This document shows, one piece after another, positions 1-64,000 of a DNA stretch of 64,000 nucleotides. A program made the position numbers and the translations under genes. Within the stretch, counting starts at the first letter, position 1. Each line of letters starts with the position of its first letter. Source of the DNA: Deltaproteobacteria bacterium HGW-Deltaproteobacteria-8 (GTDB taxonomy: Bacteria > Desulfobacterota > Desulfovibrionia > Desulfovibrionales > Desulfovibrionaceae). The stretch spans positions 1-64,000 of the forward strand of contig PHAR01000008.1 in the NCBI GenBank assembly GCA_002840405.1, in the 5' to 3' direction. A model generated the notes under the pieces. The model was not told the DNA's origin, searched no databases, and saw nothing but the letters and a program-made list of their open reading frames with translations.

Positions 1-2
1 GC

Positions 3-191
3 ACCGTGCGCACCATGAATGAGCACATCGACGTGGACGTTTCCGGCGTGCTGCGCCGCGAGATGAACCTGGACGAGGCGGGCGACGCCCTGCTGGAGAT
101 GATGGTCCGCACCGCCAATGGCCGCCTGACCGCGGCGGAGGCCCTGGGGCACCGCGAATTCGTCCTGACGCGCCTCTACGAGAGCGCGTAA
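3..191 (+). CDS. UxaA-type (altronate/galactarate) dehydratase, C-terminal end only
   Basis: The window opens inside this gene; the frame is open to the left edge and about 62 residues remain. The end resembles the C-terminus of the UxaA/GarD family of sugar-acid dehydratases, with a DVNVSG-like stretch (here DVDVSG), an EAG turn and the ending [13 protein letters not shown]. The family removes water from sugar acids such as altronate to give 2-keto-3-deoxy acids. A strong hairpin terminator follows within 12 bases, so this gene ends a transcription unit and is not co-transcribed with the tct genes. The GTG and ATG near the left edge are internal codons. The family call rests only on the tail, so the exact substrate cannot be given. 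Confidence 0.7.
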
Positions 192-201
192 AGGTCTTGC
201 G

Positions 202-237
202 CCCCCCCGATCCCGATTGGATCGGGGGGGACTTTTT
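202..237 (+). terminator. Rho-independent terminator after the UxaA-type gene
   Basis: A perfect 12-bp stem (seven C then GATCC, pairing with GGATC then seven G) closes a 5-base loop and is followed by five T at 233-237. Confidence 0.9.
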
Positions 238-368
238 CAAACAAGGCGGGCTGTCTCGCTGAGAAACTCCGCTGGATTGATAAGGCAATATGGAAAATGG
301 AAATAGGGTTCCCAGTGAATTGTTCGTCTGACACTTGATATCTGATCTGCGCCATCGCCTGATGGACA

Positions 369-382
369 GGCAGGTACCTGCC
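369..382. promoter_or_regulatory. Palindrome in the tctC leader
   Basis: GGCAGGTACCTGCC is a perfect 14-bp palindrome ending about 8 bases before the AAAGGAAG ribosome binding site of tctC. It could be a regulator site (the GntR protein at 3597-4319 is the obvious candidate) or a small RNA hairpin beside the ribosome site. No second copy was seen at the gntR promoter, so the link to that regulator is a guess. Confidence 0.3.
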
Positions 383-404
383 GAAAGGCAAAGGAAGTAA
401 AAAG

Positions 405-1361
405 ATGAAGAAGCGATTTACCCTCCGTCTGCTGTTGGCGTTTCTCCTGATCATATCCATTTCTGGTGCGGCCTACGCGGAATACCCAGACAGCCCCATC
501 AACATGATCATCGCCTTCTCCGCTGGCGGCTCCAGCGACGTTCAGGCGCGAATCACGCAAAAATACTGGAACAAATACTCGAAACAGCGCCTTGTCTTCG
601 TCTACAAGCCCGGCGCTGGCGGAGCAATCGGCTTCTCCGAAATCGCACTCGCCAAGCCGGATGGATACACCATCGGCGGGCTGAATGTTCCCCACATCAT
701 CCTGCAGCCCCTGGTCCAGCGGGCTCCGTTCAGCATCGACAGCTTTGAATATATCTGCCAGGCCGTGAACGACCCCCAGGTCGTCGCGGTGCGCAAGGAC
801 AGCAAGTTCAAATCCGTCAAGGAAATCTTCGCATTCGCAGCGGCCAATCCCAAGAAACTGCGCATAGGCCTGGTGGGCCCGAATAGCGGCCACCATCTGA
901 TGTTCCTTGAGGTCATCGAGAAATTCAAGTTCCCGGCCTCTCCAGTTTTCTATAAGGGCTCGGCGGACCAGAACGCGGCGCTCCTCGGCGGCGAAGTGGA
1001 CGTCATGTTCGGCAACCTGAACGACGTTATGCGCAGCCGTGATGAGCTGAACATCCTTGGCATTGCGAGCGAAAAGCGCAATGCTTTCGTGCCGGAAGTC
1101 AAGACCATGCGGGAGCTCGGCTTTGATGTGGTCTCGTACATCCGCCGTGCATTCGCCGCGCCGAAGGGCGTGGACAAGAAGGCGCTGGCCTACCTGACGG
1201 ACGTCTTCAAGAAAATCGCGGCCGACCCTGGCTACCTCGCCGACATGAAGAAGGCCGGACAGCCGGAAGAATATCTTGATGGCAGCGCGTTCAGCAAAGT
1301 TGTGCATGACCAGTATCAACATGATAAGGCCGCCCTCCAAAAAGCCGGGCTCATAAAATAA
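405..1361 (+). CDS. tctC: Tripartite tricarboxylate transporter substrate-binding protein (TctC/Bug family)
   Basis: This is the periplasmic solute receptor of a TTT-family carboxylate uptake system. The 318 residues begin with a clear signal peptide (MKKR, a hydrophobic core, then cleavage near AYA at residue 25). They continue with the typical family start: YPDSPINMIIAFSAGGSSD, then a KPGAGGAIG loop near residues 66-74 that contacts the bound carboxylate in characterised members. Length matches the family (300-330). The start follows AAGGAAG. tctA and tctB follow in the same direction, so all three parts of the transporter are present. The ligand is not predictable from sequence; citrate, other di/tricarboxylates or sugar acids are possible. 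The neighbouring sugar-acid dehydratase makes the last worth considering. Confidence 0.93.
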   Translation: MKKRFTLRLLLAFLLIISISGAAYAEYPDSPINMIIAFSAGGSSDVQARITQKYWNKYSKQRLVFVYKPGAGGAIGFSEIALAKPDGYTIGGLNVPHIILQPLVQRAPFSIDSFEYICQAVNDPQVVAVRKDSKFKSVKEIFAFAAANPKKLRIGLVGPNSGHHLMFLEVIEKFKFPASPVFYKGSADQNAALLGGEVDVMFGNLNDVMRSRDELNILGIASEKRNAFVPEVKTMRELGFDVVSYIRRAFAAPKGVDKKALAYLTDVFKKIAADPGYLADMKKAGQPEEYLDGSAFSKVVHDQYQHDKAALQKAGLIK

Positions 1362-1419
1362 CCGCGCAATTACTCACCTCGGGGAGGGGGGGTCCCTCCC
1401 CGAGCTTAAGGAGCACCGC

Positions 1420-2961
1420 ATGACGGAATTCATTGTCCCCGCTCTCGGTCACCTCATTGAGCCCTGGAATATCATTCTCATGGTTGCCGGTCTGACGGGT
1501 GGCATCATTGTCGGGGCCCTGCCTGGGTTGACAGCCACCATGGGTGTCGCGCTTATGGTTCCGGCAACCTTTGCCATGAATCCGACAAGCGGCTTGATCA
1601 TGCTTGGTGCGATCTATGTTGGGGCCATCTACGGCGGGTCTAACTCGGCAGTCCTCATTTGCACGCCCGGCACGCCCTCCTCCGTGGCCACGACCTTCGA
1701 CGGCTGGCCCATGTGCAAGGCCGGCCGCGCCGATTTCGGGCTCTACACCTCCCTGGTCTCCTCCGCTTTTGGCGGCATCATCGGGACCGTCGGCCTGCTG
1801 TTCCTTGCGGCTCCGCTGGCCCGGTTCGCTTTGAACTTCGGTGGACCGGAAAACTTTTGGCTGTGCCTCTTCGGCTTGTCCACCATCGCGGTCATGTCTT
1901 CGGACAACATGATGAAGGGCGTGCTCTCCGGGGCCTTCGGAATCCTGATCTCCACCGTCGGCCTTGACCCCAACGCAGGCATTCCGCGCTTCACCTTCGG
2001 GTATTACCCGTTGGTCCAGGGCATCGAGGTCATCCCTGCCATGATCGGCCTGTTCTCCTTCTCGCAGGTCCTTTACCTGATCGGGAGCCACAAGCCCTTT
2101 ATCGCGGAATTCACGCCGACCAAGGGCGCGTTCATGCAGGTGACAAGAGAGCTCGCGACGAAATGCAAAGTGGTGCTGATGCGCTCGTCACTCATCGGCA
2201 CCCTTGTGGGCATGCTGCCCGGAGCAGGCGGCGAGATCGCCTCCATCATCGCCTATAACGAATCCAAGCGTTGGGACAAGCACCCAGAAAAATATGGCAA
2301 GGGATCCATCGAAGGCCTTGCCTCCAGCGAAAGCGCGAACAATGCGGTCATCGGCGGCGCGCTTATCCCCATGTTGACCCTGGGCATCCCGGGAAGCGCG
2401 GTTGCAGCGGTCATCCTCGGGGCCCTGATGGCCAAGGGGATCCAGCCTGGCTTCAAGGTCTTCACCACCACCGGCGACCTTGCGTATGCCTTCATCTTCT
2501 CCCAGTTCGCCGTGAACCTCTTGATGCTGCCGGTCGGCTACCTGCTCGCCAAGGTCATGGCCAAACTTCTGAGCATCCGCTTGACCTTTGTCGCCATCGC
2601 CATCGTGATGCTGTCGGTCATTGGCTCCTACGCAATCCGCAACAACATGCTCGACGTCTGGATTGTCATCATCTTCGGTGTCATTGGGTATTTCGCATCA
2701 CGGGTCTCTCTCGATACCGGAGCCATGGCCCTGGGCATCATCCTTGGCCCCATGATCGAAGAGAATCTCGGAAAGTGCGTGGATATTTCAAAATCCTTGG
2801 ATGGTTCCGTCTTCGACGTGTTCTTTGCCAGCAACATCACGATAATACTGATGCTGATGACCGCGCTGTCCTTTGTCACGCCTCTCATCATGAACAAGCG
2901 CAAGAAGCGGCGCAACGCTGCGTGCGCATGTGGCACCCCCAAGGAGGATGGCCATGCATAA
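1420..2961 (+). CDS. tctA: Tripartite tricarboxylate transporter large permease TctA
   Basis: The large integral membrane subunit of the TTT system, 513 residues with about 12 hydrophobic segments, provides the ion-coupled transport path. Family hallmarks are visible: GLTATMGVALMVPATF near residues 38-53, and the long conserved block around 267-330 with MLPGAGGEIAS, ASSESANNAV and LTLGIPGSAVAAV. The start follows an AAGGAG site. Its last codons overlap tctB by 8 bases, indicating translational coupling. The C-terminus ends in a short basic and Cys-containing tail (KRKKRRNAACACG) that is not part of the conserved core. Confidence 0.94.
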   Translation: MTEFIVPALGHLIEPWNIILMVAGLTGGIIVGALPGLTATMGVALMVPATFAMNPTSGLIMLGAIYVGAIYGGSNSAVLICTPGTPSSVATTFDGWPMCKAGRADFGLYTSLVSSAFGGIIGTVGLLFLAAPLARFALNFGGPENFWLCLFGLSTIAVMSSDNMMKGVLSGAFGILISTVGLDPNAGIPRFTFGYYPLVQGIEVIPAMIGLFSFSQVLYLIGSHKPFIAEFTPTKGAFMQVTRELATKCKVVLMRSSLIGTLVGMLPGAGGEIASIIAYNESKRWDKHPEKYGKGSIEGLASSESANNAVIGGALIPMLTLGIPGSAVAAVILGALMAKGIQPGFKVFTTTGDLAYAFIFSQFAVNLLMLPVGYLLAKVMAKLLSIRLTFVAIAIVMLSVIGSYAIRNNMLDVWIVIIFGVIGYFASRVSLDTGAMALGIILGPMIEENLGKCVDISKSLDGSVFDVFFASNITIILMLMTALSFVTPLIMNKRKKRRNAACACGTPKEDGHA

Positions 2962-3415
2962 GGGAGTTTCGGATATCGCTGCCGGTGGATTTATTGGCGG
3001 GGTCGCTCTGCTGTTCTTACCTGAGACCATTGCGCTTGAAGGCGTAAGCGCAGTGCTGCCAAAACTGCTGGTCTTTGGCATGCTGCTTGGCAGCGCGTAC
3101 CTCATAGCCCTTGGGGTGGTGCGCAAGGTAAGGTCTGGAGAAGCGGAGGAGGAAGGGGAGCCGACAGCAATGTCGCGAATCTTTATCATTGGCGCAGGCT
3201 CTATCGCCTACGTTCTGGCCGCGCCAGTCCTGGGGTTTTATGTATCGTCCTTCACATTCCTCTTCATCATGGCGACAATTCTGCTCAAGCATGACGGGAG
3301 CAAGGCAAAAGCCGCAGTCCTGAATGTCATATTCGCAGTGCTTATGTGCCTGGTCGTTTGGGGCGGCTTCGATGTTCTGCTGTCAGTGCCGACGCCTCCA
3401 GGAATTCTTTTCTAG
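2954..3415 (+). CDS. tctB: Tripartite tricarboxylate transporter small permease TctB
   Basis: The small membrane subunit, about 153 residues with four hydrophobic segments (near 10-27, 40-55, 80-95 and 125-145), is as expected for TctB. I chose the ATG at 2954 because an AAGGAGG site at 2941-2947 lies 6 bases before it; an earlier in-frame ATG at 2948 directly touches the ribosome site and is unlikely. The gene overlaps the end of tctA by 8 bases. TctB sequences are poorly conserved, so the call leans on size, topology and position in the tctCAB order. A hairpin terminator follows. Confidence 0.88.
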   Translation: MHKGVSDIAAGGFIGGVALLFLPETIALEGVSAVLPKLLVFGMLLGSAYLIALGVVRKVRSGEAEEEGEPTAMSRIFIIGAGSIAYVLAAPVLGFYVSSFTFLFIMATILLKHDGSKAKAAVLNVIFAVLMCLVVWGGFDVLLSVPTPPGILF

Positions 3416-3441
3416 ACGCCCCCAGACTCTCGCCCCACAAG

Positions 3442-3488
3442 ACGCCTGCCGTCCGTTTCAACAAGAAACGTATGGCGGGCGTTTTCAT
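3442..3488 (+). terminator. Terminator after tctB
   Basis: A two-part stem (ACGCCTGCC with GGCGGGCGT, one G-U pair; then CGTTTC with GAAACG) is followed by a T-rich run starting GTTTTCATTTGC. It lies between the convergent tctB and gntR genes. Confidence 0.7.
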
Positions 3489-3596
3489 TTGCTTTTCCCG
3501 CCAGCTTGAGCAGATCGCCAGAGGTTGGACACAAAAAAACGGGATACTTGTGCAGCATGGTGATCGCCGCAAAAGTATCCCGTTTATGCGAGCAGC

Positions 3597-4319
3597 TTAT
3601 GACAGTTCAGTGTAGTAGCAGAACACGTCTGTAACGCAACGCGTGTAGCGCAGCTCGATTATATTTTCATTAATATCATATGCGAGCCGCCTGACAGCCA
3701 AAAGTGGAACTTTGAATTTTACGCCAAGCCTCTTGACGTCGGACTCATTCGCCGAAACAGCTGTGATGGATTCCTTGGCCTTCGCGATCGTGATATTGTA
3801 CTTAACCTGGAACAGGTTATATAATGTGTTTGGGAGAGTATGCAAACTTGCAAGATGCTCCACACCAGGCATGTGCACGCAGTTCAATGAGATATACTCA
3901 TTGAGCACGGGGGTATGGTCAAGAAGCCGCACACGCTCTATGCGGAACACCGGTGCGCCAAGCGGGATGCTGAAGGCTTCGGCCTCGTCCTCTCTGGCTG
4001 CCCCCAGTTCTGCAAGATACGCCTTGGAGGTCGGCAAAGTCCGCTGCCCCGCAGCATCTTGCATGCGGAAAAAGCGAAACATGGTCTCATCCGCATCAAA
4101 GGTTGCGACAGCCGTCCCTTTCCCCTGGTAGCGGACAACCCGATGCTCCGCAGTCAATTCATTCAATGCTGTCCGCAAGGTCCCGTGGCTGACCTCGTAT
4201 TCCTCGGCAAGGGCAGATTCGCTTGGGAGGAATGTCCCTGGAGTCCACTCGCCCGAGGCTATGCGCCGCAGCAATGATTCTTTTACCTGCCGATATAAGG
4301 GGCGAAATTGTGGTTTCAT
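3597..4319 (-). CDS. GntR-family transcription regulator with UTRA ligand domain
   Basis: A 240-residue HutC-type GntR regulator. Residues about 8-75 form the winged helix (PLYRQVKESLLRRIASGEW, then FLPSESALAEEYEVSHGTLR). Residues about 95-235 form a UTRA sensor domain, with the typical ERVRLLDHTPVLNEYISL strand region and the closing RYTRCVTDVF. UTRA domains bind small molecules, usually sugars or carboxylates, and release the protein from DNA. It is convergent with the tct operon and its promoter carries a palindrome over the -10 element, suggesting self-repression. Control of tctCAB is the natural guess but is not shown by the sequence. Confidence 0.9.
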   Translation of the reverse strand: MKPQFRPLYRQVKESLLRRIASGEWTPGTFLPSESALAEEYEVSHGTLRTALNELTAEHRVVRYQGKGTAVATFDADETMFRFFRMQDAAGQRTLPTSKAYLAELGAAREDEAEAFSIPLGAPVFRIERVRLLDHTPVLNEYISLNCVHMPGVEHLASLHTLPNTLYNLFQVKYNITIAKAKESITAVSANESDVKRLGVKFKVPLLAVRRLAYDINENIIELRYTRCVTDVFCYYTELS

Positions 4320-4348
4320 GGTTCTTCGTTGTTAAGGTTACGCGCGAT

Positions 4349-4377
4349 ATCTTATGTCTTACATAAAAGACTTTCAA
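4349..4377 (-). promoter_or_regulatory. Promoter of the gntR gene with overlapping palindromic operator
   Basis: On the minus strand, TTGAAA (4377-4372) and TAAGAT (4354-4349) are separated by exactly 17 bases, a good sigma-70 promoter 30 bases before the gntR start. The palindrome TTATGTAAGACATAA (plus-strand 4352-4366) covers the inner edge of the -10 element, the position expected for an autorepressor site. Confidence 0.65.
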
Positions 4378-4801
4378 ACGCAAGCGTTGTCCTTCATCCT
4401 GTGGGCTTTTGAGCCCAACATGGGGATGCAACGCTCCTGCTGCAAGGCCGACAGGAGCAGAAACTCCGGGACGCGCATTTCTGGCCGCCCAGGTGGTTGT
4501 GGGCGCTCATGCCCCGAGAATACATCGACTTCGCCTGCTTCAAATGGCGCTTCCCCCTGTTCCCGGATGCCCGGCGGTGACATGTCTGCGCCGACGAAAT
4601 CCTCGCTATCCGAACAGTGCGAGCAGGCAAAACGGGCATTGCGCCTCTGGGAAGCCGACGCGATGCACGAGCCTGAAGCCTTCTTCTAGTTTGGCATACG
4701 CTTACTGTGGCCGCACTACATTGTAAAGCATTCTGCTTTGGAGTCGGCTCCACGCTGCTCAATCGAACCTGAGCGCCAGCGCACCCGGCGTTACCCCCGG
4801 A
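4378..4801. other. Gene-poor 424-base stretch with possible coding remnants
   Basis: No gene can be supported here. A 111-residue open frame at 4354-4689 starts inside the gntR promoter, has no ribosome site and no recognisable domain. In another frame about 55 codons (roughly 4410-4576) read like protein (HFWPPRWLWALMPREYIDF followed by FKWRFPLFP) but have no start codon or ribosome site. The two frames may be pieces of a decayed gene. I cannot name it. Confidence 0.35.
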
Positions 4802-5275
4802 TCAGCCCTCAGCCTCCCCCATCCGGCAGATGACGTCAAACTCCGCCTTGGTGACAGGCGTCACCGAAAGCCTGGAGCCCTTGCGCAGCAACTCCATCCC
4901 GGACAGCGCCGGGACGACGCGCATGGCCCGCAGCGGGACCGGCGTCGCGAATTTCCGCACAAAGCGCACGTCCACGGCGAACCAGAGGGGCTTTGCCGGG
5001 GTGGACCGGGGGTCGAAGTGGCTGTCGCCAGGATCCAGGGCGGTTTCGTCGGGGTGCCCGGCCCGGACGATGCGCACGGTGCCCACAGCCGAGGGTTCCG
5101 TCACGCTGTGATAAAAGAGCGCCATGTCGCCCAGGGCCATCTCGTCGCGCAGGAAGTTCCGGGCCTGGAAATTCCGCACGCCGCTCCAGCAGGTGGTCTG
5201 GTCCGGCTCGCCCGCCAGGTCGTCGATGGAATAGCAGCCCGGCTCCGACTTGAGCAGCCAATACTTCCTTGCCAT
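4802..5275 (-). CDS. EVE domain-containing protein
   Basis: A 157-residue single-domain EVE protein of the thymocyte nuclear protein 1 / PUA-like group. It opens with the hallmark YWLLKSEPGCYSIDDL, followed by WSGVRNFQARNFLRDEMALG and FYHSVTEPSAVGTVRIV, which line the ligand pocket in solved family members. EVE domains bind modified bases in RNA or DNA; the bacterial single-domain form is mostly uncharacterised. The start at 5275 follows a GGGGGAGG ribosome site 6 bases away; the longer reading frame upstream lacks one. It sits alone, with a tRNA-Pro gene about 190 bases upstream on the same strand. Confidence 0.92.
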   Translation of the reverse strand: MARKYWLLKSEPGCYSIDDLAGEPDQTTCWSGVRNFQARNFLRDEMALGDMALFYHSVTEPSAVGTVRIVRAGHPDETALDPGDSHFDPRSTPAKPLWFAVDVRFVRKFATPVPLRAMRVVPALSGMELLRKGSRLSVTPVTKAEFDVICRMGEAEG

Positions 5276-5463
5276 GGCAGGCCTCCCCCGGTTGTAAACG
5301 TTGGAACGCACGGGCGCGGCAGAGCGGCGCGGCTGGACGCTCCGGCCGGCGAGCTGGCGCCAGGGAAAGGATAGCAGGACGTAGCGAAGCAAGCAAAGCC
5401 GCAGTGCGCACCGCACAAAGGAAAAGGGCCGGGAAGCGGATACTTCCAGGCCCTCATGATTTC

Positions 5464-5540
5464 TGGTCGGGGCGACATGATTTGAACATGCGACATCCTG
5501 CTCCCAAAGCAGGCGCGCTACCGAGCTGCGCTACGCCCCG
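5464..5540 (-). tRNA. tRNA-Pro (anticodon TGG)
   Basis: The minus-strand sequence folds as a tRNA: acceptor CGGGGCG pairs with CGCCCCG, the D arm contains AGCTCGGTAG, the anticodon stem CCTGC/GCAGG holds loop TTTGGGA with TGG, and the T loop is GTTCAAATC. The discriminator is A and the CCA end is encoded (5466-5464). The gene is read from 5540 to 5464. Confidence 0.95.
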
Positions 5541-5640
5541 ATTGTCTTGAGTGCACTCCCCTACGGGAATTTCCGCGCAGTATCAAGGCTCCACATTCTG
5601 GTCACGCCTGCGGCCAGGCCAAGGCCTCTTGCCAAGGGGC

Positions 5641-5847
5641 TCAGGGCTCCTCGGCCACAGGCTGGCTGCCGGTCCACTTGGCAAGGGCGCAGGCCGCGTC
5701 CACCAGCATCACCGGGATGCCGTCGCGCACGGGGTAGACCACGCTGCAGGCCGCGCAGAACAGCCCGTCCTGTGCGGGCAGAAGGCTTAAGCCCCCCAGG
5801 CATTTGGGGCAGGCCAGGAGGCGCGCCAATTCCGTGTTCAGTGCCAT
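5641..5847 (-). CDS. Trm112-family zinc-ribbon protein
   Basis: A 68-residue small protein with two Cys pairs, CPKC at 13-16 and CAAC at 31-34, and the family ending YPVRDGIPVML. Bacterial Trm112-like proteins (for example YcaR) are small zinc-binding partners or chaperones of other enzymes; in eukaryotes and archaea Trm112 activates several methyltransferases. No methyltransferase lies next to it here. The start is preceded by GGAGGTGACTC. Confidence 0.9.
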   Translation of the reverse strand: MALNTELARLLACPKCLGGLSLLPAQDGLFCAACSVVYPVRDGIPVMLVDAACALAKWTGSQPVAEEP

Positions 5848-6019
5848 GAGTCACCTCCAGATGCATTGGGGCTGAAGCATACCCGAGCCCAGGCCCTGGC
5901 ACAAGTTCGGAATTCCAGCCCAGGCCCGCCCTTGACGCCCGCACCGGAAAAGTGTCTATCGTGAGGCAGTTGGACCACGCCGACGCCCGGCCTGGGAACA
6001 AAATCCGGAGCCACAGCCC

Positions 6020-6868
6020 ATGCAGCCCCGCATCGACCTGCATACCCACTCCACCGCCTCCGATGGGACTCTCCGCCCTGCGGAACTCATGCGCGCGGCC
6101 CTTGAGGCGGGCGTATCGGCCATCGCCCTCACCGACCACGACACCCTGGCCGGACTGCCCGAGGCCAGCGCCGAGGCGGACAGGCTCGGCATCGAGCTGG
6201 TGCCCGGCTGCGAGCTCTCGCTGGAGTACTCGGGCCTGCCCACGCACATGCTGGCCCTGTTCGTGGGGAATTCCGGCGGAGCCGTGGCCGGAGAGCTTGA
6301 ACGCGTCCAGCTGGCGCGCAGCCGCCGCAACGAGCTGATGCTCGAAAAACTGCGCACCGTTGGCGTGCACCTGCACATGGACGAGGTGGCCAGCCACGCC
6401 GACGGCCTTGTGGGCCGTCCGCACATCGCCCAGGCCATGTTGAAGGCCGGGGTGGTCAGGACTTTTGACGAGGCCTTCGGGCGTTTTCTGGGCGCGGGCG
6501 GCCTGGCCCACATCCCCAAGGAGAAGCTCCTTCCCAGGCAGGCCATCGAGGCCGTGCATGCGGACCACGGCCTGGCCATCCTGGCCCATCCCTACCTGCT
6601 CACCACGCGAACGCAGCACCTGGAGGCCATCCTCAGGGACCTGAAGGGGCTCGGGCTGGACGGGGTGGAAGTTTACTACACCGAACATTCCGAGCGCTAC
6701 ACCGCCGAGGTGGCGCGCCTGGCCGACTCCTTGGGCCTGCTCAAGAGCGGCGGCTCGGACTTCCACGGGTCCGTGAAGCCCGGCGTGCGCCTGGGCCGCG
6801 GCCGGGGCGGGCTGTTCGTGCCGGGCAGCGCTCTCGACGCCATGAAGGCGGCGCTGGGCCGGGCATGA
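6020..6868 (+). CDS. PHP-domain phosphoesterase (RNase AM / YciV-like)
   Basis: A 282-residue PHP protein carrying all expected metal ligands: HTHSTASDG at residues 8-16, ALTDHD near 36-41, a GRPHIAQA segment, ILAHPYLL and the closing GGSDFHG. This arrangement matches the group related to E. coli YciV (RNase AM), a 5'-3' exonuclease acting on short RNAs and on pAp-type nucleotides; length is normal. The gene stands alone between the Trm112 and PilZ genes. Its substrate here is inferred from family only. Confidence 0.88.
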   Translation: MQPRIDLHTHSTASDGTLRPAELMRAALEAGVSAIALTDHDTLAGLPEASAEADRLGIELVPGCELSLEYSGLPTHMLALFVGNSGGAVAGELERVQLARSRRNELMLEKLRTVGVHLHMDEVASHADGLVGRPHIAQAMLKAGVVRTFDEAFGRFLGAGGLAHIPKEKLLPRQAIEAVHADHGLAILAHPYLLTTRTQHLEAILRDLKGLGLDGVEVYYTEHSERYTAEVARLADSLGLLKSGGSDFHGSVKPGVRLGRGRGGLFVPGSALDAMKAALGRA

Positions 6869-6955
6869 CATCCGGCCCAGGCTTGCCAATGCCGTGCGCG
6901 CCATGGCATAGACAAGTCAAATGCTCGCATTTGAACTTGAAATAGGGAGCGCCGC

Positions 6956-7741
6956 ATGAGCGACCAAGCAGCAACCGAGACTGCCGAACCCGCAGAACCA
7001 ACAGCCATGGCGGCCAAGGCCCCAGAGGCTCCGGCCAAGCCGGCCAAGGCCATGGACATCCCCGCCCCTGAGGTGCCGCAAGAGGAAGCGCGCCGCATCG
7101 AGCGCCTGCCCGGCGTGCACCTGGACGTCAAGATCGGCGGGTCAATGGTCCTGCACTTCCCCACCCTGGGCAAGAAGTACGAGGGCAAGGTTGTCGGCTT
7201 CGAGCCCTATGCCTTCATCATCGTGCTGGCCCGGCTGCCCCAGGATGTCCTGGCCCAGGCCGCCGCAGGCTCGGGCCTGGTGGCCCAGCATGCTACGGAC
7301 GGCAGGGTCTTCGGCTTCCGCACCGAGATCCTGAAGCACATCACAAACCCCACAGCCCTTCTTTTCCTGGGCTTCCCGGACACCGTGGACCGCATCGTGC
7401 TGCGCAACAACGAGCGCGTGCACGTCAACCTGCCCGGCACACTCAACGGCAAGTACGGCGAGCAGAGGGTCATGGTCCAGGATCTGACCCTCACCGGCTG
7501 CCAGCTCACTGCCAAGGTCGACCTGAAAACGCCCCTGCGCCAGGCCCAGGTGGGCGACCGGCTCCTCCTGAACTGCGAGATGGGCTGCACCCTGCCCATC
7601 GTCGCGTCCATCGAGCTGCGCCGCGTGGAGGCCGAGAAGGGCCTGCTGCACATCGGCGCGCAGTTCGTGGAGTTGACCCCGGAGACGGTGGAGCAGCTGC
7701 AAGGCTACATAGGGGGCCTGCTGGAGTTTCTGGACCGCTAG
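6956..7741 (+). CDS. PilZ-domain protein with YcgR-like N-terminal domain
   Basis: A predicted cyclic di-GMP receptor of 261 residues. An Ala/Pro/Glu-rich start (1-40) is followed by a beta-rich YcgR-type domain (about 48-145) and a PilZ domain (about 148-260). The PilZ binding elements are present as RNNER (RxxxR) and DLTLTG, a Thr variant of the (D/N)xSxxG motif. Proteins of this build act as flagellar brakes or surface regulators. There is no flagellar gene nearby, so the output is unknown. AATAGGGAG precedes the start. A strong bidirectional terminator follows. Confidence 0.87.
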   Translation: MSDQAATETAEPAEPTAMAAKAPEAPAKPAKAMDIPAPEVPQEEARRIERLPGVHLDVKIGGSMVLHFPTLGKKYEGKVVGFEPYAFIIVLARLPQDVLAQAAAGSGLVAQHATDGRVFGFRTEILKHITNPTALLFLGFPDTVDRIVLRNNERVHVNLPGTLNGKYGEQRVMVQDLTLTGCQLTAKVDLKTPLRQAQVGDRLLLNCEMGCTLPIVASIELRRVEAEKGLLHIGAQFVELTPETVEQLQGYIGGLLEFLDR

Positions 7742-7760
7742 ACCGCAGGCCGCTGAAAAC

Positions 7761-7799
7761 AAAAAGCGCCGCCGGGAGTCTCCCCTGGCGGCGCTTTTT
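7761..7799. terminator. Bidirectional terminator
   Basis: AAAAAGCGCCGCC pairs perfectly with GGCGGCGCTTTTT around a 13-base centre, giving A/T tracts on both sides, suited to end both the PilZ gene and the leftward YeeE genes. Confidence 0.92.
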
Positions 7800-7963
7800 G
7801 TGGAGCTCAACGGGCCTGTTTCCAAAAGATGGGCATTGGTCCCAGGCGAGAAAAGCCGGCCAGGGGTCAGGGAGAGTGCTCATGCGGCACAGCCCTGGCC
7901 CTTGACCGGTTCACGCCGATATTAAACGCCCAGGGGGCAAAAGACGCTCCCAAGGGCAGGCCG

Positions 7964-8488
7964 CTACAGCCCGCGCTTGTGCAGCCAGCGCAGAAGCACA
8001 TATCCGAGCAGACAGAACCAGGGGATGAGCACCCAGTGGTGCTGGTCCATGAGCTGGGGCAGGGTCACCTTGCCGTAGTCGCCCCAGGTCAGCACCGTGG
8101 CCTTGAGCAAAGGGTAGCTCTCGGCGAACAGCGCCGCGCCCACGAGCATCCCAAGGATGCCCGCCAGGGCGTCCAGGCGGCCCTCGCCCAGGGCTCCGCC
8201 GGAGGTGCCCGGACAGTAGCCCAGAAGCGCCCAGCCCGCGCCGAAAGTCAGCCCGCCAAGCACCGTTCCGCCCAGGATCAGCGGCTTGATGGACAGCTTG
8301 GCCAGGCCCAGGTCCACCAGGAAATACACGCCCACCATGCCCACCAGGACGGTGGTCAGCATGAACTTGACGATGGTCATGTCCTGGAGCAAGAGCGCGC
8401 CCAACTGGCGGTCATAGCGGATGACCTCCGAGCGTTGCAGCAGGATGCCGAAGAGGATGCCGGTAATGAGTCCGAAGATGAGGTCCAT
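7964..8488 (-). CDS. YeeE/YedE-family permease, second half
   Basis: A 174-residue membrane protein of the YeeE/YedE (TsuA/PmpB-like) family that imports thiosulfate or other small sulfur species. It carries the conserved Cys motif GYCPGTSGGALGEGRLDALAG near residues 92-112 and about five hydrophobic segments. It begins only 3 bases after the stop of a second YeeE/YedE gene. The two halves together match the split two-gene arrangement (PmpA/PmpB type) that forms one transporter. Each half supplies one Cys of the proposed sulfur relay. The substrate is inferred from family. Confidence 0.88.
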   Translation of the reverse strand: MDLIFGLITGILFGILLQRSEVIRYDRQLGALLLQDMTIVKFMLTTVLVGMVGVYFLVDLGLAKLSIKPLILGGTVLGGLTFGAGWALLGYCPGTSGGALGEGRLDALAGILGMLVGAALFAESYPLLKATVLTWGDYGKVTLPQLMDQHHWVLIPWFCLLGYVLLRWLHKRGL

Positions 8489-8491
8489 GGG

Positions 8492-9013
8492 CTACCTCCC
8501 CTTTCCGTACAGCAGCCGGGCCACCACCACCCCGCCGAGGAAGAAGCAGACCAGGGCCACGTAGCCGCTGGCCGCCAGCTGCAGCGTGCCCGACAGGCCG
8601 TGCCCGCTGGGGCAGCCGTCGGCCAGGCGCGCCCCGAACATGGCCACCACGCCGCCGGCAAAGGCCACGCCTGAGCGCCGGAGCACCGAAGGCCCAAAGC
8701 GCGCGGCAAAGCGGTCCGGCACGGCCTGGATGCGGAAGGTGCCGCTGGCGAGCGAGGCCACGCAGGAGCCCAGAACGATGCCGACCACGAACATCCACTG
8801 CCAATCGACCTTGGGCATCTCCTTCATGAAGTAGGGCATCTGCGCCACACGCTCGGCGGCAACGGTCTGCTCCAGCATGCCCGCAGCGCGCACAAAGGTT
8901 GTGGAGGCGCCAAAGTACTTCCCGCTGGCGTAGAGCGAGGCCACCAGCAGCAGGCCGGCCAGCGCGCCGGCGACATACGGATTCCAGGGTTTTCCGCGTG
9001 CAGTTCCAAGCAT
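8492..9013 (-). CDS. YeeE/YedE-family permease, first half
   Basis: The partner permease, 173 residues from the ATG at 9013, which has an AGGAGG site 6-7 bases upstream; a longer frame reaching 9061 runs through the promoter palindrome and was not used. The conserved Cys motif is ADGCPSGHGLSG near residues 132-143. There are about four hydrophobic segments plus a soluble insert rich in charged residues (about 45-75). It is transcribed first in the two-gene operon, from a promoter region that holds a CsoR/CstR-like palindrome. Confidence 0.86.
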   Translation of the reverse strand: MLGTARGKPWNPYVAGALAGLLLVASLYASGKYFGASTTFVRAAGMLEQTVAAERVAQMPYFMKEMPKVDWQWMFVVGIVLGSCVASLASGTFRIQAVPDRFAARFGPSVLRRSGVAFAGGVVAMFGARLADGCPSGHGLSGTLQLAASGYVALVCFFLGGVVVARLLYGKGR

Positions 9014-9031
9014 GAAATTCCTCCTGCTACA

Positions 9032-9056
9032 GTATGCATACCGGACGGGGGTATGC
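9032..9056. promoter_or_regulatory. Palindromic operator upstream of the YeeE/YedE pair
   Basis: GCATACC at 9036-9042 and GGTATGC at 9050-9056 form a perfect 7-bp inverted repeat around a G-rich 7-base centre, and GTATGCATAC (9032-9041) is itself a palindrome. The ATACC...GGGGGTAT core resembles operators of the CsoR/CstR family, which sense copper or persulfide and control sulfur-handling genes. It lies 19-43 bases before the first YeeE/YedE start. Confidence 0.55.
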
Positions 9057-9219
9057 TTCATAGTACCTGCTTCCGCACGCTCGTCAAGCCCTGCGCCCGG
9101 CCCAGGCCACCACGCGCGTTATACAGGGATTGGCCCCCAGGTCGCTTGCCTTTTCCCGGAAACAAGGGCAAAAAATAAGTAGCTTTGGCAAAACTTTTCA
9201 CCCACCCCCTGAGGAAGCC

Positions 9220-11736
<2,517 letters not shown>

Positions 11737-11841
11737 CGGGAAGAACCGGCAGAAACGCCGTCAGCCCCCCAACCCGAGCGCGGCAGGCCGGAGAGCTCCT
11801 CCCGTCGCTGTGGGAAGGCTCGCAGGCCTGACCAGGGAAGG

Positions 11842-11887
11842 AAAAAGAAAGTCCATGCTGAACACCGCCAGCATGGACTTTTTCTTT
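11842..11887 (+). terminator. Terminator after glgP
   Basis: AAAGAAAGTCCATGCTG pairs with CAGCATGGACTTTTTCTTT (one bulged T) over an 8-base loop, with a T-rich right arm. It lies between the convergent glgP and efflux genes. Confidence 0.88.
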
Positions 11888-11963
11888 GGGGCGCCCCCGC
11901 GCCAGGCAGGCCGGGAGCTTCCGTTGCGCGGGGGAATGGGGCCGGGCAGGCCTTGGACCAGGG

Positions 11964-13394
11964 CTATTCGGCCTTGGCGCTCCAGCCCCCGCCCAGGGCC
12001 TTGTACAGGGTCAGCTGGTTGTTGCGCTGCGACAGGTTGACGGTGATGAGGTTCTGGCGCGCCGTGGCAAAGGAGCGCTGGGCGTCGAGCTTGGACAGGA
12101 AGCCGTCCACTCCGGCGTCGTAGCGCAGGCCGGAGAGCTCATAGCTCTTGCCCGTGGCCTGGGCCAGCGAGCCCTGGGCCTGGACCTGGCTGTTCAGGGA
12201 GGCCGCCAGGGCCAGGCAGTCCGAGACCTCGCGGAAGGCGGTCTGCACGGTCTTTTCATACTGTGCCACCAGGATGTCGCGGTCAGCCTCGGCCACCTTG
12301 ACCCCGGCGCTGATGGCCCCGGCCTGGAAGATGGGCAGGGTGATCTGCGGGGCGAAGGACCAGGCCCCGGCGCCGGAGGTGAACAGGCCGTTGACGGCGT
12401 TGCTGGCCGTGCCGAAGGAACCGGTGATGCCGATGGACGGGAAGTGCCGCGCCCGGGCCGCGCCGATGTTGGCGTTGGCGGACTGGAGCTGGTGCTCTGC
12501 GCTGAGCACGTCCGGCCTGCGCGTCAGCACCTCCGAGGGCAGCCCGGCCGGGACCGGGGCCAGGGGCGCCACCTCGGCCAGGGACTTGGCGGGCAGAAGC
12601 TCCGGCGACAGGGGCACGCCCACCAGCACGGCCAGCAGGTTCTCGTCCGCCGTCACCTGGGCCGTGTTCTTGGCCACCTGCACCCTGGCCGTGTCCACCG
12701 TGGTCTGGGCGCGGGTCAAGTCAAGCTCGTTGGCCACGCCGAACTCGAAGCGCTGGCGGATGACCTCGTAGGAGTCCTGCTCTGTGGCGAGGATCTCCTG
12801 GGCCAGGGCCAGCTGTTCGCGGTCCGCCGCAAGGGTCATGTAGGCCATGGAGACCTCGGCCACGAGGCTCAGCTCCACGCTGCGGTGGGCCGACTCGGTG
12901 GCCAGGTACTCCTCCAGGGCCGCGTCCTTGAGGCTCTGGATGCGGCCGAAGAGATCCAGCTCGAAGCTGCTGAAGCCCAGCCCCACGCTGTAGGCGCGCG
13001 TGGTGGCGGGAAAGCCCGTGCCGGTGAGCGTGCCCGGGGTGCGGCTCATGTTCGCCCCGGCCGTGGCGTTGATCTTGGGCAGCAGGTCCGCCCGGGCGAT
13101 GCGGTACTGGGCCTGGGTCTTCTCGATCTTCAGGGCCGCCACGCGCAGGTCGCGGTTGTTGGCCAGGGCCAGCTCCACCACGCGCTTCATGGGCTCGTCC
13201 ACGATGACCTGCCGCCAGTCGGCCAGGGTCGCGTTGGCCTGGGCCGGAGTCTGGTCCGACACGCCGCTGGTCCAGCCCAGAGGCAGCTGCGGCTGCGGAC
13301 GCTCATACTTGGGGGCCATGCTGCACCCGGCCAACGGTGCGGCGAGGACGAAGGCCAGGCCGAGGGCTGTCAGGGCATGTGCTGTGCGACGCAT
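11964..13394 (-). CDS. RND efflux outer-membrane lipoprotein (NodT/OprM family)
   Basis: The outer-membrane channel of the tripartite pump, 476 residues. A lipoprotein signal ends in LAGCS (lipidated Cys at about residue 24), then the family start MAPKYERP. Two outer-membrane-factor repeats follow, with coiled helices such as ALANNRDLRVAALKIEKTQ and the second-half AEHQLQSANANIGAARARHF. Length is normal. Its ATG shares one base with the pump gene stop (TAATG), so the two are translationally coupled. It is the last gene of the tetR-adaptor-pump-channel operon. Confidence 0.93.
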   Translation of the reverse strand: MRRTAHALTALGLAFVLAAPLAGCSMAPKYERPQPQLPLGWTSGVSDQTPAQANATLADWRQVIVDEPMKRVVELALANNRDLRVAALKIEKTQAQYRIARADLLPKINATAGANMSRTPGTLTGTGFPATTRAYSVGLGFSSFELDLFGRIQSLKDAALEEYLATESAHRSVELSLVAEVSMAYMTLAADREQLALAQEILATEQDSYEVIRQRFEFGVANELDLTRAQTTVDTARVQVAKNTAQVTADENLLAVLVGVPLSPELLPAKSLAEVAPLAPVPAGLPSEVLTRRPDVLSAEHQLQSANANIGAARARHFPSIGITGSFGTASNAVNGLFTSGAGAWSFAPQITLPIFQAGAISAGVKVAEADRDILVAQYEKTVQTAFREVSDCLALAASLNSQVQAQGSLAQATGKSYELSGLRYDAGVDGFLSKLDAQRSFATARQNLITVNLSQRNNQLTLYKALGGGWSAKAE

Positions 13395-16300
13395 TACTTC
13401 TGCTCCTGGGAGGTTTCGGAGGGTGCGGTTTCCTGCTGCGAAGCCTGGGCAGCGCCCTTGCCGTCAGCCTGAGCCTGATTCTGGGACTGCGCCCCCTCCC
13501 TGTCATCCGTATCCGGATCCAGTTCTCCGTCCGGGCCTTCCGGCGCGGTGGTCGGGAGCTTCCTGCGCATGGCGAAGCTGTAAACGATAACGAAGAACAC
13601 AGGCACGAAGTAGATGCCAAGCACCGTTGCCGCGATCATGCCGCCGATGACGCCCGTGCCGATGGCCTTCTGGCTGCCGGAGCCAGCGCCCGTGCTGATG
13701 GCCAGGGGCAGCACGCCCAGGATGAAGGCCAGCGAGGTCATGAGGATGGGCCGCAGGCGCAGGCGGGTCGCCTCAAGGGTCGCCTCCAGGAGGTCGTGCC
13801 CCTTTTCCACCAGGGCCTTGGCGAACTCCACGATGAGGATGGCGTTCTTGGCCGAGAGCCCGATGGTGGTCAAGAGCCCCACCTGGAAGTACACGTCGTT
13901 GGTCAGCCCGCGGCCCATGGTGGCCAGCACCGCGCCGAGGATGCCCAGCGGCACCACCAGGATGACCGCCGTGGGCACGCTCCAGCTCTCGTACAGCGCG
14001 GCCAGGCACAAGAACACCACCAGGATGGAGATGGCATACAGGAGCGGGGCCTGGGAGCCGCTCATGCGCTCCTGGTAGCTCAGCCCCGTCCACTCCAGGC
14101 CGATGCCTGCAGGCAGCTTCTTGGCGATGTTCTCGATGGCCAGCATGGCCTCGCCCGAGCTCTTGCCCGGCGCGGGAGAGCCCAGGACCTCCACAGCGGA
14201 CATGCCGTTGTAGCGCTCCAGGCGCGGGGAGCCGAAGGTCCAGCGGCCGCTGGAGAACGCGCCGAAGGGCACCATGCCGCCCTGGACGTTGCGCACGTAC
14301 CAGCGGTTGATGTCCTCGGGCATCATGCGGAAGGGCGCGTCGGACTGGACGAAGACCTTCTTCACGCGGCCCCGGTCGATGAAGTCATTGACGTAGGAAC
14401 CGCCCAGGACCGTGGACAGGGTGTCGTTGATGTCACCCATGGACAGGCCCAGAGCCCCGGCCTTGGCCTGGTCGATGTCGATCTGATACTGGGGGGTGTC
14501 TTCCATGCCGTTGGGGCGCACGCCGGCCAGGGCCGGGTCCTTGGAGGCCATGCCCAGCAGCTGGTTGCGCGCCTGCATCAGCGCCTCGTGCCCCAGGCCC
14601 CCGCGGTCCTGCAGGTACAGGTCAAAGCCCGAGGCGTTGCCCAGCTCCATCACAGCGGGGGGCGTGAAGGCGTAGACCGCCGCGCCCTTGATCTTGGAGA
14701 AGGCACGCATGGCCCGGCCGGCGATGGCCTGGGCGCGCATGGCCTCGCCCTTGCGCTCGTCCCAGTTCTTGAGCTGCACAAAGGCCAGGCCGGCGTTCTG
14801 GCCGCGCCCGGCGAAGCTGAAGCCGGCCACGGTGAACAGGGAATCCACGGAGTCCTTCTCGTCCACCAGGAAGTGGTGCTCCACCTCCCGCAGAACCTCC
14901 AGGGTGCGCTCCTGGGGCGCGCCTGTGGGCAGCTGCACCAGACCGAAGAGGATGCCCTGGTCTTCCTCAGGCAGAAACGAGGACGGCAGGCGCAGGAACA
15001 GCAGCACAAGGGCCACGAGGATCAGCGCGTACACGAGCATGACCGACTTGCCGCGCTTCAGAAGCCCGCGCACGCCCGTCTGATAGCCCTTGTTGCCGCG
15101 GTCGAACACGCGGTTGAACATGCCGAAGAAGCCGTGCTGGGTCAGGGCGTGCCCCTTGTGAACGGGCTTGAGGAAGGTGGCGCACAAGGCCGGGGTGAGC
15201 ACGATGGCCACCACCACGGAGAGCAGCATGGCCGAGACGATGGTCAGGGAAAACTGGCGGTAGATGACGCCCGAGGAGCCGCTGATGAAGGCCATGGGGA
15301 TGAACACCGCGGAGAGCACCAGGGCGATGCCCACCAGGGCGCTCGTGATCTGGCCCATGGATTTCTTGGTGGCCTCCTTGGGTGAAAGGCCCTCCTCGGT
15401 CATGATGCGCTCCACGTTTTCAACCACGACGATGGCGTCGTCCACAAGGAGCCCGATGGCCAGGACCACGCCGAACATGGTCAGCGTGTTGATGGAGAAC
15501 CCGAAGGCCGCAAGGGCGCCGAAGGTGCCGAGCAGCACCACCGGCACCGCGATGGTCGGGATGAGGGTGGCGCGCAGGTTCTGCAGAAACAGATACATGA
15601 CCAGGAAGACCAGGATGATGGCCTCGATCAGGGTCTTGACCACCTCTTCCACGCTCACGCGCACAAAGGGCGTGGTGTCGTAGGGGAAGACCACGCGGAT
15701 GCCCTGGGGGAAGGTCTGGGACAAGCTCTCCATGGCGCTGCGCACCCGGGTGACCGTCTGCAGGGCGTTGGCGCCGGTGGCCAGCTTGATGGCCAGGCCG
15801 GTGGCGGGCTTGCCGTTGAAGCGCGACACGGTGTCGTAGCTTTCGCTGCCCAGCTCCAGGCGCGCCACATCGGAGAGGCGGACGGTGGAGCCGTCCTGGT
15901 TCACGCGCAGCAGGATCTTCTCAAACTGCGCCGAGGTCTCCAGCCTGCTCTGGGAGAGGATCGTGAAGCTCATCTGCTGGCCGGGCACGGCCGGGGTGCC
16001 GCCGATCTGGCCTGCGGAGATCTGCGCGTTCTGGGCCGTGATGGCGCTCTTCACGTCCGCGGGGGTGAGCTTGAAGTTGTTCAGCTTGTCCGGGTCGAGC
16101 CACACGCGCATGGCGTACTGCGCGCCAAAGACGTTGGCCTCGCCCACGCCGTTGACGCGGCTGATGGGGTCCAGCAGATAGGCCGAGGCGTAGTCGCTCA
16201 GGTCGCGGCCGGTCATGTTCGGGTCATCGGACACCAGGGCCACGATCATGAGGAAGTTCGAGCCGCTCTTGTTCACGGAGATGCCCTGGCGCTGCACTTC

Positions 16301-16660
16301 CTGGGGCAAAAGCGGGGTGGCCAGGGCCAGCTTGTTCTGCACCTGCACCTGGGCGATGTCCGGGTCGGTATCCGAGTCAAAGGTTATGGTGATGGCCACC
16401 TGACCCGAGGAGTCGCTGGTGGAGGACATGTAGCGCATGTTGTCGATGCCCTTCATCTTCTGCTCGATGACCTGGGTGACGCTGTCCTCCAGGGTCTTCG
16501 AGGAAGCGCCGGGGTACGAGGCGCTGATGGTGACTGCAGTGGGCGCGATGCGCGGATATTGCGAGATGGGCAGGCTGACGATGGACAGCGCGCCCGTCAG
16601 CATGATGATGATGGCGATGACCCAGGCGAAGACCGGGCGGTCGATGAAGAACTTGGCCAT
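13394..16660 (-). CDS. RND multidrug efflux inner-membrane transporter (AcrB/MexB, HAE1 family)
   Basis: A proton-driven inner-membrane pump of 1088 residues. It starts with the classic [18 protein letters not shown] helix. It has the proton-relay Asp pair in transmembrane helix 4 ([18 protein letters not shown], near residue 405) and the second half-repeat with [14 protein letters not shown]. The last about 50 residues are a hydrophilic Asp/Gln/Ala-rich tail (GELDPDTDD, then QNQAQADGK and QASQQETAP), longer than in AcrB. Substrates are typically hydrophobic or amphiphilic toxic compounds. It sits between the adaptor gene (17-base gap) and the channel gene (one-base overlap). Confidence 0.95.
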
Positions 16661-16677
16661 GGTGTGTGCTCGGCTCC

Positions 16678-18171
16678 CTACTGCTGGTCGGCGGTGTGTT
16701 CGGGCTTCGACTCGGACCTCAGCTCAGACCGTGGCCAGGGCTGGTCCTTGGACGGGGAGTAGACCAGAGCCTCACCCTTGCGCGGCCGCGCGAGCCCGTC
16801 CGGGCCGACGGCCGCCTTGGCCTGTCCGGCCTTGACGCGCTCGGCAACCTTGACGACCTTGACGGCCTTGGCGGCTTCCTTCTCCGTCTTGGCTTCGGGC
16901 TTAAGCTCCTGCTTGGCTGCGGGCTTTTCCACGTCCTGGGCCGGGGCCTGCTTTTCCGGGGCGGCGGCCTGGGGCTGGGGCTCGGCCTGGGGGGCCTGGG
17001 CGGTGGCGTTGGCCTGGGCCGGCGCTGGGGCAGCGGCCTCCACGGCCTTGACCTTGGCGCCGGGGCGGACCTTCTGCAGGCCGTCCACAATGATGCGTTC
17101 GCCAGCGGCAAGCCCCGAGGTCACCAGCCAGTTATCGCCCACCACGCGGCCCGTCTCGATGGGACGCGCCTCCACCACACCGTCGGGCTTGACCACCATG
17201 ACCAGGGGAGTGCCCTTGGAGTCGCGGCTGACTGCCCGCTGCGGAGCCAGCAGGGCCTGGTCCTCCACGCCCTCCTCCAGCACGGCGCGCACGTACAGGC
17301 CCGGCAAAAGATTGTGATTCGGGTTGGGGAACACCGCGCGCAGGGTGAGGACCCCGGTGCTCTGGTCCACGGTGACGTCCGAGAACTGGAGCACGCCCTC
17401 CTGCGCATAGGGGCTTCCATCTTCAAAGAACAGCTTGACCTTGGCCCCGTCGGCCCCGGCCTTCTTGAGCTTGCCGCTGGCCAGGTCGCGCTTCATGCGC
17501 AGGACCTCGCCGCTGGATTGCGTCACGTCCACGTAGATGGGGTCGAGCTGCTGCACAGTGGCCAGCACCAGGGCCTGGCTGGCCGTGACCAGCGCGCCGG
17601 GAGTGACGGCGGATTTGCCGATGCGCCCGGCAATGGGAGCGGTGACGCGGGTGTAGGACAGGTTGATGCGGGCGGACTCCAGGGCGGCCCTGGCGGAGAG
17701 GACCTCAGCCTGGGCCTGCCCGTTGGCGGCCTGGGCATCGTCATTGTCCTGCCTGCTCACGGCGTTGACCTTGGACAGCGAGGCGAACCTTTCAGCCTTG
17801 AGCTTTGCGGGCAGGGCGTTGGCCTGGGCCTTGGCCAGCGCGGACTTGGCCACGTCGTAGGCGGCCTGATAGGTGGAGGGGTCGATCTGGTACAGCAGTT
17901 CGCCCGCCTTGACGTCCGCCCCTTCCTTGAACAGGCGCTTCTGGATGATGCCACCCACCTGGGGCCGGACCTCGGCCACGAGGAAGGGCGAGGTGCGCCC
18001 GGCAAGCTCCGTGGTGAGGGTCACCTGCTGCGGGGCGATGGTGGCAACGGTGACTTCAGGCTCGCTCGCCGGGGGAGGGCCGCTGGCCGACTGGCCCTGG
18101 CTGCAGCCGGAAAGAGTGGCCAAAGCAATAACGGTCAGGGCCGAAACCAGAAAATTGGTGTGCATGCGCAT
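16678..18171 (-). CDS. RND efflux periplasmic adaptor (AcrA/MexA family) with long Ala/Pro/Lys tail
   Basis: Membrane-fusion protein of the pump. A lipoprotein signal ends in LSGCS (Cys about 23). The lipoyl halves lie at [21 protein letters not shown] and [17 protein letters not shown], with a hairpin of AQA-rich helices between them, then a beta-barrel and membrane-proximal domain to about residue 375. The protein is 497 residues, some 110 more than typical adaptors. The excess is a low-complexity tail rich in Ala, Pro, Gln, Glu and Lys from about residue 380 on. First structural gene after tetR (51-base gap). Confidence 0.93.
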
Positions 18172-18222
18172 TGGGATTCCTAATCAGTGTTGGGCTGGGG
18201 GTTGAGGCAAAGGGGAGAAGGA

Positions 18223-18873
18223 TTATGCCGTGGCCAGAGTCGGATTTTGCGAGCGGAGCCGCTCAATGCCGCCCATGGAAAAGTCGAAGATATGAGCAAC
18301 GATACGGTCGATGTTGCTGGCCTTGAGCACAAGTTCAGGGGTCATGCGGGCCATGGTCTCCCTGGCGAAGTCGAAGAGCATGCACTGACCGGCGATGCTG
18401 GAGGCGCAACGGCCCACAGTGATGTCGTCGAAGCCGGGGAGCATCTGCTGCACGATTTCAAACAGCCGGTCGCGCCGGGGCTTGCAATGCTTGAGAAAAA
18501 TTCCGCCAAAGAGTTCGGAGGGCTCGATGATCTCCTGCAAGACCAGCTTGCCCAGGCGTTCGCTCTCGGCATCGCCGTCGCCCAGGGCCTGGTACAAAAA
18601 GCCCCGCACCAAGGCGCGCAGGCGCTCCTCCGGGGAGCTCTGCGGCGTGATGCCCTGGTCCAGCGGATACCGCCTCTCCCCTTCAACAAGATAGTCCCGA
18701 AGGACGCTCATGTAGAGCTTTTCCTTGCTGCCGAAGTGATAGCTCACCGCCGCCACGTTGGCCTCGGCCAAGTCGCAGATGTCGCGAACCGTGGCATCCT
18801 TGAGGCCGTGCCGGGCGAAAACCTGACGTCCGGCCTGCAGCAGCCGGGCTTTTGTGCCTTGCGGGCGTGTCAT
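18223..18873 (-). CDS. TetR/AcrR-family regulator of the RND operon
   Basis: A 216-residue TetR repressor. The N-terminal helix-turn-helix (about 8-55) reads LLQAGRQVFARHGLKDATVRD, then ANVAAVSYHFGSKEKLYM. The C-terminal ligand domain resembles the CecR-type (DUF1956) group: LGKLVLQEIIEPSELFGGIF, then GQCMLFDFARETM. It is the first gene of the efflux operon and has its own promoter with AT-rich repeats. A TTG two codons earlier (18879) is better spaced from the GGGAGGA site (about 5 bases, against 11 for the ATG), so the true start may be 18879. Expected to repress the operon until a toxic ligand binds. Confidence 0.9.
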   Translation of the reverse strand: MTRPQGTKARLLQAGRQVFARHGLKDATVRDICDLAEANVAAVSYHFGSKEKLYMSVLRDYLVEGERRYPLDQGITPQSSPEERLRALVRGFLYQALGDGDAESERLGKLVLQEIIEPSELFGGIFLKHCKPRRDRLFEIVQQMLPGFDDITVGRCASSIAGQCMLFDFARETMARMTPELVLKASNIDRIVAHIFDFSMGGIERLRSQNPTLATA

Positions 18874-18913
18874 ATGCAACGGAGTCCTCCCAACATTTCT
18901 CGGCGAAACATAA

Positions 18914-18964
18914 ATTTAAACACAAATTCAAATTCCATTTAAACTCGCGACAGGCACTTGTCAA
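18914..18964 (-). promoter_or_regulatory. Promoter and likely operator of the tetR-RND operon
   Basis: On the minus strand a perfect -35 TTGACA (18964-18959) and TAAATG (18941-18936) are 17 bases apart. ATTTAAAC occurs at 18914-18921 and again at 18937-18944 on the plus strand, 23 bases apart, the second over the -10. This AT-rich island stands out in GC-rich surroundings and is a good candidate site for the TetR protein. Confidence 0.6.
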
Positions 18965-19102
18965 GCTCGGGACAAAAGATTTTCCCGGAAAAGGCGCGGA
19001 GGGACAACGACCCGCTTCCGGCTTGAAGCCTCGAGATGGCGCACCGGCTCCGCAAGCCCACGGGACCGGGCCTTCCGGGGCCATCGCGCAGCGCGCCACG
19101 CA

Positions 19103-19132
19103 TTGACACGGCCTTGCCCGCCCGACTATGCA
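19103..19132 (+). promoter_or_regulatory. Possible sigma-70 promoter for the SGNH hydrolase gene
   Basis: TTGACA at 19103-19108 and TATGCA at 19127-19132 are 18 bases apart, about 80 bases before the proposed start at 19213. The leader then contains a run of nine C (19189-19197) directly before the ribosome site. Confidence 0.4.
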
Positions 19133-19212
19133 CGCTGTTGAATGCGGTATGCTGCACGCTTATGAATGTGCGGCCCAGGCCGCTCGCACCCCCCCCCAAA
19201 GGAGCACGGACA

Positions 19213-20373
19213 TTGACCGAAGGCCGCGAGAACCGTTTCGAGAAGGCCCCACGCAAGGTGCTGGCCGTGTTGTGGGGGCTGCTTGCCCTGGTCTTGTGCA
19301 CGGGCCTGTTCTTTGTGGGCAAGGCCCTGCGCGACGAGGTCAAGCGCGGGGTCGAGCGCTACATCGTCCTGCGCGAGCGCAGGCCCGCCTCGGACATCCC
19401 ACAGACGCCCTCCAAGCAGCTTGCAGCCGTGGCCGACGGCCTGGAGCGCAAGGCGTATCCCTTCCGCGTGGACGCCGACGGGTATCTCCTGCCCTCGGCC
19501 GTGCACGAGAAGCCGGACCTGACCGTGGTCTTTCTCGGCGGCTCCACCACGGAGTGCATGTTCATGCAGGAGGAGGAGCGCTTTCCCTACCTGGTGGGGC
19601 GCGAACTGGAGAAGTCCCTGGGCCTCAAGGTGAACAGCCTGAACGGAGGCACCGCAGGCAACAACACCCTGCATTGCGTGCTGGCGCTCCAGGGCAAGGT
19701 GCTGCCGAGAAAGCCCCAGGCCGTGGTGCTCATGGAATGCGTCAATGACTTGAACTACCTGATGGTCGTCGGCGACTACTGGACCAGCCACGCCACCCGG
19801 GGCATCGTCTTCGACAAGGACTACGGCCCGGTCAAAAATTTCCTCATCCGGCACTTCGTGCACCGCAAGGTGCTGGACTCCTCCGGCGAGGACGAGTTCG
19901 CCGCCCAGCGCGGAAAAATGAACGCCTTTGATCTTGCGGCCATGACCAGCGCCTACCGCAAGAACCTGGAGCTGTTCGTGTACCTCTGCCGCCAGCACGG
20001 CATCACCCCGGTGTTCATGACCCAGTTCAACCGGTTCTCCGAGGCGCCCGAGGAGAACCTGCTCCGGCAGATGCAAGCCACCAGGGACGACTGGGGCATC
20101 GACTTCGCGGCCTACCGCAAGGCGTACATGGCTTTGCAGGACACCATGCGCGCCGTGGCCGCCGAACAGAAGGCGGGGCTCATCGACCTGGACGCCCTGG
20201 TGCCCAAGGACAAGGCCCTGATGTACGACGTGGTGCACCTGAACCCCAAGGGCGCGCGCCTCGTGGCCGACATCGTGGCCGCAAAGCTGCCGGGCATCCT
20301 TGCAGATACGCTGCGGGACATCCGCGCCGACAAGCCGCAGGCCGTCCGCAAGGCCCACAAGGACGTCCCTTGA
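19213..20373 (+). CDS. Membrane-anchored SGNH/GDSL-type hydrolase
   Basis: 386 residues with one N-terminal membrane helix (about 15-37, VLAVLWGLLALVLCTGLFFV) and a periplasmic SGNH domain. Visible blocks are FLGGSTTECMF (the catalytic Ser block, GGST variant), MECVNDLNYL (the Asn block) and DVVHLNPKGARLV (the Asp-His block). Such enzymes remove or transfer acyl groups on glycans or lipids. The start is a TTG at 19213, chosen because GGAG ends 8 bases before it; an ATG at 19162 without a ribosome site is the alternative. The gene overlaps the next one by 4 bases, and a nucleotide-sugar operon lies just beyond, suggesting a role with surface polysaccharide. Confidence 0.8.
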   Translation: MTEGRENRFEKAPRKVLAVLWGLLALVLCTGLFFVGKALRDEVKRGVERYIVLRERRPASDIPQTPSKQLAAVADGLERKAYPFRVDADGYLLPSAVHEKPDLTVVFLGGSTTECMFMQEEERFPYLVGRELEKSLGLKVNSLNGGTAGNNTLHCVLALQGKVLPRKPQAVVLMECVNDLNYLMVVGDYWTSHATRGIVFDKDYGPVKNFLIRHFVHRKVLDSSGEDEFAAQRGKMNAFDLAAMTSAYRKNLELFVYLCRQHGITPVFMTQFNRFSEAPEENLLRQMQATRDDWGIDFAAYRKAYMALQDTMRAVAAEQKAGLIDLDALVPKDKALMYDVVHLNPKGARLVADIVAAKLPGILADTLRDIRADKPQAVRKAHKDVP

Positions 20374-21659
20374 CGCCCGCGCCCGACACCGCGCCCGAAA
20401 TCTGCATCGCCTGGCTCAACGTCCACGGCGGGGCCTTCCACAAGCTCATCCGCCTGCACGAGGCCCTTGGCGCGGCCGGGCTCACCAGCGAGCTGTACTT
20501 TTCCACCTGCCCGCCGCGCGGCCTCAAGGCCGGGGCAGAGCCGGGATCGGACCTCTCCCCCGATGCCAAGGCCGACCTGGAGCGGCGCGGGGTGTTTCTT
20601 CTGCCGCGCCAGGAGGTGTTGCGCCGGGTCGAGGCCTCAAGGGCCCGGCTCCTGCTCACCGACGCGCACCACGACCCGGACCTGCCCGGACTCATCGCCA
20701 AGGCCCGGGCGCGCGGGGCCATCACCGCCCAGATGGCCACCCTGCTCGGGGACTTCACCTGCCACGGGGCCGAGCACCTGCTCCTGCAACACCCGCTGAC
20801 GCTCTTCTTCGAGCTGGAGTTCAACCGCACCAGCGAGTCGCGCCGGTTCTTCGAGGCCGCAAGCGTCACCTTCACCGGGAACATCTTTTTCGAGCCGACC
20901 TCGAACATGCTGCACGGCGGCCATGCCAGCCGAGAAGATTTCTTCGGGAAGTACGGCTTCGACCCAGGGCGGCCGCTGCTGCTGTGGCTGCCCAGCGCGC
21001 CGGACGTGCGCGACGAGAGCTACGGCCAGGTGGCCCAGGCCGCGCGCAACGCCGGGTACAATCTGGCGGCGAAGCTGCACCCCTGGGAGTACGCCTTCAA
21101 GAAGCACGGCCCGCCCCACCCCTGGGGCCTTGAACAGTCCTCGGACAAGCTCTGGGGCGTCACGGCCGTGGACGAGGCCGACACCACCTGGGCCTACCAC
21201 TTCTGCGACGCGGCAATACTGCGCGCCTCGGCCATGAGCCTGGAGATGCCCTTCTGGCGGCGGCCGAGCCTGATCCTGCCGTCCAGCGTCCTGCCGGAAT
21301 ACTTCAACGCCCAGGCGGCCATGGTGGCCTCCTGCTCGGTCCGGCTGCCCTCGGCGCAGGCCCTGGAGGACTTCCTGGCGACCCGGCCCCTGCCGGAGTT
21401 CCAGGCCAAGGACTATGCCCGCGCCCAGGCGGCCACGCGCCTGGACCTCGTCCACGACGCCTATGAGCTGACGGTGCAGGCCCTGGCGCGGCTGCTCAAA
21501 GGCGACACGCCGCAGCGGCTCTCCCCTGCGGCCCTGCGCAGGCTCTACGATCCCCACGTGACCCCGGAGCTCATGCGCTCCCTGCGCCCCACCCGCCGCC
21601 TGCGCGCCCTGGCCGGGCGCCTGTGGCGCGGGCTCTCCAACCCGTCAGCCGCGCGCTAA
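20370..21659 (+). CDS. Uncharacterised GT-B-like protein, possible glycosyl- or polyol-phosphate transferase
   Basis: 429 residues, no signal peptide. I do not recognise a named family with certainty. The pattern CIAWLNVHGGAFHKLIRL at the start, PLLLWLPSAPDV in the middle and YNLAAKLHPWEYAF, then DAAILRASAMSLEMPFW, looks like the two Rossmann halves of a GT-B fold, as in CDP-glycerol transferases and UDP-GlcNAc epimerase-like proteins. In such proteins the conserved KLHPWE-like stretch sits near the donor site. It starts with a TTG that overlaps the SGNH gene stop (TTGA), so the two are coupled. Function in surface glycan assembly is an inference from these neighbours. Confidence 0.65.
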   Translation: MTPAPDTAPEICIAWLNVHGGAFHKLIRLHEALGAAGLTSELYFSTCPPRGLKAGAEPGSDLSPDAKADLERRGVFLLPRQEVLRRVEASRARLLLTDAHHDPDLPGLIAKARARGAITAQMATLLGDFTCHGAEHLLLQHPLTLFFELEFNRTSESRRFFEAASVTFTGNIFFEPTSNMLHGGHASREDFFGKYGFDPGRPLLLWLPSAPDVRDESYGQVAQAARNAGYNLAAKLHPWEYAFKKHGPPHPWGLEQSSDKLWGVTAVDEADTTWAYHFCDAAILRASAMSLEMPFWRRPSLILPSSVLPEYFNAQAAMVASCSVRLPSAQALEDFLATRPLPEFQAKDYARAQAATRLDLVHDAYELTVQALARLLKGDTPQRLSPAALRRLYDPHVTPELMRSLRPTRRLRALAGRLWRGLSNPSAAR

Positions 21660-21813
21660 CAGCGCGAAGCAGGCCAGAACCCGTCGGCTTGACGCGGCAA
21701 TCCAGAAAAGGCTGGGAAGGGCGGAAGAGAGGCCGGGACTGGATCGGCCAAGGCGTTCAGGCGAGCCACCACGCACGGCGGGCCAAGGCCCACACTCAAC
21801 AAGACTTGAAGGC

Positions 21814-22860
21814 TCAGGAGTCCAGCGGCAGGCAGTCCTGCTGCGCGCGCTCATAGTCGTCCATGCGGCCGATATCCAGCCAGGCGTCGCGCACCGGGAA
21901 CACCGCCGCCTTGCCGCTCTGGGCCACAATGGCCTCGAACAGCCGAGGCATGTCGTAGGCCTCGCCCGCCGGCAGCAGCCGCAGCACCTGCGGGGACAGC
22001 ACGTAGATGCCGGCGTTGACGAACACGGTCCGGCTGGGCTTCTCGTCGATGCCCACGAGCCGGTTGCCCTCGGCGCGCACCACGCCAAAGGGGATCTGCA
22101 TGGTGTAATCGCGCACGCACATGGTTCCGGCAGCGCCCTGCTCCACGTGGAATTCCAGCAGGTGGGCGAAGTTCACGTTGGTCAAAAGGTCGCCGTTCAT
22201 CACCAAAAAGGGCAGGTCCAGCTGCGGCAACAGGGTCAGCGCCCCGGCGGTGCCGAGCGGCTTGTCCTCGCGCAGGTAGGTGATGCTGGCCCCGAACTTC
22301 GAGCCGTCGCCGAAATGCGACTCCACCATCTCGGCCCTGTAGTTCACGGAAATATAGAAGCGGCGGAAGCCCTGGGCCAGGAAGGTCTCCAGGATGCGCT
22401 CCAGGATGGGCTTGCCGCCCACGCGCAACAGCGGCTTGGGACAGGTGTCCGTCAGCGGGCGCAGGCGCTCGCCCCGGCCCCCGGCCATGAGCACCACCGG
22501 GTTCTCCAGCTCGCTGCGGGCCATGAGGCTCATCATGGTCTCCAGGCCCACCACGCGGCCCTCGGCATCCACGATGGGGATCTGGCGCAGGACCTTGGCC
22601 TGCATGAGCCCCATCAGGGTCGCGGGGTCGGTCTCGGGAGTGGCGGTGGTGGGCGTGCGGAACATGATCTCCGTCACCGGGCTGGCCAGGGACTTGCCCG
22701 AGAGCAGCGCGCGGCGCACGTCGCCGTCGGTGACGGTGCCGAGCAGCCGCCCTTCCCCGTCCACCACCATGGCGATCTGCAGGCGTGTGGAGTCGATGAG
22801 ACGCAGGACGTCCAGGGCCGGGGTGTCTGGCTTGACGAGGACGGACTTCCATTTTTCCAT
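21814..22860 (-). CDS. CBS-domain nucleotidyltransferase (PtmE-like sugar-phosphate guanylyl/nucleotidyltransferase)
   Basis: 348 residues. Residues about 10-118 are a CBS pair (MVVDGEGRLLGTVTDGDVRR, then IPIVDAEGRVVGLETM). Residues about 122-345 are a sugar nucleotidyltransferase domain with the signature LMAGGRGERLRPLTDTCPKP. The same order occurs in PtmE of Campylobacter, which makes GDP-glucosamine for legionaminic acid. It is the last gene of a four-gene operon with LegG-like and LegB-like enzymes, which supports this role. The nucleotide used cannot be read from the sequence. Gap to the preceding gene is 42 bases. Confidence 0.85.
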   Translation of the reverse strand: MEKWKSVLVKPDTPALDVLRLIDSTRLQIAMVVDGEGRLLGTVTDGDVRRALLSGKSLASPVTEIMFRTPTTATPETDPATLMGLMQAKVLRQIPIVDAEGRVVGLETMMSLMARSELENPVVLMAGGRGERLRPLTDTCPKPLLRVGGKPILERILETFLAQGFRRFYISVNYRAEMVESHFGDGSKFGASITYLREDKPLGTAGALTLLPQLDLPFLVMNGDLLTNVNFAHLLEFHVEQGAAGTMCVRDYTMQIPFGVVRAEGNRLVGIDEKPSRTVFVNAGIYVLSPQVLRLLPAGEAYDMPRLFEAIVAQSGKAAVFPVRDAWLDIGRMDDYERAQQDCLPLDS

Positions 22861-22902
22861 GGCTGGACGCTCCCTGTGCGGGGGGGACCGGGGCCGGTCC
22901 GG

Positions 22903-24093
22903 CTAGTAGGTCATCTTCTTCTGCACCAGGGCCGGGCCAAGATCAATGGTCGCCAGGATGTCCGCGATGCGCGGCCCGGCGTTGCCCGAACCATAGGGGT
23001 TGACCACGCCCGCGCAGTGCGCGCGCCAGGCGTCGTCGAAAATGCCGCGCGTACAGGCGGCGTGGATGGCCTCTTCGTCGTAGCCGGTGTCCACCACGTT
23101 GTCTGCGCGCAGGCGGCCCTGCTGGCGGCTGCCGATGTTCACCACCGGGCAGCCGAAGATGGCCGTCTCCTTGATGCCGCTGGAGGAGTTGCCCGCGTAG
23201 ACCCCGCGCCCGGCCTGGCCACAGAGGTTGAGCACGCCGTGGTAGTTGCGCCGGCCCAGGCTCTTGTGGACCTGGATGTTCGGGAGGTTCAGGGCCGCCA
23301 CCCGCTCCAGCTCGTGGATGATGGCTTTGCCGCCCGCGTCGTTGTTGGGGTAGGTCAGGATGACCTGCACGCCCTCGGCCGCCAGACGGCGCATGGCGGC
23401 CAGCGCCGGGCGCACCTGGGCGGCCGCGTCCTCGAACTCGGTGGTCACGCTATGCTGGGTGAAAATGACCACGGGCCGGTTCAGGTCCAGGCCGTAGCGC
23501 TCACGCAGCTCTTCCGGGCTGGCGTAGTTGCCCTGGGCGATCAAGTCCAGCGCCGGGAAGCCGACGTTGTGCACGCGCCAGGGCTCCTCGCCCAGCTTGC
23601 GCACGCGCTCGGCGGCCTCCTCGTTGGTGGTGAAGTGCAGGTGCGCGAGCTTGGTCATGGCGTGGCGCACGGAGTCGTCCAGCGCACCGCCCTCGGTGAT
23701 GTCGCCACCCTCGATGTGAGCCGTGGGGATGCCCATCTGCGTGCCCGCCACCACCGCGGCCAGGCCCTCGAAGCGGTCGGCGTAGACCACGAAGAAGTCG
23801 GGCCGCAGCGCATCCAGGCTCTCCGACAGGCTGACGATGCCCGTGCCGATGGCCTGGGCCGTGGCGGCCAGGGTGTCGTGGTGCATGGTCATCTTCACTT
23901 CCGCGTGGATGGTGAAGCCGTCGCGCTCGATCTCGCTCTTGGTGGCCCCGAAGTCCTCGTCCAGGTGCGCGCCGCCCACAAAGAGAAAACCCTCGAGGTC
24001 CGGGTGGGCGTTGATGGCCTTGATGATGGGGAACTGCAGGCCGTACTCGGCCCGGTTGCCCGTGAAGATGGCTATTTTGCGTTTCCGGCTCAT
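22903..24093 (-). CDS. Hydrolysing UDP/GDP-sugar 2-epimerase (NeuC/LegG family)
   Basis: 396 residues. The opening IAIFTGNRAEYGLQFPIIKAI and later IPTAHIEGGDITEGG, VIFTQHSVTTEFE, and GNSSSGIKETAIFGCPVVNIG are typical of hydrolysing GlcNAc-2-epimerases. These produce ManNAc-type sugars and free the nucleotide. In the neighbourhood of LegB- and PtmE-like genes the best match in role is LegG (2,4-diacetamido sugar epimerase), one step before nonulosonic acid synthase. No synthase (NeuB/LegI) or CMP-transferase is present in this window. Only one base separates it from the upstream gene. Confidence 0.88.
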   Translation of the reverse strand: MSRKRKIAIFTGNRAEYGLQFPIIKAINAHPDLEGFLFVGGAHLDEDFGATKSEIERDGFTIHAEVKMTMHHDTLAATAQAIGTGIVSLSESLDALRPDFFVVYADRFEGLAAVVAGTQMGIPTAHIEGGDITEGGALDDSVRHAMTKLAHLHFTTNEEAAERVRKLGEEPWRVHNVGFPALDLIAQGNYASPEELRERYGLDLNRPVVIFTQHSVTTEFEDAAAQVRPALAAMRRLAAEGVQVILTYPNNDAGGKAIIHELERVAALNLPNIQVHKSLGRRNYHGVLNLCGQAGRGVYAGNSSSGIKETAIFGCPVVNIGSRQQGRLRADNVVDTGYDEEAIHAACTRGIFDDAWRAHCAGVVNPYGSGNAGPRIADILATIDLGPALVQKKMTY

Positions 24094-24094
24094 G

Positions 24095-25213
24095 TCATTC
24101 CTGTGCGGCGCGCGCGCCGCCGATGCTTGAGGTAAGCCCCGTGCGGAGGCTGGTACGGGGCTGCCAGCCGGTCAGGGCGATGAGGCGGCTGTTGTCGAGC
24201 ACGAGGCTCGACGGCCGGGCGTCCGGGCCGGGCTCCCGCTCCTGCGGAAGGCGCGAAGTATGGAAAAGTTCGGCGCAAAGGTCAATGAGCCCGCCCACCG
24301 AAGTTCCCAAACCCGTGGACAGGTTGGCCGTCAGCGCCCCTCCGGCCCCTTCGGCCCCATTGGGCCGTCCAAGGGTGTTGGCGGCGAGGCCCAGGCGGAT
24401 GAGCCCCTCGGCGGCATCGGTGACGAACAAAAAATCGCGCACCGGGCTCTCGTCCCAGACCTGCAAAGGGCCGCCAGCCCTGGCCTGGGCCAGGATGCGC
24501 CCGAGCACCGTGTTCTCGCCCCCGCCTGGGCCGTAGAGGTTGGACAGCCGGGCAATGGCGCAGCGCAATGGCCCGCCCGCGCAAGCCGCGCGCACCAGCC
24601 CCTCGGCCTTGATCTTGCCGCGCGCATACTCTGCCGCAGGCAACAGCGGGTCGTCCTCGCGCGCCGGGCGGGGCAGGCCGTCGCCATAGACGATGCCCGT
24701 GGAAGGAAAGACAAAGGCGCACGGCACGGCGGACAAGGCAACGAGCGCCTCGGCCACCAGGTCCACGTTGAGCCGCCCAGCCAGGTCCGGGTCGCGCTGG
24801 CAGGCGCCCGCGTCGGCCAGGCCCGCCAGATGGAAGAAGGCCACCGGGGCTCCGCCCCTGGCCCCGGCAGGGGGCTCCGCCCCCTGCACCCCGGCCAAAG
24901 GGCCTAGGCCCTTTGGAATCCCGTTGGGGGGTCCAGGAGACAAGGCCCCCTGGCCTGCGGAGCATGCAGCAGAGCACGTCGCCGGGCCTGCACCAAGATA
25001 CGCTGCGGCCTCGGCCAAGGCATCCGAGCCCTCGACATTGTGGCTGTAGCCTGCCGGCAGCGCGCCGGGCCAGGGCCTGGTGTCGATGCCCAGGACCAGC
25101 GCCCCGGAGGCCGAGAGCTGGCGCACGACCTCGCGGCCCAGGAACCCGCAGGCCCCGAAGACCACGGCGCGGGCGAAACGCGCAGCAAGGGGAGGTGACT
25201 GAAGAGCGGGCAC
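24095..25213 (-). CDS. NAD-dependent sugar epimerase/dehydratase (extended SDR) with an internal repeat-encoded insertion
   Basis: 372 residues. An extended short-chain dehydrogenase with the nucleotide site VVFGACGFLGREVV (about 17-30), the substrate region FVFPSTGIVYGDG, and a YARGKIKAEG segment matching the YxxxK catalytic pair. Residues about 76-124 (CSAACSAGQGALSPGPPNG onward) are foreign to the fold: they are encoded by a GC-rich palindromic repeat (24842-24988) lying between two core beta-strands, and the frame stays open through it. Starts at GTG 25213 after AGGGG; 9 bases from the legB-like gene. Probably acts on the LegB product or a related sugar; activity may be damaged by the insertion. 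Confidence 0.8.
   Translation of the reverse strand: MPALQSPPLAARFARAVVFGACGFLGREVVRQLSASGALVLGIDTRPWPGALPAGYSHNVEGSDALAEAAAYLGAGPATCSAACSAGQGALSPGPPNGIPKGLGPLAGVQGAEPPAGARGGAPVAFFHLAGLADAGACQRDPDLAGRLNVDLVAEALVALSAVPCAFVFPSTGIVYGDGLPRPAREDDPLLPAAEYARGKIKAEGLVRAACAGGPLRCAIARLSNLYGPGGGENTVLGRILAQARAGGPLQVWDESPVRDFLFVTDAAEGLIRLGLAANTLGRPNGAEGAGGALTANLSTGLGTSVGGLIDLCAELFHTSRLPQEREPGPDARPSSLVLDNSRLIALTGWQPRTSLRTGLTSSIGGARAAQE
24842..24988. repeat. GC-rich palindromic (REP-like) element inserted in frame in a coding gene
   Basis: Four inverted repeats in a row: GGGGCTCCGCCCC, GGGGGCTCCGCCCCC, the perfect 18-bp palindrome AAAGGGCCTAGGCCCTTT (24897-24914), and GGGGGGTCC...AAGGCCCCC. It is about 147 bases, close to 49 codons. 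It resembles the intergenic palindromes at 29290-29329 and 49853-49890 (TGGGGGGTCCAGGGGGCC type). Confidence 0.75.
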
Positions 25214-25222
25214 TGCAGGCCC

Positions 25223-26233
25223 CTAGATGTTGTACTGGTCGGCCTTGTAGGCCTTGCGGTTCTCGGGGTCGGCGAACCACTGGGCGGTCTCCGAAAGACC
25301 CCGGTCAAAGCCGTCGAGCCCGCCGTAGGCCGGATGCCAGCCGCAGAGCCTGGCCGCCTTGGCGTTGCCCGCGAACAGACGCTCCACCTCGCTCTTCTCG
25401 GGCCGCAGGCGCGCCTCGTCGCACTCGATCTCGATGTCCGCGCCCATGACGTGCGCGATGCGCTTGGCCGTGTCGCCGATGCTGACCTCGAACCCGCTGC
25501 CCACGTTGATGACCTCGCCCACGGCGGCGTCGGCCTGGGCAATGGCGAGGAACCCGCCCACCGTGTCGCTGACGAAGTTGAAGTCCCGCGTGGGGGAGAG
25601 AGCGCCGAGCTTGATGGTGCGCTTGCCCGCCGCGATCTGGGTGATGATGGTCGGGATGACGGCGCGGGCGCTCTGGCGCGGGCCGTAGGTGTTGAAGGGC
25701 CGGATCACGGCCACGGGCGTGCCGAAGGCGGCGAAAAAGGACAGGGCCAGCTGGTCCGCCCCGATTTTGGTGGCCGAATAGGGCGACTGGCCCTGGAGCG
25801 GATGCTCCTCGGTGATGGGCACGAAGCGCGCCGTGCCGTAAACCTCGCTGGTGGAGGTGTGGACCACCTTGGCCACGTCCAGGTCGCGCGCGGCCTGCAC
25901 GATGTTCAGCGTGCCGGCCACGTTGGTCTGCACGTAGGTGTCGGGCGAGTGGTAGGAATAGGGGATGGCGATGAGCGCGGCCAGGTGCAGCACCACATCG
26001 CAGCCGCGCATGGCCGTGCGCACGCCGTTGCCATCGCGGATGTCGCCCTGGAAAACGTCCAGGCTCTTCTTGAGCTCCGGCTCGAAGCTGTCCAGCCAGC
26101 CCCAGGAGGAGAAGGCGTTGTAGTGCACAAAGGCGCGCACGTCATGCCCCTCGCGCACCAGCCGCTCCACCAGGTGCGAACCGATGAAGCCGCCCGCGCC
26201 GGTGACCAGAATCTTTTTGCCCAGAAGCTCCAT
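25223..26233 (-). CDS. legB: NAD-dependent nucleotide-sugar 4,6-dehydratase (LegB-like)
   Basis: 336 residues of an extended SDR. The start KKILVTGAGGFIGSHLVERL binds NAD. SEVYGTARFVPITEEHP, SPYSATKIGADQL (YxxxK) and RPFNTYGPRQSARAVIPTII are typical of LegB-type GDP-GlcNAc 4,6-dehydratases. It catalyses the first committed step towards 2,4-diamino-trideoxy sugars. It is the first gene of the operon legB-SDR-legG-ptmE-like. LegC, LegH and LegI homologues are not adjacent, so the rest of the pathway must lie elsewhere or the end product differs. GAGGAGC precedes the start. Confidence 0.85.
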   Translation of the reverse strand: MELLGKKILVTGAGGFIGSHLVERLVREGHDVRAFVHYNAFSSWGWLDSFEPELKKSLDVFQGDIRDGNGVRTAMRGCDVVLHLAALIAIPYSYHSPDTYVQTNVAGTLNIVQAARDLDVAKVVHTSTSEVYGTARFVPITEEHPLQGQSPYSATKIGADQLALSFFAAFGTPVAVIRPFNTYGPRQSARAVIPTIITQIAAGKRTIKLGALSPTRDFNFVSDTVGGFLAIAQADAAVGEVINVGSGFEVSIGDTAKRIAHVMGADIEIECDEARLRPEKSEVERLFAGNAKAARLCGWHPAYGGLDGFDRGLSETAQWFADPENRKAYKADQYNI

Positions 26234-26453
26234 GCCTGCTCCTCTCTTCTGTCAACAATATCCCAAGCGAACGACAAAAACCGCCCGCCGGACATCGCCC
26301 ATTGGTGGCACGATCAATAGAGAAAGAGGGCAGGAATTGCAAGGCGGCGCCCCATGCGCCCCTTCCGCCCGCCGCCCGCCGCGCGCGCCGGGCTCTTGGC
26401 AAGCCGCACAGGTCAAGCTACTGTCGTTCCAAACATTCCCAAAGGAGCCCCCC

Positions 26454-26816
26454 ATGCATCATAAGATGACCCTCAGATCCTTCTTCCTGGCCCTGGCCCT
26501 TGTTCTCCTGCTGGTCTCCGCCGCCTTTGCCGGGAAGAACACCGTGCACTTCTTCGTGGTCCCGTCCAGCGTGTCGGCCCAGAAGATCCCGGCCTTGAAC
26601 GACTTTCTGGTCAAGACAGCCGGGGGCTTCACTGCCGCGCGCAGCCACGGCCGCGGGCCGGGCAGCACCGACCGCAAGATCAAGCTGGACAACTGGAGCT
26701 ACACCGTGGCTGCGGACAAGGACCTGTCGGGGGAGATCATGGACTACCTGAAGACCCAGTGCGGCCTGCCCGGCGTGTTCATGCTGGTCTACGAGGCCGA
26801 CAGGCCTGGGCTGTAG
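26454..26816 (+). CDS. Small secreted protein of unknown function
   Basis: 120 residues. A signal peptide (KMTLRSFFLALALVLLLVSA, cleavage near AFA at residue 26) and a mature part of about 94 residues that begins GKNTVHFFVVPSSVSAQKIP and is predicted to be a small mixed alpha/beta domain; two residues after the middle GRGPGSTDRKIKLDNWSYTV there is one Cys (QCG). AAAGGAG lies 8 bases before the ATG. The gene is alone and has its own terminator. No family recognised. Confidence 0.75.
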   Translation: MHHKMTLRSFFLALALVLLLVSAAFAGKNTVHFFVVPSSVSAQKIPALNDFLVKTAGGFTAARSHGRGPGSTDRKIKLDNWSYTVAADKDLSGEIMDYLKTQCGLPGVFMLVYEADRPGL

Positions 26817-26830
26817 GGCAAAAGCCACAA

Positions 26831-26868
26831 AAATGGCCGCCTCCAGAGTGCTGGGGGTGGCCTTTTTA
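26831..26868 (+). terminator. Terminator after the small secreted protein
   Basis: AAAATGGCCGCCTCC pairs with GGGGGTGGCC plus T run (with small mismatches) and ends in five T. Confidence 0.75.
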
Positions 26869-26936
26869 TCTGCCCCTTGGCAAGCCCGCCCGCTTTGGCT
26901 AGTCTTGCGCCCACACCACACCGCAAGGAGCCCCAC

Positions 26937-28130
26937 ATGACCCTTCTCTCCGCCCAGGTTTCCAGCTACATGGACCGCTCGTCCTGGATCCGCCGCATGT
27001 TCGAGGCCGGGATCGAGCTCAAGAAGCAGTTTGGCGAGGACCAGGTCTGCGACTTCAGCCTGGGCAACCCCGACCTGCCGCCGCCCGCCTGCGTCTGCCA
27101 AAGCCTGCACGAGATCGCCGACGAGGCCGTTGCCCCCTTCGCCTTCGGCTACATGCCGAACTTCGGCTACCCACATGTGCGCGAAGCCCTGGCCGAAACA
27201 GTCAGCAAGGAACAGGGCGTGCCCGTGGCCGCGACCGACCTGGTCATCACCTGCGGCGCGGCCGGGGCCATCAACGCCTTCTACCGCGCCGTCATCACCC
27301 CCGGCGACGAGATCCTGTGCCCGGCGCCCTACTTCGTGGAGTACGGCTTCTACGTGGAGAACCACGGCGGCGTCTTGAAGACCGCGCCAGCCAAGCCCGG
27401 CACCTTCGACCTGGACGTGGCCGCGCTGGAAGCCGCCATCACCGACAAGACGGCCGTGGTGCTCATCAACTCGCCCAACAACCCCACCGGCGTGGTCTAC
27501 CCGCGCGAGACCCTGGTGGAGCTGGCCGCCATGCTCACGCGCCGAAACGCCGGGCGCACGCGGCCCATCTTCCTGCTGGCCGACGAGCCCTACCGCTTCC
27601 TGGCCTTTGACGGCGTGGAAGTGCCCTCGCTTTTGCCGCTGTACCCGTACACCGTTGTGGTCAGCTCCTTCTCCAAGAACCTTTCGCTGGCCGGAGCGCG
27701 CGTGGGCTACGCCCTGGTGAACCCGGCCATGCCGGGCAAGGACGAGCTTGTGGCGGGCATCATCCTGGCCAACCGCATCCTGGGCTTCGTCAATGCGCCC
27801 GCCCTGGCCCAGAAGCTCCTGGCCAAGACCCTGGGCTCCCAGGTGGACGCGAAGATCTACGCCGGACGCCGCGACGCCATGCGCGAGGTGCTGGACGCCG
27901 CAGGCTACACCTACCCCCTGCCGCGCGGCGCGTTCTACTTCTTCCCCCAGGCTCCGGGCGGCGACGACGTGGCCTTTGTGCAGCTGCTGCTGGAGGAACG
28001 CATCCTGGCCGTGCCGGGCAAGGGCTTCGGCTGCCCCGGCCACTTCCGCCTGGCCTTCTGCGTGGGCGAGGACGTCATCCGCCGCGCCGCAGACGGCTTC
28101 AAACGCGCCCTGGACAAAGCCAAGGCATAG
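26937..28130 (+). CDS. PLP-dependent aminotransferase, class I/II
   Basis: 397 residues, cytoplasmic aspartate-aminotransferase fold. Features: FSLGNPDLPPP at the start, TCGAAGAINAFYRAV, INSPNNPTGVVYP, and the PLP-lysine block SSFSKNLSLAGARVGYAL (Lys near residue 245). The gene follows AAGGAG and ends 8 bases before a beta-hydroxyacid dehydrogenase gene, so the two form a small operon. The substrate is likely an amino acid / 2-keto acid pair, but which one cannot be told from the sequence. Confidence 0.92.
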   Translation: MTLLSAQVSSYMDRSSWIRRMFEAGIELKKQFGEDQVCDFSLGNPDLPPPACVCQSLHEIADEAVAPFAFGYMPNFGYPHVREALAETVSKEQGVPVAATDLVITCGAAGAINAFYRAVITPGDEILCPAPYFVEYGFYVENHGGVLKTAPAKPGTFDLDVAALEAAITDKTAVVLINSPNNPTGVVYPRETLVELAAMLTRRNAGRTRPIFLLADEPYRFLAFDGVEVPSLLPLYPYTVVVSSFSKNLSLAGARVGYALVNPAMPGKDELVAGIILANRILGFVNAPALAQKLLAKTLGSQVDAKIYAGRRDAMREVLDAAGYTYPLPRGAFYFFPQAPGGDDVAFVQLLLEERILAVPGKGFGCPGHFRLAFCVGEDVIRRAADGFKRALDKAKA

Positions 28131-28138
28131 GAGAGGCA

Positions 28139-29038
28139 ATGAGCACGAACTCCCCCCAGGACAAGGCATTGCGAATCGGCTGGATCGGCACCGGGGTCAT
28201 GGGCCTGTCCATGTGCGGACACTTGATGGCCGCCGGGCACCCGGCCACGGTCCACAACCGCACCCGTTCCAAGGCCCAGCCCCTGCTGGACCGTGGCGCT
28301 GCCTGGGCCGACAGCCCCGGCAAAGTGGCCGAGGCCTCGGACATCGTCTTCAGCATCGTGGGCTTTCCGGACGACGTGCGGCGCGTCTATCTGGCCGAGG
28401 ACGGCGTGCTGGCGGGGCTCAAGCCCGGCGGCGTGGCCGTGGACATGACCACCACCAGCCCCACGCTGTCCGTGGAGATTTTCGCGGCCGCGCAAAAGAA
28501 GGGCCAGCACACCCTGGATGCGCCGGTGTCCGGCGGCGACGTGGGCGCGAAGAACGCGGCCCTGTCCATCATGGTCGGCGGCGAGGCAGCGGTCTTCGAC
28601 CGTGTTCGGCCTCTTTTCGAATGCATGGGCAGGATCATCCTGCACCAGGGACCGGCCGGGGCCGGGCAGCACACCAAGATGTGCAACCAGATCGTCATCG
28701 CCGGGAGCATGATCGGCGTGTGCGAGAGCCTGCTCTACGCCACCCGCGCCGGGCTCGACCCGCAGGCCCTGCTCGGATCCATCTCCAAGGGCGCGGCAGG
28801 CTGCTGGAGCCTGGAGAACCTGGCCCCGCGCATCCTCAAGGGCGACTATGCTCCGGGCTTCATGATCGACCACTTCATCAAGGACATGGGCATCGCCCTG
28901 GAAGAGGCGCAACGCATGGGCCTCAAGCTGCCGGGGCTGGAGCTGGTGCACGGGCTCTACAGCCAGGCGGCCCAGGACGGCCACGGCCGCGACGGCACCC
29001 AGGCGCTGTTCCTGGCCCTCAAGAAGCTGTCCGCGTAG
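28139..29038 (+). CDS. NAD(P)-dependent beta-hydroxyacid dehydrogenase (3-hydroxyisobutyrate / tartronate-semialdehyde type)
   Basis: 299 residues. The Rossmann motif IGWIGTGVMGLSMCGHLMAAG (about 12-31) is followed by VDMTTTSPTLS, DAPVSGGDVGAKNAALSIMV and the catalytic-Lys segment GAGQHTKMCNQ (about 178-188), all diagnostic of the family. Reaction: oxidation of a beta-hydroxy acid or reduction of a semialdehyde such as succinic or tartronic semialdehyde. It is coupled in an operon with the aminotransferase upstream (8-base gap), which could supply or use the keto/semialdehyde. Confidence 0.92.
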   Translation: MSTNSPQDKALRIGWIGTGVMGLSMCGHLMAAGHPATVHNRTRSKAQPLLDRGAAWADSPGKVAEASDIVFSIVGFPDDVRRVYLAEDGVLAGLKPGGVAVDMTTTSPTLSVEIFAAAQKKGQHTLDAPVSGGDVGAKNAALSIMVGGEAAVFDRVRPLFECMGRIILHQGPAGAGQHTKMCNQIVIAGSMIGVCESLLYATRAGLDPQALLGSISKGAAGCWSLENLAPRILKGDYAPGFMIDHFIKDMGIALEEAQRMGLKLPGLELVHGLYSQAAQDGHGRDGTQALFLALKKLSA

Positions 29039-29075
29039 CCCCTTTTCCACACCCGCAGCACACCAGCACCGAACC

Positions 29076-29114
29076 GAAAGGGCTGGCCCGGATGAAACCT
29101 GGGCCAGCCCTTTC
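29076..29114 (+). terminator. Terminator-like hairpin after the dehydrogenase gene
   Basis: GAAAGGGCTGGCCC pairs with GGGCCAGCCCTTTC around an 11-base loop. The following T tract is short, so its strength is uncertain. Confidence 0.6.
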
Positions 29115-29163
29115 AGCTTGTGCGGGTCAGGGGTCGCGCGGCTCTTTGAGCACGCTCCCCTCT

Positions 29164-30591
29164 TCATCCTGTCTCCTTTCCTCTCTTAAACGGGGCCAAC
29201 CGCGCGCGGGGCTTTCGAGCGTCTGCGCTCGAAAACCCGCGCGCATTGCCGACGCCAGCCAAGCCTCCAGCCTCTTGCCCAGGCCCAGGCCAATGGGGTG
29301 TCCAGAGGGCCTCAGGCCCTCTGGCGGGGGCCGCGTCAGCCGTTATGTTGAGCGGTCTTCCGCGAATCTTACGGCTGTCGACAGCATCGATAGGGGCAGC
29401 GATGAAGCCGCCGCTCACGCAGAACAGTCCGGCGTGGCTCCAGCCAGCGGCCATGAGCGCGCCGCCGATGAATGGTCCGGCGAAGAAGCCCGCGTCCACG
29501 GCCACCATCATCAGGTTGGCGTTGTAGGCCCGCAGGTTTGGCGGCGAAACCTGAAGCATGCTGGAATTCAGGAGCGGCATGGACAGGGCGATGCCCGAGC
29601 CATAGAGCACGGCCATGCTGAAGAGCACCAGCGGTATGCCGGCCCAGCCGAAGAGCGGCACCAGCACGGCCAGTTCGAGGAAGGCGAAGAACAGCAGGCG
29701 GCCCTTGTCCACGCGGTCCAGCAGATGCCCGCAGGTGACGCGCAGGGTGATGGTGGCGGCGTTGGCGTAGGTGAAGAACATGCCGGGGTTGCCCGCGCCG
29801 AGGAGCACGGCGAAGTCGCGCATGAAGAAGAAGACGATGGAGTGCCCGGCCACCAGGAACAGGTTGGCCAGGATGAGCAGGAACACGGACGGGTCGCGGA
29901 GCCCCTGGCGCACTTCGACCCAGCTGGGCTTGAGCAGGTGCGAGGGGTGCAGGGTCAGGGCCAGGGCGCGGGTGCGCCGGCCGAGCGGCCGCAGCAGCAG
30001 GAAGGCCGGGAGCATGAGCGGCGCGGCCAGGGCGTAGGCTGCGCCGTGTCCGGGCAGGTAGGGCAGCACCAGCTCCACGAAGGGCGGCATGAGGGCATAG
30101 GGCAAGAGGATGGTCACGGAGAACAGGCCGAAGCCCTGGGCGCTTTTTTCGCGTGGGAGCAGCGCCGTGAGCACGCCCATGAGCCCGCCCACGAGAATGA
30201 CGAAGCCCATGCCGTGCAGCACGCGCACCAGCGCCAGCAGGAGGACGGACGTGGTGAAGGGGTAGCAGAGCAGGGCCACCGTGGCTAGGCACAGGCCCAC
30301 GCGCATGAAGCGCACGCTGTTGCCCAGCGTCAGGAACCGGCCCAGGAAGGGCCGCACCAGGAGCGCGGTGAAGGGCTCCAGGGCGAGCAGCGGCCCGCGC
30401 CAGGCCGGGGGGATGCCCAGCTCGGTCAGGTAGCTGTAGAAGCTGTAAAAGATGGCGATGTTGCAGAAGGCCAGCACGCTGATGGCGCAGAGGGACATAA
30501 ACTCGAAGGTCCAGATGCTCGGCGGATCCTGCGGCAGGCCTGAAGGTCCCGCGCCCGGTCCGGGAGCAGGCCTGGTGTTGCTCTGGTTCAT
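29164..30591 (-). CDS. MFS transporter with repeat-derived C-terminal tail
   Basis: 475 residues. About residues 1-397 are a 12-helix major facilitator protein (ALEPFTALLVRPFLGRFLTL loop, later GMFFTYANAATITLRVTCG). The final helix stops after GLFCVSGGFIAA and the frame then runs into a palindromic repeat block (29401 down to 29192), adding about 78 residues such as PIDAVDSRKIRGRPLNITAD that resemble nothing in the family. The same residues are encoded by an exact copy of the repeat at 49501-49572. The start overlaps the hisC-type gene stop (ATGA). Likely an exporter linked to the aminotransferase; whether it still folds is doubtful. Confidence 0.82.
   Translation of the reverse strand: MNQSNTRPAPGPGAGPSGLPQDPPSIWTFEFMSLCAISVLAFCNIAIFYSFYSYLTELGIPPAWRGPLLALEPFTALLVRPFLGRFLTLGNSVRFMRVGLCLATVALLCYPFTTSVLLLALVRVLHGMGFVILVGGLMGVLTALLPREKSAQGFGLFSVTILLPYALMPPFVELVLPYLPGHGAAYALAAPLMLPAFLLLRPLGRRTRALALTLHPSHLLKPSWVEVRQGLRDPSVFLLILANLFLVAGHSIVFFFMRDFAVLLGAGNPGMFFTYANAATITLRVTCGHLLDRVDKGRLLFFAFLELAVLVPLFGWAGIPLVLFSMAVLYGSGIALSMPLLNSSMLQVSPPNLRAYNANLMMVAVDAGFFAGPFIGGALMAAGWSHAGLFCVSGGFIAAPIDAVDSRKIRGRPLNITADAAPARGPEALWTPHWPGPGQEAGGLAGVGNARGFSSADARKPRARLAPFKRGKETG
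29192..29246. repeat. Long hairpin repeat B, first copy
   Basis: GGGGCCAACCGCGCGCGG leads into a hairpin in which GCGCGGG and TTTCGAGCG pair with CGCTCGAAA and CCCGCGC around TCTG. It is nearly identical to 49745-49801. It forms the last codons of the MFS frame. Confidence 0.85.
29290..29329. repeat. Palindromic repeat C, first copy
   Basis: CCAATGGGGTGTCC followed by the palindrome AGAGGGCCTCAGGCCCTCT; counterpart at 49853-49890, and a related block inside the SDR gene at 24842-24988. Confidence 0.75.
29330..29401 (-). repeat. Exact 72-bp repeat A, first copy (inside the MFS reading frame)
   Basis: Reverse complement of 49501-49572, identical at all 72 positions by eye. It contains the 12-bp palindrome GCTGTCGACAGC and nested inverted repeats CCGT...ACGG and GCGG-AAGA-CCGC. 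Confidence 0.95.
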
Positions 30592-31712
30592 GTCCGGGTA
30601 CCGGCCACGATGCCGAGGACCTCGCGCAGGGCCTGCAAAAACTCCTGCATCACCGGGAGCTGAACCATGCTCACGCGTATCCAGTTGGGGAAGCGGAAGC
30701 CGGTCATGGTGCGCACCATGATTCCCCGGCGCATCAGGTGGCGGTAAATGAGCGAGTCCGAGACCGGGGTCTCGACCATGACGAAGTTGCCCGCGTTCGA
30801 GACGTACTTCAGGCCCAGTTCGTCAAAGGCGGGCAGCAGCAGGGCCTTGGCCTCGGCCACCATCAGGCGCGTGGCGGCGATGTGCCCCGCGTCGTCCTTG
30901 AGGGCGGCTGCAGCTGCGGGCTGGCCCATGGAGTTGACCGAATAGACGATGTGCGTGCGCCGGATGTAGTCCACGACCTCTTTTTGCCCGCAGACGTAGC
31001 CCACGCGCAGGCCAGCGAGCGCGTACATCTTGGAGAAGGTGCGGAAGACCACCACGTTCTTGTGGCGCTCCATGAGCTCCATGCCGTCCGGAAAGCGCTC
31101 GTCGTCCACATACTCGCAGTACGCCTCGTCGATGACCACGATGGCCCGCCCGGCGACCCCGCGCAGGAAGCGCTCCATCACGTCGCGGTCCCACCACGTG
31201 CCTGTGGGGTTGTTGGGATTGCAGACGAACAGGATCTTGGTGCGCGAGTCCATGGCCGCGAGCATGGCGTCGGGATCGAAGGCCCAGTTGTTGAGCGGGA
31301 TCAGCCGGGCCTCGAAGCCCGAGAACTCGGCCACCCACTCGTACACGGCAAAGGTCTTGTCTGCGGTGATGATGTTGTCGCCCTTCTCGCAGAAAGCTTT
31401 TATGACGCTGGCGATGACCTCGCAGGAGCCGTTGCCCACCAGGAAGCGCTCCGGGTCCTTGCCGAAGCGCTCGGAGAGCGCGGTGCGCAGGGTGTAGCAG
31501 TCGCCGCTGGGGTAGATGGCCGAGCGCCGCGACTCGAAGGCCTCGATGACAGCGCGCGCGTTGGGTGGCGGCCCCAGGGCGTTCTCGTTGTTGTTCAGGC
31601 GGTGCAGGTGGTCCACCCCATACTGGCGCATGAGGTCCGGGTCCGGGCGGCTCGGCGTGTAGGCTTCAAAGGCCCGGATGTGCTCCGGGACGAGCTCAGC
31701 TATGGACGGCAT
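30588..31712 (-). CDS. hisC: Histidinol-phosphate aminotransferase family protein
   Basis: 374 residues. HisC-type PLP enzyme with LNNNENALGPPPNA near the start, GNGSCEVIASVIKAF, VCNPNNPTGTWW, VIDEAYCEYV and the Schiff-base Lys in FRTFSKMYALAGLRVGY (near residue 230). It converts imidazole-acetol phosphate and glutamate to histidinol phosphate, or acts on an aromatic or other amino acid in related enzymes. It sits between an unknown protein (17-base overlap) and an MFS transporter (4-base overlap), not with other his genes. A specialised role, such as making or exporting an amino-acid derivative, is therefore as likely as histidine synthesis. Confidence 0.87.
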   Translation of the reverse strand: MPSIAELVPEHIRAFEAYTPSRPDPDLMRQYGVDHLHRLNNNENALGPPPNARAVIEAFESRRSAIYPSGDCYTLRTALSERFGKDPERFLVGNGSCEVIASVIKAFCEKGDNIITADKTFAVYEWVAEFSGFEARLIPLNNWAFDPDAMLAAMDSRTKILFVCNPNNPTGTWWDRDVMERFLRGVAGRAIVVIDEAYCEYVDDERFPDGMELMERHKNVVVFRTFSKMYALAGLRVGYVCGQKEVVDYIRRTHIVYSVNSMGQPAAAAALKDDAGHIAATRLMVAEAKALLLPAFDELGLKYVSNAGNFVMVETPVSDSLIYRHLMRRGIMVRTMTGFRFPNWIRVSMVQLPVMQEFLQALREVLGIVAGTRT

Positions 31713-33063
31713 GTTGGCACACCAGCATGTCAGAGGCGCCCGCGTGGGGCAGCACGAGCCTGGGCACGAAGCCGCAGGCGCTCAGGGCCGGGAACAGCGC
31801 GCCCTGCCAGGGCTCGGAGAGGTCCAGGTGCAGCAGGATGTCGCTTGTGCCCTGCTCGTGGATGGCCTCCACGTGGGCTTTCAGGCTGGCCTCGATGTCG
31901 CGGCCGTCGAGCAGGGGGCGCAGGATGGCCAGGGAGCGCAGGCGGTCCAGGCTGGTGGCCAGGAGCGAATGCTCGGGCAGCCGCGCCGGGGGCGTGGGCT
32001 CTGCGGCGAGCAGGTCGCGGGAGAAGGCCAGGCGGTCGTACTCGCGCCGCAGGAAGGGGAAGAGGTCCGGGTGCGCCCAGACCGCCGCGCCCGCATCCTC
32101 GCGCAGGTGGCGGAAAAAGGCGGGCTGTTCGACGGACTCAGAGCCCTCCGCGCCGCGCAGGGTCAGGTTGCCCAGGGACTCGAACCAGCCCTGCGGCAGG
32201 TCGGCCGTGGGCCGCTCGCTGAAGGCGCACAAGACCTCGGTGCGGGCCACGCGGGCCAGGAAGCCCTCGGTGAGCAGGCGCGCCGTGTCCTGCGCCAGCT
32301 GGGGATCAAAAACGTACGGGCCGGAGAAGACCACGGCGCGGCGGCCGGAAGCGCGCCAGCAGAGGAGCCCGGCCGGGCGGTCGGCGGTGTCCAGGGCCAG
32401 CAGGGCCTGGTACTGTCCACAGGCCACCATGTCCGCGAAGCGCGCGGGCCGGGTGAAGCTGTGCGGGCGCAGGCGCGCGGGGTAGCGTCCGGCGGCCAGG
32501 AGCGCGGCGTGCTGCAAGGTTCCGGCCGTGGGCGCGGGTTCCAGGCGCAGGGGCGGGCTCAGGCGCTGCGGCGTGGTGATGGCCTCGGCTTCGGGGTACA
32601 CGCGGTCGACCTCGGCGTGCAGATGGAAGACATCCGGGCCGGAACGCGTGAGGCCGCAGCGGTCCGTGGTGCGTGCGGCCACCAGCAAACCCAGCTCAAG
32701 GTCCTCGCCCGCCTCCAGGTCCACGCTGGCGGCGAAGTTGAGCGCGCGCAGGCTGACCTCCCCGGCCCGGAAGCGGAAATCCGCGCGGGTGAAGGTGCCG
32801 CCCTGGGACAGGGTCAGGCGGATGGGCTCCTCGCGCCCTGCGTGGCGGCAGAGGTAGGCGAAGAACTCCTCCACGGCCAGGGCCAGGCGCAGGGCTCCAC
32901 CCGAGTCCAGGCCGAAGACCTGGGCGGCATTCTCTGCCGCGGCTGCGGCGGAGGGCAGAAAGGCCGTTTCGGGCGGCAGCTCCAGCACAAGCTGAGGCGG
33001 GGCATGCTGGGACAAGGTGGATGCGGGCACGGCGTCCTCGGTGGCTTGAGTGCGGGAGGGCAA
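31696..33063 (-). CDS. Unknown protein with degenerate anti-sigma-type ATPase N-terminus
   Basis: 455 residues, cytoplasmic. Residues about 40-150 look like the HATPase fold of RsbW-type proteins (LRLALAVEEFFAYLCRHAG). However the N-box Asn expected after EExxx is replaced, so ATP binding is doubtful; compare the intact EEMLMNVFHHAY of the protein at 62191. The rest (about 190-455) has a stretch, ALLALDTADRPAGLLCWRAS, and repeated Leu/Arg-rich helices that hint at an acetyltransferase-like fold, without a clear motif. It begins with TTG (33063), since no ATG exists near the N-terminus, and heads an operon with HisC-type and MFS genes. Function unknown. Confidence 0.65.
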   Translation of the reverse strand: MPSRTQATEDAVPASTLSQHAPPQLVLELPPETAFLPSAAAAAENAAQVFGLDSGGALRLALAVEEFFAYLCRHAGREEPIRLTLSQGGTFTRADFRFRAGEVSLRALNFAASVDLEAGEDLELGLLVAARTTDRCGLTRSGPDVFHLHAEVDRVYPEAEAITTPQRLSPPLRLEPAPTAGTLQHAALLAAGRYPARLRPHSFTRPARFADMVACGQYQALLALDTADRPAGLLCWRASGRRAVVFSGPYVFDPQLAQDTARLLTEGFLARVARTEVLCAFSERPTADLPQGWFESLGNLTLRGAEGSESVEQPAFFRHLREDAGAAVWAHPDLFPFLRREYDRLAFSRDLLAAEPTPPARLPEHSLLATSLDRLRSLAILRPLLDGRDIEASLKAHVEAIHEQGTSDILLHLDLSEPWQGALFPALSACGFVPRLVLPHAGASDMLVCQHAVHS

Positions 33064-33443
33064 CGCCCTCTCGTTTTATCCAGGATAGCAGAGCGCAACG
33101 CGGCGGGCAACCGGGCCGAGGGGGCCGTTTCGGCCTTGGGTCTGTGGGCTCGGCCCGCTACGGCACATGCCGGAATTGGCAAGCTGCGCCCAGCGCCCTG
33201 GCGCGGCTTTGCTCCGGTATGTCATTTTCGCCAAGAAAAATTCGTGTCATTCCCGGACATGGCACGAGTCCATTACAAAGTTGTCATAATCAGCGACAAA
33301 ATTGACTTTGCATGAGCCGAGATTGTGGCTAAGAAGATTCCGCCGCCACGCGGGGCAGGCGGCAGTCCCTCATTTTCCGGCATTTCCCGGCTGGCGTTAT
33401 CTGCCGGGAGCCGCACACCGTGCCCCATGCAAGGGAGAATCGC
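33064..33443. other. 380-base divergent intergenic region upstream of the ammonium transporter
   Basis: Contains no supportable gene. The part nearest amt (about 33230-33310) is AT-rich and must hold its promoter; CATAAT at 33284-33289 could be a -10 element but no matching -35 is clear. A TGGCAC at 33259-33264 resembles a sigma-54 -24 box, but the -12 GC is absent. Confidence 0.4.
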
Positions 33444-34706
33444 ATGACCCAGGCGCCCATGATCCAGGCGGGTGACACCGCGTTCGTCCTCATCAGCGCC
33501 GCCCTGGTGCTGCTCATGACGCCGGGCCTGGCCCTGTTCTACGGCGGCATGGTGCGCGGCAAGAACGTGCTCGGCACCATCATGCAGAGCTTTTTCCTCA
33601 TCGCGCTGATCAGCATGGAGTGGGTGGCCCTGGGCTATTCCATGAGCTTCGGCCCGGACGTGGCCGGAATCACCGGCAACCTGGCCTGGGCCTGGGTCAC
33701 GGGCGTGGGCGCGGCCCCCAACGCCGACTACGCCGCCACCATCCCGCACTCGGTGTTCATGATCTACCAGTGCATGTTCGCGGTCATCACCCCCGCGCTC
33801 ATCACCGGCGCCTTTGCCGAGCGCGTGCGCTTCGCGCCGTTTCTGGTGTTCAGCCTGCTCTGGACGGTGCTTGTCTACAACCCGGTCTGCCATTGGGTCT
33901 GGGGCGTGGGCGGCTGGCTCAAGCTCCTGGGCGTGGTGGACTTCGCGGGCGGGCTGGTGGTGCACCTGACCTGCGGCGCGGCGGCCCTGGCTGCGGTCTT
34001 CGTCGTCGGCCCGCGCCGCGACTACGGCAAGCGCCAGTTCTTCCCGCACAACCTGCCCATGACGCTGCTCGGCACCGGGCTGCTGTGGTTCGGCTGGTTC
34101 GGCTTCAACGGCGGCAGCGCGCTGGCCGCCGACGGCGTGGCGGCCACGGCCTTTGTGGCCACGCACATGGGCGGCATGGCCGGCATGGCCATGTGGATCA
34201 TCGTGGAGTGGTGGCACCGAGGCAAGCCTACCACGCTGGGCGCGGCTTCCGGCGCTGTTGCGGGCCTGGCCACCATCACCCCGGCGGCCGGGTTCGTCAC
34301 CGCGCCCTCGGCCATCTGCATCGGCCTCATCGCGGGCGCGGCCTGCTACCTGGGCGTGATGTTCAAGGCGCGCCTGGGCTACGACGACAGCCTCGACGTG
34401 GTGGGCATCCACGGCCTGGGCGGGCTCATGGGCACGCTGCTGGCGGGTTTGCTGGCCACCAAGGCCGTGAACCCGAACGGCGTGGACGGCCTGTTCTACG
34501 GCAACGCCAGCCAGTTCGGCATCCAGGCCATTGGCGTGCTGGCTGTGGGCGCGTACGCCCTGGTGGTCAGCTGGGCGCTGCTCAAGGCCGTCAACGCGAC
34601 CATGGGCCTGCGCCTCTCGCCCGAGGCCGAGAACACCGGTCTGGACCAGGCCGAGCACACCGAGACGGCTTACAGCGACAGCCTGGACGCTGGCGCGCGC
34701 ATGTAG
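33444..34706 (+). CDS. amt: Ammonium transporter (Amt/MEP/Rh family)
   Basis: 420 residues with 11 expected membrane helices. Family blocks are clear: LVLLMTPGLALFYGGMVRGKN, the pore His region GGLVVHLTCGAAAL (first pore His), LLWFGWFGFNGGSAL, and GIHGLGGLMGTLLAG (second pore His). It imports ammonium. No N-terminal signal extension. The start at 33444 follows AAGGGAG. Amt genes usually adjoin glnB/glnK; here none follows, and a terminator lies 22 bases after the stop, so the PII partner must be encoded elsewhere. Confidence 0.95.
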   Translation: MTQAPMIQAGDTAFVLISAALVLLMTPGLALFYGGMVRGKNVLGTIMQSFFLIALISMEWVALGYSMSFGPDVAGITGNLAWAWVTGVGAAPNADYAATIPHSVFMIYQCMFAVITPALITGAFAERVRFAPFLVFSLLWTVLVYNPVCHWVWGVGGWLKLLGVVDFAGGLVVHLTCGAAALAAVFVVGPRRDYGKRQFFPHNLPMTLLGTGLLWFGWFGFNGGSALAADGVAATAFVATHMGGMAGMAMWIIVEWWHRGKPTTLGAASGAVAGLATITPAAGFVTAPSAICIGLIAGAACYLGVMFKARLGYDDSLDVVGIHGLGGLMGTLLAGLLATKAVNPNGVDGLFYGNASQFGIQAIGVLAVGAYALVVSWALLKAVNATMGLRLSPEAENTGLDQAEHTETAYSDSLDAGARM

Positions 34707-34728
34707 CCCCGCCCCCAAACGCACCCCC

Positions 34729-34773
34729 GGCCCCCGGCGTGGACACCCGTCTGCGCCGGGGGCCTTTGGTTTG
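34729..34773 (+). terminator. Terminator after amt
   Basis: GGCCCCCGGCG pairs perfectly with CGCCGGGGGCC, followed by TTTGGTTTG. Confidence 0.85.
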
Positions 34774-34793
34774 TGGCGTCGATCAGTTGTTGC

Positions 34794-34964
34794 CTAAGCG
34801 TACTGGATGAGCTTCCAGGTGACCGCCTTGCCGTCGTAGGGCGGCATGGTGTTACCCTTGGCGATGGGCGCGGTGGTCGACGGGGTGCTCGTCACTTTCC
34901 AAACGCCGGACTCTGGACATTTTTGGCCAGTGGATGCGGTGGTGCCAATAGGCTCCTTAGTCAT
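34794..34964 (-). CDS. Small protein with GQKCPESGVW motif (YjzC-like)
   Basis: 56 residues. The ATG at 34964 has a near-ideal ribosome site, AGGAGGTTAAAT, so this is very likely a real gene. The sequence holds TGQKCPESGVWK near residues 12-23 and ends MPPYDGKAVTWKLIQ. The GxxCPxSGxW pattern with a later W-K/R-L is shared with YjzC-type small proteins and related short bacterial proteins whose role is unknown. It is transcribed alone, between the amt terminator and the divergent LUD gene. Confidence 0.75.
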   Translation of the reverse strand: MTKEPIGTTASTGQKCPESGVWKVTSTPSTTAPIAKGNTMPPYDGKAVTWKLIQYA

Positions 34965-35162
34965 ATTTAACCTCCTGTATCGTTTGTCAGAGTGTTGGCG
35001 TAGACGCAAGAAAATGTCAACATAAATATAGTGTCGTTTAATGTGTGACGGCCAGCCGTGTGTGTGGGGTCTGCGTTGACGCTGCCCCGCGCCAGAGGCA
35101 TAGTGGCGTCGCAAAACCCCGGCACCCCCGGCAACACGACGACACCAAGAAGGAGATCCCCC

Positions 35163-35828
35163 ATGGACGCACCGGTTCTGAAGCAGCGCGAAAAGCTCGC
35201 AGGGCACATCATCCAGCACCTGGGCAAGCGCAAGATGGACGGCAGCTTTGCCCCAACTGCGGCCGAGGCCAAGGCCCAGGTGCTGCGGCTCATCGGCGCC
35301 ATGAAGACCCCGACAAGCGTCATCCGCTGCGGCTCGGAGACCGTGGGCGGCCTGGGCCTGTGGGCGGACATCGCGGCCCTGTCCGGGGTGACGCTCATGG
35401 ACCCCTATGCGCCAGGCCTGAGCAAGGAGCAGGGCGCCGAGGTGCGCCGCCAGGGCCTGCTGGCCGACGTGCTGGTGGCAAGCTCCAACGCCATCACCAT
35501 GGACGGGCGGCTGGTGAACCTGGACGGCACGGGCAACCGCGTGGCGGGCATGCTCTTCGGGCCGAAAAAGGTCATCCTGGTGGTGGGCATGAACAAGGTG
35601 GCCCAGGACGTGGCGGCCGCCCAGGACCGCGTGCGCGCCTATGCCGCCCCGGCCAACAACATGCGTCTGGGCGAGGCCTACGGCCTGAAGAATCCCTGCC
35701 TGGAGGACGGCCGCTGCCACCAGTGCATGAGCGAGACCAAGATCTGCAACATCTGGACGATCATCGAGGGCCAGGCCGTGCGCGGCCGCATCCACGTGGT
35801 GCTGGTGGCCGAGGACCTGGGCTACTAG
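35163..35828 (+). CDS. LUD-domain protein (YkgG/LutC-like)
   Basis: 221 residues. A single LUD (DUF162) domain: KTPTSVIRCGSETVGGLGLW near the start, ADVLVASSNAITMDGRLVNL and NRVAGMLFGPKKVILVVGMN in the middle, and a conserved Cys cluster near the end (NPCLEDGRCHQC, then KICN). Related proteins such as LutC support lactate oxidation; others of this Cys-rich type are uncharacterised. It stands alone with an AAGGAG site, and a perfect terminator follows. No lutA or lutB is adjacent, so a lactate role is not established here. Confidence 0.88.
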   Translation: MDAPVLKQREKLAGHIIQHLGKRKMDGSFAPTAAEAKAQVLRLIGAMKTPTSVIRCGSETVGGLGLWADIAALSGVTLMDPYAPGLSKEQGAEVRRQGLLADVLVASSNAITMDGRLVNLDGTGNRVAGMLFGPKKVILVVGMNKVAQDVAAAQDRVRAYAAPANNMRLGEAYGLKNPCLEDGRCHQCMSETKICNIWTIIEGQAVRGRIHVVLVAEDLGY

Positions 35829-35851
35829 GCCCGACAGACTGTTCACGTATA

Positions 35852-35881
35852 AAAAAAGCCCCGGCTTGACCGGGGCTTTTT
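35852..35881. terminator. Bidirectional terminator between LUD gene and purM
   Basis: AAAAAGCCCCGG pairs with CCGGGGCTTTTT around CTTGA. Confidence 0.92.
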
Positions 35882-35908
35882 GCGTTGCGCGGGAAGGCTT
35901 GTCGACGG

Positions 35909-36973
35909 CTAGCAGGCGGAGTCTTCGGGGAAGGTGACCTGCACCTGCTCCTCGTCGCCCACGCGGGGCTTGATCTCGCCGATGACGTGGCAGGGCGTGT
36001 CCATGGCCGAGAGCCGGTCCATGACGTCGTCCACGGCGTCCTTCTTGACCACGAGGGCGAAGCCGATGCCCGTGTTGAAGATCTGCAGCATCTCCGGCCA
36101 GGACAGCTGGCCCTGGTCCTTGAGCCACTGGAATACCGGGGCCACCGGCCAGGAGCCGAAGCGCACGTGCGCGGTGACGCCCGTGGGCAGCACGCGCGGC
36201 AGGTTGTCGTAGAAGCCGCCGCCGGTGATGTGGCACATGCCCTTGATGGGCAGGTCGCGCAAAACGTTCAGCACCGGCTGCACATAGATGCGCGTGGGCG
36301 CCATGAGCGCGTCTGCCACGGTGCCCTCGCCGCCGGGCAGGGGGTCGGAGCCCTTGAGGCCCGAGGCGTCGAAGATCTTGCGGATGAGGGAGTAGCCGTT
36401 GGCGTGCGGGCCGGTGGAGGCCAGGCCGATGATCACGTCGCCGTGGCCGATCCGGGAGCCGTCGATGATGTTGTCGTAGTCCACCATGCCCACGCAGAAG
36501 CCGGAGAGATCGTACTCGCCGTCAGCGTAGAAGCCGGGCATCTCGGCGGTCTCGCCGCCAAGCAGCGCGCACTTGGACTGGTTGCAGCCCTCCACGATGC
36601 CCGCGACGACCCGCACCGCGACCTCGGAGTCGAGCTTGCCGGTGGCGAAGTAGTCGAGGAAGAATAAAGGCTTCGCGCCCTGGACCAGCACGTCGTTGAC
36701 GCTCATGGCCACCAGGTCGATGCCGATGGTGTCGTGCCCGCCGAAGGCGAAGGCCAGCTTGAGCTTGGTGCCCACGCCGTCCGTGCCGGAGACGAGCACC
36801 GGGGCATGAATGTTGCTTAAGTCAGGCTTGAACAGGCCGCCGAAGCCGCCGATCCCAGAGAGCACGCCCTTGCCATGGGTGCCCTGGGCCAGGGCCTTGA
36901 TACGCTCAACGAACTGGTTGGCCTCGTCGATGTTGACCCCGGCGGCCTTGTAGGCATCGGCGCGGTTGGACAT
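35909..36973 (-). CDS. purM: Phosphoribosylformylglycinamidine cyclo-ligase
   Basis: 354 residues; AIR synthetase of purine synthesis (ATP-dependent ring closure of FGAM). Signature segments: SGIGGFGGLFKPDL, VSGTDGVGTKLKLAF, IGIDLVAMSVNDVLVQGA, GGETAEMPGFY, LASTGPHANGYSLIRKI and ITGGGFYDNLPRVLP. Length is standard. The start at 36973 is favoured over an in-frame extension to 37006 because a GGAGGA site is present and the family begins near here. It is a single gene, apart from purB at 39994. Confidence 0.96.
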   Translation of the reverse strand: MSNRADAYKAAGVNIDEANQFVERIKALAQGTHGKGVLSGIGGFGGLFKPDLSNIHAPVLVSGTDGVGTKLKLAFAFGGHDTIGIDLVAMSVNDVLVQGAKPLFFLDYFATGKLDSEVAVRVVAGIVEGCNQSKCALLGGETAEMPGFYADGEYDLSGFCVGMVDYDNIIDGSRIGHGDVIIGLASTGPHANGYSLIRKIFDASGLKGSDPLPGGEGTVADALMAPTRIYVQPVLNVLRDLPIKGMCHITGGGFYDNLPRVLPTGVTAHVRFGSWPVAPVFQWLKDQGQLSWPEMLQIFNTGIGFALVVKKDAVDDVMDRLSAMDTPCHVIGEIKPRVGDEEQVQVTFPEDSAC

Positions 36974-37109
36974 GCTCCGTGATCCTCCGTTTGGTGCGCG
37001 GCCCAAAGGTGAGCCGTTGCGTTACTCTGCTTGAAAAGCATATACTGAAACCGGGCGCAACTCAAACCCTAAATCCCGGGCCTGGCGGTCCGGCCGCCCT
37101 GGAGGCACC

Positions 37110-37502
37110 ATGCGTCAGAAACCCGGCATGCTCGCGCTGGCTGCGACCTGTGTCCTGCTCTTCCCGGTTCTGGCCCAGGGGCAGGTGAACAGCGTCCGCG
37201 GCCCGGTGCAGGCCCCCGTGCGCCTGGAGATCAGGGACAAGGCTCCGGACAATGCTCCGGACAAGGCCCAGAATGCGGACAACGGCACCCGGCCCTCCAA
37301 GTTCCCGAACATCGACACGGCGAAAAACCGCCGGGACTATGACATGAGCACGCCGAAGGCCCAGGGCATCCGCCTGGGGCGCGACGAGGAAACGGGCGAC
37401 ACGGTCATGGGCAGCACCCCGCCGAAGAAGAAGCGCCAGGACGACCCCTACGCCAACCCGCCCATCGAGGTCCGGCCCATCGTCATCCCGCCACATCGCT
37501 AG
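37110..37502 (+). CDS. Secreted Pro/Asp/Lys-rich hypothetical protein
   Basis: 130 residues. Signal peptide with MLALAATCVLLFPVLAQG (cleavage near residue 24). The mature part is hydrophilic and likely disordered: KAPDNAPDKAQNADN repeats the DNAPDKA/DKAPDNA words, then a basic-acidic stretch with PPKKKRQDDPY, ending in IEVRPIVIPPHR. The ribosome site is GGAGG 5 bases before ATG. It starts 136 bases from divergent purM. No family recognised. Confidence 0.65.
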   Translation: MRQKPGMLALAATCVLLFPVLAQGQVNSVRGPVQAPVRLEIRDKAPDNAPDKAQNADNGTRPSKFPNIDTAKNRRDYDMSTPKAQGIRLGRDEETGDTVMGSTPPKKKRQDDPYANPPIEVRPIVIPPHR

Positions 37503-37633
37503 GCCCACGCCCGCTGGCTGCGCGCGCCTGAAGCGCCCGACTGCCCGGTGCCGGGAGCGGTGCACCGCGCCTCTGAGGGGCTTGCCGCGCGGGCATGCCG
37601 CACCCAGCAAAGCCGACTCCGGGGAGGGGGCGG

Positions 37634-38512
37634 TTAGCCCTGGCCGATGCCCTTTTCGCGGTAGAGGTCCAGGTTCCACTTGAAGACGAACTTGCCCAGC
37701 CCGCCCACCTCGTCGAACTTCAGGGGGCGCCAGATCAGCCGCCGGTCGTCGTCGATGAAGCCCTCGGAGATGAACTCGAAGCCCATGGCGGTTTCGCCCT
37801 TTTGCGAGTCGCTGAAGGTGTTGCGCAGGATGGCGTTGACCCAGAAGGACGCCGCAGTGGCGCCGGGCTCGGCCACGGCCTCGAAGTGGAAGGAGAAGTG
37901 CTCGCCCTTGCGCTGCTCGGGCAGAACCTGGTTCATGAGCGTGTTGCTGACGAGCAGGCGCATGCCGTTGGCGGAAAAATTGTCCACCTTGAGCCCGCGC
38001 GCGGCGTCGGTGGCGCTGTCCATGAGGGGCTTGGTGTCCCCGAGCATGGCGCCCGAGGGCAGCTCGCGCCAGAACCTGAGGGTGGGCACCTTGCGCTGGT
38101 CCACGCTGACGCGCACGCTGCGGCGCAGCTGGGCGCTTTTGACGGTTTCGGGCAGGTCCATGGTGAAATGAATCATGCCGCTGGGGCGCTGCTCCAAGGC
38201 GCTGATGCGCGTCTGGAAGGTCAAAAACTGCTCGCGGCCCTTGGTCTCGCGGTCGTGGATGCGGAAAAAGCAGGAGAGCTCGGAGCCGACCCAGCTGTTG
38301 GACGAGCCCTTGAGGGCCGAGACCTCCAGGGTGAGGCTCGTGTCGTCGAATTCGATGAGCGTGGCGGTGATGTCCTTGAGGCTGGTGACCCGTTCGTCGA
38401 AGTCGAGCTTGAGCTTGGCACGCTGGTCACGGATGTCCTCCAGCATGTCGAGCACCATTCTGCGCCTGCGCGCATCGTCGATCTTGTCGTCCTTGGTCCA
38501 AAGAGCACACAC
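37634..38512 (-). CDS. PilZ-domain protein, second copy type
   Basis: 292 residues. An N-terminal helical and beta region (about 1-125) is followed by a PilZ domain with LRRSVRVSVDQR (RxxxR at about 130) and NFSANGMRL (NxSxxG at about 177), the cyclic di-GMP binding elements. Both motifs are intact, unlike the Thr variant in the protein at 6956. A GTG start is used (38512); the nearest ribosome-like GAGG is about 12 bases away, so the start may be slightly different. It lies alone; output unknown. Confidence 0.82.
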   Translation of the reverse strand: MCALWTKDDKIDDARRRRMVLDMLEDIRDQRAKLKLDFDERVTSLKDITATLIEFDDTSLTLEVSALKGSSNSWVGSELSCFFRIHDRETKGREQFLTFQTRISALEQRPSGMIHFTMDLPETVKSAQLRRSVRVSVDQRKVPTLRFWRELPSGAMLGDTKPLMDSATDAARGLKVDNFSANGMRLLVSNTLMNQVLPEQRKGEHFSFHFEAVAEPGATAASFWVNAILRNTFSDSQKGETAMGFEFISEGFIDDDRRLIWRPLKFDEVGGLGKFVFKWNLDLYREKGIGQG

Positions 38513-38629
38513 CTGCAGGGAACCTCGCCGTTGTTATGTGGAACTAGAAACAACTTCCCGACCTGAGGGGGGGGCGGTCTGCCATGGGTAATGCCTAGAG
38601 CGCTTGCAATCCTTGGTCCAGAGGCAGGG

Positions 38630-39130
38630 CTAATGCACGCAAGCGCTGGACGGCTGGTTGGGGTCGGCCCCGCCGGCCTCCAGCTTGCGCCGGTATTCCT
38701 TGACCTGGTCGAGCCCCTTCCAGCCCTCGTACATCTCGGCCCAGTCGGAAAAGGGCAGCTTCTCGGCGTCCAGGTAGGCTTCGTGGCCCTTCATCCACAC
38801 GCCGAAGACGTACATCTCGATCTTGAAGGCCTTGCCGTCCAAGGTGCGCGCCACCACTTCGGGGGCGTACTTGGAGCCGTCGAAGCGCGCGCCCACAAAG
38901 GCGCAGACCATGGTCTGGCTCTGTTCGTAGGAGATCTCGGAGTTGTTGAACATATCGGCCAGGCCGCTTAAGCCTTCATACTTGGTGTGGATCTCTGACA
39001 GGTCGTCCTGGGGGATCTCGATGAACAGCTTGCCGTCACGCTCGACGACGTAGTAGTGCCGCAGCCACTGCTCGAACATGAAAACCTGAGCGATGTCCGC
39101 CACCGCCGAAGCGTATTGGTCGCCTGCCAT
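38630..39130 (-). CDS. Conserved-looking hypothetical protein
   Basis: 166 residues from the ATG at 39130, which follows GAGGTAAC. Rich in aromatic and acidic residues: FEQWLRHYYVVERDGKLFIE near the start, later ISYEQSQTMVCAFVGARFDG and LDGKAFKIEMYVFGVWMKGH. No signal peptide or membrane segment. Not a family I can name; probably a soluble cytoplasmic protein. Confidence 0.7.
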   Translation of the reverse strand: MAGDQYASAVADIAQVFMFEQWLRHYYVVERDGKLFIEIPQDDLSEIHTKYEGLSGLADMFNNSEISYEQSQTMVCAFVGARFDGSKYAPEVVARTLDGKAFKIEMYVFGVWMKGHEAYLDAEKLPFSDWAEMYEGWKGLDQVKEYRRKLEAGGADPNQPSSACVH

Positions 39131-39321
39131 GAAAGTTACCTCTATATAATAGTATTCGTGGGGCATGGCCCCGCTTCCTGGATAATGGGCATCATCCGCT
39201 TTCCCGTCAAGTGGAACTCGGGCCGCGCGGGCAAGGCCGCAGCGCTTTACAAGGGCAGCGATGTGCGGTAGGAAGCCTCGCATCTAAGGCGCGCAAGACG
39301 CGCATTTTCCCAGGAGGAAAC

Positions 39322-39438
39322 ATGGGCAAGCACAAGAAAGTCGAACGCATGAAGGAAATCGGACGCCGCCGCAAGCGTCGCGAAGAGCGCCTCAAGGAGC
39401 GCATCCGCGAAGCCAAGGCAGCGGTCAAGGGCAAATAG
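39322..39438 (+). CDS. 38-residue highly basic protein
   Basis: The ATG at 39322 follows CAGGAGGAAA, an excellent ribosome site, so this is a real small gene. The sequence is a single charged helix: MGKHKKVERMKEIGRRRKRR, then REERLKERIREAKAAVKGK. This composition resembles ribosome-associated or nucleic-acid-binding mini-proteins with MGR/MGK starts. It precedes the FmdB-type zinc-ribbon gene by 85 bases, in the same direction. Confidence 0.75.
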   Translation: MGKHKKVERMKEIGRRRKRREERLKERIREAKAAVKGK

Positions 39439-39523
39439 GCAAGGTTAGGCGGGCGGCTCTCGGGCCGCCTCATCCTTTCAGAGTCCGCGACAAGCGGGCA
39501 GACCCCTCTCTGGAGGAGGAAAC

Positions 39524-39853
39524 ATGCCCATCTACGAGTACAGTTGCCAGGACTGCAAGCAGATCTTCGAGGACTGGCAGAAGGACTACGAGGAGCGGGA
39601 CATTCCCTGTCCCGTGTGCAACGGCCACGCCAGCAGGCTCATCTCGAGCACCAACTTCGTGCTCAAGGGCGGCGGCTGGTATGCCAGCGGCTACACGGAC
39701 AGGCCAGCGCCTCCGGAAACCGCCTCGGCGGCCTCCGGCGCCAGCTGCCCGGCCTCCAAGGCTCCCGCAGCCCCGGTTGAGTCCTGCGCCTGCCCCGGCA
39801 AGGCCGAGCCGGTAAAGACGAAGCCGGCAACGCCCACGGCGGTGGCGAGCTAG
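39524..39853 (+). CDS. FmdB-family zinc-ribbon protein
   Basis: 109 residues. Standard FmdB-type ribbon: MPIYEYSCQDCKQIFE (Cys pair at 8 and 11) and IPCPVCNGHASRLISS (Cys pair near 29 and 32), then GGGWYASGY. The Ala/Pro-rich tail has further Cys (SCACPG). Such proteins are often called regulatory but their action is unknown. It sits between the 38-residue protein gene and purB, closed by a terminator. Confidence 0.9.
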   Translation: MPIYEYSCQDCKQIFEDWQKDYEERDIPCPVCNGHASRLISSTNFVLKGGGWYASGYTDRPAPPETASAASGASCPASKAPAAPVESCACPGKAEPVKTKPATPTAVAS

Positions 39854-39865
39854 ACCCAAAGAAAC

Positions 39866-39889
39866 AAGGCAGCCCCCGGCTGCCTTTTT
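39866..39889 (+). terminator. Terminator after the FmdB-type gene
   Basis: AAGGCAGCC pairs with GGCTGCCTT across CCC, then TTT. Confidence 0.9.
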
Positions 39890-39993
39890 CATGGATGCGG
39901 CGCAGGCCTTGGCGCCCCCCCGTGGTTGACCGCTCCGCTCCAGGCGGCCGCCTCCGCGCCGCCCGAACCTTGCACCCCCACAGGGAGAGACGC

Positions 39994-41286
39994 ATGATCG
40001 AACGCTATTCACGACCCGAAATGTCCGCCCTGTGGACCATGGAAGCCCGCTTCGGCTCCTGGCTCGAGGTCGAGCTGGCCGTGTGCGAGGCCTGGACCAG
40101 GCTTGGCGTCATCCCCGAGGCCGACATGGCCGAGATCCGCGCCAAGGCCGCCTTTGACGTGGCGCGCATCCTTGAGATCGAGGAGAAGACCCGCCACGAC
40201 GTCATCGCCTTTCTGACGGCCGTGGAGGAGAAGGTCGGGCCTTCCGCACGCTTCATCCACCTGGGCTGCACCAGCTCTGACATCGTGGACACGGCCAACG
40301 CGCTGCTTTTGGTGCGCGCGGGCAGGATGATCCTGGCCGACATCGACCGCGTTCTCGCGGTGCTGAAGGACATGGCGCTCGCCCACAAGGACCTGATGTG
40401 CATGGGCCGCACCCACGGCATCCATGCCGAGCCCACCAGCTTCGGCCTCAAGATGGCCGGTTTTTTTGCCGAGTTCGCCCGGCACAGGGAGCGCTTCGTG
40501 GCTGCGCTGGAGAACATCCGCGTGGGCAAGATCTCCGGCGCCGTCGGCACCTATGCCCACCTCTCGCCCGAGCTGGAGGCCCACGCCTGCGAGCTCCTGG
40601 GCCTGGCCGTGGACCCGGTCTCCACCCAGATCATCCAGCGCGACCGCCACGCCCACTACTTCACCACCCTGGCCCTGCTGGGCGGCGGAGTGGAGCGCCT
40701 GTGCACCGAGCTGCGTCACCTGCAGCGCACCGAGGTGCTGGAGGTGGAGGAGGGCTTCGCCAAGGGCCAGAAGGGCTCCAGCGCCATGCCGCACAAGAAG
40801 AATCCCATCAGCGCCGAGAACCTCTGCGGACTCTCGCGCCTGCTCCGGACCAACGCCATCGCCAGCATGGAGAACATGCCCCTCTGGCATGAGCGCGACA
40901 TCTCGCACTCGAGCGTGGAGCGCGTCATCATGCCCGACTCCACCATCCTGGCCGACTACATCCTGCACCGCCTGGCCGGGCTCTTGAAGAATCTGCGCGT
41001 GATCCCGGAGAACATGGCCCGCAACCTGGACAGCTCTTTTGGCCTGTTCTACTCCCAGCGTGTGCTGGTGGGCCTGCTGGACACGGGCCTGCCCCGGCAG
41101 AAGGCCTACGAGCTGGTTCAGGCCGCAGCCATGCGCTCCTGGGACCAGCGCCGTCCGTTCAAGGGCGAGGTGCTCGCAGATGTTGAGATTCGCAAAAACT
41201 TAAGTCTAGAAACTCTTGAAAGATTGTTTGACCCCTGCTATTACCTGCGGCACGTATCTACTGTGTATGCGCGCGTGTTCGGCTAG
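39994..41286 (+). CDS. purB: Adenylosuccinate lyase
   Basis: 430 residues. Splits SAICAR and adenylosuccinate in purine synthesis. Family features: RTHGIHAEPTSFGLKMAGF, GAVGTYAHLSPELE and the signature KGSSAMPHKKNPISAENL. Start at 39994 after AGGGAGAG, in line with other PurB starts (IERYSRPEM). The end of the gene has an AT-richer patch (41190-41225). It is followed by pyrE after 15 bases, linking purine and pyrimidine synthesis in one unit. Confidence 0.97.
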   Translation: MIERYSRPEMSALWTMEARFGSWLEVELAVCEAWTRLGVIPEADMAEIRAKAAFDVARILEIEEKTRHDVIAFLTAVEEKVGPSARFIHLGCTSSDIVDTANALLLVRAGRMILADIDRVLAVLKDMALAHKDLMCMGRTHGIHAEPTSFGLKMAGFFAEFARHRERFVAALENIRVGKISGAVGTYAHLSPELEAHACELLGLAVDPVSTQIIQRDRHAHYFTTLALLGGGVERLCTELRHLQRTEVLEVEEGFAKGQKGSSAMPHKKNPISAENLCGLSRLLRTNAIASMENMPLWHERDISHSSVERVIMPDSTILADYILHRLAGLLKNLRVIPENMARNLDSSFGLFYSQRVLVGLLDTGLPRQKAYELVQAAAMRSWDQRRPFKGEVLADVEIRKNLSLETLERLFDPCYYLRHVSTVYARVFG

Positions 41287-41301
41287 TGCCAGGAGTGAAT
41301 A

Positions 41302-41862
41302 GTGAAAGATTTGAAGGCCAAGCTGGCGCGTCATCTGATGGCGCTCTCCTACGTTCAGGGCGAGGTGACCCTCACCTCGGGCCGGAAGAGCGATTATTAT
41401 TTTGATTGCAAGCAGACCGCGCTGCATCCTGAGGGCGGCTTTCTCATCGGCAAGCTTTTCCTTTCCATGCTCAGGGGCTCGGACGCGCGCGGCGTGGCCG
41501 GCATGACCCTGGGCGCCGATCCGCTGGTGGCGGCGGTCAGCGTGCTCTCGTACATCGAGGGCTGCCCCCTGCCGGCCATGATCATCCGCAAGGCCTCCAA
41601 GGGCCACGGCACCGACCAGTACCTTGAAGGACTGAAAAACTTCCAAAAGGGTGATACCGTTGCCCTGCTGGAGGACGTGGTCACCACCGGGGGCACGCTC
41701 ATCACCTCGGCCGAGCGGTTGCGCGCGGCAGGGTTCAACGTCGGGGCCGTGCTCTGCGTGCTGAACCGCGAGGAGGGCGGGCCGGAGCGCCTGGCCGGGG
41801 CCGGACTCTCGCTTCAGTCCATTTTTACGCGCAACGAGCTTTTGGCCGCAGCCAAGGGCTAG
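41302..41862 (+). CDS. pyrE: Orotate phosphoribosyltransferase
   Basis: 186 residues. Converts orotate and PRPP to OMP. PRPP-binding motif VALLEDVVTTGGTLITSA (about 113-130), LTSGRKSDYYFDCKQ near 24-38. GTG start with AGGAG 6 bases upstream. Length normal. Located 15 bases after purB and 36 bases before the L,D-carboxypeptidase-like gene, so it may be transcribed with both. Confidence 0.95.
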   Translation: MKDLKAKLARHLMALSYVQGEVTLTSGRKSDYYFDCKQTALHPEGGFLIGKLFLSMLRGSDARGVAGMTLGADPLVAAVSVLSYIEGCPLPAMIIRKASKGHGTDQYLEGLKNFQKGDTVALLEDVVTTGGTLITSAERLRAAGFNVGAVLCVLNREEGGPERLAGAGLSLQSIFTRNELLAAAKG

Positions 41863-41898
41863 TCTTCCAACAACGGGCGTCCCAGCTGCGCGAGCCGA

Positions 41899-43233
41899 AT
41901 GGGACGGGACGCCGAAACCGACGTGGAAGAGCCTTTGAAAGTTGTACGCATCGCAATACTTCTCGCCACTCTGGCGCTCTCGCCCGGCCTGGGCCTGGCC
42001 GCCGGTTCCGGTGCGTCTTCGGCCGCGGCCGCTCCCGGTTGGGTCACCCAGGTCTCCTCGCACACCGGGGTGCCGGAGTTCATGATCGGCATCGACAAGG
42101 ACACCCAGACCTTCTTCATGTTCACCAAGAAAAGCCCGCTTGAGGTCTCGCGCAAGCTGCCCTGCACCACCGGCTCCACCCCCGGCGACAAGATGCGCGA
42201 GGGCGACATGCGCACCCCCGAGGGCGTGTACTTCGTGGAAGAGAAGGTCCCCGGCAAGCTCGACTACGGCCTCTACGGCGACCACGCCTTCAGCCTGAAC
42301 TACCCGAACCCGGTGGACCGCCTCAAGGGCAAGACCGGCCACGGCATCTGGATCCACGGCCGCGGCAAGCAGTTCGTCAGCAACGACACCAAGGGCTGCG
42401 TTGCCCTGACCGCCCAGGACATCTCGGCCCTGAACGGGCACATCCCCCCGGGCACGCCCGTGGTCATCGCCAAGAAGCTCTCCTGGACCAAGGAGGCCGG
42501 CGCCTCCGAGCAGACCGCGCACCTTCTGGCCGACCGCGTGCGCCACTGGGCCAGCGACTGGCAGAAGAAGAGCGACCATTTCTTCGAGTATTTCCAGCCC
42601 GAGAAGTTCGCCCAGACCGAGGGTATGAGCTTTGCGGCCTTCAAGAGCCACAAGCAGGGCATCTTCAGTCGCCAGCCCTGGATCAACGTCATGGTCGACA
42701 ATGTGCGCGTCCTCCAGGGCCCGGACTACTGGGTCACCACCTTTGAGCAGTACTACCGCACCCAGGACCTCATCTCGGCCGTGGGCAAGCGCTTCTACTG
42801 GCAGAAGGACAAGGACGGCGCCTGGCGCATCGTGGGCGGCGAGTACACAGAGGCCTCGCCCGGTATTGAGGCCCGGTACCTCTCCTCCAAGCGCGCCGAT
42901 ATGGACCGCCTGCTCAAGGGCTGGCTGGAGGCCTGGCTGGCTGCGGACGTGGACAAGTACATGAGCTATTACGCGGACGACGCCACCAACGGCAAACAGA
43001 CCAACGCCAAGGCCATGCGTGATTACAAGGCCGCGCTGTGGGTCAGCAAGACGCCCACGCGCATCGCCGCCGACAAGGTTGAGGTGGCCATGCACCAGAA
43101 GGGCTTCAAGGTCAGCTTTGTGCAGACCTATGAAGACTCCGCCGGGCAGTCGGACAAGGGCCAGAAGACCCTGGTCCTCGCGCCCAAGGGCGACTCCTTT
43201 GTCATCCTGAGTGAAACCTGGAGCAAGATGTGA
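41899..43233 (+). CDS. YkuD (L,D-transpeptidase fold) protein with NTF2-like tail, Csd6/Pgp2-like
   Basis: 444 residues. A signal segment (VVRIAILLATLALSPGLGLA) is followed by a YkuD catalytic domain (about 55-195) with HGIWIHGRGKQF and the nucleophile block NDTKGCVALTAQDI (Cys near 163). The C-terminal half (about 250-440) holds a likely NTF2-like region, DVDKYMSYYADDATNG and VRVLQGPDYWVTTFEQYY. This order matches Csd6 of Helicobacter and Pgp2 of Campylobacter, L,D-carboxypeptidases that trim peptidoglycan tetrapeptides and set helical cell shape. Start uncertain: ATG 41899, GTG 41923 or TTG 41935 are possible. Ends overlapping the next gene by 4 bases. Confidence 0.85.
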   Translation: MGRDAETDVEEPLKVVRIAILLATLALSPGLGLAAGSGASSAAAAPGWVTQVSSHTGVPEFMIGIDKDTQTFFMFTKKSPLEVSRKLPCTTGSTPGDKMREGDMRTPEGVYFVEEKVPGKLDYGLYGDHAFSLNYPNPVDRLKGKTGHGIWIHGRGKQFVSNDTKGCVALTAQDISALNGHIPPGTPVVIAKKLSWTKEAGASEQTAHLLADRVRHWASDWQKKSDHFFEYFQPEKFAQTEGMSFAAFKSHKQGIFSRQPWINVMVDNVRVLQGPDYWVTTFEQYYRTQDLISAVGKRFYWQKDKDGAWRIVGGEYTEASPGIEARYLSSKRADMDRLLKGWLEAWLAADVDKYMSYYADDATNGKQTNAKAMRDYKAALWVSKTPTRIAADKVEVAMHQKGFKVSFVQTYEDSAGQSDKGQKTLVLAPKGDSFVILSETWSKM

Positions 43234-43910
43234 CCAAGGACAGCAATTTCAGCGTCCTGTTCATGCGCGACGACTCGGATGTGAAAACATTCCGGGTCAG
43301 TCCCAGGCGGCTCAAGCTTCTGCTCTGGACCTCCGGGGTTCTGGGCCTGGCCGTGCTGGTGGCCCTGGCCGTGGGCCTGCGCTCCTTTGTTGGCTACCGC
43401 GTGCTCTTGAACGAGCGCCGCAGCCTGGAGTCCAACCTGGCCGAAGCCCAGGTGTCCCTGGAGCGGCTGGGCAACCTCGACAAGATCCAGAAGTCCCAGG
43501 GGGGCGCCAAGGACTCCGGCCCGGCCAAGAACCAGGCCGAGGGCAAGGCCTCGCCCGCCGTGACCCAGCGCGTCTTCGCCCAGGTCAACACCGGGGCCAT
43601 GACCGTGGAGAACTTCCGCAGCCAGTTCGGCTCGCAGACCCTGAGCGTCACCTTTGACCTGAACAACCGCGTCAGCGGGTCGCTGTCCGGCGACATCCGC
43701 CTGCTGCTCCTGCGTAACGACGGCAGCCTCATCCCGCTGGAGGTCCCGGCCCAGGACCTGACCTACCAGATCCAGCGCTTCAAACGCATCTCCACGAGCG
43801 GCCCCATCCCCGAAGGCCTGACCCGCCGGGAGATCCTGGGCATGCGCATTGAGATCAAGACCTCCGAGGGGGATCTCATCTTTGGCGAGACATACGCACT
43901 GGGCAATTAG
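43230..43910 (+). CDS. Membrane protein with coiled coil, between the two carboxypeptidase genes
   Basis: 226 residues. A short cytoplasmic start (FSVLFMRDDSDVKTFRVSPR) is followed by one membrane helix (about 30-52, LLLWTSGVLGLAVLVALAVG), then a periplasmic part: a coiled coil (LLNERRSLESNLAEAQVSL) and a beta-rich domain (TLSVTFDLNNRVSGSLSG to FGETYALGN). GTG start overlaps the previous stop (GTGA). No family recognised. Its place between the carboxypeptidase-like genes, and its single helix plus periplasmic domain, suggest a scaffold or activator for them, like Csd5 in role though not in sequence. Confidence 0.75.
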   Translation: MTKDSNFSVLFMRDDSDVKTFRVSPRRLKLLLWTSGVLGLAVLVALAVGLRSFVGYRVLLNERRSLESNLAEAQVSLERLGNLDKIQKSQGGAKDSGPAKNQAEGKASPAVTQRVFAQVNTGAMTVENFRSQFGSQTLSVTFDLNNRVSGSLSGDIRLLLLRNDGSLIPLEVPAQDLTYQIQRFKRISTSGPIPEGLTRREILGMRIEIKTSEGDLIFGETYALGN

Positions 43911-45990
43911 CCTCCTCGTCCTCGCGGCCTTTCTCCTCGCTCCCGCTGGGCCATGCCAGGCTTCCACGAAAAGCGGCTTCGTGTTCTTCGAGGGCACGCA
44001 GTACCCGCTTGGCGTAGTCTTCATCCAGGGCGAGGCCCCCGGTCCCACGGTGATGATCCAGGGCGGCATCCAGGGCGACGAGCCCACGGGCTTTTTGTCC
44101 GCGCAGGTGCTGGCCGAGAGCCGCGTGCTCAAGGGCAACCTCATCGTGGTGCCGCGCGCCAACGTGCCCTCCATCCATGCCCACCAGCGCTCCGTCAACG
44201 TGGACATGAACCGCCGCTTCGACCGCGACTACAACCAGTTCTATGAGGACCGGCTGGCCCGGGTGGTGCGCTTCCTGCTCTCGCAATCAAGCGCCTTCAT
44301 CCACCTGCACGAGGGCAGCGGGTTCTATGACCCCACTTACGTGAGCGCCCTGCGCAACCCCTCGCGCTGGGGCCAGTCCGTCATCATCGACGCCAACACC
44401 CATGAGCGCCTGGACCTGGCCCGGCTGGTCAACTCGGCCCTGGCCGAGATCAACGCCACGGTCAAGGAGCAGGACCTCCAGTTCAAGCTCTTCAACACCC
44501 GCACCTTCGAGCCCGACAGCCAGTACGCCAAGGAGATGCGCAAGTCGCTGACCTTCTACGCCCTGGCCAACCTGAACATCCCGGCCATGGCCGTGGAGGT
44601 CAGCAAGAACATCGGGTCCCTGGGCTGGAAGGTCAAGCACCAGGTCTACGCCACAAGCGTGCTGCTCAAGCACTGCGGCGTGGAGATCGTGCCGCCGCAG
44701 GTGGACGCGGACGACATCATCCGCCTGCACGAGCGCGACCACCGCGTGAAGATCAACGGCAAGTCCATGGACGGCCAGACCCTGGCTCTGCCGCCCGGCG
44801 GCACCCTCAAGGTTGACCCCGGCAGCGCGGGCAAGGACGCCCACGGCCAGGTGGTGGCCGTGTTCGCCTCGGACCGCCAGGGCGTCAACCTTGTGGACTC
44901 CCCGCGCATGGCCCTGGAGCGCTTCCAGGAGCTGGAGACCCGCGTGGACGGCCGCAAGGTCTCCACCACCAGCGTGCGCTTCGCGGGCGCCATGCCCCCG
45001 CCTCTGCCCAACGGCCCTCCGGTGTTCGTCTGCTGGCTCAACGGCAAGGCTGTGCAGCTCAAGCATGGCGAGGTGCTGCACGCCGTGGTGGGCGACCAGC
45101 TGCTCATCGACGGGGTGCTCGGCAGCAAGTGGAAGGAGATCCTGAACTTCAAGGGCTACGCCGCGCGGCCCTGGTCCAACGATGGCCAGGACATGGGCTG
45201 GGAGATCATCCTCGACCCCGAGAGCTTCATCGACAAGTACCGCCTGCCCGGCCCCACCAAGACCGTGTCCCGCTACCAGGTGATGCGCGAAACCGTGGGC
45301 GCGCGTCCGGCCTTCTTCTATGTGGACATCGAGCCGCGCCTGGTCCAGGGCCTCAAGCTCGTGGACGCCAAGGGCCAGCCCGTCAACGTGCACTGGACGT
45401 CCGGCGGCGAGGTGCAGCTTTTGCCCGGCGAGTACACCATGACCGATACCCAGAGCAACGGGCCGGCCAGCCGCCTTTTGCCCGTGCTTGGCAACCGGCC
45501 GCTCAAGGCCGGGGAGAAGTTCCGCGTGGAGGCGGGCAAGAGCCAGCTTCTGACCCTGCGCCAGTCCACGACCTTTGCCGGGCTGGGGGCCATGACCCTG
45601 GTGCCTGCAGCAGCCGCCAAGCCTGCCGCCGCGGCTGTCGACAAGGCCCCGGACAAGCCCCTGGCCAAGGCCACGCTCAAGCCCGAGGCCGGTCCCGAGA
45701 CCCTGGCTGCGGCCAAGACAGCCGACAAGCCTGCGGCCAAGGGTTCGGCCAAGAAGTCCGCCGCCAAGCCAGCAAAGTCCCTGACCAAGGGCACAGCCAA
45801 GAAGGCTCCCAAAGCGTCGACCAAGGTGGCGGCCAAGCCTGTCGCCAAGCCTGCGGCCAAGGCCCTGGCCAAGTCCGGGGCCAAGCCAGTTGCCAAGCCT
45901 GACGCCAAGCCGGTCGCCAAGGCCAACGCCAAGTCCCTGGCCGCAGCCAAGCGCCTCTCGGCCAACCCCGACCGCATCGAGCATTACTAG
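43882..45990 (+). CDS. M99/M14-family D,L-carboxypeptidase, Csd4/Pgp1-like, with Lys/Ala-rich tail
   Basis: About 702 residues. After a signal segment (HWAISLLVLAAFLLAPAGPC) comes a catalytic domain with IQGGIQGDEPTGF, the Gln-x-x-Glu zinc site typical of Csd4 in place of His-x-x-Glu. Later FIHLHEGSGFYDP supplies the His ligand. Beta domains follow (about 295-570). The last about 120 residues are a Lys/Ala/Pro tail of KPVAKPAAK-type words. Csd4 cuts muramyl tripeptides to dipeptides and is needed for helical shape. The TTG start at 43882 (GAGGGG upstream) is a best guess; a TTG at 43849 is possible. Overlaps the previous gene by 29 bases. Confidence 0.87.
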   Translation: MARHTHWAISLLVLAAFLLAPAGPCQASTKSGFVFFEGTQYPLGVVFIQGEAPGPTVMIQGGIQGDEPTGFLSAQVLAESRVLKGNLIVVPRANVPSIHAHQRSVNVDMNRRFDRDYNQFYEDRLARVVRFLLSQSSAFIHLHEGSGFYDPTYVSALRNPSRWGQSVIIDANTHERLDLARLVNSALAEINATVKEQDLQFKLFNTRTFEPDSQYAKEMRKSLTFYALANLNIPAMAVEVSKNIGSLGWKVKHQVYATSVLLKHCGVEIVPPQVDADDIIRLHERDHRVKINGKSMDGQTLALPPGGTLKVDPGSAGKDAHGQVVAVFASDRQGVNLVDSPRMALERFQELETRVDGRKVSTTSVRFAGAMPPPLPNGPPVFVCWLNGKAVQLKHGEVLHAVVGDQLLIDGVLGSKWKEILNFKGYAARPWSNDGQDMGWEIILDPESFIDKYRLPGPTKTVSRYQVMRETVGARPAFFYVDIEPRLVQGLKLVDAKGQPVNVHWTSGGEVQLLPGEYTMTDTQSNGPASRLLPVLGNRPLKAGEKFRVEAGKSQLLTLRQSTTFAGLGAMTLVPAAAAKPAAAAVDKAPDKPLAKATLKPEAGPETLAAAKTADKPAAKGSAKKSAAKPAKSLTKGTAKKAPKASTKVAAKPVAKPAAKALAKSGAKPVAKPDAKPVAKANAKSLAAAKRLSANPDRIEHY

Positions 45991-46079
45991 CGCCTCCCGG
46001 CCACTGCTTGGTCCCGGCCCTGGCCCGGCCCGTTCCAGCCCCTTGCCGACCGGTTGCAGCGGGTGTATCACCCCGAGCC

Positions 46080-47315
46080 ATGACAACGCGCGCCCTCCGT
46101 TTTCCCCTGCTCCTGGCAACCTCTCTGGTGCTCTTGGCCCTGCTCTCGGCTTGCGCCGGAAAGTCCCTGCCGTCGTCCCCGCCCGGCCCTGCCGTGCTCG
46201 CGCCCGTTTTGCCGCAGCCGCCCCAGCCCTCGGCCCCCCAGAACTGGTTCCGGCCGAGTCTTTTCTACGCCACCAGCCGCAACGTCCTTGACCCCGGCTC
46301 GCCGACCAGGACCGCCCGCTACGGCGGCCAGCGCTCGCGCGAGACCTCCTACGGCGAGAACCGCATGACCCTCTCGGGCACCGGCGCCGGCGCCGCCGAC
46401 CGCATGGACGTCCAGGTGGGCCTGGAGCGCACCAGCCGCGTCACCCGCGCGGGTTTCCTGGCCGAGCTCGAACACGCCGCCGCGCGCACCCCGGGCCGCG
46501 AGGTCCTGCTCTTTGTCCACGGCTTCGACAACAGCTTCGAGGACGCCGCCAAGACCGCCACGCGCGTCATCCACGGGGTGGGCTTCCAGGGCGCGGCGCT
46601 CATGTACAGCTGGCCCTCGGAGGGCAGCGCCACGAGCTACCTCGCCGACCGCAACAACGCCTACTGGGCCGTGCACTACCTGAAGCAGCTCCTCTCCGAC
46701 GTTGTGGCCGACCAGTGGATCGGCCGCGTCAACGTGGTGGTGCACAGCATGGGCAATGAGGTCTTCATCCGCGCCTACAGCGAGCTGGCCGACGAGTGCG
46801 CCCGCGCCGGAAACGGCGACCTGAAAAAGATCAGGAACATCGTGCTCGCCGCGCCCGACGTGGACCGCGAGATCTTCCTGGACCAGCACGCGCTCAAGCT
46901 CATGAGCCAGGGCGCGCGCATCGTTCTGTACGCCTCGCGCTCGGACATGGCCCTGGCCGCCTCGGCCCTGGTCCAGGGCGGCGACTACGAGCGCCTGGGC
47001 AAGAACGTGGTCTGCATCCCCGGCCTGTCCGTCACCGACGTCTCCAACGTGCGCACCGACCTCTTCGGCCACTCCTGGATCGGCGACAGCCGCGCGGTGC
47101 TCACCGACCTGCGCTGCGTGCTCACCGAGGGCTGCAACCGCTACTCCGGCAAGCTTCTGCAGGAATACATCTGCCCGGCCAGCGCCCGTTACTTCCTGGC
47201 CGCCCCGGACAGCCAGGACCGCGCCACCAACGGCCAGTCCTTCTGGCGGCTCAATGTCACCGACACCGCCCCCGGCCCCACCCTCGGCGGCTACAAGATC
47301 AGCCTGCCCTGGTAG
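46080..47315 (+). CDS. Alpha/beta hydrolase lipoprotein (DUF900 family)
   Basis: 411 residues. Lipoprotein signal ending in LLSACAGK (Cys about 23). The DUF900 hydrolase domain has LFVHGFDNSFEDAAK, YSWPSEGSATSYLADRNN and the nucleophile elbow VVVHSMGNEVFIRAY (Ser near 223 by eye), with the catalytic His probably in LFGHSWIGDSRAVL. Such proteins are esterase-like but their substrates are unknown. It follows the Csd4-like gene by 90 bases and may belong to the same cell-envelope group. Confidence 0.87.
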   Translation: MTTRALRFPLLLATSLVLLALLSACAGKSLPSSPPGPAVLAPVLPQPPQPSAPQNWFRPSLFYATSRNVLDPGSPTRTARYGGQRSRETSYGENRMTLSGTGAGAADRMDVQVGLERTSRVTRAGFLAELEHAAARTPGREVLLFVHGFDNSFEDAAKTATRVIHGVGFQGAALMYSWPSEGSATSYLADRNNAYWAVHYLKQLLSDVVADQWIGRVNVVVHSMGNEVFIRAYSELADECARAGNGDLKKIRNIVLAAPDVDREIFLDQHALKLMSQGARIVLYASRSDMALAASALVQGGDYERLGKNVVCIPGLSVTDVSNVRTDLFGHSWIGDSRAVLTDLRCVLTEGCNRYSGKLLQEYICPASARYFLAAPDSQDRATNGQSFWRLNVTDTAPGPTLGGYKISLPW

Positions 47316-47487
47316 CGGTGGCCCGGCCCAAGCGTCCGCATTCTTCCGCGCCCGGCCGTTTCGGCTGTACATTCCTTGACTGCGCCCGGCGAGGGGAGCT
47401 ACAGTTTGATTGAGGTTCTCCAAACCTCACTGGTCCCTGGACATCAGCGCCGGGCATCGGCGCAGAGCATCACAGGCGGTGAGCGCC

Positions 47488-49461
47488 ATGACTGTGTCCA
47501 TCCGCACCCGATTGATCGCCCTCATGCTGGCCGCAGCCCTGCCGGCCGCCGTGATCATGGTCCTCACCGGCCACGAGCTCGAAGAACGCGTGGTCAGCGC
47601 CGCCGAACAGAACGCCCTGCAGCAGGTGCAGAGCATGGCCGCGCACCACGAGCGCATCGTTGAGAACGCGCGGCTCCTGCTGGCGACCCTGGTCCGCACG
47701 GCCGAGGTCAGGAACCTGGACCCCCCGGCCTGCCAGGAACTCCTCGAAAGCGTCCAGCAGCGCAACCCGGTCTACGTGTCCCTGTCCCTGGCCGACGCCT
47801 CCGGGGCGGTCCTGGCCCGCGCGCCGGACCAGACCTTCGCCCACCAGGCCGGCAAGCTGTCCGAGGCCCCGTTCTTCAAGAACGCCCTGGCCAGCGGCGG
47901 CTTCGTCACCGGCGAGTACCGCTACCTGAGCGATGCCAAGCGGGTGGTCATCAACTTTGCCGAGCCCATCGCCGGCCCGGAAGGCAGGACCACAGGCGTA
48001 CTCGTGGCGGCCTTTGACCTGAACCACTTCGGCAGCCTGTTCGCCAAGGCCGGGCTGCCTGCGGGCTCGGTGTTCACCCTCACCGATGCCAAGGGCATGC
48101 GCCTGACGCGCTTCCCGGAAACCGAAAAGTACACCTGGGTCACCGACCTGCCACGGATGATCGAGAGGATGTCCGGCCCCAGGGACGAGGGCACCTTCCG
48201 CGAGGTCGGCGTGGATGGGGTGCTGCGGCTGTACGCCTTCAAGCGTCTGCACTTTGACGGCGCGCCTTTTCCGCACCTGATGATCCGCCTCGGCATCCCC
48301 GTGGGCGAGGCCCTGGCGAGTGCGCGCAGCGTGGTCCGGCGCAATCTGGCCCTGCTTCTGGCCGCCGCCGTGCTGGCCATGGGTTCGGCCTGGGTCCTGG
48401 GGGAGCTGGCAGTGGTGCGCAAGCTCAAGGGGCTTGTGGGCGCGGCCTCGCGCCTGGGCGCAGGAGAGCTCGGGGCGCGCACCGGCCTGACCGGCGGCAG
48501 CGACGAGATCAGCCGCCTGGGCCAGGCCTTCGACGCCATGGCCCAGGCCCTGGAAGAGCGCGAACAGGAGCGCAGCGCCTTTGAGAACGAGGTGTGCAAC
48601 CTGAACGAGTTCCTGGAGGAGCGGGTGGAGAGCCGCACCAAGGAGTTGGCCGCCGCCAACAAGGAGCTCACCGAGGCCATGGAGCGCCTGTCCCTGGCCC
48701 AGAAGCAGCTTATCCAGTCCGAAAAGATGGCCTCCCTGGGCGAACTGGTGGCGGGGGTGGCCCACGAGATCAACACCCCGGTCGGCATCGGCGTCACCGC
48801 AGCCTCGCACCTGGAGGACAGGACCAGGGACATGCTCGAATCCCTCCGGGCCGGGGAGCTCAAGCGCACCAGCCTGGAGCAGTTCCTGGGCACCTGCGAC
48901 GACTCCACGCGCATGATCCTGACCAACCTGCGCCGGGCCTCGGACCTCATCCGCAGCTTCAAGCAGGTGGCCGTGGACCGCTCCACAGAGGAGCGCCGGA
49001 GGTTCCGCCTGCGCGACTACCTGGAGCAGGTGCTGCTCTCGCTCAGGCCATACCTCAAGAAGACCGCCATCACCGTTGATCTCGACTGCGACCCGGAACT
49101 GGAGATTGATTCCTACCCCGGCGTGTTCTCCCAGATCCTGACCAACCTGGTGCTGAACGTCATGCAGCACGCCTTCGACCCAGGCCAGACAGGGCGCATC
49201 ACAATCTCCGTGGCCCAGGAGCAGGACCGCCTGCGCTTCGCCTTCAGCGACAACGGCAAGGGCATAGCACCCGAGCACTTGGGCAAGATCTTCGAGCCCT
49301 TCTACACCACCTACAGGCAGCACGGCGGCAGCGGGCTCGGACTGTCCATCGTCTACAACCTCGTCGCGCGCACCCTGGGCGGCAGCATCCATGTGGCCAG
49401 CGAACTTGGCCAGGGCACCACGTTCAACATCATCCTGCCGCTGGACAAGGCGGTGGGGTAA
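47488..49461 (+). CDS. Sensor histidine kinase with periplasmic Cache-type sensor
   Basis: 657 residues. Membrane helix at about 9-27 and another at about 285-305 (LALLLAAAVLAMGSAWVLGE) enclose a periplasmic sensor of the dCache type (ASGGFVTGEYRYLSDAKRVV). HAMP follows (about 306-365), then a coiled coil. The HisKA-type block SLGELVAGVAHEINTPVGIG holds the phospho-His, and the ATPase has NLVLNVMQHAFD (N box), DNGKGI and GGSGLGLSIVYNLV. Starts at ATG 47488 after GGCGGTGAG. No response regulator lies next to it, so its partner is elsewhere. Confidence 0.92.
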   Translation: MTVSIRTRLIALMLAAALPAAVIMVLTGHELEERVVSAAEQNALQQVQSMAAHHERIVENARLLLATLVRTAEVRNLDPPACQELLESVQQRNPVYVSLSLADASGAVLARAPDQTFAHQAGKLSEAPFFKNALASGGFVTGEYRYLSDAKRVVINFAEPIAGPEGRTTGVLVAAFDLNHFGSLFAKAGLPAGSVFTLTDAKGMRLTRFPETEKYTWVTDLPRMIERMSGPRDEGTFREVGVDGVLRLYAFKRLHFDGAPFPHLMIRLGIPVGEALASARSVVRRNLALLLAAAVLAMGSAWVLGELAVVRKLKGLVGAASRLGAGELGARTGLTGGSDEISRLGQAFDAMAQALEEREQERSAFENEVCNLNEFLEERVESRTKELAAANKELTEAMERLSLAQKQLIQSEKMASLGELVAGVAHEINTPVGIGVTAASHLEDRTRDMLESLRAGELKRTSLEQFLGTCDDSTRMILTNLRRASDLIRSFKQVAVDRSTEERRRFRLRDYLEQVLLSLRPYLKKTAITVDLDCDPELEIDSYPGVFSQILTNLVLNVMQHAFDPGQTGRITISVAQEQDRLRFAFSDNGKGIAPEHLGKIFEPFYTTYRQHGGSGLGLSIVYNLVARTLGGSIHVASELGQGTTFNIILPLDKAVG

Positions 49462-49500
49462 ACAGATGTCTCCGGCGGTCAAGGGGCCTGATGCCAGGGG

Positions 49501-49572
49501 CGCTGCCCCTATCGATGCTGTCGACAGCCGTAAGATTCGCGGAAGACCGCTCAACATAACGGCTGACGCGGC
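49501..49572 (+). repeat. Exact 72-bp repeat A, second copy (intergenic)
   Basis: Identical to the reverse complement of 29330-29401. Starts 40 bases after the kinase stop. Contains GCTGTCGACAGC and the nested CCGT...ACGG arms. Confidence 0.95.
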
Positions 49573-49586
49573 GACACCCCATTGCG

Positions 49587-49629
49587 CCGAAAGGGCTGTT
49601 TCAGGAGGAACCTGAAACAGCCCTTTCGG
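49587..49629. terminator. Perfect 19-bp hairpin, likely terminator of the kinase gene
   Basis: CCGAAAGGGCTGTTTCAGG pairs perfectly with CCTGAAACAGCCCTTTCGG over AGGAA, followed by CTTTGGG. It lies inside the repeat-rich intergenic region 49462-49910, between convergent genes. Confidence 0.75.
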
Positions 49630-49744
49630 CTTTGGGCAGGTCACGGGAGATCCCTTGGAAAATCTCGACACAGCACACGAAAGGCTGAACAGGTCGAGCC
49701 GCGACCTGAAACCTGGCCGCGACACCCTTGAAGCCCCCGAGGGG

Positions 49745-49801
49745 GGGGCCAACCGCGCGCGGGGCTTTTCGAGCGTCTTCGCTCGGAAAACCCGCGCGCA
49801 T
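49745..49801. repeat. Long hairpin repeat B, second copy
   Basis: GGGGCCAACCGCGCGCGGGG, then CTTTTCGAGCG and CTTCGCTCGGAAAA, ending CCCGCGCGCAT; differs from 29192-29246 by only a few bases. Confidence 0.85.
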
Positions 49802-49852
49802 GTTTGTGGCTAGGCATAGCCGAAACATGGAACGTGGCTGCGCTGGCCAAGG

Positions 49853-49890
49853 CCAATGGGGGGTCCAGGGGGCCTCAGGCCCCTTGGCCG
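49853..49890. repeat. Palindromic repeat C, second copy
   Basis: CCAATGGGGGGTCC then AGGGGGCCTCAGGCCCCTT; compare 29290-29329. It ends 20 bases before the stop of the FAD-subunit gene. Confidence 0.75.
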
Positions 49891-49910
49891 CCGGAGGCTA
49901 TTCCTGCCCG

Positions 49911-50795
49911 CTACTCCAGCATGGCCAGGCGCAGGAGCAGGTTGCCGGCCACTTCGCGGCGGTAGTCGGCGCTGGCGCGGACGTCGCTGATGGGCTGGAC
50001 CTGCGCGCGCACCAGGGCGGCGGCTTCGGCCAGGGCGGTGAGGGACAGCTTGCGTCCGACCAGGGCGGCCTCGGCCTCGGGGCAGCGCCAGATGGTGGGC
50101 GCCACGGAGCCCCAGGCCAGGCGCGCCTCGGCGACTTTTCCGCCGTGCCCCAGGCGCACCAGGGCGGCCAGGCTGACCACGGCCACAGCCAGGGCGTCGC
50201 GGCGTCCGACCTTCTCGAAATGCTGGCGGACGTTCACGCCAGGGACAGGCACGCGCACGGCGGTGAGGATTTCAGCGGGCTGAAGGGCGGCGCGTCCCGG
50301 CCCGAGGAGGAATTCCGCCAGAGGCAGGCGCCGGGTTCCGGCTGTGGAGGCCAGCTCCACCTCTGCGCCCAGCGCCAGCAGCGGCGGCAGGGTGTCGCCA
50401 GCGGGCGAGGCTGTGCAGAGGTTGCCGCCCAGGGTCCCCATGTTGCGGATGGGCGGCGAGCCCAGGTCGGCCAGGGCCTGGGCCAGAACGGGCAGCCGCG
50501 CGCGGACGAGGGGATGCGCCAGAAGCTCCGCGTGGGTGCAGGCCGCGCCCAGGCGCAGGACACGGTGCAGGGTCCCCGGCCCAACCCCCGTGGCCGCGCC
50601 TTTGTTGCCTGCGCCGGAGTCTTCGGCAACGCCGCGCAGGGCCGCCAGCCGGTCCAGGCTGACCAGCGTGCATGAGAGATCCGGTTTCGAGCGCAGGCGC
50701 ACCAGCAGATCCGTGCCGCCAGCCAGCACGCGCGCGCCGGGTTCGGCCAGGGCCTTGAACAGCTGCTTCAGGTCGCGCGGGAAGAGCACGTTCAT
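49911..50795 (-). CDS. Molybdenum hydroxylase FAD subunit (xanthine dehydrogenase / CoxM family)
   Basis: 294 residues. FAD-binding subunit with the dinucleotide sites ARVLAGGTDLLVRLRSKPDL (about 21-40) and IRNMGTLGGNLCTASPAGDT (about 115-134). It passes electrons from the iron-sulfur subunit to an acceptor. Its length fits CoxM-type subunits and leaves no room for the extra 4Fe-4S loop of 4-hydroxybenzoyl-CoA reductase HcrB. Overlaps the iron-sulfur gene by 4 bases. Last gene of the six-gene operon. Confidence 0.92.
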   Translation of the reverse strand: MNVLFPRDLKQLFKALAEPGARVLAGGTDLLVRLRSKPDLSCTLVSLDRLAALRGVAEDSGAGNKGAATGVGPGTLHRVLRLGAACTHAELLAHPLVRARLPVLAQALADLGSPPIRNMGTLGGNLCTASPAGDTLPPLLALGAEVELASTAGTRRLPLAEFLLGPGRAALQPAEILTAVRVPVPGVNVRQHFEKVGRRDALAVAVVSLAALVRLGHGGKVAEARLAWGSVAPTIWRCPEAEAALVGRKLSLTALAEAAALVRAQVQPISDVRASADYRREVAGNLLLRLAMLE

Positions 50796-51307
50796 GGCTG
50801 GCCCTCCTCGCCGGGCGCTTCGCCGTCCGGGACCTCACAGCTTGGCGCGTCGCCCAGCTCCCTGGCTGCGGCGCACACGGCGTCCACGATCTTCACGTAG
50901 CCCGTGCAGCGGCAGAGGTTGCCCGAAAGGCCCCGGCGCACCTCGTCGCGCGTGGGGTCCGGGTTTTGGGCCAAAAGCGCGCTCGCGGCAATGGTCATGC
51001 CCGGCGTGCAAAAGCCGCACTGCACGGCCCCATGCTCGGCAAAGGCCCGCTGGAGGGGATGCGGCGCGGCCTGGCTGCCCAGGCCCGCGGCGGTGGTCAG
51101 CTCGCGGCCGCTGAGCTGCGCGACGAGCAGCAGGCACGAGAGCTTGTGCACGCCGTCCACCAGGATGGAGCAGGCCCCGCACTCGCCGGTGCCGCAGCCC
51201 TCCTTCACGTCCAGCGCGTTCAGCTCGCGCAGCAGGTCCACGGCGCGCTGGTCCGGGTCAGCGTCCACGCGCACCAGGGCGCCATTCAGGGTGAAGGAAA
51301 GCTTCAT
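50792..51307 (-). CDS. Molybdenum hydroxylase [2Fe-2S] subunit
   Basis: 171 residues. Two iron-sulfur clusters: CGTGECGACSILVDG with the upstream Cys (plant-type, about 39-58) and CGFCTPGM plus LCRCTGYVKIVDAV (helical domain, about 97-145). All eight Cys are present, as in CoxS/HcrC/XdhA small subunits. Overlaps both neighbouring genes by 4 bases, so the three subunits are tightly coupled. Confidence 0.94.
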   Translation of the reverse strand: MKLSFTLNGALVRVDADPDQRAVDLLRELNALDVKEGCGTGECGACSILVDGVHKLSCLLLVAQLSGRELTTAAGLGSQAAPHPLQRAFAEHGAVQCGFCTPGMTIAASALLAQNPDPTRDEVRRGLSGNLCRCTGYVKIVDAVCAAARELGDAPSCEVPDGEAPGEEGQP

Positions 51308-53616
51308 GCGCGCCTCCGGCTGGGCGTCTTGCGTTTTTTGAGGGCCGCCAGCACCCGCTCCGGGGTCAGCGGAAAATCGCGCAGGCGCTCGCCCAGGGCA
51401 TCCTCCAGGGCCGAGGCCAGGGCCGGGGCCGGGCCGTTCAGGCCGACCTCGCCCACGCCCTTGAGCCCGCGCGGGCCGGTGGGCTCGTCTCCGTCCACGG
51501 CCAGGGATTCGATATCCGGCAGGTCAAGCGCCGTGGGGATCAGGCAGGTGGACAGATCACGGGTCAGGATGAGGCCGCCGCGCACCTGGAAGTCCTCGGT
51601 GAGGGCATAGCCGATGCCCTGGGCCACGCCACCCTGGGCCTGCTGATCGAAGCAGGAGCGGTCCAGCACGCGCCCGCCGTCGGTGATGGCGACGTAATCG
51701 CACACGCGCACGCGCCCCGTGAGCTCATCCACCTCGATGCGCGCCAGGTGCGCGGCGTAGGCGAAGAACAGGTGCGGGAAGCCGATCTGGAAGCCGCGCC
51801 CGGTGTCCGGCGGGTTCTGGGCCACGGGCATGAGGAACTCGGCCACGCTGATCCGGTCGTCGCGCGGGAGGAAGCGCGCCAGGACGCCGAGCGGCATGAC
51901 CCGGCCCGAGGGCGTGTGGCGCACCCCGCCGGGGATGAGCTCCATGGCCTCCCAATCGTCCACATAGAGCGGCATGGCCGCGCGGGCCTGCAGCTTCTCG
52001 CGCATGGCGGCGCAGGCGCGCAAGAGCGCGTTGCCAAAGGTGTAGGTGGTGCGCCCTGCGCTGGAAGAGCCCGAGGGGTGGCAGCGCTCGGTGTCGGGCT
52101 GGACGAGGCGGATGGCCCCGGCCTCCTGATTGAGCTCCTGCGCGGCCAGGGTGGCGAAAGCCGCGGCATTGCCCTGGCCCATGTCGGCCACGCCGCTGTA
52201 GACCAGAAAGTCACCTGCCTCGGTCAGCTCCACCTTGGCGATGGCCATGTCCGGCAGGCCCCGGCCATAGCCCATGCCGTTGAACACGGCCGCCAGGCCC
52301 ACGCCCCGGCGGGTGAAGGCCGGAGCGGCCTCGCGCCAGGCTGCGCGCCCGGTCCAGAGCGGGTGCGCGGCCAGCCCGTCCAGACACTCGGCCAGGTGCA
52401 CGGAGCTGGTGAGCGCGACGCCCGAGCCGTTCTCGTCGCCCGGCAACAGCGCGTTCTTGCGCCGCAGCTCCAGCGGGTCCAGGCAGAGTTTTGCCGCCAG
52501 GGCGTCCATGAGGCCCTCGAAGGCCGGGCTGACCTGGGCCACGCCAAAGCCCCGGAAGGCTCCGGCGATGGGGTTGTTGGTGTACACGCAGCGGCCCTCG
52601 ATGAGCGTGTGCGGCACGCGGTAGGGCCCGGCCGCGTGCTCCATGCCCAGCTCCATGACCTCGCTGCCCAGGTGCGCGTAAGCCCCGGTGTCGTAGACCA
52701 GGCGGCAGGAGAACGCCAAAAGCGTGCCGTCCGTGCCCGCGCCCAGGGTGTAGCGCAGACGCACGGCGTGGCGCTTGTACCCGGCCAGGATGCTCTCCTC
52801 GCGGTCCCAGGCCATGCGCACCGGGCGGCCCCCGGCCTTGAGCGCGGCGAGCGCCAGCAGGCACTGCACCGTGGCCCCGTCCTTGCCGCCGAAGCCTCCG
52901 CCCAGGTAGGGCGCGCGGATGTGGACCTTGAGCGGGTCCAGACCCAGGGCGTGACCGATCTCGAAGCGGTCGCGGAACGGGGCCTGGGTGCTTACGGTCA
53001 TGTCCAGGGTGCCGTCCGGCAGCAGCTGGGCGAAGCCGCACTGGGTCTCCAGAAAGGCGTGCTCCTGCATGGGGGTGGAAAACTCGCCGCGCACGATGAC
53101 CGGCGCGTTCTTCAGGGCAGCGCGGGCGTCGCCTTTTTCGATGACCGCGCGCAGGAGCAGGTTGCCGTCCTTGCGGCCCCCGTGAACGAGCGGCGCACCC
53201 TTTTTCAGCGCATCCTCGGGGTCGAACACGCCCGGCAGGGGCTCGATGTCCGCGCGCAAGGACGCCAGCCCCTGGCGCAGGGCCTCGGCGGACTCGGCCA
53301 GGACCAGGGCCACGGGGTCACCCGCATGGCGGATGACCTCGCCGCAGAGCACGGGCTGGTCCTTGTGCACGATGCCCTGGAGGTTCGCGCCAGGCACGTC
53401 CGCAGCTGTGAGCACGCACAGCACGCCCGGCACGGCCAGGGCTGCGCTGGGGTCAACCCCGCGCACCCGGCCATGGGCGATGTTCAGCGTCGTTCCGGGG
53501 CGATAGGCTCCGGCAAAGAGGCAGTCCGCAGGCGCGAGGTCAAGGGCAAAGCGCTCCGCGCCCGTGGCCTTGGCCAGGGCATCGGCCCGCAATCTGGGCG
53601 GGGAACTGGTATGCAT
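51304..53616 (-). CDS. Molybdenum hydroxylase molybdopterin-binding subunit (xanthine dehydrogenase family)
   Basis: About 770 residues. The large catalytic subunit binds the molybdopterin cofactor: YLGGGFGGKDGATVQCLLAL, IAGAFRGFGVAQVSPAF, and near the end GLKGVGEVGLNGPAPALASA with the likely catalytic Glu. The substrate is unknown; family members hydroxylate purines, aldehydes, nicotinate or remove a ring hydroxyl from 4-hydroxybenzoyl-CoA. The start at 53616 is chosen for its AGGAG site; 53643 (ATG) and 53670 (GTG with AAGGAG 11 bases away) are alternatives. Overlaps the small-subunit gene by 4 bases and lies close behind the GNAT-like gene. Confidence 0.93.
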   Translation of the reverse strand: MHTSSPPRLRADALAKATGAERFALDLAPADCLFAGAYRPGTTLNIAHGRVRGVDPSAALAVPGVLCVLTAADVPGANLQGIVHKDQPVLCGEVIRHAGDPVALVLAESAEALRQGLASLRADIEPLPGVFDPEDALKKGAPLVHGGRKDGNLLLRAVIEKGDARAALKNAPVIVRGEFSTPMQEHAFLETQCGFAQLLPDGTLDMTVSTQAPFRDRFEIGHALGLDPLKVHIRAPYLGGGFGGKDGATVQCLLALAALKAGGRPVRMAWDREESILAGYKRHAVRLRYTLGAGTDGTLLAFSCRLVYDTGAYAHLGSEVMELGMEHAAGPYRVPHTLIEGRCVYTNNPIAGAFRGFGVAQVSPAFEGLMDALAAKLCLDPLELRRKNALLPGDENGSGVALTSSVHLAECLDGLAAHPLWTGRAAWREAAPAFTRRGVGLAAVFNGMGYGRGLPDMAIAKVELTEAGDFLVYSGVADMGQGNAAAFATLAAQELNQEAGAIRLVQPDTERCHPSGSSSAGRTTYTFGNALLRACAAMREKLQARAAMPLYVDDWEAMELIPGGVRHTPSGRVMPLGVLARFLPRDDRISVAEFLMPVAQNPPDTGRGFQIGFPHLFFAYAAHLARIEVDELTGRVRVCDYVAITDGGRVLDRSCFDQQAQGGVAQGIGYALTEDFQVRGGLILTRDLSTCLIPTALDLPDIESLAVDGDEPTGPRGLKGVGEVGLNGPAPALASALEDALGERLRDFPLTPERVLAALKKRKTPSRRRA

Positions 53617-53685
53617 GGGTCTCCTGGCCTTTGCGGCAGGCATGGTGTTGACCTGAGGTGTCGCGGTCACAACGCGGACGGCTCC

Positions 53686-54795
53686 TTATGCCTGCCCGGC
53701 CAGCACGCCCACGGGCGCGCCAAATTCGCGCCCGGCGCGCTCCATGTCCGCCCGCGCCATGCGCACGACAGCGGCCCCGGCCTCGCTCTGGGTCAGGATG
53801 GGCGCAAGGGCCACGGGCCGAAGAAAGCGCTGCACCAGCAAGGCATCCGGGCCTTGGCCTGCGGAGCCGAACCAGAGTGGCGCGAAACCTCCGAAAAAGC
53901 ACCCGGCCTGGCGCAGGACCTCGGCCGCAAAGCCGGCGGACGGCGACCCCAGGGGCAGGTAGAACTGGATCAGGTCGTGGCCCAGCTCCCCGGACTCGCG
54001 GATCTCCTGGGCCGCGCGCTCGGCAAACTGCGCGCCCACCTCGGCCACATTGCAGCGCGTGACCCCGGCAAAGGAGAACTGCTGCACGGCCATGTCCGTC
54101 ACCGCGTCCTCGGCCGGAGCATGCCCTGCCGCGCCCTGCTTGAGGCTGCGCTTGAGCGGCCAGGAGGGCAGGATGGAGCGCACCTGGGCGTCCCAGCATT
54201 CCGGCACGAAGAGGTCGCCCTGGCGGTCGTGGTCCACACGCACATGCAAAAGACAGCTCACCCGGCCCGCAACGCCCTCGCCCGCGTACACCACCTCAGG
54301 CATGAGGCCGACCTCCAGGCCGCACTCAAAAAAGTCGCAGTTGCGGGACATCTTCTGGGTCACCAGGTGGTGGCACACGGCCTCGCCGAACAGGGCGTCC
54401 ACGTTGGGGAGCTTCCCGAACATGTGCTGCTCCGCGAACTTGTGCAGGCGAAAGGCCGCGAAGGAGTTGCGGTAGGCCTTGTCCACCAGGATCTGGCCGT
54501 ATTCGTACATGCGCCGGTTGGGCGGGGAGCTTTGGTAGATGCCCGCCTGGCCCACCACGGAGCCGTCCGCCGCGCGTGCCACAATGGTGTGGATGCGCCC
54601 GCTCTGGTTGGCCTCGCTCAGGAGTTCCGGCACGTAGGGATCGTCCACGGGGTAGTCCTCCCCGTAGATCTGAAAGAACAGGCGGCCCACGCCGGGCGCG
54701 TCCTCGGGACGGAAGGCGCCGGCCTGGACCTTCTGGCCCGGCACGAGGTCATGGGCGCTGGCTCGCAGCGCGGCGATGGCCTCGGCCCGCGTCAT
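53686..54795 (-). CDS. GNAT-like acyltransferase of the adenylation/carrier-protein operon
   Basis: 369 residues. The first half looks like a GNAT acetyltransferase: FRPEDAPGVGRLFFQIYGED, IVARAADGSVVGQAGIYQ and the acyl-CoA-type region ILVDKAYRNSFAAFRLHKFA (about 105-125). The second half (about 165-369) is less clear and may be a second, degenerate GNAT-like domain. Immediately downstream of, and overlapping by 4 bases, the carrier protein gene. It could move an acyl group to or from the carrier. Specific chemistry is an inference. Confidence 0.72.
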   Translation of the reverse strand: MTRAEAIAALRASAHDLVPGQKVQAGAFRPEDAPGVGRLFFQIYGEDYPVDDPYVPELLSEANQSGRIHTIVARAADGSVVGQAGIYQSSPPNRRMYEYGQILVDKAYRNSFAAFRLHKFAEQHMFGKLPNVDALFGEAVCHHLVTQKMSRNCDFFECGLEVGLMPEVVYAGEGVAGRVSCLLHVRVDHDRQGDLFVPECWDAQVRSILPSWPLKRSLKQGAAGHAPAEDAVTDMAVQQFSFAGVTRCNVAEVGAQFAERAAQEIRESGELGHDLIQFYLPLGSPSAGFAAEVLRQAGCFFGGFAPLWFGSAGQGPDALLVQRFLRPVALAPILTQSEAGAAVVRMARADMERAGREFGAPVGVLAGQA

Positions 54796-55037
54796 GGTTT
54801 GCCCCCGATGCGGTTGATGTGGGCGGCAAAGTCGTCGAGGGTGCGCAGCTTGAGCGCGGAGGCATCGTCCAGGCTCAGGCTGAAGCGCTCCTCCACCAGG
54901 GCGCAGAAGGCCGGAAAGTCCACGGAGTCCAGCCCCTGCTTGAGCAGCGGACCCGCCGGGTCCAGAGCGCGCACCACCTCGGGCTTCACCCCGATATCTT
55001 CCAGCATCGCCTTGAGTTCCAATCCGGTGACGGCCAT
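54792..55037 (-). CDS. Acyl/aryl carrier protein
   Basis: 81 residues. A phosphopantetheine carrier protein: KQGLDSVDFPAFCALVEERF carries the serine attachment site in the DSVDF block (Ser about 44), within the usual four-helix pattern. AAGGAGG is 5 bases before ATG 55037. It sits between the adenylating enzyme (26-base gap) and the GNAT-like gene (4-base overlap), so it probably carries the acid activated by the former. This is a dedicated carrier, not the fatty-acid AcpP type, judging by sequence. Confidence 0.9.
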   Translation of the reverse strand: MAVTGLELKAMLEDIGVKPEVVRALDPAGPLLKQGLDSVDFPAFCALVEERFSLSLDDASALKLRTLDDFAAHINRIGGKP

Positions 55038-55063
55038 GCCATCCTCCTTGTTGCTCAAACAGC

Positions 55064-56584
55064 CTACACGCTACGCAGGCGGAAGCGTTGGACCTTGCCC
55101 GTAGGGGTCTTGGGCAACTCGTTATGAAATTCCACGCGCACCGGGCACATGTACAGAGGCAGCAGCCCGCGCGCGAGCCGGACGATCTCCACGCCCAGCC
55201 GGGTCCGGTCCTGGCCGGGGTCCTTCAACACCACGTGGGCGCAGGGCCGCACCAGCCCCTCCACACGCAGCCCGGCCACGGCGCATTCGGCCACGGCGGG
55301 GTGCTGGCGCAGGGCGTTCTCCACCTGCACGGGCGAGACCCAGTGCGCGCCCACCTTGAGCATGTCGTCGCTGCGGCCCTGGTGCGTGTACACGCCGTGC
55401 TCGCGCACGTAGACGTCGCCCGTGGCCAGCCAGCCGCCTGCCAGCATGGTCTCGGCGGTCTTCTCCGGCCGGTTCCAGTAGGCCCTGCACAGTCCCGGCC
55501 CCCGGATGAGCAGGTTGCCGGGCGTTGCGTCCGGGACCTCCGGACTTTTGCCCTCGCCGCCGTCCGCGACCAGGCGTGCCTCGAACCCGGGCACGACCTC
55601 GCCGCTGGTTCCGCAGCGCACGCGGCCCTGGCGATTGGACACGAACAGGTTGAAGGCCTCGGTGGAGCCGATGCCGTCCAGGATCTCCACGCCCGTCTGA
55701 CGCAGCCACTCCTGGCACAGGCTGGCGGGCAGGGCCTCGCCTGCGGAATAGCACAGCCGCAAGCTGGACAGGTCGCAGTCCGGAGTGCCGGGCTCGAAGG
55801 CGCGCAGCATGAGGCTGTACAGGGTGGGCACGCAGAAGAACAGGCTGGCCCGGTGCCGGGCAATGACCTCAAACAGCTCGTAGGGGCCGGGCTTGCCCGG
55901 GAAGAGCACGCCCGTGGCCCCGAAAAACAGCGGCAGGGTAAGGCTGCTCATGAGCCCGTAGGCAAAGGACATTTTGCTGGCCGAGAAGAGCACGTCGTCC
56001 GCCGTGACGCCCAGGATTTCCGAGCCCCAGGGCGCAGCCGGGCCGAGCAGGTCGAGGGCCGCGTGGGGCACACCCTTGGGGCGGCCCGTGGAGCCGGAGC
56101 TGTAGAGCATGAAGCCCGGCGCGTCCTCCGGCTGGAGCACGGGCTCGAACTCCGTGGAATGGGCGGACAGGCCCCAGGGGCCATCCAGGGCGCAGAACAG
56201 CACCACGCCTGTTTCCGGCACGCCCCGCGCACCCTCGGCCGCGGGCGAGTCCTCCCAGGTGATCAGGGCCGTGGCCGCGCAGTCGGCCAGGATGAAGGCG
56301 TAGTCCTCCGGCGCGAGCATGGCGCTGACAGGCACGGGCACGGCGCCCAGGAGCATGGCCCCGAGAAAGGCCTTGGGGTAGGCGAAGCTGTCGGGCAGCA
56401 CCAGCGCCACGCGGTCGCCGGGGCCGACGCCGCGCGCTCGCAGCAGGTTGGCGAAGCGGGCCGAGTCTGCGGCCAGGGCGCGATGGGTCAGGGTGTCGTC
56501 GCCGCAGAGAAAGGCGGCCTTGTCCGGGCAGCGCGCAAGATTGACGGCCAGCAGGCGCGCGGCAACGTTTTCGGGCTGGGGCAT
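55064..56584 (-). CDS. Acid-CoA/carrier-protein ligase (ANL superfamily, benzoate-CoA ligase-like)
   Basis: 506 residues. AMP-forming ligase with FMLYSSGSTGRPKGVPHAAL (phosphate loop, about 157-176), GIGSTEAFNLFVSN (core motif), WLATGDVYVREHGVYTHQGR (hinge Asp) and the C-terminal PKTPTGKVQRFRLR with the catalytic Lys. It resembles benzoate-CoA ligases of anaerobic bacteria. The next gene being a carrier protein suggests it may load a carrier rather than CoA, or both. First gene of the operon; divergent from the rhs island. Confidence 0.9.
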   Translation of the reverse strand: MPQPENVAARLLAVNLARCPDKAAFLCGDDTLTHRALAADSARFANLLRARGVGPGDRVALVLPDSFAYPKAFLGAMLLGAVPVPVSAMLAPEDYAFILADCAATALITWEDSPAAEGARGVPETGVVLFCALDGPWGLSAHSTEFEPVLQPEDAPGFMLYSSGSTGRPKGVPHAALDLLGPAAPWGSEILGVTADDVLFSASKMSFAYGLMSSLTLPLFFGATGVLFPGKPGPYELFEVIARHRASLFFCVPTLYSLMLRAFEPGTPDCDLSSLRLCYSAGEALPASLCQEWLRQTGVEILDGIGSTEAFNLFVSNRQGRVRCGTSGEVVPGFEARLVADGGEGKSPEVPDATPGNLLIRGPGLCRAYWNRPEKTAETMLAGGWLATGDVYVREHGVYTHQGRSDDMLKVGAHWVSPVQVENALRQHPAVAECAVAGLRVEGLVRPCAHVVLKDPGQDRTRLGVEIVRLARGLLPLYMCPVRVEFHNELPKTPTGKVQRFRLRSV

Positions 56585-56749
56585 GGCTGATCTCCTGTGG
56601 CGAGAGGTGGCGCGAAAGCATGTCTGGAGTCAGTCTGGTGGATAGCAGACCAGGGCGGCGGGGGTCAACGCCGGGCGGGTGCGGTTCTGCCTCGCAAAAC
56701 CTGTCAACAGGGTATTCTTGTCCTTTTTCCGGCCAAAAACAGGGCAATT

Positions 56750-56778
56750 TTGTCCGGGCCGAAAACCGGGGTTACAAT
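56750..56778 (+). promoter_or_regulatory. Sigma-70 promoter of the rhs island
   Basis: TTGTCC (56750-56755) and TACAAT (56773-56778) are 17 bases apart. The leader is about 62 bases and ends in AAAGGAGG. Confidence 0.6.
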
Positions 56779-56846
56779 GGGCCATTTGCGATGGGCAGCC
56801 CGCCCGTTGCTCAATCTGGTCAGAGATCTGGCCGAAAGGAGGCCCC

Positions 56847-57563
56847 ATGCCCCTGCCCTCGCACCTCTTCCTCAAGCGCGACCCCCAGGGTCGCATCGTC
56901 GAACACACCATCCGCCTTGGCGACAGCATCGAGGTCCGGCGCTACGCCTATGATGCCGCCGGACGCTTGAGCCGCGTGACGGACGGCCCCGGCGCGCTGC
57001 GCGAGTCCTACCAGTACGACCAGCAGGGCCGCAGGCTGGCGGACATCTGCCCGGAACTCCGGCGCGGTGAGCGTCGCTACACGTACGGAACGGGCAACCG
57101 CCTGGGGCAGACTGGGAGCGTGCAGTACGGCCACGACAAGGCTGGCTTCCGCAATCTGAAGGTGGTTGGCGACGCCGAAACCCACTACCGCTACGAGCCG
57201 AGCGGCCTGCTCATGCACATCGACCTGCCGGACGGGCGCCACATCCAGTACCTCTACGATAAAAGCGGCCAGCGCACCGAAAAACGCGTGAATGGGCAGG
57301 TTGTGGCGGCATATCGCTGGCTCGACCCGCTGCGTCTTTCAGAGTTCCACGACGGCCGCGAGTGGTGGCGACTGGCATATTGGGAAGGGCGCACGCCCGT
57401 GGGCCTGACCAACGGCGAGGACTCCTACTTCTTGCTCTGCGACCAGATCGGCACGCCTCTGGCACTTGCCACTGTTGACGGCAATGTTGTACAGGCAATG
57501 CAATACGACAGCTTCGGCAACCTGCTGTCGCAACAGGGCAATGTGGTGCGGTCGCGACTATGA
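56847..57563 (+). CDS. Truncated Rhs/YD-repeat protein
   Basis: 238 residues with YD-type repeats: RRYAYDAAGRLSRVTDGPGA, ESYQYDQQGRRLADICPE and HYRYEPSGLLMHIDLPDG. Full Rhs proteins exceed 1000 residues and carry an N-terminal secretion part; this gene starts directly at the repeats, yet has its own strong AAAGGAGG ribosome site (4 bases upstream) and a promoter. It ends early: within MQYDSFGNLLSQQGN the conserved linker before the RDYD core is missing and the frame shifts, giving VVRSRL and stop. The core and toxin continue in another frame at 57541. Confidence 0.8.
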   Translation: MPLPSHLFLKRDPQGRIVEHTIRLGDSIEVRRYAYDAAGRLSRVTDGPGALRESYQYDQQGRRLADICPELRRGERRYTYGTGNRLGQTGSVQYGHDKAGFRNLKVVGDAETHYRYEPSGLLMHIDLPDGRHIQYLYDKSGQRTEKRVNGQVVAAYRWLDPLRLSEFHDGREWWRLAYWEGRTPVGLTNGEDSYFLLCDQIGTPLALATVDGNVVQAMQYDSFGNLLSQQGNVVRSRL

Positions 57564-58002
57564 CGCCGACACCGGGCGCTTCACCGCGCTGGACCCGCTG
57601 CGGGAAAAAGGCGGCGACAAGGACTGGTACGGCTACTGCGTCGATGATCCGGTCAACCGGGTGGATGTGTGGGGGCTGGAAGTGCAGTTCTGCAAGCGTC
57701 CGGTAAAATCGGATGTTCTTGAGAACTTTCTTGATCACCATTGGCTCAAGACCGACTCAACCGAAGCAGGCTTAAAAAAGGAAACAGAAGGTGGTCTCTT
57801 CTCCGGTTCGAGTTGGGGAGACCACACAGGCCAGTCGGAATTGCCCAACGCGGAATGCTGGCCTGTCCCCAACGTGGATGAGGCTTGCGTGGACAAGCTG
57901 ATACGCCCTGGAACAGACATCGGGACGTATTTCCCTGGCGCAAATGACTGCCAGACGAACGTTAGAGAAGTGCTGGACTCCTGCCGTACAGATGTAGAGT
58001 AG
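57541..58002 (+). pseudogene. Rhs core end plus C-terminal toxin domain, out of frame with the Rhs start
   Basis: Continues the Rhs core (RDYDADTGRFTALDPLREKG, WYGYCVDDPVNRVDVWGLE) and then a variable C-terminal domain of about 110 residues. A deletion removed the PxGFAGGLYD-like linker and shifted the frame, so it could be made only from the ATG at 57541 (weak ribosome site) or by frameshifting. The tail domain contains DHHWLKTDSTEAG, SSWGDHTGQS and FPGANDCQTNVREVLDSC. The His first, Cys later order is like a permuted papain-type cysteine enzyme, a known Rhs toxin class, but I cannot name it firmly. A candidate immunity gene follows. Confidence 0.7.
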
Positions 58003-58028
58003 ATGCTTGAGGCCAGCAGGGAGGGCAC

Positions 58029-58493
58029 ATGAAGCGTTGGTTCCCGATTCTCTTTCTAGGCTTGTCCCTGCTGGCCAACATTGTCGTCCATATCCGGTAT
58101 ACTGGATTTCTGGAAACGTGGACTCCCGTGTCGGACTACTCAAGCCCACAGCCACTTGGGCTGTTCGCGCTCTTCTCTGTCCCTTTTGGACTAGCGTATC
58201 TATGGCGCATTTGGGGGCCAGACAAGGAACGCCACGCAGCGCTTGGTCGCGCGAGACGACATTGCGGAAACGCTCTGCTTATCGCTTCATCAATCCTCTG
58301 GCTTTACTACCGTATCGATTCGATCGTCTGCGCTTGGATCGCTGCCACTCCTACTCCCGATCCCCTCAACTGGCTTCGGATAAGCTTCAATAAAAGCAAT
58401 ATTTCCACCCTTTCGCTTGTCATAGGCGGCCTTCTTGCCCTCTGGCTCAAAGGCATCCGCATCCCTCCGCACAAAGGTGGCGAGGTGAAATAG
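58029..58493 (+). CDS. Small membrane protein, candidate immunity protein
   Basis: 154 residues with four hydrophobic segments (near 5-22, 45-65, 80-98 and 128-142: LFLGLSLLANIVVHI, LFALFSVPFGLAYLW, NALLIASSILWLYYRI, TLSLVIGGLLALWL). GGGAGGG is just before the ATG, 26 bases after the toxin frame. Base composition is less GC-rich than the surroundings, as usual for Rhs cargo. Position after an Rhs tail and membrane topology suggest immunity to that toxin; there is no sequence family to support it. Confidence 0.65.
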   Translation: MKRWFPILFLGLSLLANIVVHIRYTGFLETWTPVSDYSSPQPLGLFALFSVPFGLAYLWRIWGPDKERHAALGRARRHCGNALLIASSILWLYYRIDSIVCAWIAATPTPDPLNWLRISFNKSNISTLSLVIGGLLALWLKGIRIPPHKGGEVK

Positions 58494-58511
58494 ACCCGCT
58501 TCCCCCGGCGC

Positions 58512-58601
58512 AGGACTGACGCCGACACCGGGCGCTTCACGGCGTTCGACCCGCTGGACAGGAAGGGCGGGGATAGCGACGGGGACGGTTACTGCGTTGC
58601 C
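58512..58601 (+). pseudogene. Second Rhs core remnant
   Basis: About 30 codons reading RTDADTGRFTAFDPLDRKGG, then DSDGDGYCVA, matching the core end in the gene at 57541 (DADTGRFTALDPL). It has no start, no toxin tail and lies directly after the candidate immunity gene. This is the usual scar of an orphan rhs-tail cassette displaced by recombination. Confidence 0.82.
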
Positions 58602-58662
58602 GCCGTGCGCCCCGCCCGGCCTCGCACCTGGACACTTTGCGGCCTTCAAGCTAAAGAGAACC

Positions 58663-59688
58663 ATGGCAAAACACATGCCCCGCGCGTTGCGCCTCGCAAC
58701 ACTCCTGCTCCTCACCCTCTGCTTGAGCCTCCCGGCCCGGGCCGCGGACCTCAAACACGCCGCCCTGGCCCTGCAATGGCAGCCCCAGGCCCAGTTCGCC
58801 GGGTTTTACGTGGCCCAGGAAAAGGGGTTCTATCAGCAGGCCGGGGTGGACATGAAGATCATCCCCGGCGGGCCGGACGTGGTGGCCTCCAAGCTCCTGG
58901 CCGAGGGCCGCGCCCAGTTCGCCACCATGTTCCTGGCCACGGGCATCGAGCGCCGCTCGGGCCAAGGCCAGGGGGGGGGCATGGACGGCCTGCCCGTGGT
59001 GCTGCTGGCCCAGCTGGTGCAGCGCTCGGCGCTGATGATCATCACCCGCGCCGACTCGCCCATCAAGAGCCCAAAAGACCTGGACGGCAAGCGCGTGGGC
59101 CTGTGGGACAACGAGTTCCGCCTGCAGCCCCTGGCGCTGTTCCAGCGCCTGGGCATCCACCCGGTGATCATCCCCCAGTCGGGCACCCTGAATCTGTTCC
59201 TGCGCGGCGGGGTCGATGCCGCCTCGGCCATGTGGTACAACGAGTACCACAGCCTGCTGGCCTCGGGCCTGGACCCGGAGGACCTGCGCGTGTTCTTCTA
59301 CCGCGACCTTGACCTGAACTTCCCCGAGGACGGCCTGTACGCCCTGGAGGACACGCTTGCGCGCGACCCGGACCTCTGCCGGGCCGTGACCGCCGCCAGC
59401 CTGCGCGGCTGGGAGTATGCCTTCGCCCACCCAAACGAGGCCCTGGACATCGTGCAGAACCGCATGCGCGAGGCGCACCTGCCCTCCAGCCGCGCCCACC
59501 AGCGCTTCATGCTGGCGCGCATGCAGGACGTCATGAGCGGGGCAGCCCCGGACAGTCTGCCCCTGGGCAGCCTGGACCCGGCAGACTTTGAGCGCGTGGC
59601 CGAAGCGCTTCTCGCGCAAAAGCTCATCCACACGCGGCCCAGCCTGGAGGCCTTTTTCCGGGGCCAACTCCGGGGAGCGGGCCAATGA
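58663..59688 (+). CDS. NMT1/THI5-like periplasmic substrate-binding protein
   Basis: 341 residues. Signal peptide (RLATLLLLTLCLSLPARA, cleavage near ARA at about 27), then ALQWQPQAQFAGFYVAQEKG, the typical start of NMT1/ThiY-like receptors for aromatic or pyrimidine-like ligands. Later DLDGKRVGLWDNEFR and AASAMWYNEYHSLL. ABC receptors normally neighbour permease genes; here the next gene is a sensor phosphatase overlapping by 4 bases, so this protein may feed a signal rather than a transporter. A run of nine G occurs inside the gene (58971-58979, GQGGGMD). Confidence 0.9.
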   Translation: MAKHMPRALRLATLLLLTLCLSLPARAADLKHAALALQWQPQAQFAGFYVAQEKGFYQQAGVDMKIIPGGPDVVASKLLAEGRAQFATMFLATGIERRSGQGQGGGMDGLPVVLLAQLVQRSALMIITRADSPIKSPKDLDGKRVGLWDNEFRLQPLALFQRLGIHPVIIPQSGTLNLFLRGGVDAASAMWYNEYHSLLASGLDPEDLRVFFYRDLDLNFPEDGLYALEDTLARDPDLCRAVTAASLRGWEYAFAHPNEALDIVQNRMREAHLPSSRAHQRFMLARMQDVMSGAAPDSLPLGSLDPADFERVAEALLAQKLIHTRPSLEAFFRGQLRGAGQ

Positions 59689-59746
59689 GCGGGCCAACGA
59701 GCGAACCAATGAGTGAACCAACGGGCGGACCAATGAACGAGCCGCA
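59675..59746 (+). repeat. 12-bp tandem repeat across a gene junction, six units
   Basis: Units: GAGCGGGCCAAT, GAGCGGGCCAAC, GAGCGAACCAAT, GAGTGAACCAAC, GGGCGGACCAAT, GAACGAGCCGCA. The first unit contains the end of the binding-protein gene, with the ATGA overlap at the first boundary. The others encode the N-terminus of the phosphatase as SGPT/SEPM-type 4-residue repeats. Confidence 0.9.
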
Positions 59747-61811
59747 ATGCGCAACAGCCAACGGCCAAAAACCGGGCGGCATCCGCACCGGGCACGGCAT
59801 CGCCTTCCGGCTCTCGGCCCTGGTGCTCTCCGTGGTGGGCGTGATCTTCGTGGCCATGAGCGGCGCGACGTACTTTCTGGCCCGCGAGGCCCTGCTGAAA
59901 AACGCCGAGCAGAGCGCCCGCACCCAGGCCCAGGCCCTGGTGCAGCGCATCGAGACCCGGCTCGCGCCCATCAGCCGCGTGGCCCAGGGCCTGGGCTACG
60001 ACCTGGAGGACGGCCTGCTCGACGATGCGGGCATCCTGCGCCGCCAGCGCCAGGCGCTTCTGGACAACCCGGAGATCTTCGGCACGGCCGCCGCCTTTGA
60101 GCCCTTCGGCCGCCACCCGGACCAGGAATACTTCGCGCCCTACACCTTCCGCGCGCCGCTCGGCATCACGCACATCGGCCTGGGCGGAGCGGTCTACCGC
60201 TACCACGCCATGGACTGGTACCAGATCCCGCGCCAGCTGAAACAGATCGTCTGGAGCGAGCCTTACTTCGACGAGGGCGGCGGCAACACCCTCATGGCCA
60301 CCTGCTCGGTGCCCTTCTACCAGGGCGAGGGCGACGCGCGACGCGTGGCCGGGGTGACCACGGCGGACGTATCGCTCGACTGGCTCAAGCGCCTGGTGGC
60401 CTCGGTGCAGGTGCTGGACACGGGCTACGCCTGGCTCATCACCAGAAACGGCACCTACGTGACCCACCCGGCCCCGGGCGTGGCCTTCAACGAGACCATC
60501 TTCAGCCGGGCCGAGGAGAACCACGACCCGGACCTGCGGCGCATCGGCCAGGACATGATCCGCGGCGGCTCCAAGCTGGTGCAGCTGAAGAGCCTGCACA
60601 CGGGCAAGCCGGGCTTTTTGGTGTACGCGCCCCTGCCCAGCACCGGCTGGTCGCTGGGCGTGTTCTCCCCGCGCGACGAACTTCTGGCCGACGTGAACCG
60701 CCTGGCCCTGGTGAGCGCGGGCCTGGGCGGTGGCGGCTTCCTGCTTCTGGCGGCCCTGGTGCCCATCATCGCCCGGGGCATCACCAAACCGCTACGCCGC
60801 CTGTGCGGGGCCGCGCGCGAGGTGGCAGGCGGGCATCTGGACGCCGCCCTGCCCGAGGTCAAGAGCCGCGACGAGGTCCATGACCTGGCCAGCGCCTTCG
60901 CCAACATGCAGACCTCCCTCAAGGAGCACATCCGCGACCTCACCGCGGCCACGGCCACCCGCGAGCGCATCCAGAGCGAGCTGCGCATCGCCAGCGAGAT
61001 CCAGCTGGGCATCCTGCCCAAGACCTTTCCGCCCCTGCCCAGGCGCAACGAGTTCGACCTCTTCGCCAGCCTGACCCCGGCCCGCGAGGTCGGCGGCGAC
61101 TTCTACGACTTCTTCCACTGCGGCCAGGACTGCTTCTGCTTCCTTATCGGCGACGTGTCCGGCAAGGGCGTGCCCGCAGCCTTCTACATGGCCGTGGCGC
61201 GCACGCTCATCAAGGCCGTGGCCGAGTCCGTGGCCGGCGCCGGCCAGCGGCGCGGGGCCGACCCGGCGGGCACTCACCAGCGGCGCATCCCCGACCCCGG
61301 CCGCATCCTCGCGCGCGCCAATGAGGGCCTGTCCCAGGACAACGACTCCTGCATGTTCGTCACCGTGTTCTGCGCGGTGCTCGACTTCGCCACCGGCGAG
61401 GTGCGCTACGCCAGCGCCGGGCACAACCCGCCCGTGCTGCTGCGCGCAGGGGCCGCGCCCGAATACCTTCCCACCCACGGCGATCCCGTGGCCGGGGCCA
61501 TGCCCGGCGTCGTCTTCAGCACAGACACCCTGCGCCTGCACCCCGGCGACGCGCTTGTGCTCTACACCGACGGCGTCACCGAGGCCATGAACCCGGCCCA
61601 GGAGCTGTATGGCGAGGAGAGGCTGGCCAACCGGCTGGCATCGCTGATGGACCAGGACGTGCGCACGACCTGCGAAGTCCTGGCCCAGGATGTCCACGCC
61701 TTTGCCAGCGGGGCCGAACAGTCCGACGACATCACCATGCTGGTGCTGCGCTACAACGGCTCCGGCCCGGAAGGCGCCGAAGCCGGTGAGACCACCCCTG
61801 ATGAAAGCTGA
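59685..61811 (+). CDS. Membrane sensor with SpoIIE-type PP2C phosphatase
   Basis: 708 residues. The N-terminus is made of 4-residue repeats (59685-59746). Then: membrane helix (about 42-65), periplasmic Cache domain (about 70-330; YRYHAMDWYQIPRQLKQIVW, NTLMATCSVPFY, GVTTADVSLDWL), second helix (about 348-370), HAMP (about 372-425) and a SpoIIE phosphatase with ARDEVGG-like AREVGGDFYDFF, IGDVSGKGVPAAFYMAVART and QSDDITMLVLRY. It should dephosphorylate the STAS protein at 61845. An unusual insert, GQRRGADPAGTHQRRIPDPG, interrupts the phosphatase near residue 525. Overlaps the binding-protein gene (ATGA). Confidence 0.92.
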   Translation: MSGPTSEPMSEPTGGPMNEPQCATANGQKPGGIRTGHGIAFRLSALVLSVVGVIFVAMSGATYFLAREALLKNAEQSARTQAQALVQRIETRLAPISRVAQGLGYDLEDGLLDDAGILRRQRQALLDNPEIFGTAAAFEPFGRHPDQEYFAPYTFRAPLGITHIGLGGAVYRYHAMDWYQIPRQLKQIVWSEPYFDEGGGNTLMATCSVPFYQGEGDARRVAGVTTADVSLDWLKRLVASVQVLDTGYAWLITRNGTYVTHPAPGVAFNETIFSRAEENHDPDLRRIGQDMIRGGSKLVQLKSLHTGKPGFLVYAPLPSTGWSLGVFSPRDELLADVNRLALVSAGLGGGGFLLLAALVPIIARGITKPLRRLCGAAREVAGGHLDAALPEVKSRDEVHDLASAFANMQTSLKEHIRDLTAATATRERIQSELRIASEIQLGILPKTFPPLPRRNEFDLFASLTPAREVGGDFYDFFHCGQDCFCFLIGDVSGKGVPAAFYMAVARTLIKAVAESVAGAGQRRGADPAGTHQRRIPDPGRILARANEGLSQDNDSCMFVTVFCAVLDFATGEVRYASAGHNPPVLLRAGAAPEYLPTHGDPVAGAMPGVVFSTDTLRLHPGDALVLYTDGVTEAMNPAQELYGEERLANRLASLMDQDVRTTCEVLAQDVHAFASGAEQSDDITMLVLRYNGSGPEGAEAGETTPDES

Positions 61812-61844
61812 AAACACGCGAGCCAAGGCCCGCAGGAGGACATC

Positions 61845-62177
61845 ATGAACTGTACAGGAAGCAAACAGGGCGCGTTCTACGTGCTCGAGGTCACCGGTCG
61901 CATGGACGCCCTCACCTCCCAGGGCTTCGAGACCGAGTGCCAGGGCCGCCTGGAGGCCGGGGACACGCGCATCGTGGCCGACCTGGGCGGGCTCGAGTAC
62001 ATCAGCAGCGCGGGCCTGCGCAGCATCCTCTCCGCAGCCAAGAAGCTCAAGGCTGCGGGCGGCGACCTGGCCTTCTGCGGCTTGACCGGCATCGTGGCCG
62101 AGGTCTTCACCGTATCCGGTTTCGCCAAGCTCCTGCCGGTGTTCGCCACGCGTGACGAGGCCCTGGCCCGGAGCTAG
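61845..62177 (+). CDS. STAS-domain anti-sigma factor antagonist
   Basis: 110 residues. SpoIIAA/RsbV-type protein: VADLGGLEYISSAGLRSILS (about 44-63) holds the phosphorylatable Ser in ISSAGL. It binds the partner kinase/anti-sigma protein at 62191 when unphosphorylated. AGGAGG precedes the ATG. It lies 33 bases after the phosphatase gene and 13 before the ATPase gene, completing a partner-switch. Confidence 0.93.
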   Translation: MNCTGSKQGAFYVLEVTGRMDALTSQGFETECQGRLEAGDTRIVADLGGLEYISSAGLRSILSAAKKLKAAGGDLAFCGLTGIVAEVFTVSGFAKLLPVFATRDEALARS

Positions 62178-62190
62178 AGAGATCCGCCCC

Positions 62191-62691
62191 ATGGACAGCC
62201 ACGCCACTGGCCCACCCGCTGACACCGCCTGCGGCGTGTCCCCGGACGCCCTGGCCGATGCCCTGCGCCTGCCCGCGCACCAGGAGAGCCTGCCGCCCCT
62301 GCGCGATCTGGCCCTGGCCTGGGCCGCGCGCGCCGGGCTGGCGGACGAGTCCGTGCAGCGCCTGGACCTGGTGCTGGAGGAGATGCTCATGAACGTCTTC
62401 CACCACGCCTACCCCGGCGAGCTGGGCGACGTGGAGCTGGCCCTGCTTTCCTCAAGGCAGGGCGATCCGCCGGGGCAGCTCAGCCTGAGCATCACGGACT
62501 GGGGCGTGGCCTTTGACCCGCTGGCCCCGGCAGACCACGACCTCGAGGCCGACCTTGAGGCCAACCTCGAAGCCGGGCTGGACGAACGCGCACCCGGCGG
62601 CATGGGCCTGTTCCTCCTGCGCACCCTGGCCAAGGCCTCCTACGCCCGCCAGGGCCAGGCCAATGTCCTGAGCCTCACCTTCGGCCCCTGA
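62191..62691 (+). CDS. RsbW-type ATPase (anti-sigma factor / Ser kinase)
   Basis: 166 residues. HATPase of the RsbW/SpoIIAB group, with LDLVLEEMLMNVFHHAYPG (N box), SITDWGVAFDPLA (G1 box) and RAPGGMGLFLLRTLA (G2 box). Just before G2, an acidic ADLEANLEAGLDE-type spacer is inserted. It should phosphorylate the STAS protein upstream, and sequester a target, perhaps a sigma factor not found in this window. Last gene of the four-gene operon. Confidence 0.9.
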   Translation: MDSHATGPPADTACGVSPDALADALRLPAHQESLPPLRDLALAWAARAGLADESVQRLDLVLEEMLMNVFHHAYPGELGDVELALLSSRQGDPPGQLSLSITDWGVAFDPLAPADHDLEADLEANLEAGLDERAPGGMGLFLLRTLAKASYARQGQANVLSLTFGP

Positions 62692-62795
62692 CCTTCACTC
62701 CCAGACCTTTGGCCCTGACCTGCCGAGAGGCATTCCGGCGCAGGCGCGCGGCCAGGCCCTCCCGCTGTTCCGGCCTGCCATTATTGTCATCGCCC

Positions 62796-62824
62796 TTGAC
62801 TTGTGATGAAATTCACAATATATA
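62796..62824 (+). promoter_or_regulatory. Sigma-70 promoter with a CRP/HcpR-type operator inside
   Basis: TTGACT (62796-62801) and TATATA (62819-62824) are 17 bases apart. The spacer and last base of the -35 contain TTGTGATGAAATTCACAA (62801-62818), perfect TTGTGA/TCACAA arms over 6 bases, the form recognised by CRP-family proteins; in Desulfovibrio this motif is assigned to HcpR. Bound protein would sit on the promoter, so repression is expected. The leader to the usp start is about 150 bases. Confidence 0.7.
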
Positions 62825-62979
62825 TTCTATGGGACAGAATTGCTCCCCCCCCCGTGCAGGAGATCCGTCCGACGACATCCCACCTGCCCCTGTCCCGCGT
62901 GTGCGCCCACCCTCCTGGCTGTCTGGCGACATCCAGGGGTATACGCATAGGTCACAACGTCATCACAAGGGGGTTTAGC

Positions 62980-63387
62980 ATGAAGATTCTCGTACCTGTC
63001 GACCCGTCCGACACCGCCAACCTCGCCGTGACCAGGGCCGCTGAAATGGCCAAGAAGGAGCGCGCCCAGCTGACCCTGCTGGCTGTGGCCGAGACCTTCC
63101 AGGACATGGAGAACCTGTTCGGGAACGAGGCCGCCGACGTCATGAGGGACCGCGCCGCCAGCGCCCTGGAGGCCGCCAAGGTCCTGGCCGCCGGAACCAA
63201 GCCCAAGGCCGTGCTCAAGTTTGGCGACTCGCCCGAGGACATCATCGTGGACGTGGCCGAGAAGGGCGGCTTCGACCTCATCGTCATGGGCACGCGCAGC
63301 AAGAAGGGCAAGACCGGCCTGCGCCTGGGCAGCGTGTCCAGCCGTGTTGTGGCCCAGGCCCACTGCTCCGTGCTGGTTGTGCGCTGA
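62980..63387 (+). CDS. Universal stress protein (UspA family)
   Basis: 135 residues. One UspA domain with KILVPVDPSDTANLAVTRAA at the start and the ATP-binding end GFDLIVMGTRSKKGKTGLRL, then GSVSSRVVAQAHCSVLVV (G-2x-G-9x-G(S) pattern). Start at 62980 after AAGGGGG. It is a single gene under a promoter with a CRP/HcpR-type site (62796-62824), which points to control by redox or nitrosative signals. Confidence 0.92.
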   Translation: MKILVPVDPSDTANLAVTRAAEMAKKERAQLTLLAVAETFQDMENLFGNEAADVMRDRAASALEAAKVLAAGTKPKAVLKFGDSPEDIIVDVAEKGGFDLIVMGTRSKKGKTGLRLGSVSSRVVAQAHCSVLVVR

Positions 63388-63415
63388 CACACCGCGGCCG
63401 CGGATTCTGAACCTC

Positions 63416-63442
63416 CCGGCCCCTGCCCCCGGCAGGGGCCGG
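63416..63442 (+). terminator. Hairpin after the universal stress gene
   Basis: CCGGCCCCTGCC pairs perfectly with GGCAGGGGCCGG over CCC; no T tract follows, so termination is uncertain. Confidence 0.45.
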
Positions 63443-63512
63443 ACGACACCCCGCAATTCCTCCCAAACAGGAATGCTTGCCCTTGGTGCGCGCCTGACGT
63501 AAGAGCGCGCCC

Positions 63513-64000
63513 ATGCATGACGACGCAAACGACACCACCATGAACGCCCCTGCCCCGAAGTACCACGCCCTGGCCCTGCTCTCCGGCGGGCTGGACAGCC
63601 TGCTGGCCATCAAGGTCTTGCAGGAGCAAGGCCTGCGGGTGCTGGGCCTGCACTACGTCAGCCCTTTTTTCGGCAAGCCGCACCTCATCAGCCACTGGCG
63701 CGAGGTCTACGGCATCGAGGCCGTGAACGTGGACATCCGCCGCCCCTACCTGGACATGCTGGTGCGCCCTGCCCACGGCTACGGCAAGCACATGAACCCC
63801 TGCGTGGACTGCAAGATCCTCATGCTGACCCACGCCAAGACGCTCTTGCCCAAGTACGGCGCGAGCTTCCTGGTCTCCGGCGAGGTGCTGGGCCAGCGGC
63901 CCATGAGCCAGCGCGCCGACACGCTGAACCTCATCCGCAAGGACGCGGGCGTGAAGGAGCTGCTGCTGCGCCCGCTCTCGGCCCAAAAGCTCGGCCCCAC
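63513..64000 (+). CDS. PP-loop ATPase, tRNA-thiolation-like, N-terminal part
   Basis: The frame runs off the right edge after about 162 residues. It opens with ALALLSGGLDSLLAIKVLQE, the PP-loop pyrophosphatase motif (SGGLDS), and has a MNPCVDCKILMLTHAKTL segment with a CxxC pair, then FLVSGEVLGQRPMSQRADTL. This combination occurs in proteins often annotated as tRNA 2-thiouridylase or ThiI-like. The start could be ATG 63513 or ATG 63540. Exact role cannot be decided from the part seen. Confidence 0.8.
   Translation, partial: MHDDANDTTMNAPAPKYHALALLSGGLDSLLAIKVLQEQGLRVLGLHYVSPFFGKPHLISHWREVYGIEAVNVDIRRPYLDMLVRPAHGYGKHMNPCVDCKILMLTHAKTLLPKYGASFLVSGEVLGQRPMSQRADTLNLIRKDAGVKELLLRPLSAQKLGP

What the first reader, a model, noticed from the sequence alone, without database searches (positions are those of the whole stretch)
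49911..56584. Six-gene operon joining an adenylating ligase, a carrier protein, a GNAT-like protein and a molybdenum hydroxylase
Seen: six leftward genes, four of the five junctions overlapping or within 30 bases, encode an ANL ligase, an 81-residue carrier protein, a GNAT-like protein and the catalytic, 2Fe-2S and FAD subunits of a xanthine-dehydrogenase-family enzyme. Known: molybdenum hydroxylases act on free or CoA-bound substrates (e.g. 4-hydroxybenzoyl-CoA reductase). Inference: here the substrate acid may be activated and held on a dedicated carrier protein while hydroxylated or dehydroxylated, and the GNAT-like protein then loads or unloads it. I do not recognise this combination as a described pathway. 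The FAD subunit lacks room for the HcrB-type 4Fe-4S loop, so it is not a standard 4-hydroxybenzoyl-CoA reductase.
Basis: partly seen in the sequence, partly recalled or inferred. Interest (0 to 1): 0.78.

Follow-up and report, generated by a model that had tools for sequence, protein, structure and literature searches.

The report
Carrier-protein acyl-transfer cluster with molybdenum hydroxylase
A sulfate-reducing bacterium carries a probably undescribed biosynthesis-and-export gene cluster in which an activated aromatic-type acid seems to be held on a small carrier protein and passed to an amine by an unusual transferase, alongside a molybdenum enzyme that relatives keep even after they lose the carrier.

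Summary
The six genes are real, at the stated coordinates, but only part of the system. A second operon 17 kb away in the window (MFS transporter, HisC-like aminotransferase, degenerate GHKL-ATPase/GNAT-like protein) sits beside the six in relatives; in the window an inferred 20-kb inversion between identical 72-bp inverted repeats parted them. The core (GNAT, three-subunit molybdenum hydroxylase, aminotransferase, HATPase-GNAT, MFS) recurs in the window's genus and class, in a MAG titled Deltaproteobacteria and in the order of Thiocystis. Ligase and carrier are a plug-in: over 82 GNAT loci I read, both present in 34, neither in 47, ligase alone in 1. On the hydroxylase tree the module changed at least 8 times, ligase and carrier together. 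Carrier and GNAT are fused in 8 loci, all with ligase; 88 of 92 GNATs lack the CoA-loop glycine. This supports ligase -> carrier -> GNAT transfer. Substrate and product are unknown; relatives fused to 4-coumarate-CoA-ligase- and phenylalanine-ammonia-lyase-like domains point to aryl acids. Eight paper searches listed no description.

The parts
55064..56584 (-). adenylating ligase, benzoate-CoA ligase family (LIG)
   Evidence: PF00501/PF13193, TIGR02262 over cut-off; closest solved relatives benzoate-CoA and anthranilate-CoA ligases
54792..55037 (-). 81-aa acyl/aryl carrier protein, candidate phosphopantetheine Ser38
   Evidence: PF00550 E 1.5e-6; DS motif kept in the ligase-bearing loci aligned
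53686..54795 (-). GNAT-like acyltransferase (two-part; N-terminal half a GNAT fold, canonical CoA P-loop Gly replaced by Phe112)
   Evidence: PF00583; model pLDDT 94; PDB matches Z ~13; column counts
51304..53670 (-). molybdenum hydroxylase catalytic subunit; start may be a later ATG near 53616
   Evidence: PF02738, PF20256, PF01315; below the cut-off of each of the 13 NCBIfam models matched
50792..51307 (-). 2 x [2Fe-2S] subunit
   Evidence: PF00111, PF01799
49911..50795 (-). FAD subunit, no 4Fe-4S loop
   Evidence: PF00941, PF03450
31696..33063 (-). HATP: degenerate GHKL/RsbW-like N-terminus plus C-terminal part resembling the GNAT-like protein's second half
   Evidence: PF13581 E 1.1e-4, under cut-off; hhalign to GNAT profile E 7e-4, probability 26%; beside the six genes in relatives
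30588..31712 (-). HisC-like class I/II aminotransferase
   Evidence: PF00155; TIGR01141 280.2 bits, cut-off 276.55; the genome has a second, better hisC match on C5
29164..30591 (-). MFS transporter; its last ~20 residues are replaced by repeat-encoded sequence
   Evidence: PF07690; tail compared with L032
29330..29401 (+). inverted repeat copy 1 (72 bp, 100% identical to 49501-49572), inside the MFS 3' end; one end of the inferred 20-kb inversion
   Evidence: blastn of window on itself
49501..49572 (-). inverted repeat copy 2, about 340 bases beyond the FAD gene's 3' end
58597..62691 (+). associated regulatory module: NMT1/THI5-like binding protein (58597-59688), dCache-HAMP-SpoIIE phosphatase (59733-61811), STAS (61845-62177), RsbW-like kinase (62152-62691)
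   Evidence: Pfam; similar genes, matched by similarity or by eye, beside the cluster in L032, L037-L041 and L060

Best explanation
The six genes are part of a nine-gene small-molecule biosynthesis and export cluster. (1) The benzoate-CoA-ligase-family enzyme adenylates an acid, probably a small aromatic acid, and loads it on Ser38-phosphopantetheine of the carrier. (2) The GNAT-like protein, which has lost the usual CoA pyrophosphate loop, takes the acyl group from the carrier and transfers it to an amine, making an amide. (3) The amine-bearing or core scaffold is made with the HisC-like aminotransferase and oxidised by the three-subunit molybdenum hydroxylase as a free or already acylated small molecule, not necessarily on the carrier. 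(4) The MFS protein exports the product; the HATPase-GNAT protein is a second transferase or regulator; the neighbouring binding-protein/SpoIIE/STAS/RsbW module probably controls expression. Shown by sequence: gene content, conservation, joint loss, fusions, lost loop. Inferred: every chemical step, substrate and product.
For: Ligase and carrier occur together: 34 both, 47 neither, 1 ligase only, of 82 loci with a GNAT homologue. On the hydroxylase tree ligase and carrier serine change together: 8 independent pairs on starred branches, 7-8 the same way, 0 opposite, sign test p 0.008-0.016; aminotransferase, HATP and MFS do not follow the ligase, though too few pairs differ there for the test to reach 0.05. 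Nine ligase-less loci of three genera keep an eroded carrier domain or a stump in front of the GNAT, the DS motif gone from the GNAT frame (in L053 a truncated out-of-frame fragment still shows it). Carrier and GNAT share one reading frame in 8 loci (L042, L046, L048, L050, L051, L140, L141, L145), all with a ligase; in 26 loci they are separate. CoA-loop Gly absent in 88 of 92 GNATs. In L063 a 4-coumarate-CoA-ligase-like domain (TIGR02372 E 1e-82), a GNAT domain and an ammonia-lyase domain (TIGR01226 E 1.1e-114; both under cut-off) are one protein; same order in L126-L129. Hydroxylase loci: MFS in 42, aminotransferase in 37, HATP in 35 of 46. Own genome: one match each for MoCoBD_1, XdhC_CoxI and ACPS. 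Precedent for adenylating enzyme + carrier + GNAT transfer: SbzB/SbzC and SbzL/SbzI with SbzG/K, and FeeM (PMC6331615, passages).
Against: No substrate, product or activity is known. The CoA loop is also missing in GNATs of clusters without carrier, so the loss cannot be explained by the carrier alone. It was not shown that the one phosphopantetheinyl-transferase domain found (129-aa open frame) loads this carrier. L059 has ligase and GNAT but no carrier was found. Eight independent pairs is a small number, the tree is a quick one (SH-aLRT only), and I chose the loci from hit lists, so the counts are not frequencies. HATP's GNAT kinship rests on a weak profile score (probability 26%). MFS direction (export) is assumed. 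In the window the MFS C-terminus is altered, so the pathway may be impaired in this strain.
Confidence: 0.5

Rival explanations
1. One reading: the acid is activated, held on the carrier and hydroxylated or dehydroxylated there by the molybdenum enzyme; GNAT loads or unloads it.
For: Tight operon with 4-nt overlaps; 24 of 35 ligase loci have the hydroxylase beside them; the best solved match of the Mo subunit is 4-hydroxybenzoyl-CoA reductase, which uses a thioester (substrate recalled). In Thiocystis minor the ligase-carrier-GNAT genes run into a benzoyl-CoA-reductase-C-like gene (TIGR02263 E 7.5e-76, under cut-off), another thioester enzyme.
Against: 22 of 46 hydroxylase loci have no ligase; the hydroxylase tree interleaves both kinds with at least 8 changes on starred branches; 8 of 9 tested ligase-less genomes have no such ligase at E <= 1e-60; L033, a close relative, has ligase-carrier-GNAT-MFS-AT-HATP with no hydroxylase between (an 87% complete MAG). 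All three HBCR equivalog cut-offs missed.
Confidence: 0.17
2. A catabolic route for an aromatic acid: the ligase makes an aryl-CoA, the hydroxylase is a divergent 4-hydroxybenzoyl-CoA-reductase-type enzyme, and MFS imports the acid; the carrier is incidental.
For: Ligase in the benzoate-CoA ligase family; hydroxylase nearest to HBCR among solved structures by sequence; own genome has one HGD-D match.
Against: Ligase and carrier serine are lost together; FAD subunit lacks the 4Fe-4S loop; aminotransferase, GNATs and HATP do not fit ring degradation; 22 of 46 hydroxylase loci have no ligase. The single HGD-D hit was not examined further.
Confidence: 0.12
3. The GNAT and HATPase-GNAT proteins act on proteins (lysine or N-terminal acylation, or partner-switch signalling), and the cluster makes an intracellular signal rather than an exported metabolite.
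For: HATP N-terminus resembles HATPase_c_2, under cut-off; SpoIIE/STAS/RsbW genes lie next to the cluster in several relatives; many weaker GNAT hits are ~500-aa frames, and the one I read, L045:9970-11460, looks HATPase-like at its N-terminus by eye.
Against: HATP seems to lack the usual GHKL Asn/Gly motifs (by eye; motifs recalled); MFS is in 42 of 46 hydroxylase loci; aminotransferase and hydroxylase suggest small-molecule chemistry.
Confidence: 0.1

Closest known systems
SbzL-SbzG/K-SbzI and SbzB-SbzG/K-SbzC of altemicidin/SB-203208 biosynthesis (PMC6331615, passages seen)
   Same: free-standing adenylating enzyme, free-standing carrier and a GNAT enzyme that takes the acyl group from the carrier; for SbzC, CoA in place of the carrier gave no product
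   Different: no molybdenum hydroxylase is named in the passages I saw; the ligase here is of the benzoate-CoA ligase family; carrier-GNAT fusions and the aminotransferase/HATP/MFS core are features of the loci here; transfer is not shown here
FeeM N-acyl amino acid synthase (named in PMC6331615; further details recalled)
   Same: GNAT-family enzyme fed by an acylated carrier
   Different: long-chain acyl donor (recalled); the window's GNAT matched only PF00583 in Pfam and nothing in NCBIfam
4-hydroxybenzoyl-CoA reductase HcrABC with aryl-CoA ligase
   Same: three-subunit xanthine-dehydrogenase-family enzyme encoded with an aryl-acid ligase
   Different: bit scores far under all three equivalog cut-offs, no 4Fe-4S loop, extra carrier, GNAT and aminotransferase
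Tyrosine ammonia-lyase plus 4-coumarate-CoA ligase pair of flexirubin synthesis, FlxA/FlxY (PMC3992019, passages seen)
   Different: here both are fused to a GNAT-like domain; the window cluster has neither

Membership tests
benzoate-CoA ligase family (TIGR02262) | score over curated subfamily cut-off | tested here: met
   415.4 bits vs 375.25
benzoate-CoA ligase family (TIGR02262) | makes an aryl-CoA thioester | not testable with these tools
   needs enzyme assay; joint loss with the carrier argues for carrier loading
4-hydroxybenzoyl-CoA reductase | alpha, beta, gamma equivalog cut-offs (TIGR03194/03195/03193) | tested here: not met
   365 vs 994.55; 114.4 vs 404.55; 155.4 vs 257.8 bits
4-hydroxybenzoyl-CoA reductase | 4Fe-4S loop in the FAD subunit | tested here: not met
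   294-aa subunit without insertion or Cys cluster, read from sequence; loop layout recalled
xanthine dehydrogenase (PucD, XdhA equivalogs) | equivalog cut-off for the Mo subunit | tested here: not met
   510.5 vs 783.65 and 411.5 vs 780 bits
molybdenum hydroxylase superfamily | MoCoBD_1/2, Fer2/Fer2_2, FAD_binding_5/CO_deh_flav_C subunits | tested here: met
   all over Pfam cut-offs
adenylating enzyme-carrier-GNAT acyl-transfer module (Sbz type) | adenylating enzyme, free-standing carrier with Ser, GNAT-fold protein encoded together | tested here: met
adenylating enzyme-carrier-GNAT acyl-transfer module (Sbz type) | GNAT takes acyl from holo-carrier onto an amine or alcohol | not testable with these tools
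   fusions, joint loss and lost CoA loop are indirect support
GNAT superfamily | GNAT fold | tested here: met
   Z 13.3, rmsd 2.8, 155 aligned, N-terminal part; PF00583 just over cut-off
GNAT superfamily | CoA loop Q/R-x-x-G-x-G/A (recalled) | tested here: not met
   R109-N-S-F-A-A in the window; Gly at that column in 4 of 92. Carrier-fed GNATs are a known exception to CoA use, so this does not remove it from the superfamily
histidinol-phosphate transaminase HisC (TIGR01141) | equivalog cut-off | tested here: met
   280.2 vs 276.55 bits, marginal; another locus of the genome scores 335 bits, so this is likely a paralogue

The most novel reading that the evidence does not exclude
In the ligase-bearing clusters a molybdenum hydroxylase works on an aryl group while it is held on a dedicated carrier protein, and the same core can be fed by interchangeable activation units (ligase+carrier; 4-coumarate-ligase-GNAT-ammonia-lyase fusion; benzoyl-CoA-reductase-like unit). 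This would be a carrier-based, oxygen-independent aryl-oxidising assembly line of anaerobes whose GNATs no longer use CoA.
Probability: 0.18. Interest if true: 0.82.

Novelty: new variant of a known kind. Interest (0 to 1): 0.56.

Why it matters
It shows a recurring biosynthetic cluster type in sulfate reducers and some other bacteria, built on GNAT transfer rather than condensation domains, with a swappable acid-activation module. It gives a clear genetic handle (ligase and carrier lost together, hydroxylase kept) to find out which step each enzyme does, and it may lead to an unknown exported aryl amide of anaerobes. It also tests whether GNAT enzymes have repeatedly left CoA for carrier-bound donors.

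Tried and rejected
Photoactive-yellow-protein link (suggested by the 4-coumarate-CoA ligase/ammonia-lyase fusion): TIGR02373 has a match at E <= 0.001 in 6 of 11 genomes but over its cut-off in 0 of 11; only Thiocystis minor gave a strong sub-threshold domain (E 4.8e-37), inside a 1128-aa open frame. Rejected as a general explanation.

Defence system: no PADLOC match at E <= 0.001 for any of nine proteins. Rejected.

Standard aromatic degradation operon, HBCR or xanthine dehydrogenase: see membership rows.

Sequence search of PDB with the GNAT-like protein found nothing better than E 0.97. VIA rows test mainly residues 20-243; the C-terminal part was not searched alone. Rank 50, a histidine acetyltransferase (9emp), aligned over 392 columns but with rmsd 14.6; not used.

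Limits and weak rows. From 84 regions, L084 (same genome as L042) and L154 (10 bases) were left out, giving 82 loci from 68 genomes; the 46 hydroxylase loci lie in 46 genomes, the 35 ligase loci in 30. The loci were chosen by me from cut hit lists, not drawn at random. Several are cut by contig ends (for example L033, L043, L056, L059, L082). Two have only weak GNAT scores (L139, L155). Of the 11 ligase loci without hydroxylase, 5 (L057, L058, L059, L066, L156) lie in genomes that have another locus with the hydroxylase. L053 was flagged as ligase-less with a DS motif; one search showed a truncated out-of-frame fragment. G317 is the exception: its cluster has an eroded carrier and no ligase, but two ligase homologues lie on other contigs; G215, counted among the eight, is 84% complete. 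L059 has a ligase and a GNAT but no carrier was found. The 4 of 92 GNATs with the loop glycine (L069, L121, L149, L159) are all in loci without ligase.

Papers: searches listed no description of this gene set (two returned no paper; 67 asked only for the genus name; otherwise I saw titles and starts of abstracts). Only open-access PMC papers are held. PMC6331615 and PMC3992019: passages only.
Full report
WHAT IS THERE. Pfam and NCBIfam give: a benzoate-CoA-ligase-family enzyme (TIGR02262, over cut-off), an 81-aa carrier with LLKQGLDSVDF, a protein that just passes the GNAT cut-off, and the Mo, 2Fe-2S and FAD subunits of a molybdenum hydroxylase; the Mo subunit misses the cut-off of all 13 NCBIfam models it matched. 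Host: G223 is in the window's genus, and its contig of 45536 bases has the length of the contig of Humidesulfovibrio sp. Ess09-03 that one search found, so I place the window in Humidesulfovibrio. The GNAT-like protein models well (pLDDT 94) and its N-terminal part is a GNAT fold (Z 13.3, rmsd 2.8, 155 aligned residues, model 22-188, for 1yr0).

IT IS BIGGER THAN SIX GENES. A simple coding-bias gene caller shows a second minus-strand operon in the window: HATP (31696-33063), a HisC-like aminotransferase (30588-31712) and an MFS transporter (29164-30591). In relatives (for example L035, L036, L037, L038, L041, L042) these three genes converge directly on the six. In L081, from a MAG titled Deltaproteobacteria bacterium, all nine genes are on one strand, followed by XdhC and MobA-like genes. 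In the window the two operons are 17 kb apart and point the same way. A 72-bp, 100% identical inverted repeat pair (29330-29401 and 49572-49501) lies at the 3' ends of the two operons, inside the MFS end and about 340 bases beyond the FAD gene, so I infer an inversion of about 20 kb. The last ~20 residues of the MFS protein, as judged against L032, are replaced by repeat-encoded sequence. A third module beside the ligase (binding protein, SpoIIE-type phosphatase, STAS, RsbW; 58597-62691) is also found beside the cluster in L032, L037-L041 and L060.

SPREAD. GNAT homologues occur in 110 of 348 genomes of the class (E <= 1e-5), in 14 of 195 genomes drawn from the order of Thiocystis (E <= 1e-20; three of them below 1e-100) and in 10 of 29 genomes of the class of L081's genome. 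Many of the weaker hits are ~500-aa frames; the one I read (L045:9970-11460) looks HATPase-like at its N-terminus by eye. I read the surroundings of 82 loci from 68 genomes (84 regions less one duplicate genome and one 10-base stretch), chosen from the hit lists. Of these, 46 have the hydroxylase; MFS is in 42, the aminotransferase in 37 and HATP in 35 of the 46. This is the core. L120, from a genome in the order of Thiocystis, has the whole set.

THE LIGASE AND CARRIER ARE A PLUG-IN. Ligase and carrier: both in 34, neither in 47, ligase alone in 1 (L059) of 82 loci. Hydroxylase without ligase: 22 of 46. Ligase without hydroxylase in the stretch read: 11 of 35; 5 of these 11 are extra copies in genomes with another locus that has the hydroxylase, several others lie at contig ends. 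L033, a close relative of the window, has the other six genes and no hydroxylase between MFS and GNAT (an 87% complete genome). On a tree of 45 hydroxylase Mo subunits the ligase+carrier label needs 11 changes, at least 8 on starred branches (quick tree, SH-aLRT support only). Eight independent pairs differ in ligase; the carrier serine goes the same way in 7-8, the opposite way in none (p 0.008-0.016). Aminotransferase, HATP and MFS show no such link, though few pairs differ in them. Nine ligase-less loci of three genera still carry an eroded carrier domain or a stump in front of the GNAT (L044, L045, L052, L053, L055, L142, L143, L144, L147). Of nine genomes whose hydroxylase cluster lacks the ligase (loci L040, L044, L045, L053, L055, L142, L143, L144, L147), eight have no ligase homologue at E <= 1e-60 anywhere in the assembly (one of the eight is 84% complete); the ninth, G317, has two on other contigs. 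All nine positive genomes in the same search have it.

WHAT THIS SAYS ABOUT MECHANISM. Joint loss ties the ligase to the carrier's phosphopantetheine. Carrier and GNAT share one reading frame in 8 loci, all with ligase; in 26 they are separate genes. That ties the carrier to the GNAT. The usual CoA loop is broken (Gly missing in 88 of 92), as expected if the donor is not CoA, but this is also true where no carrier is present. In L063 a GNAT domain is fused between a 4-coumarate-CoA-ligase-like domain (TIGR02372, E 1e-82) and an ammonia-lyase domain nearest to phenylalanine ammonia-lyase (TIGR01226, E 1.1e-114), both under their cut-offs, with the motif ASGD and an RFL stretch at the selectivity site (reading of these residues recalled); L126-L129 have the same order. 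So the acyl group handled by this GNAT family is likely a small aryl acid. In Thiocystis minor the ligase-carrier-GNAT genes run, overlapping, into a benzoyl-CoA-reductase-C-like gene. The adenylating enzyme-carrier-GNAT arrangement is known to work in SB-203208 biosynthesis, where CoA could not replace the carrier for SbzC (PMC6331615, passages). I therefore read LIG -> carrier -> GNAT -> amine as the likely chemistry and place the hydroxylase on the core scaffold, since it survives repeated loss of the carrier. That the hydroxylase acts on a carrier-bound group in the ligase-bearing clusters is not excluded.

OWN GENOME. One match each for MoCoBD_1 (this enzyme), XdhC_CoxI, ACPS (phosphopantetheinyl transferase) and HGD-D, and two aminotransferases over the hisC cut-off. 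The XdhC maturation factor thus seems kept for this one enzyme (inference).

NOVELTY. Eight paper searches listed no description of this gene set; only open-access papers are held and I saw titles and starts of abstracts, so this is not proof. Each part is a known kind; the combination, the plug-in behaviour and the fusions look new. I rate it a new variant of a known kind.

Noticed in passing
window 29330-29401 / 49501-49572; 29192-29325 / 49745-49888: Inverted 72-bp identical repeats at the ends of an apparent ~20-kb inversion; a second, direct repeat pair (79% over 144 columns) lies beside them. The MFS gene's 3' end is replaced by repeat-encoded sequence.
   Followed up: partly
L063:8698-12666, L126-L129: 1322-1377-aa frames joining a 4-coumarate-CoA-ligase-like domain, a GNAT-like domain and an ammonia-lyase domain, beside other GNAT copies in L063 and L126-L129 and, in L126-L128, the same hydroxylase.
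   Followed up: partly
L083:3668-12468 (Thiocystis minor): GNAT, ligase, carrier and GNAT followed by a benzoyl-CoA-reductase subunit C-like gene whose C-terminal part gives an HGD-D match in another frame (L083:11863-12468), so the gene may be broken; XdhC and MobA-like genes on the other strand and transposase-like genes (by eye) around.
   Followed up: partly
L057, L058, L065, L066: Ligase-carrier-GNAT triplets without a hydroxylase; the genomes of L057, L058 and L066 also carry the six-gene set (L035, L041, L034).
   Followed up: partly
window 56679-58002 (+): RHS-repeat-like reading frames (by eye) directly upstream of the ligase, apparently in pieces; described only. A direct repeat (80.7% over 83 columns; 57561-57641 and 58517-58597) lies within and after them.
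   Followed up: no
L081:20258-21007: A fragment resembling 4-hydroxybutyryl-CoA dehydratase-type enzymes (recalled, not scanned) beyond the nine-gene cluster.
   Followed up: no
window 21814-26233: Genes that look like nonulosonic (sialic-type) sugar synthesis: a nucleotidyltransferase/CBS-like protein, a UDP-GlcNAc 2-epimerase-like protein and two sugar epimerase-like proteins (by eye, not scanned).
   Followed up: no
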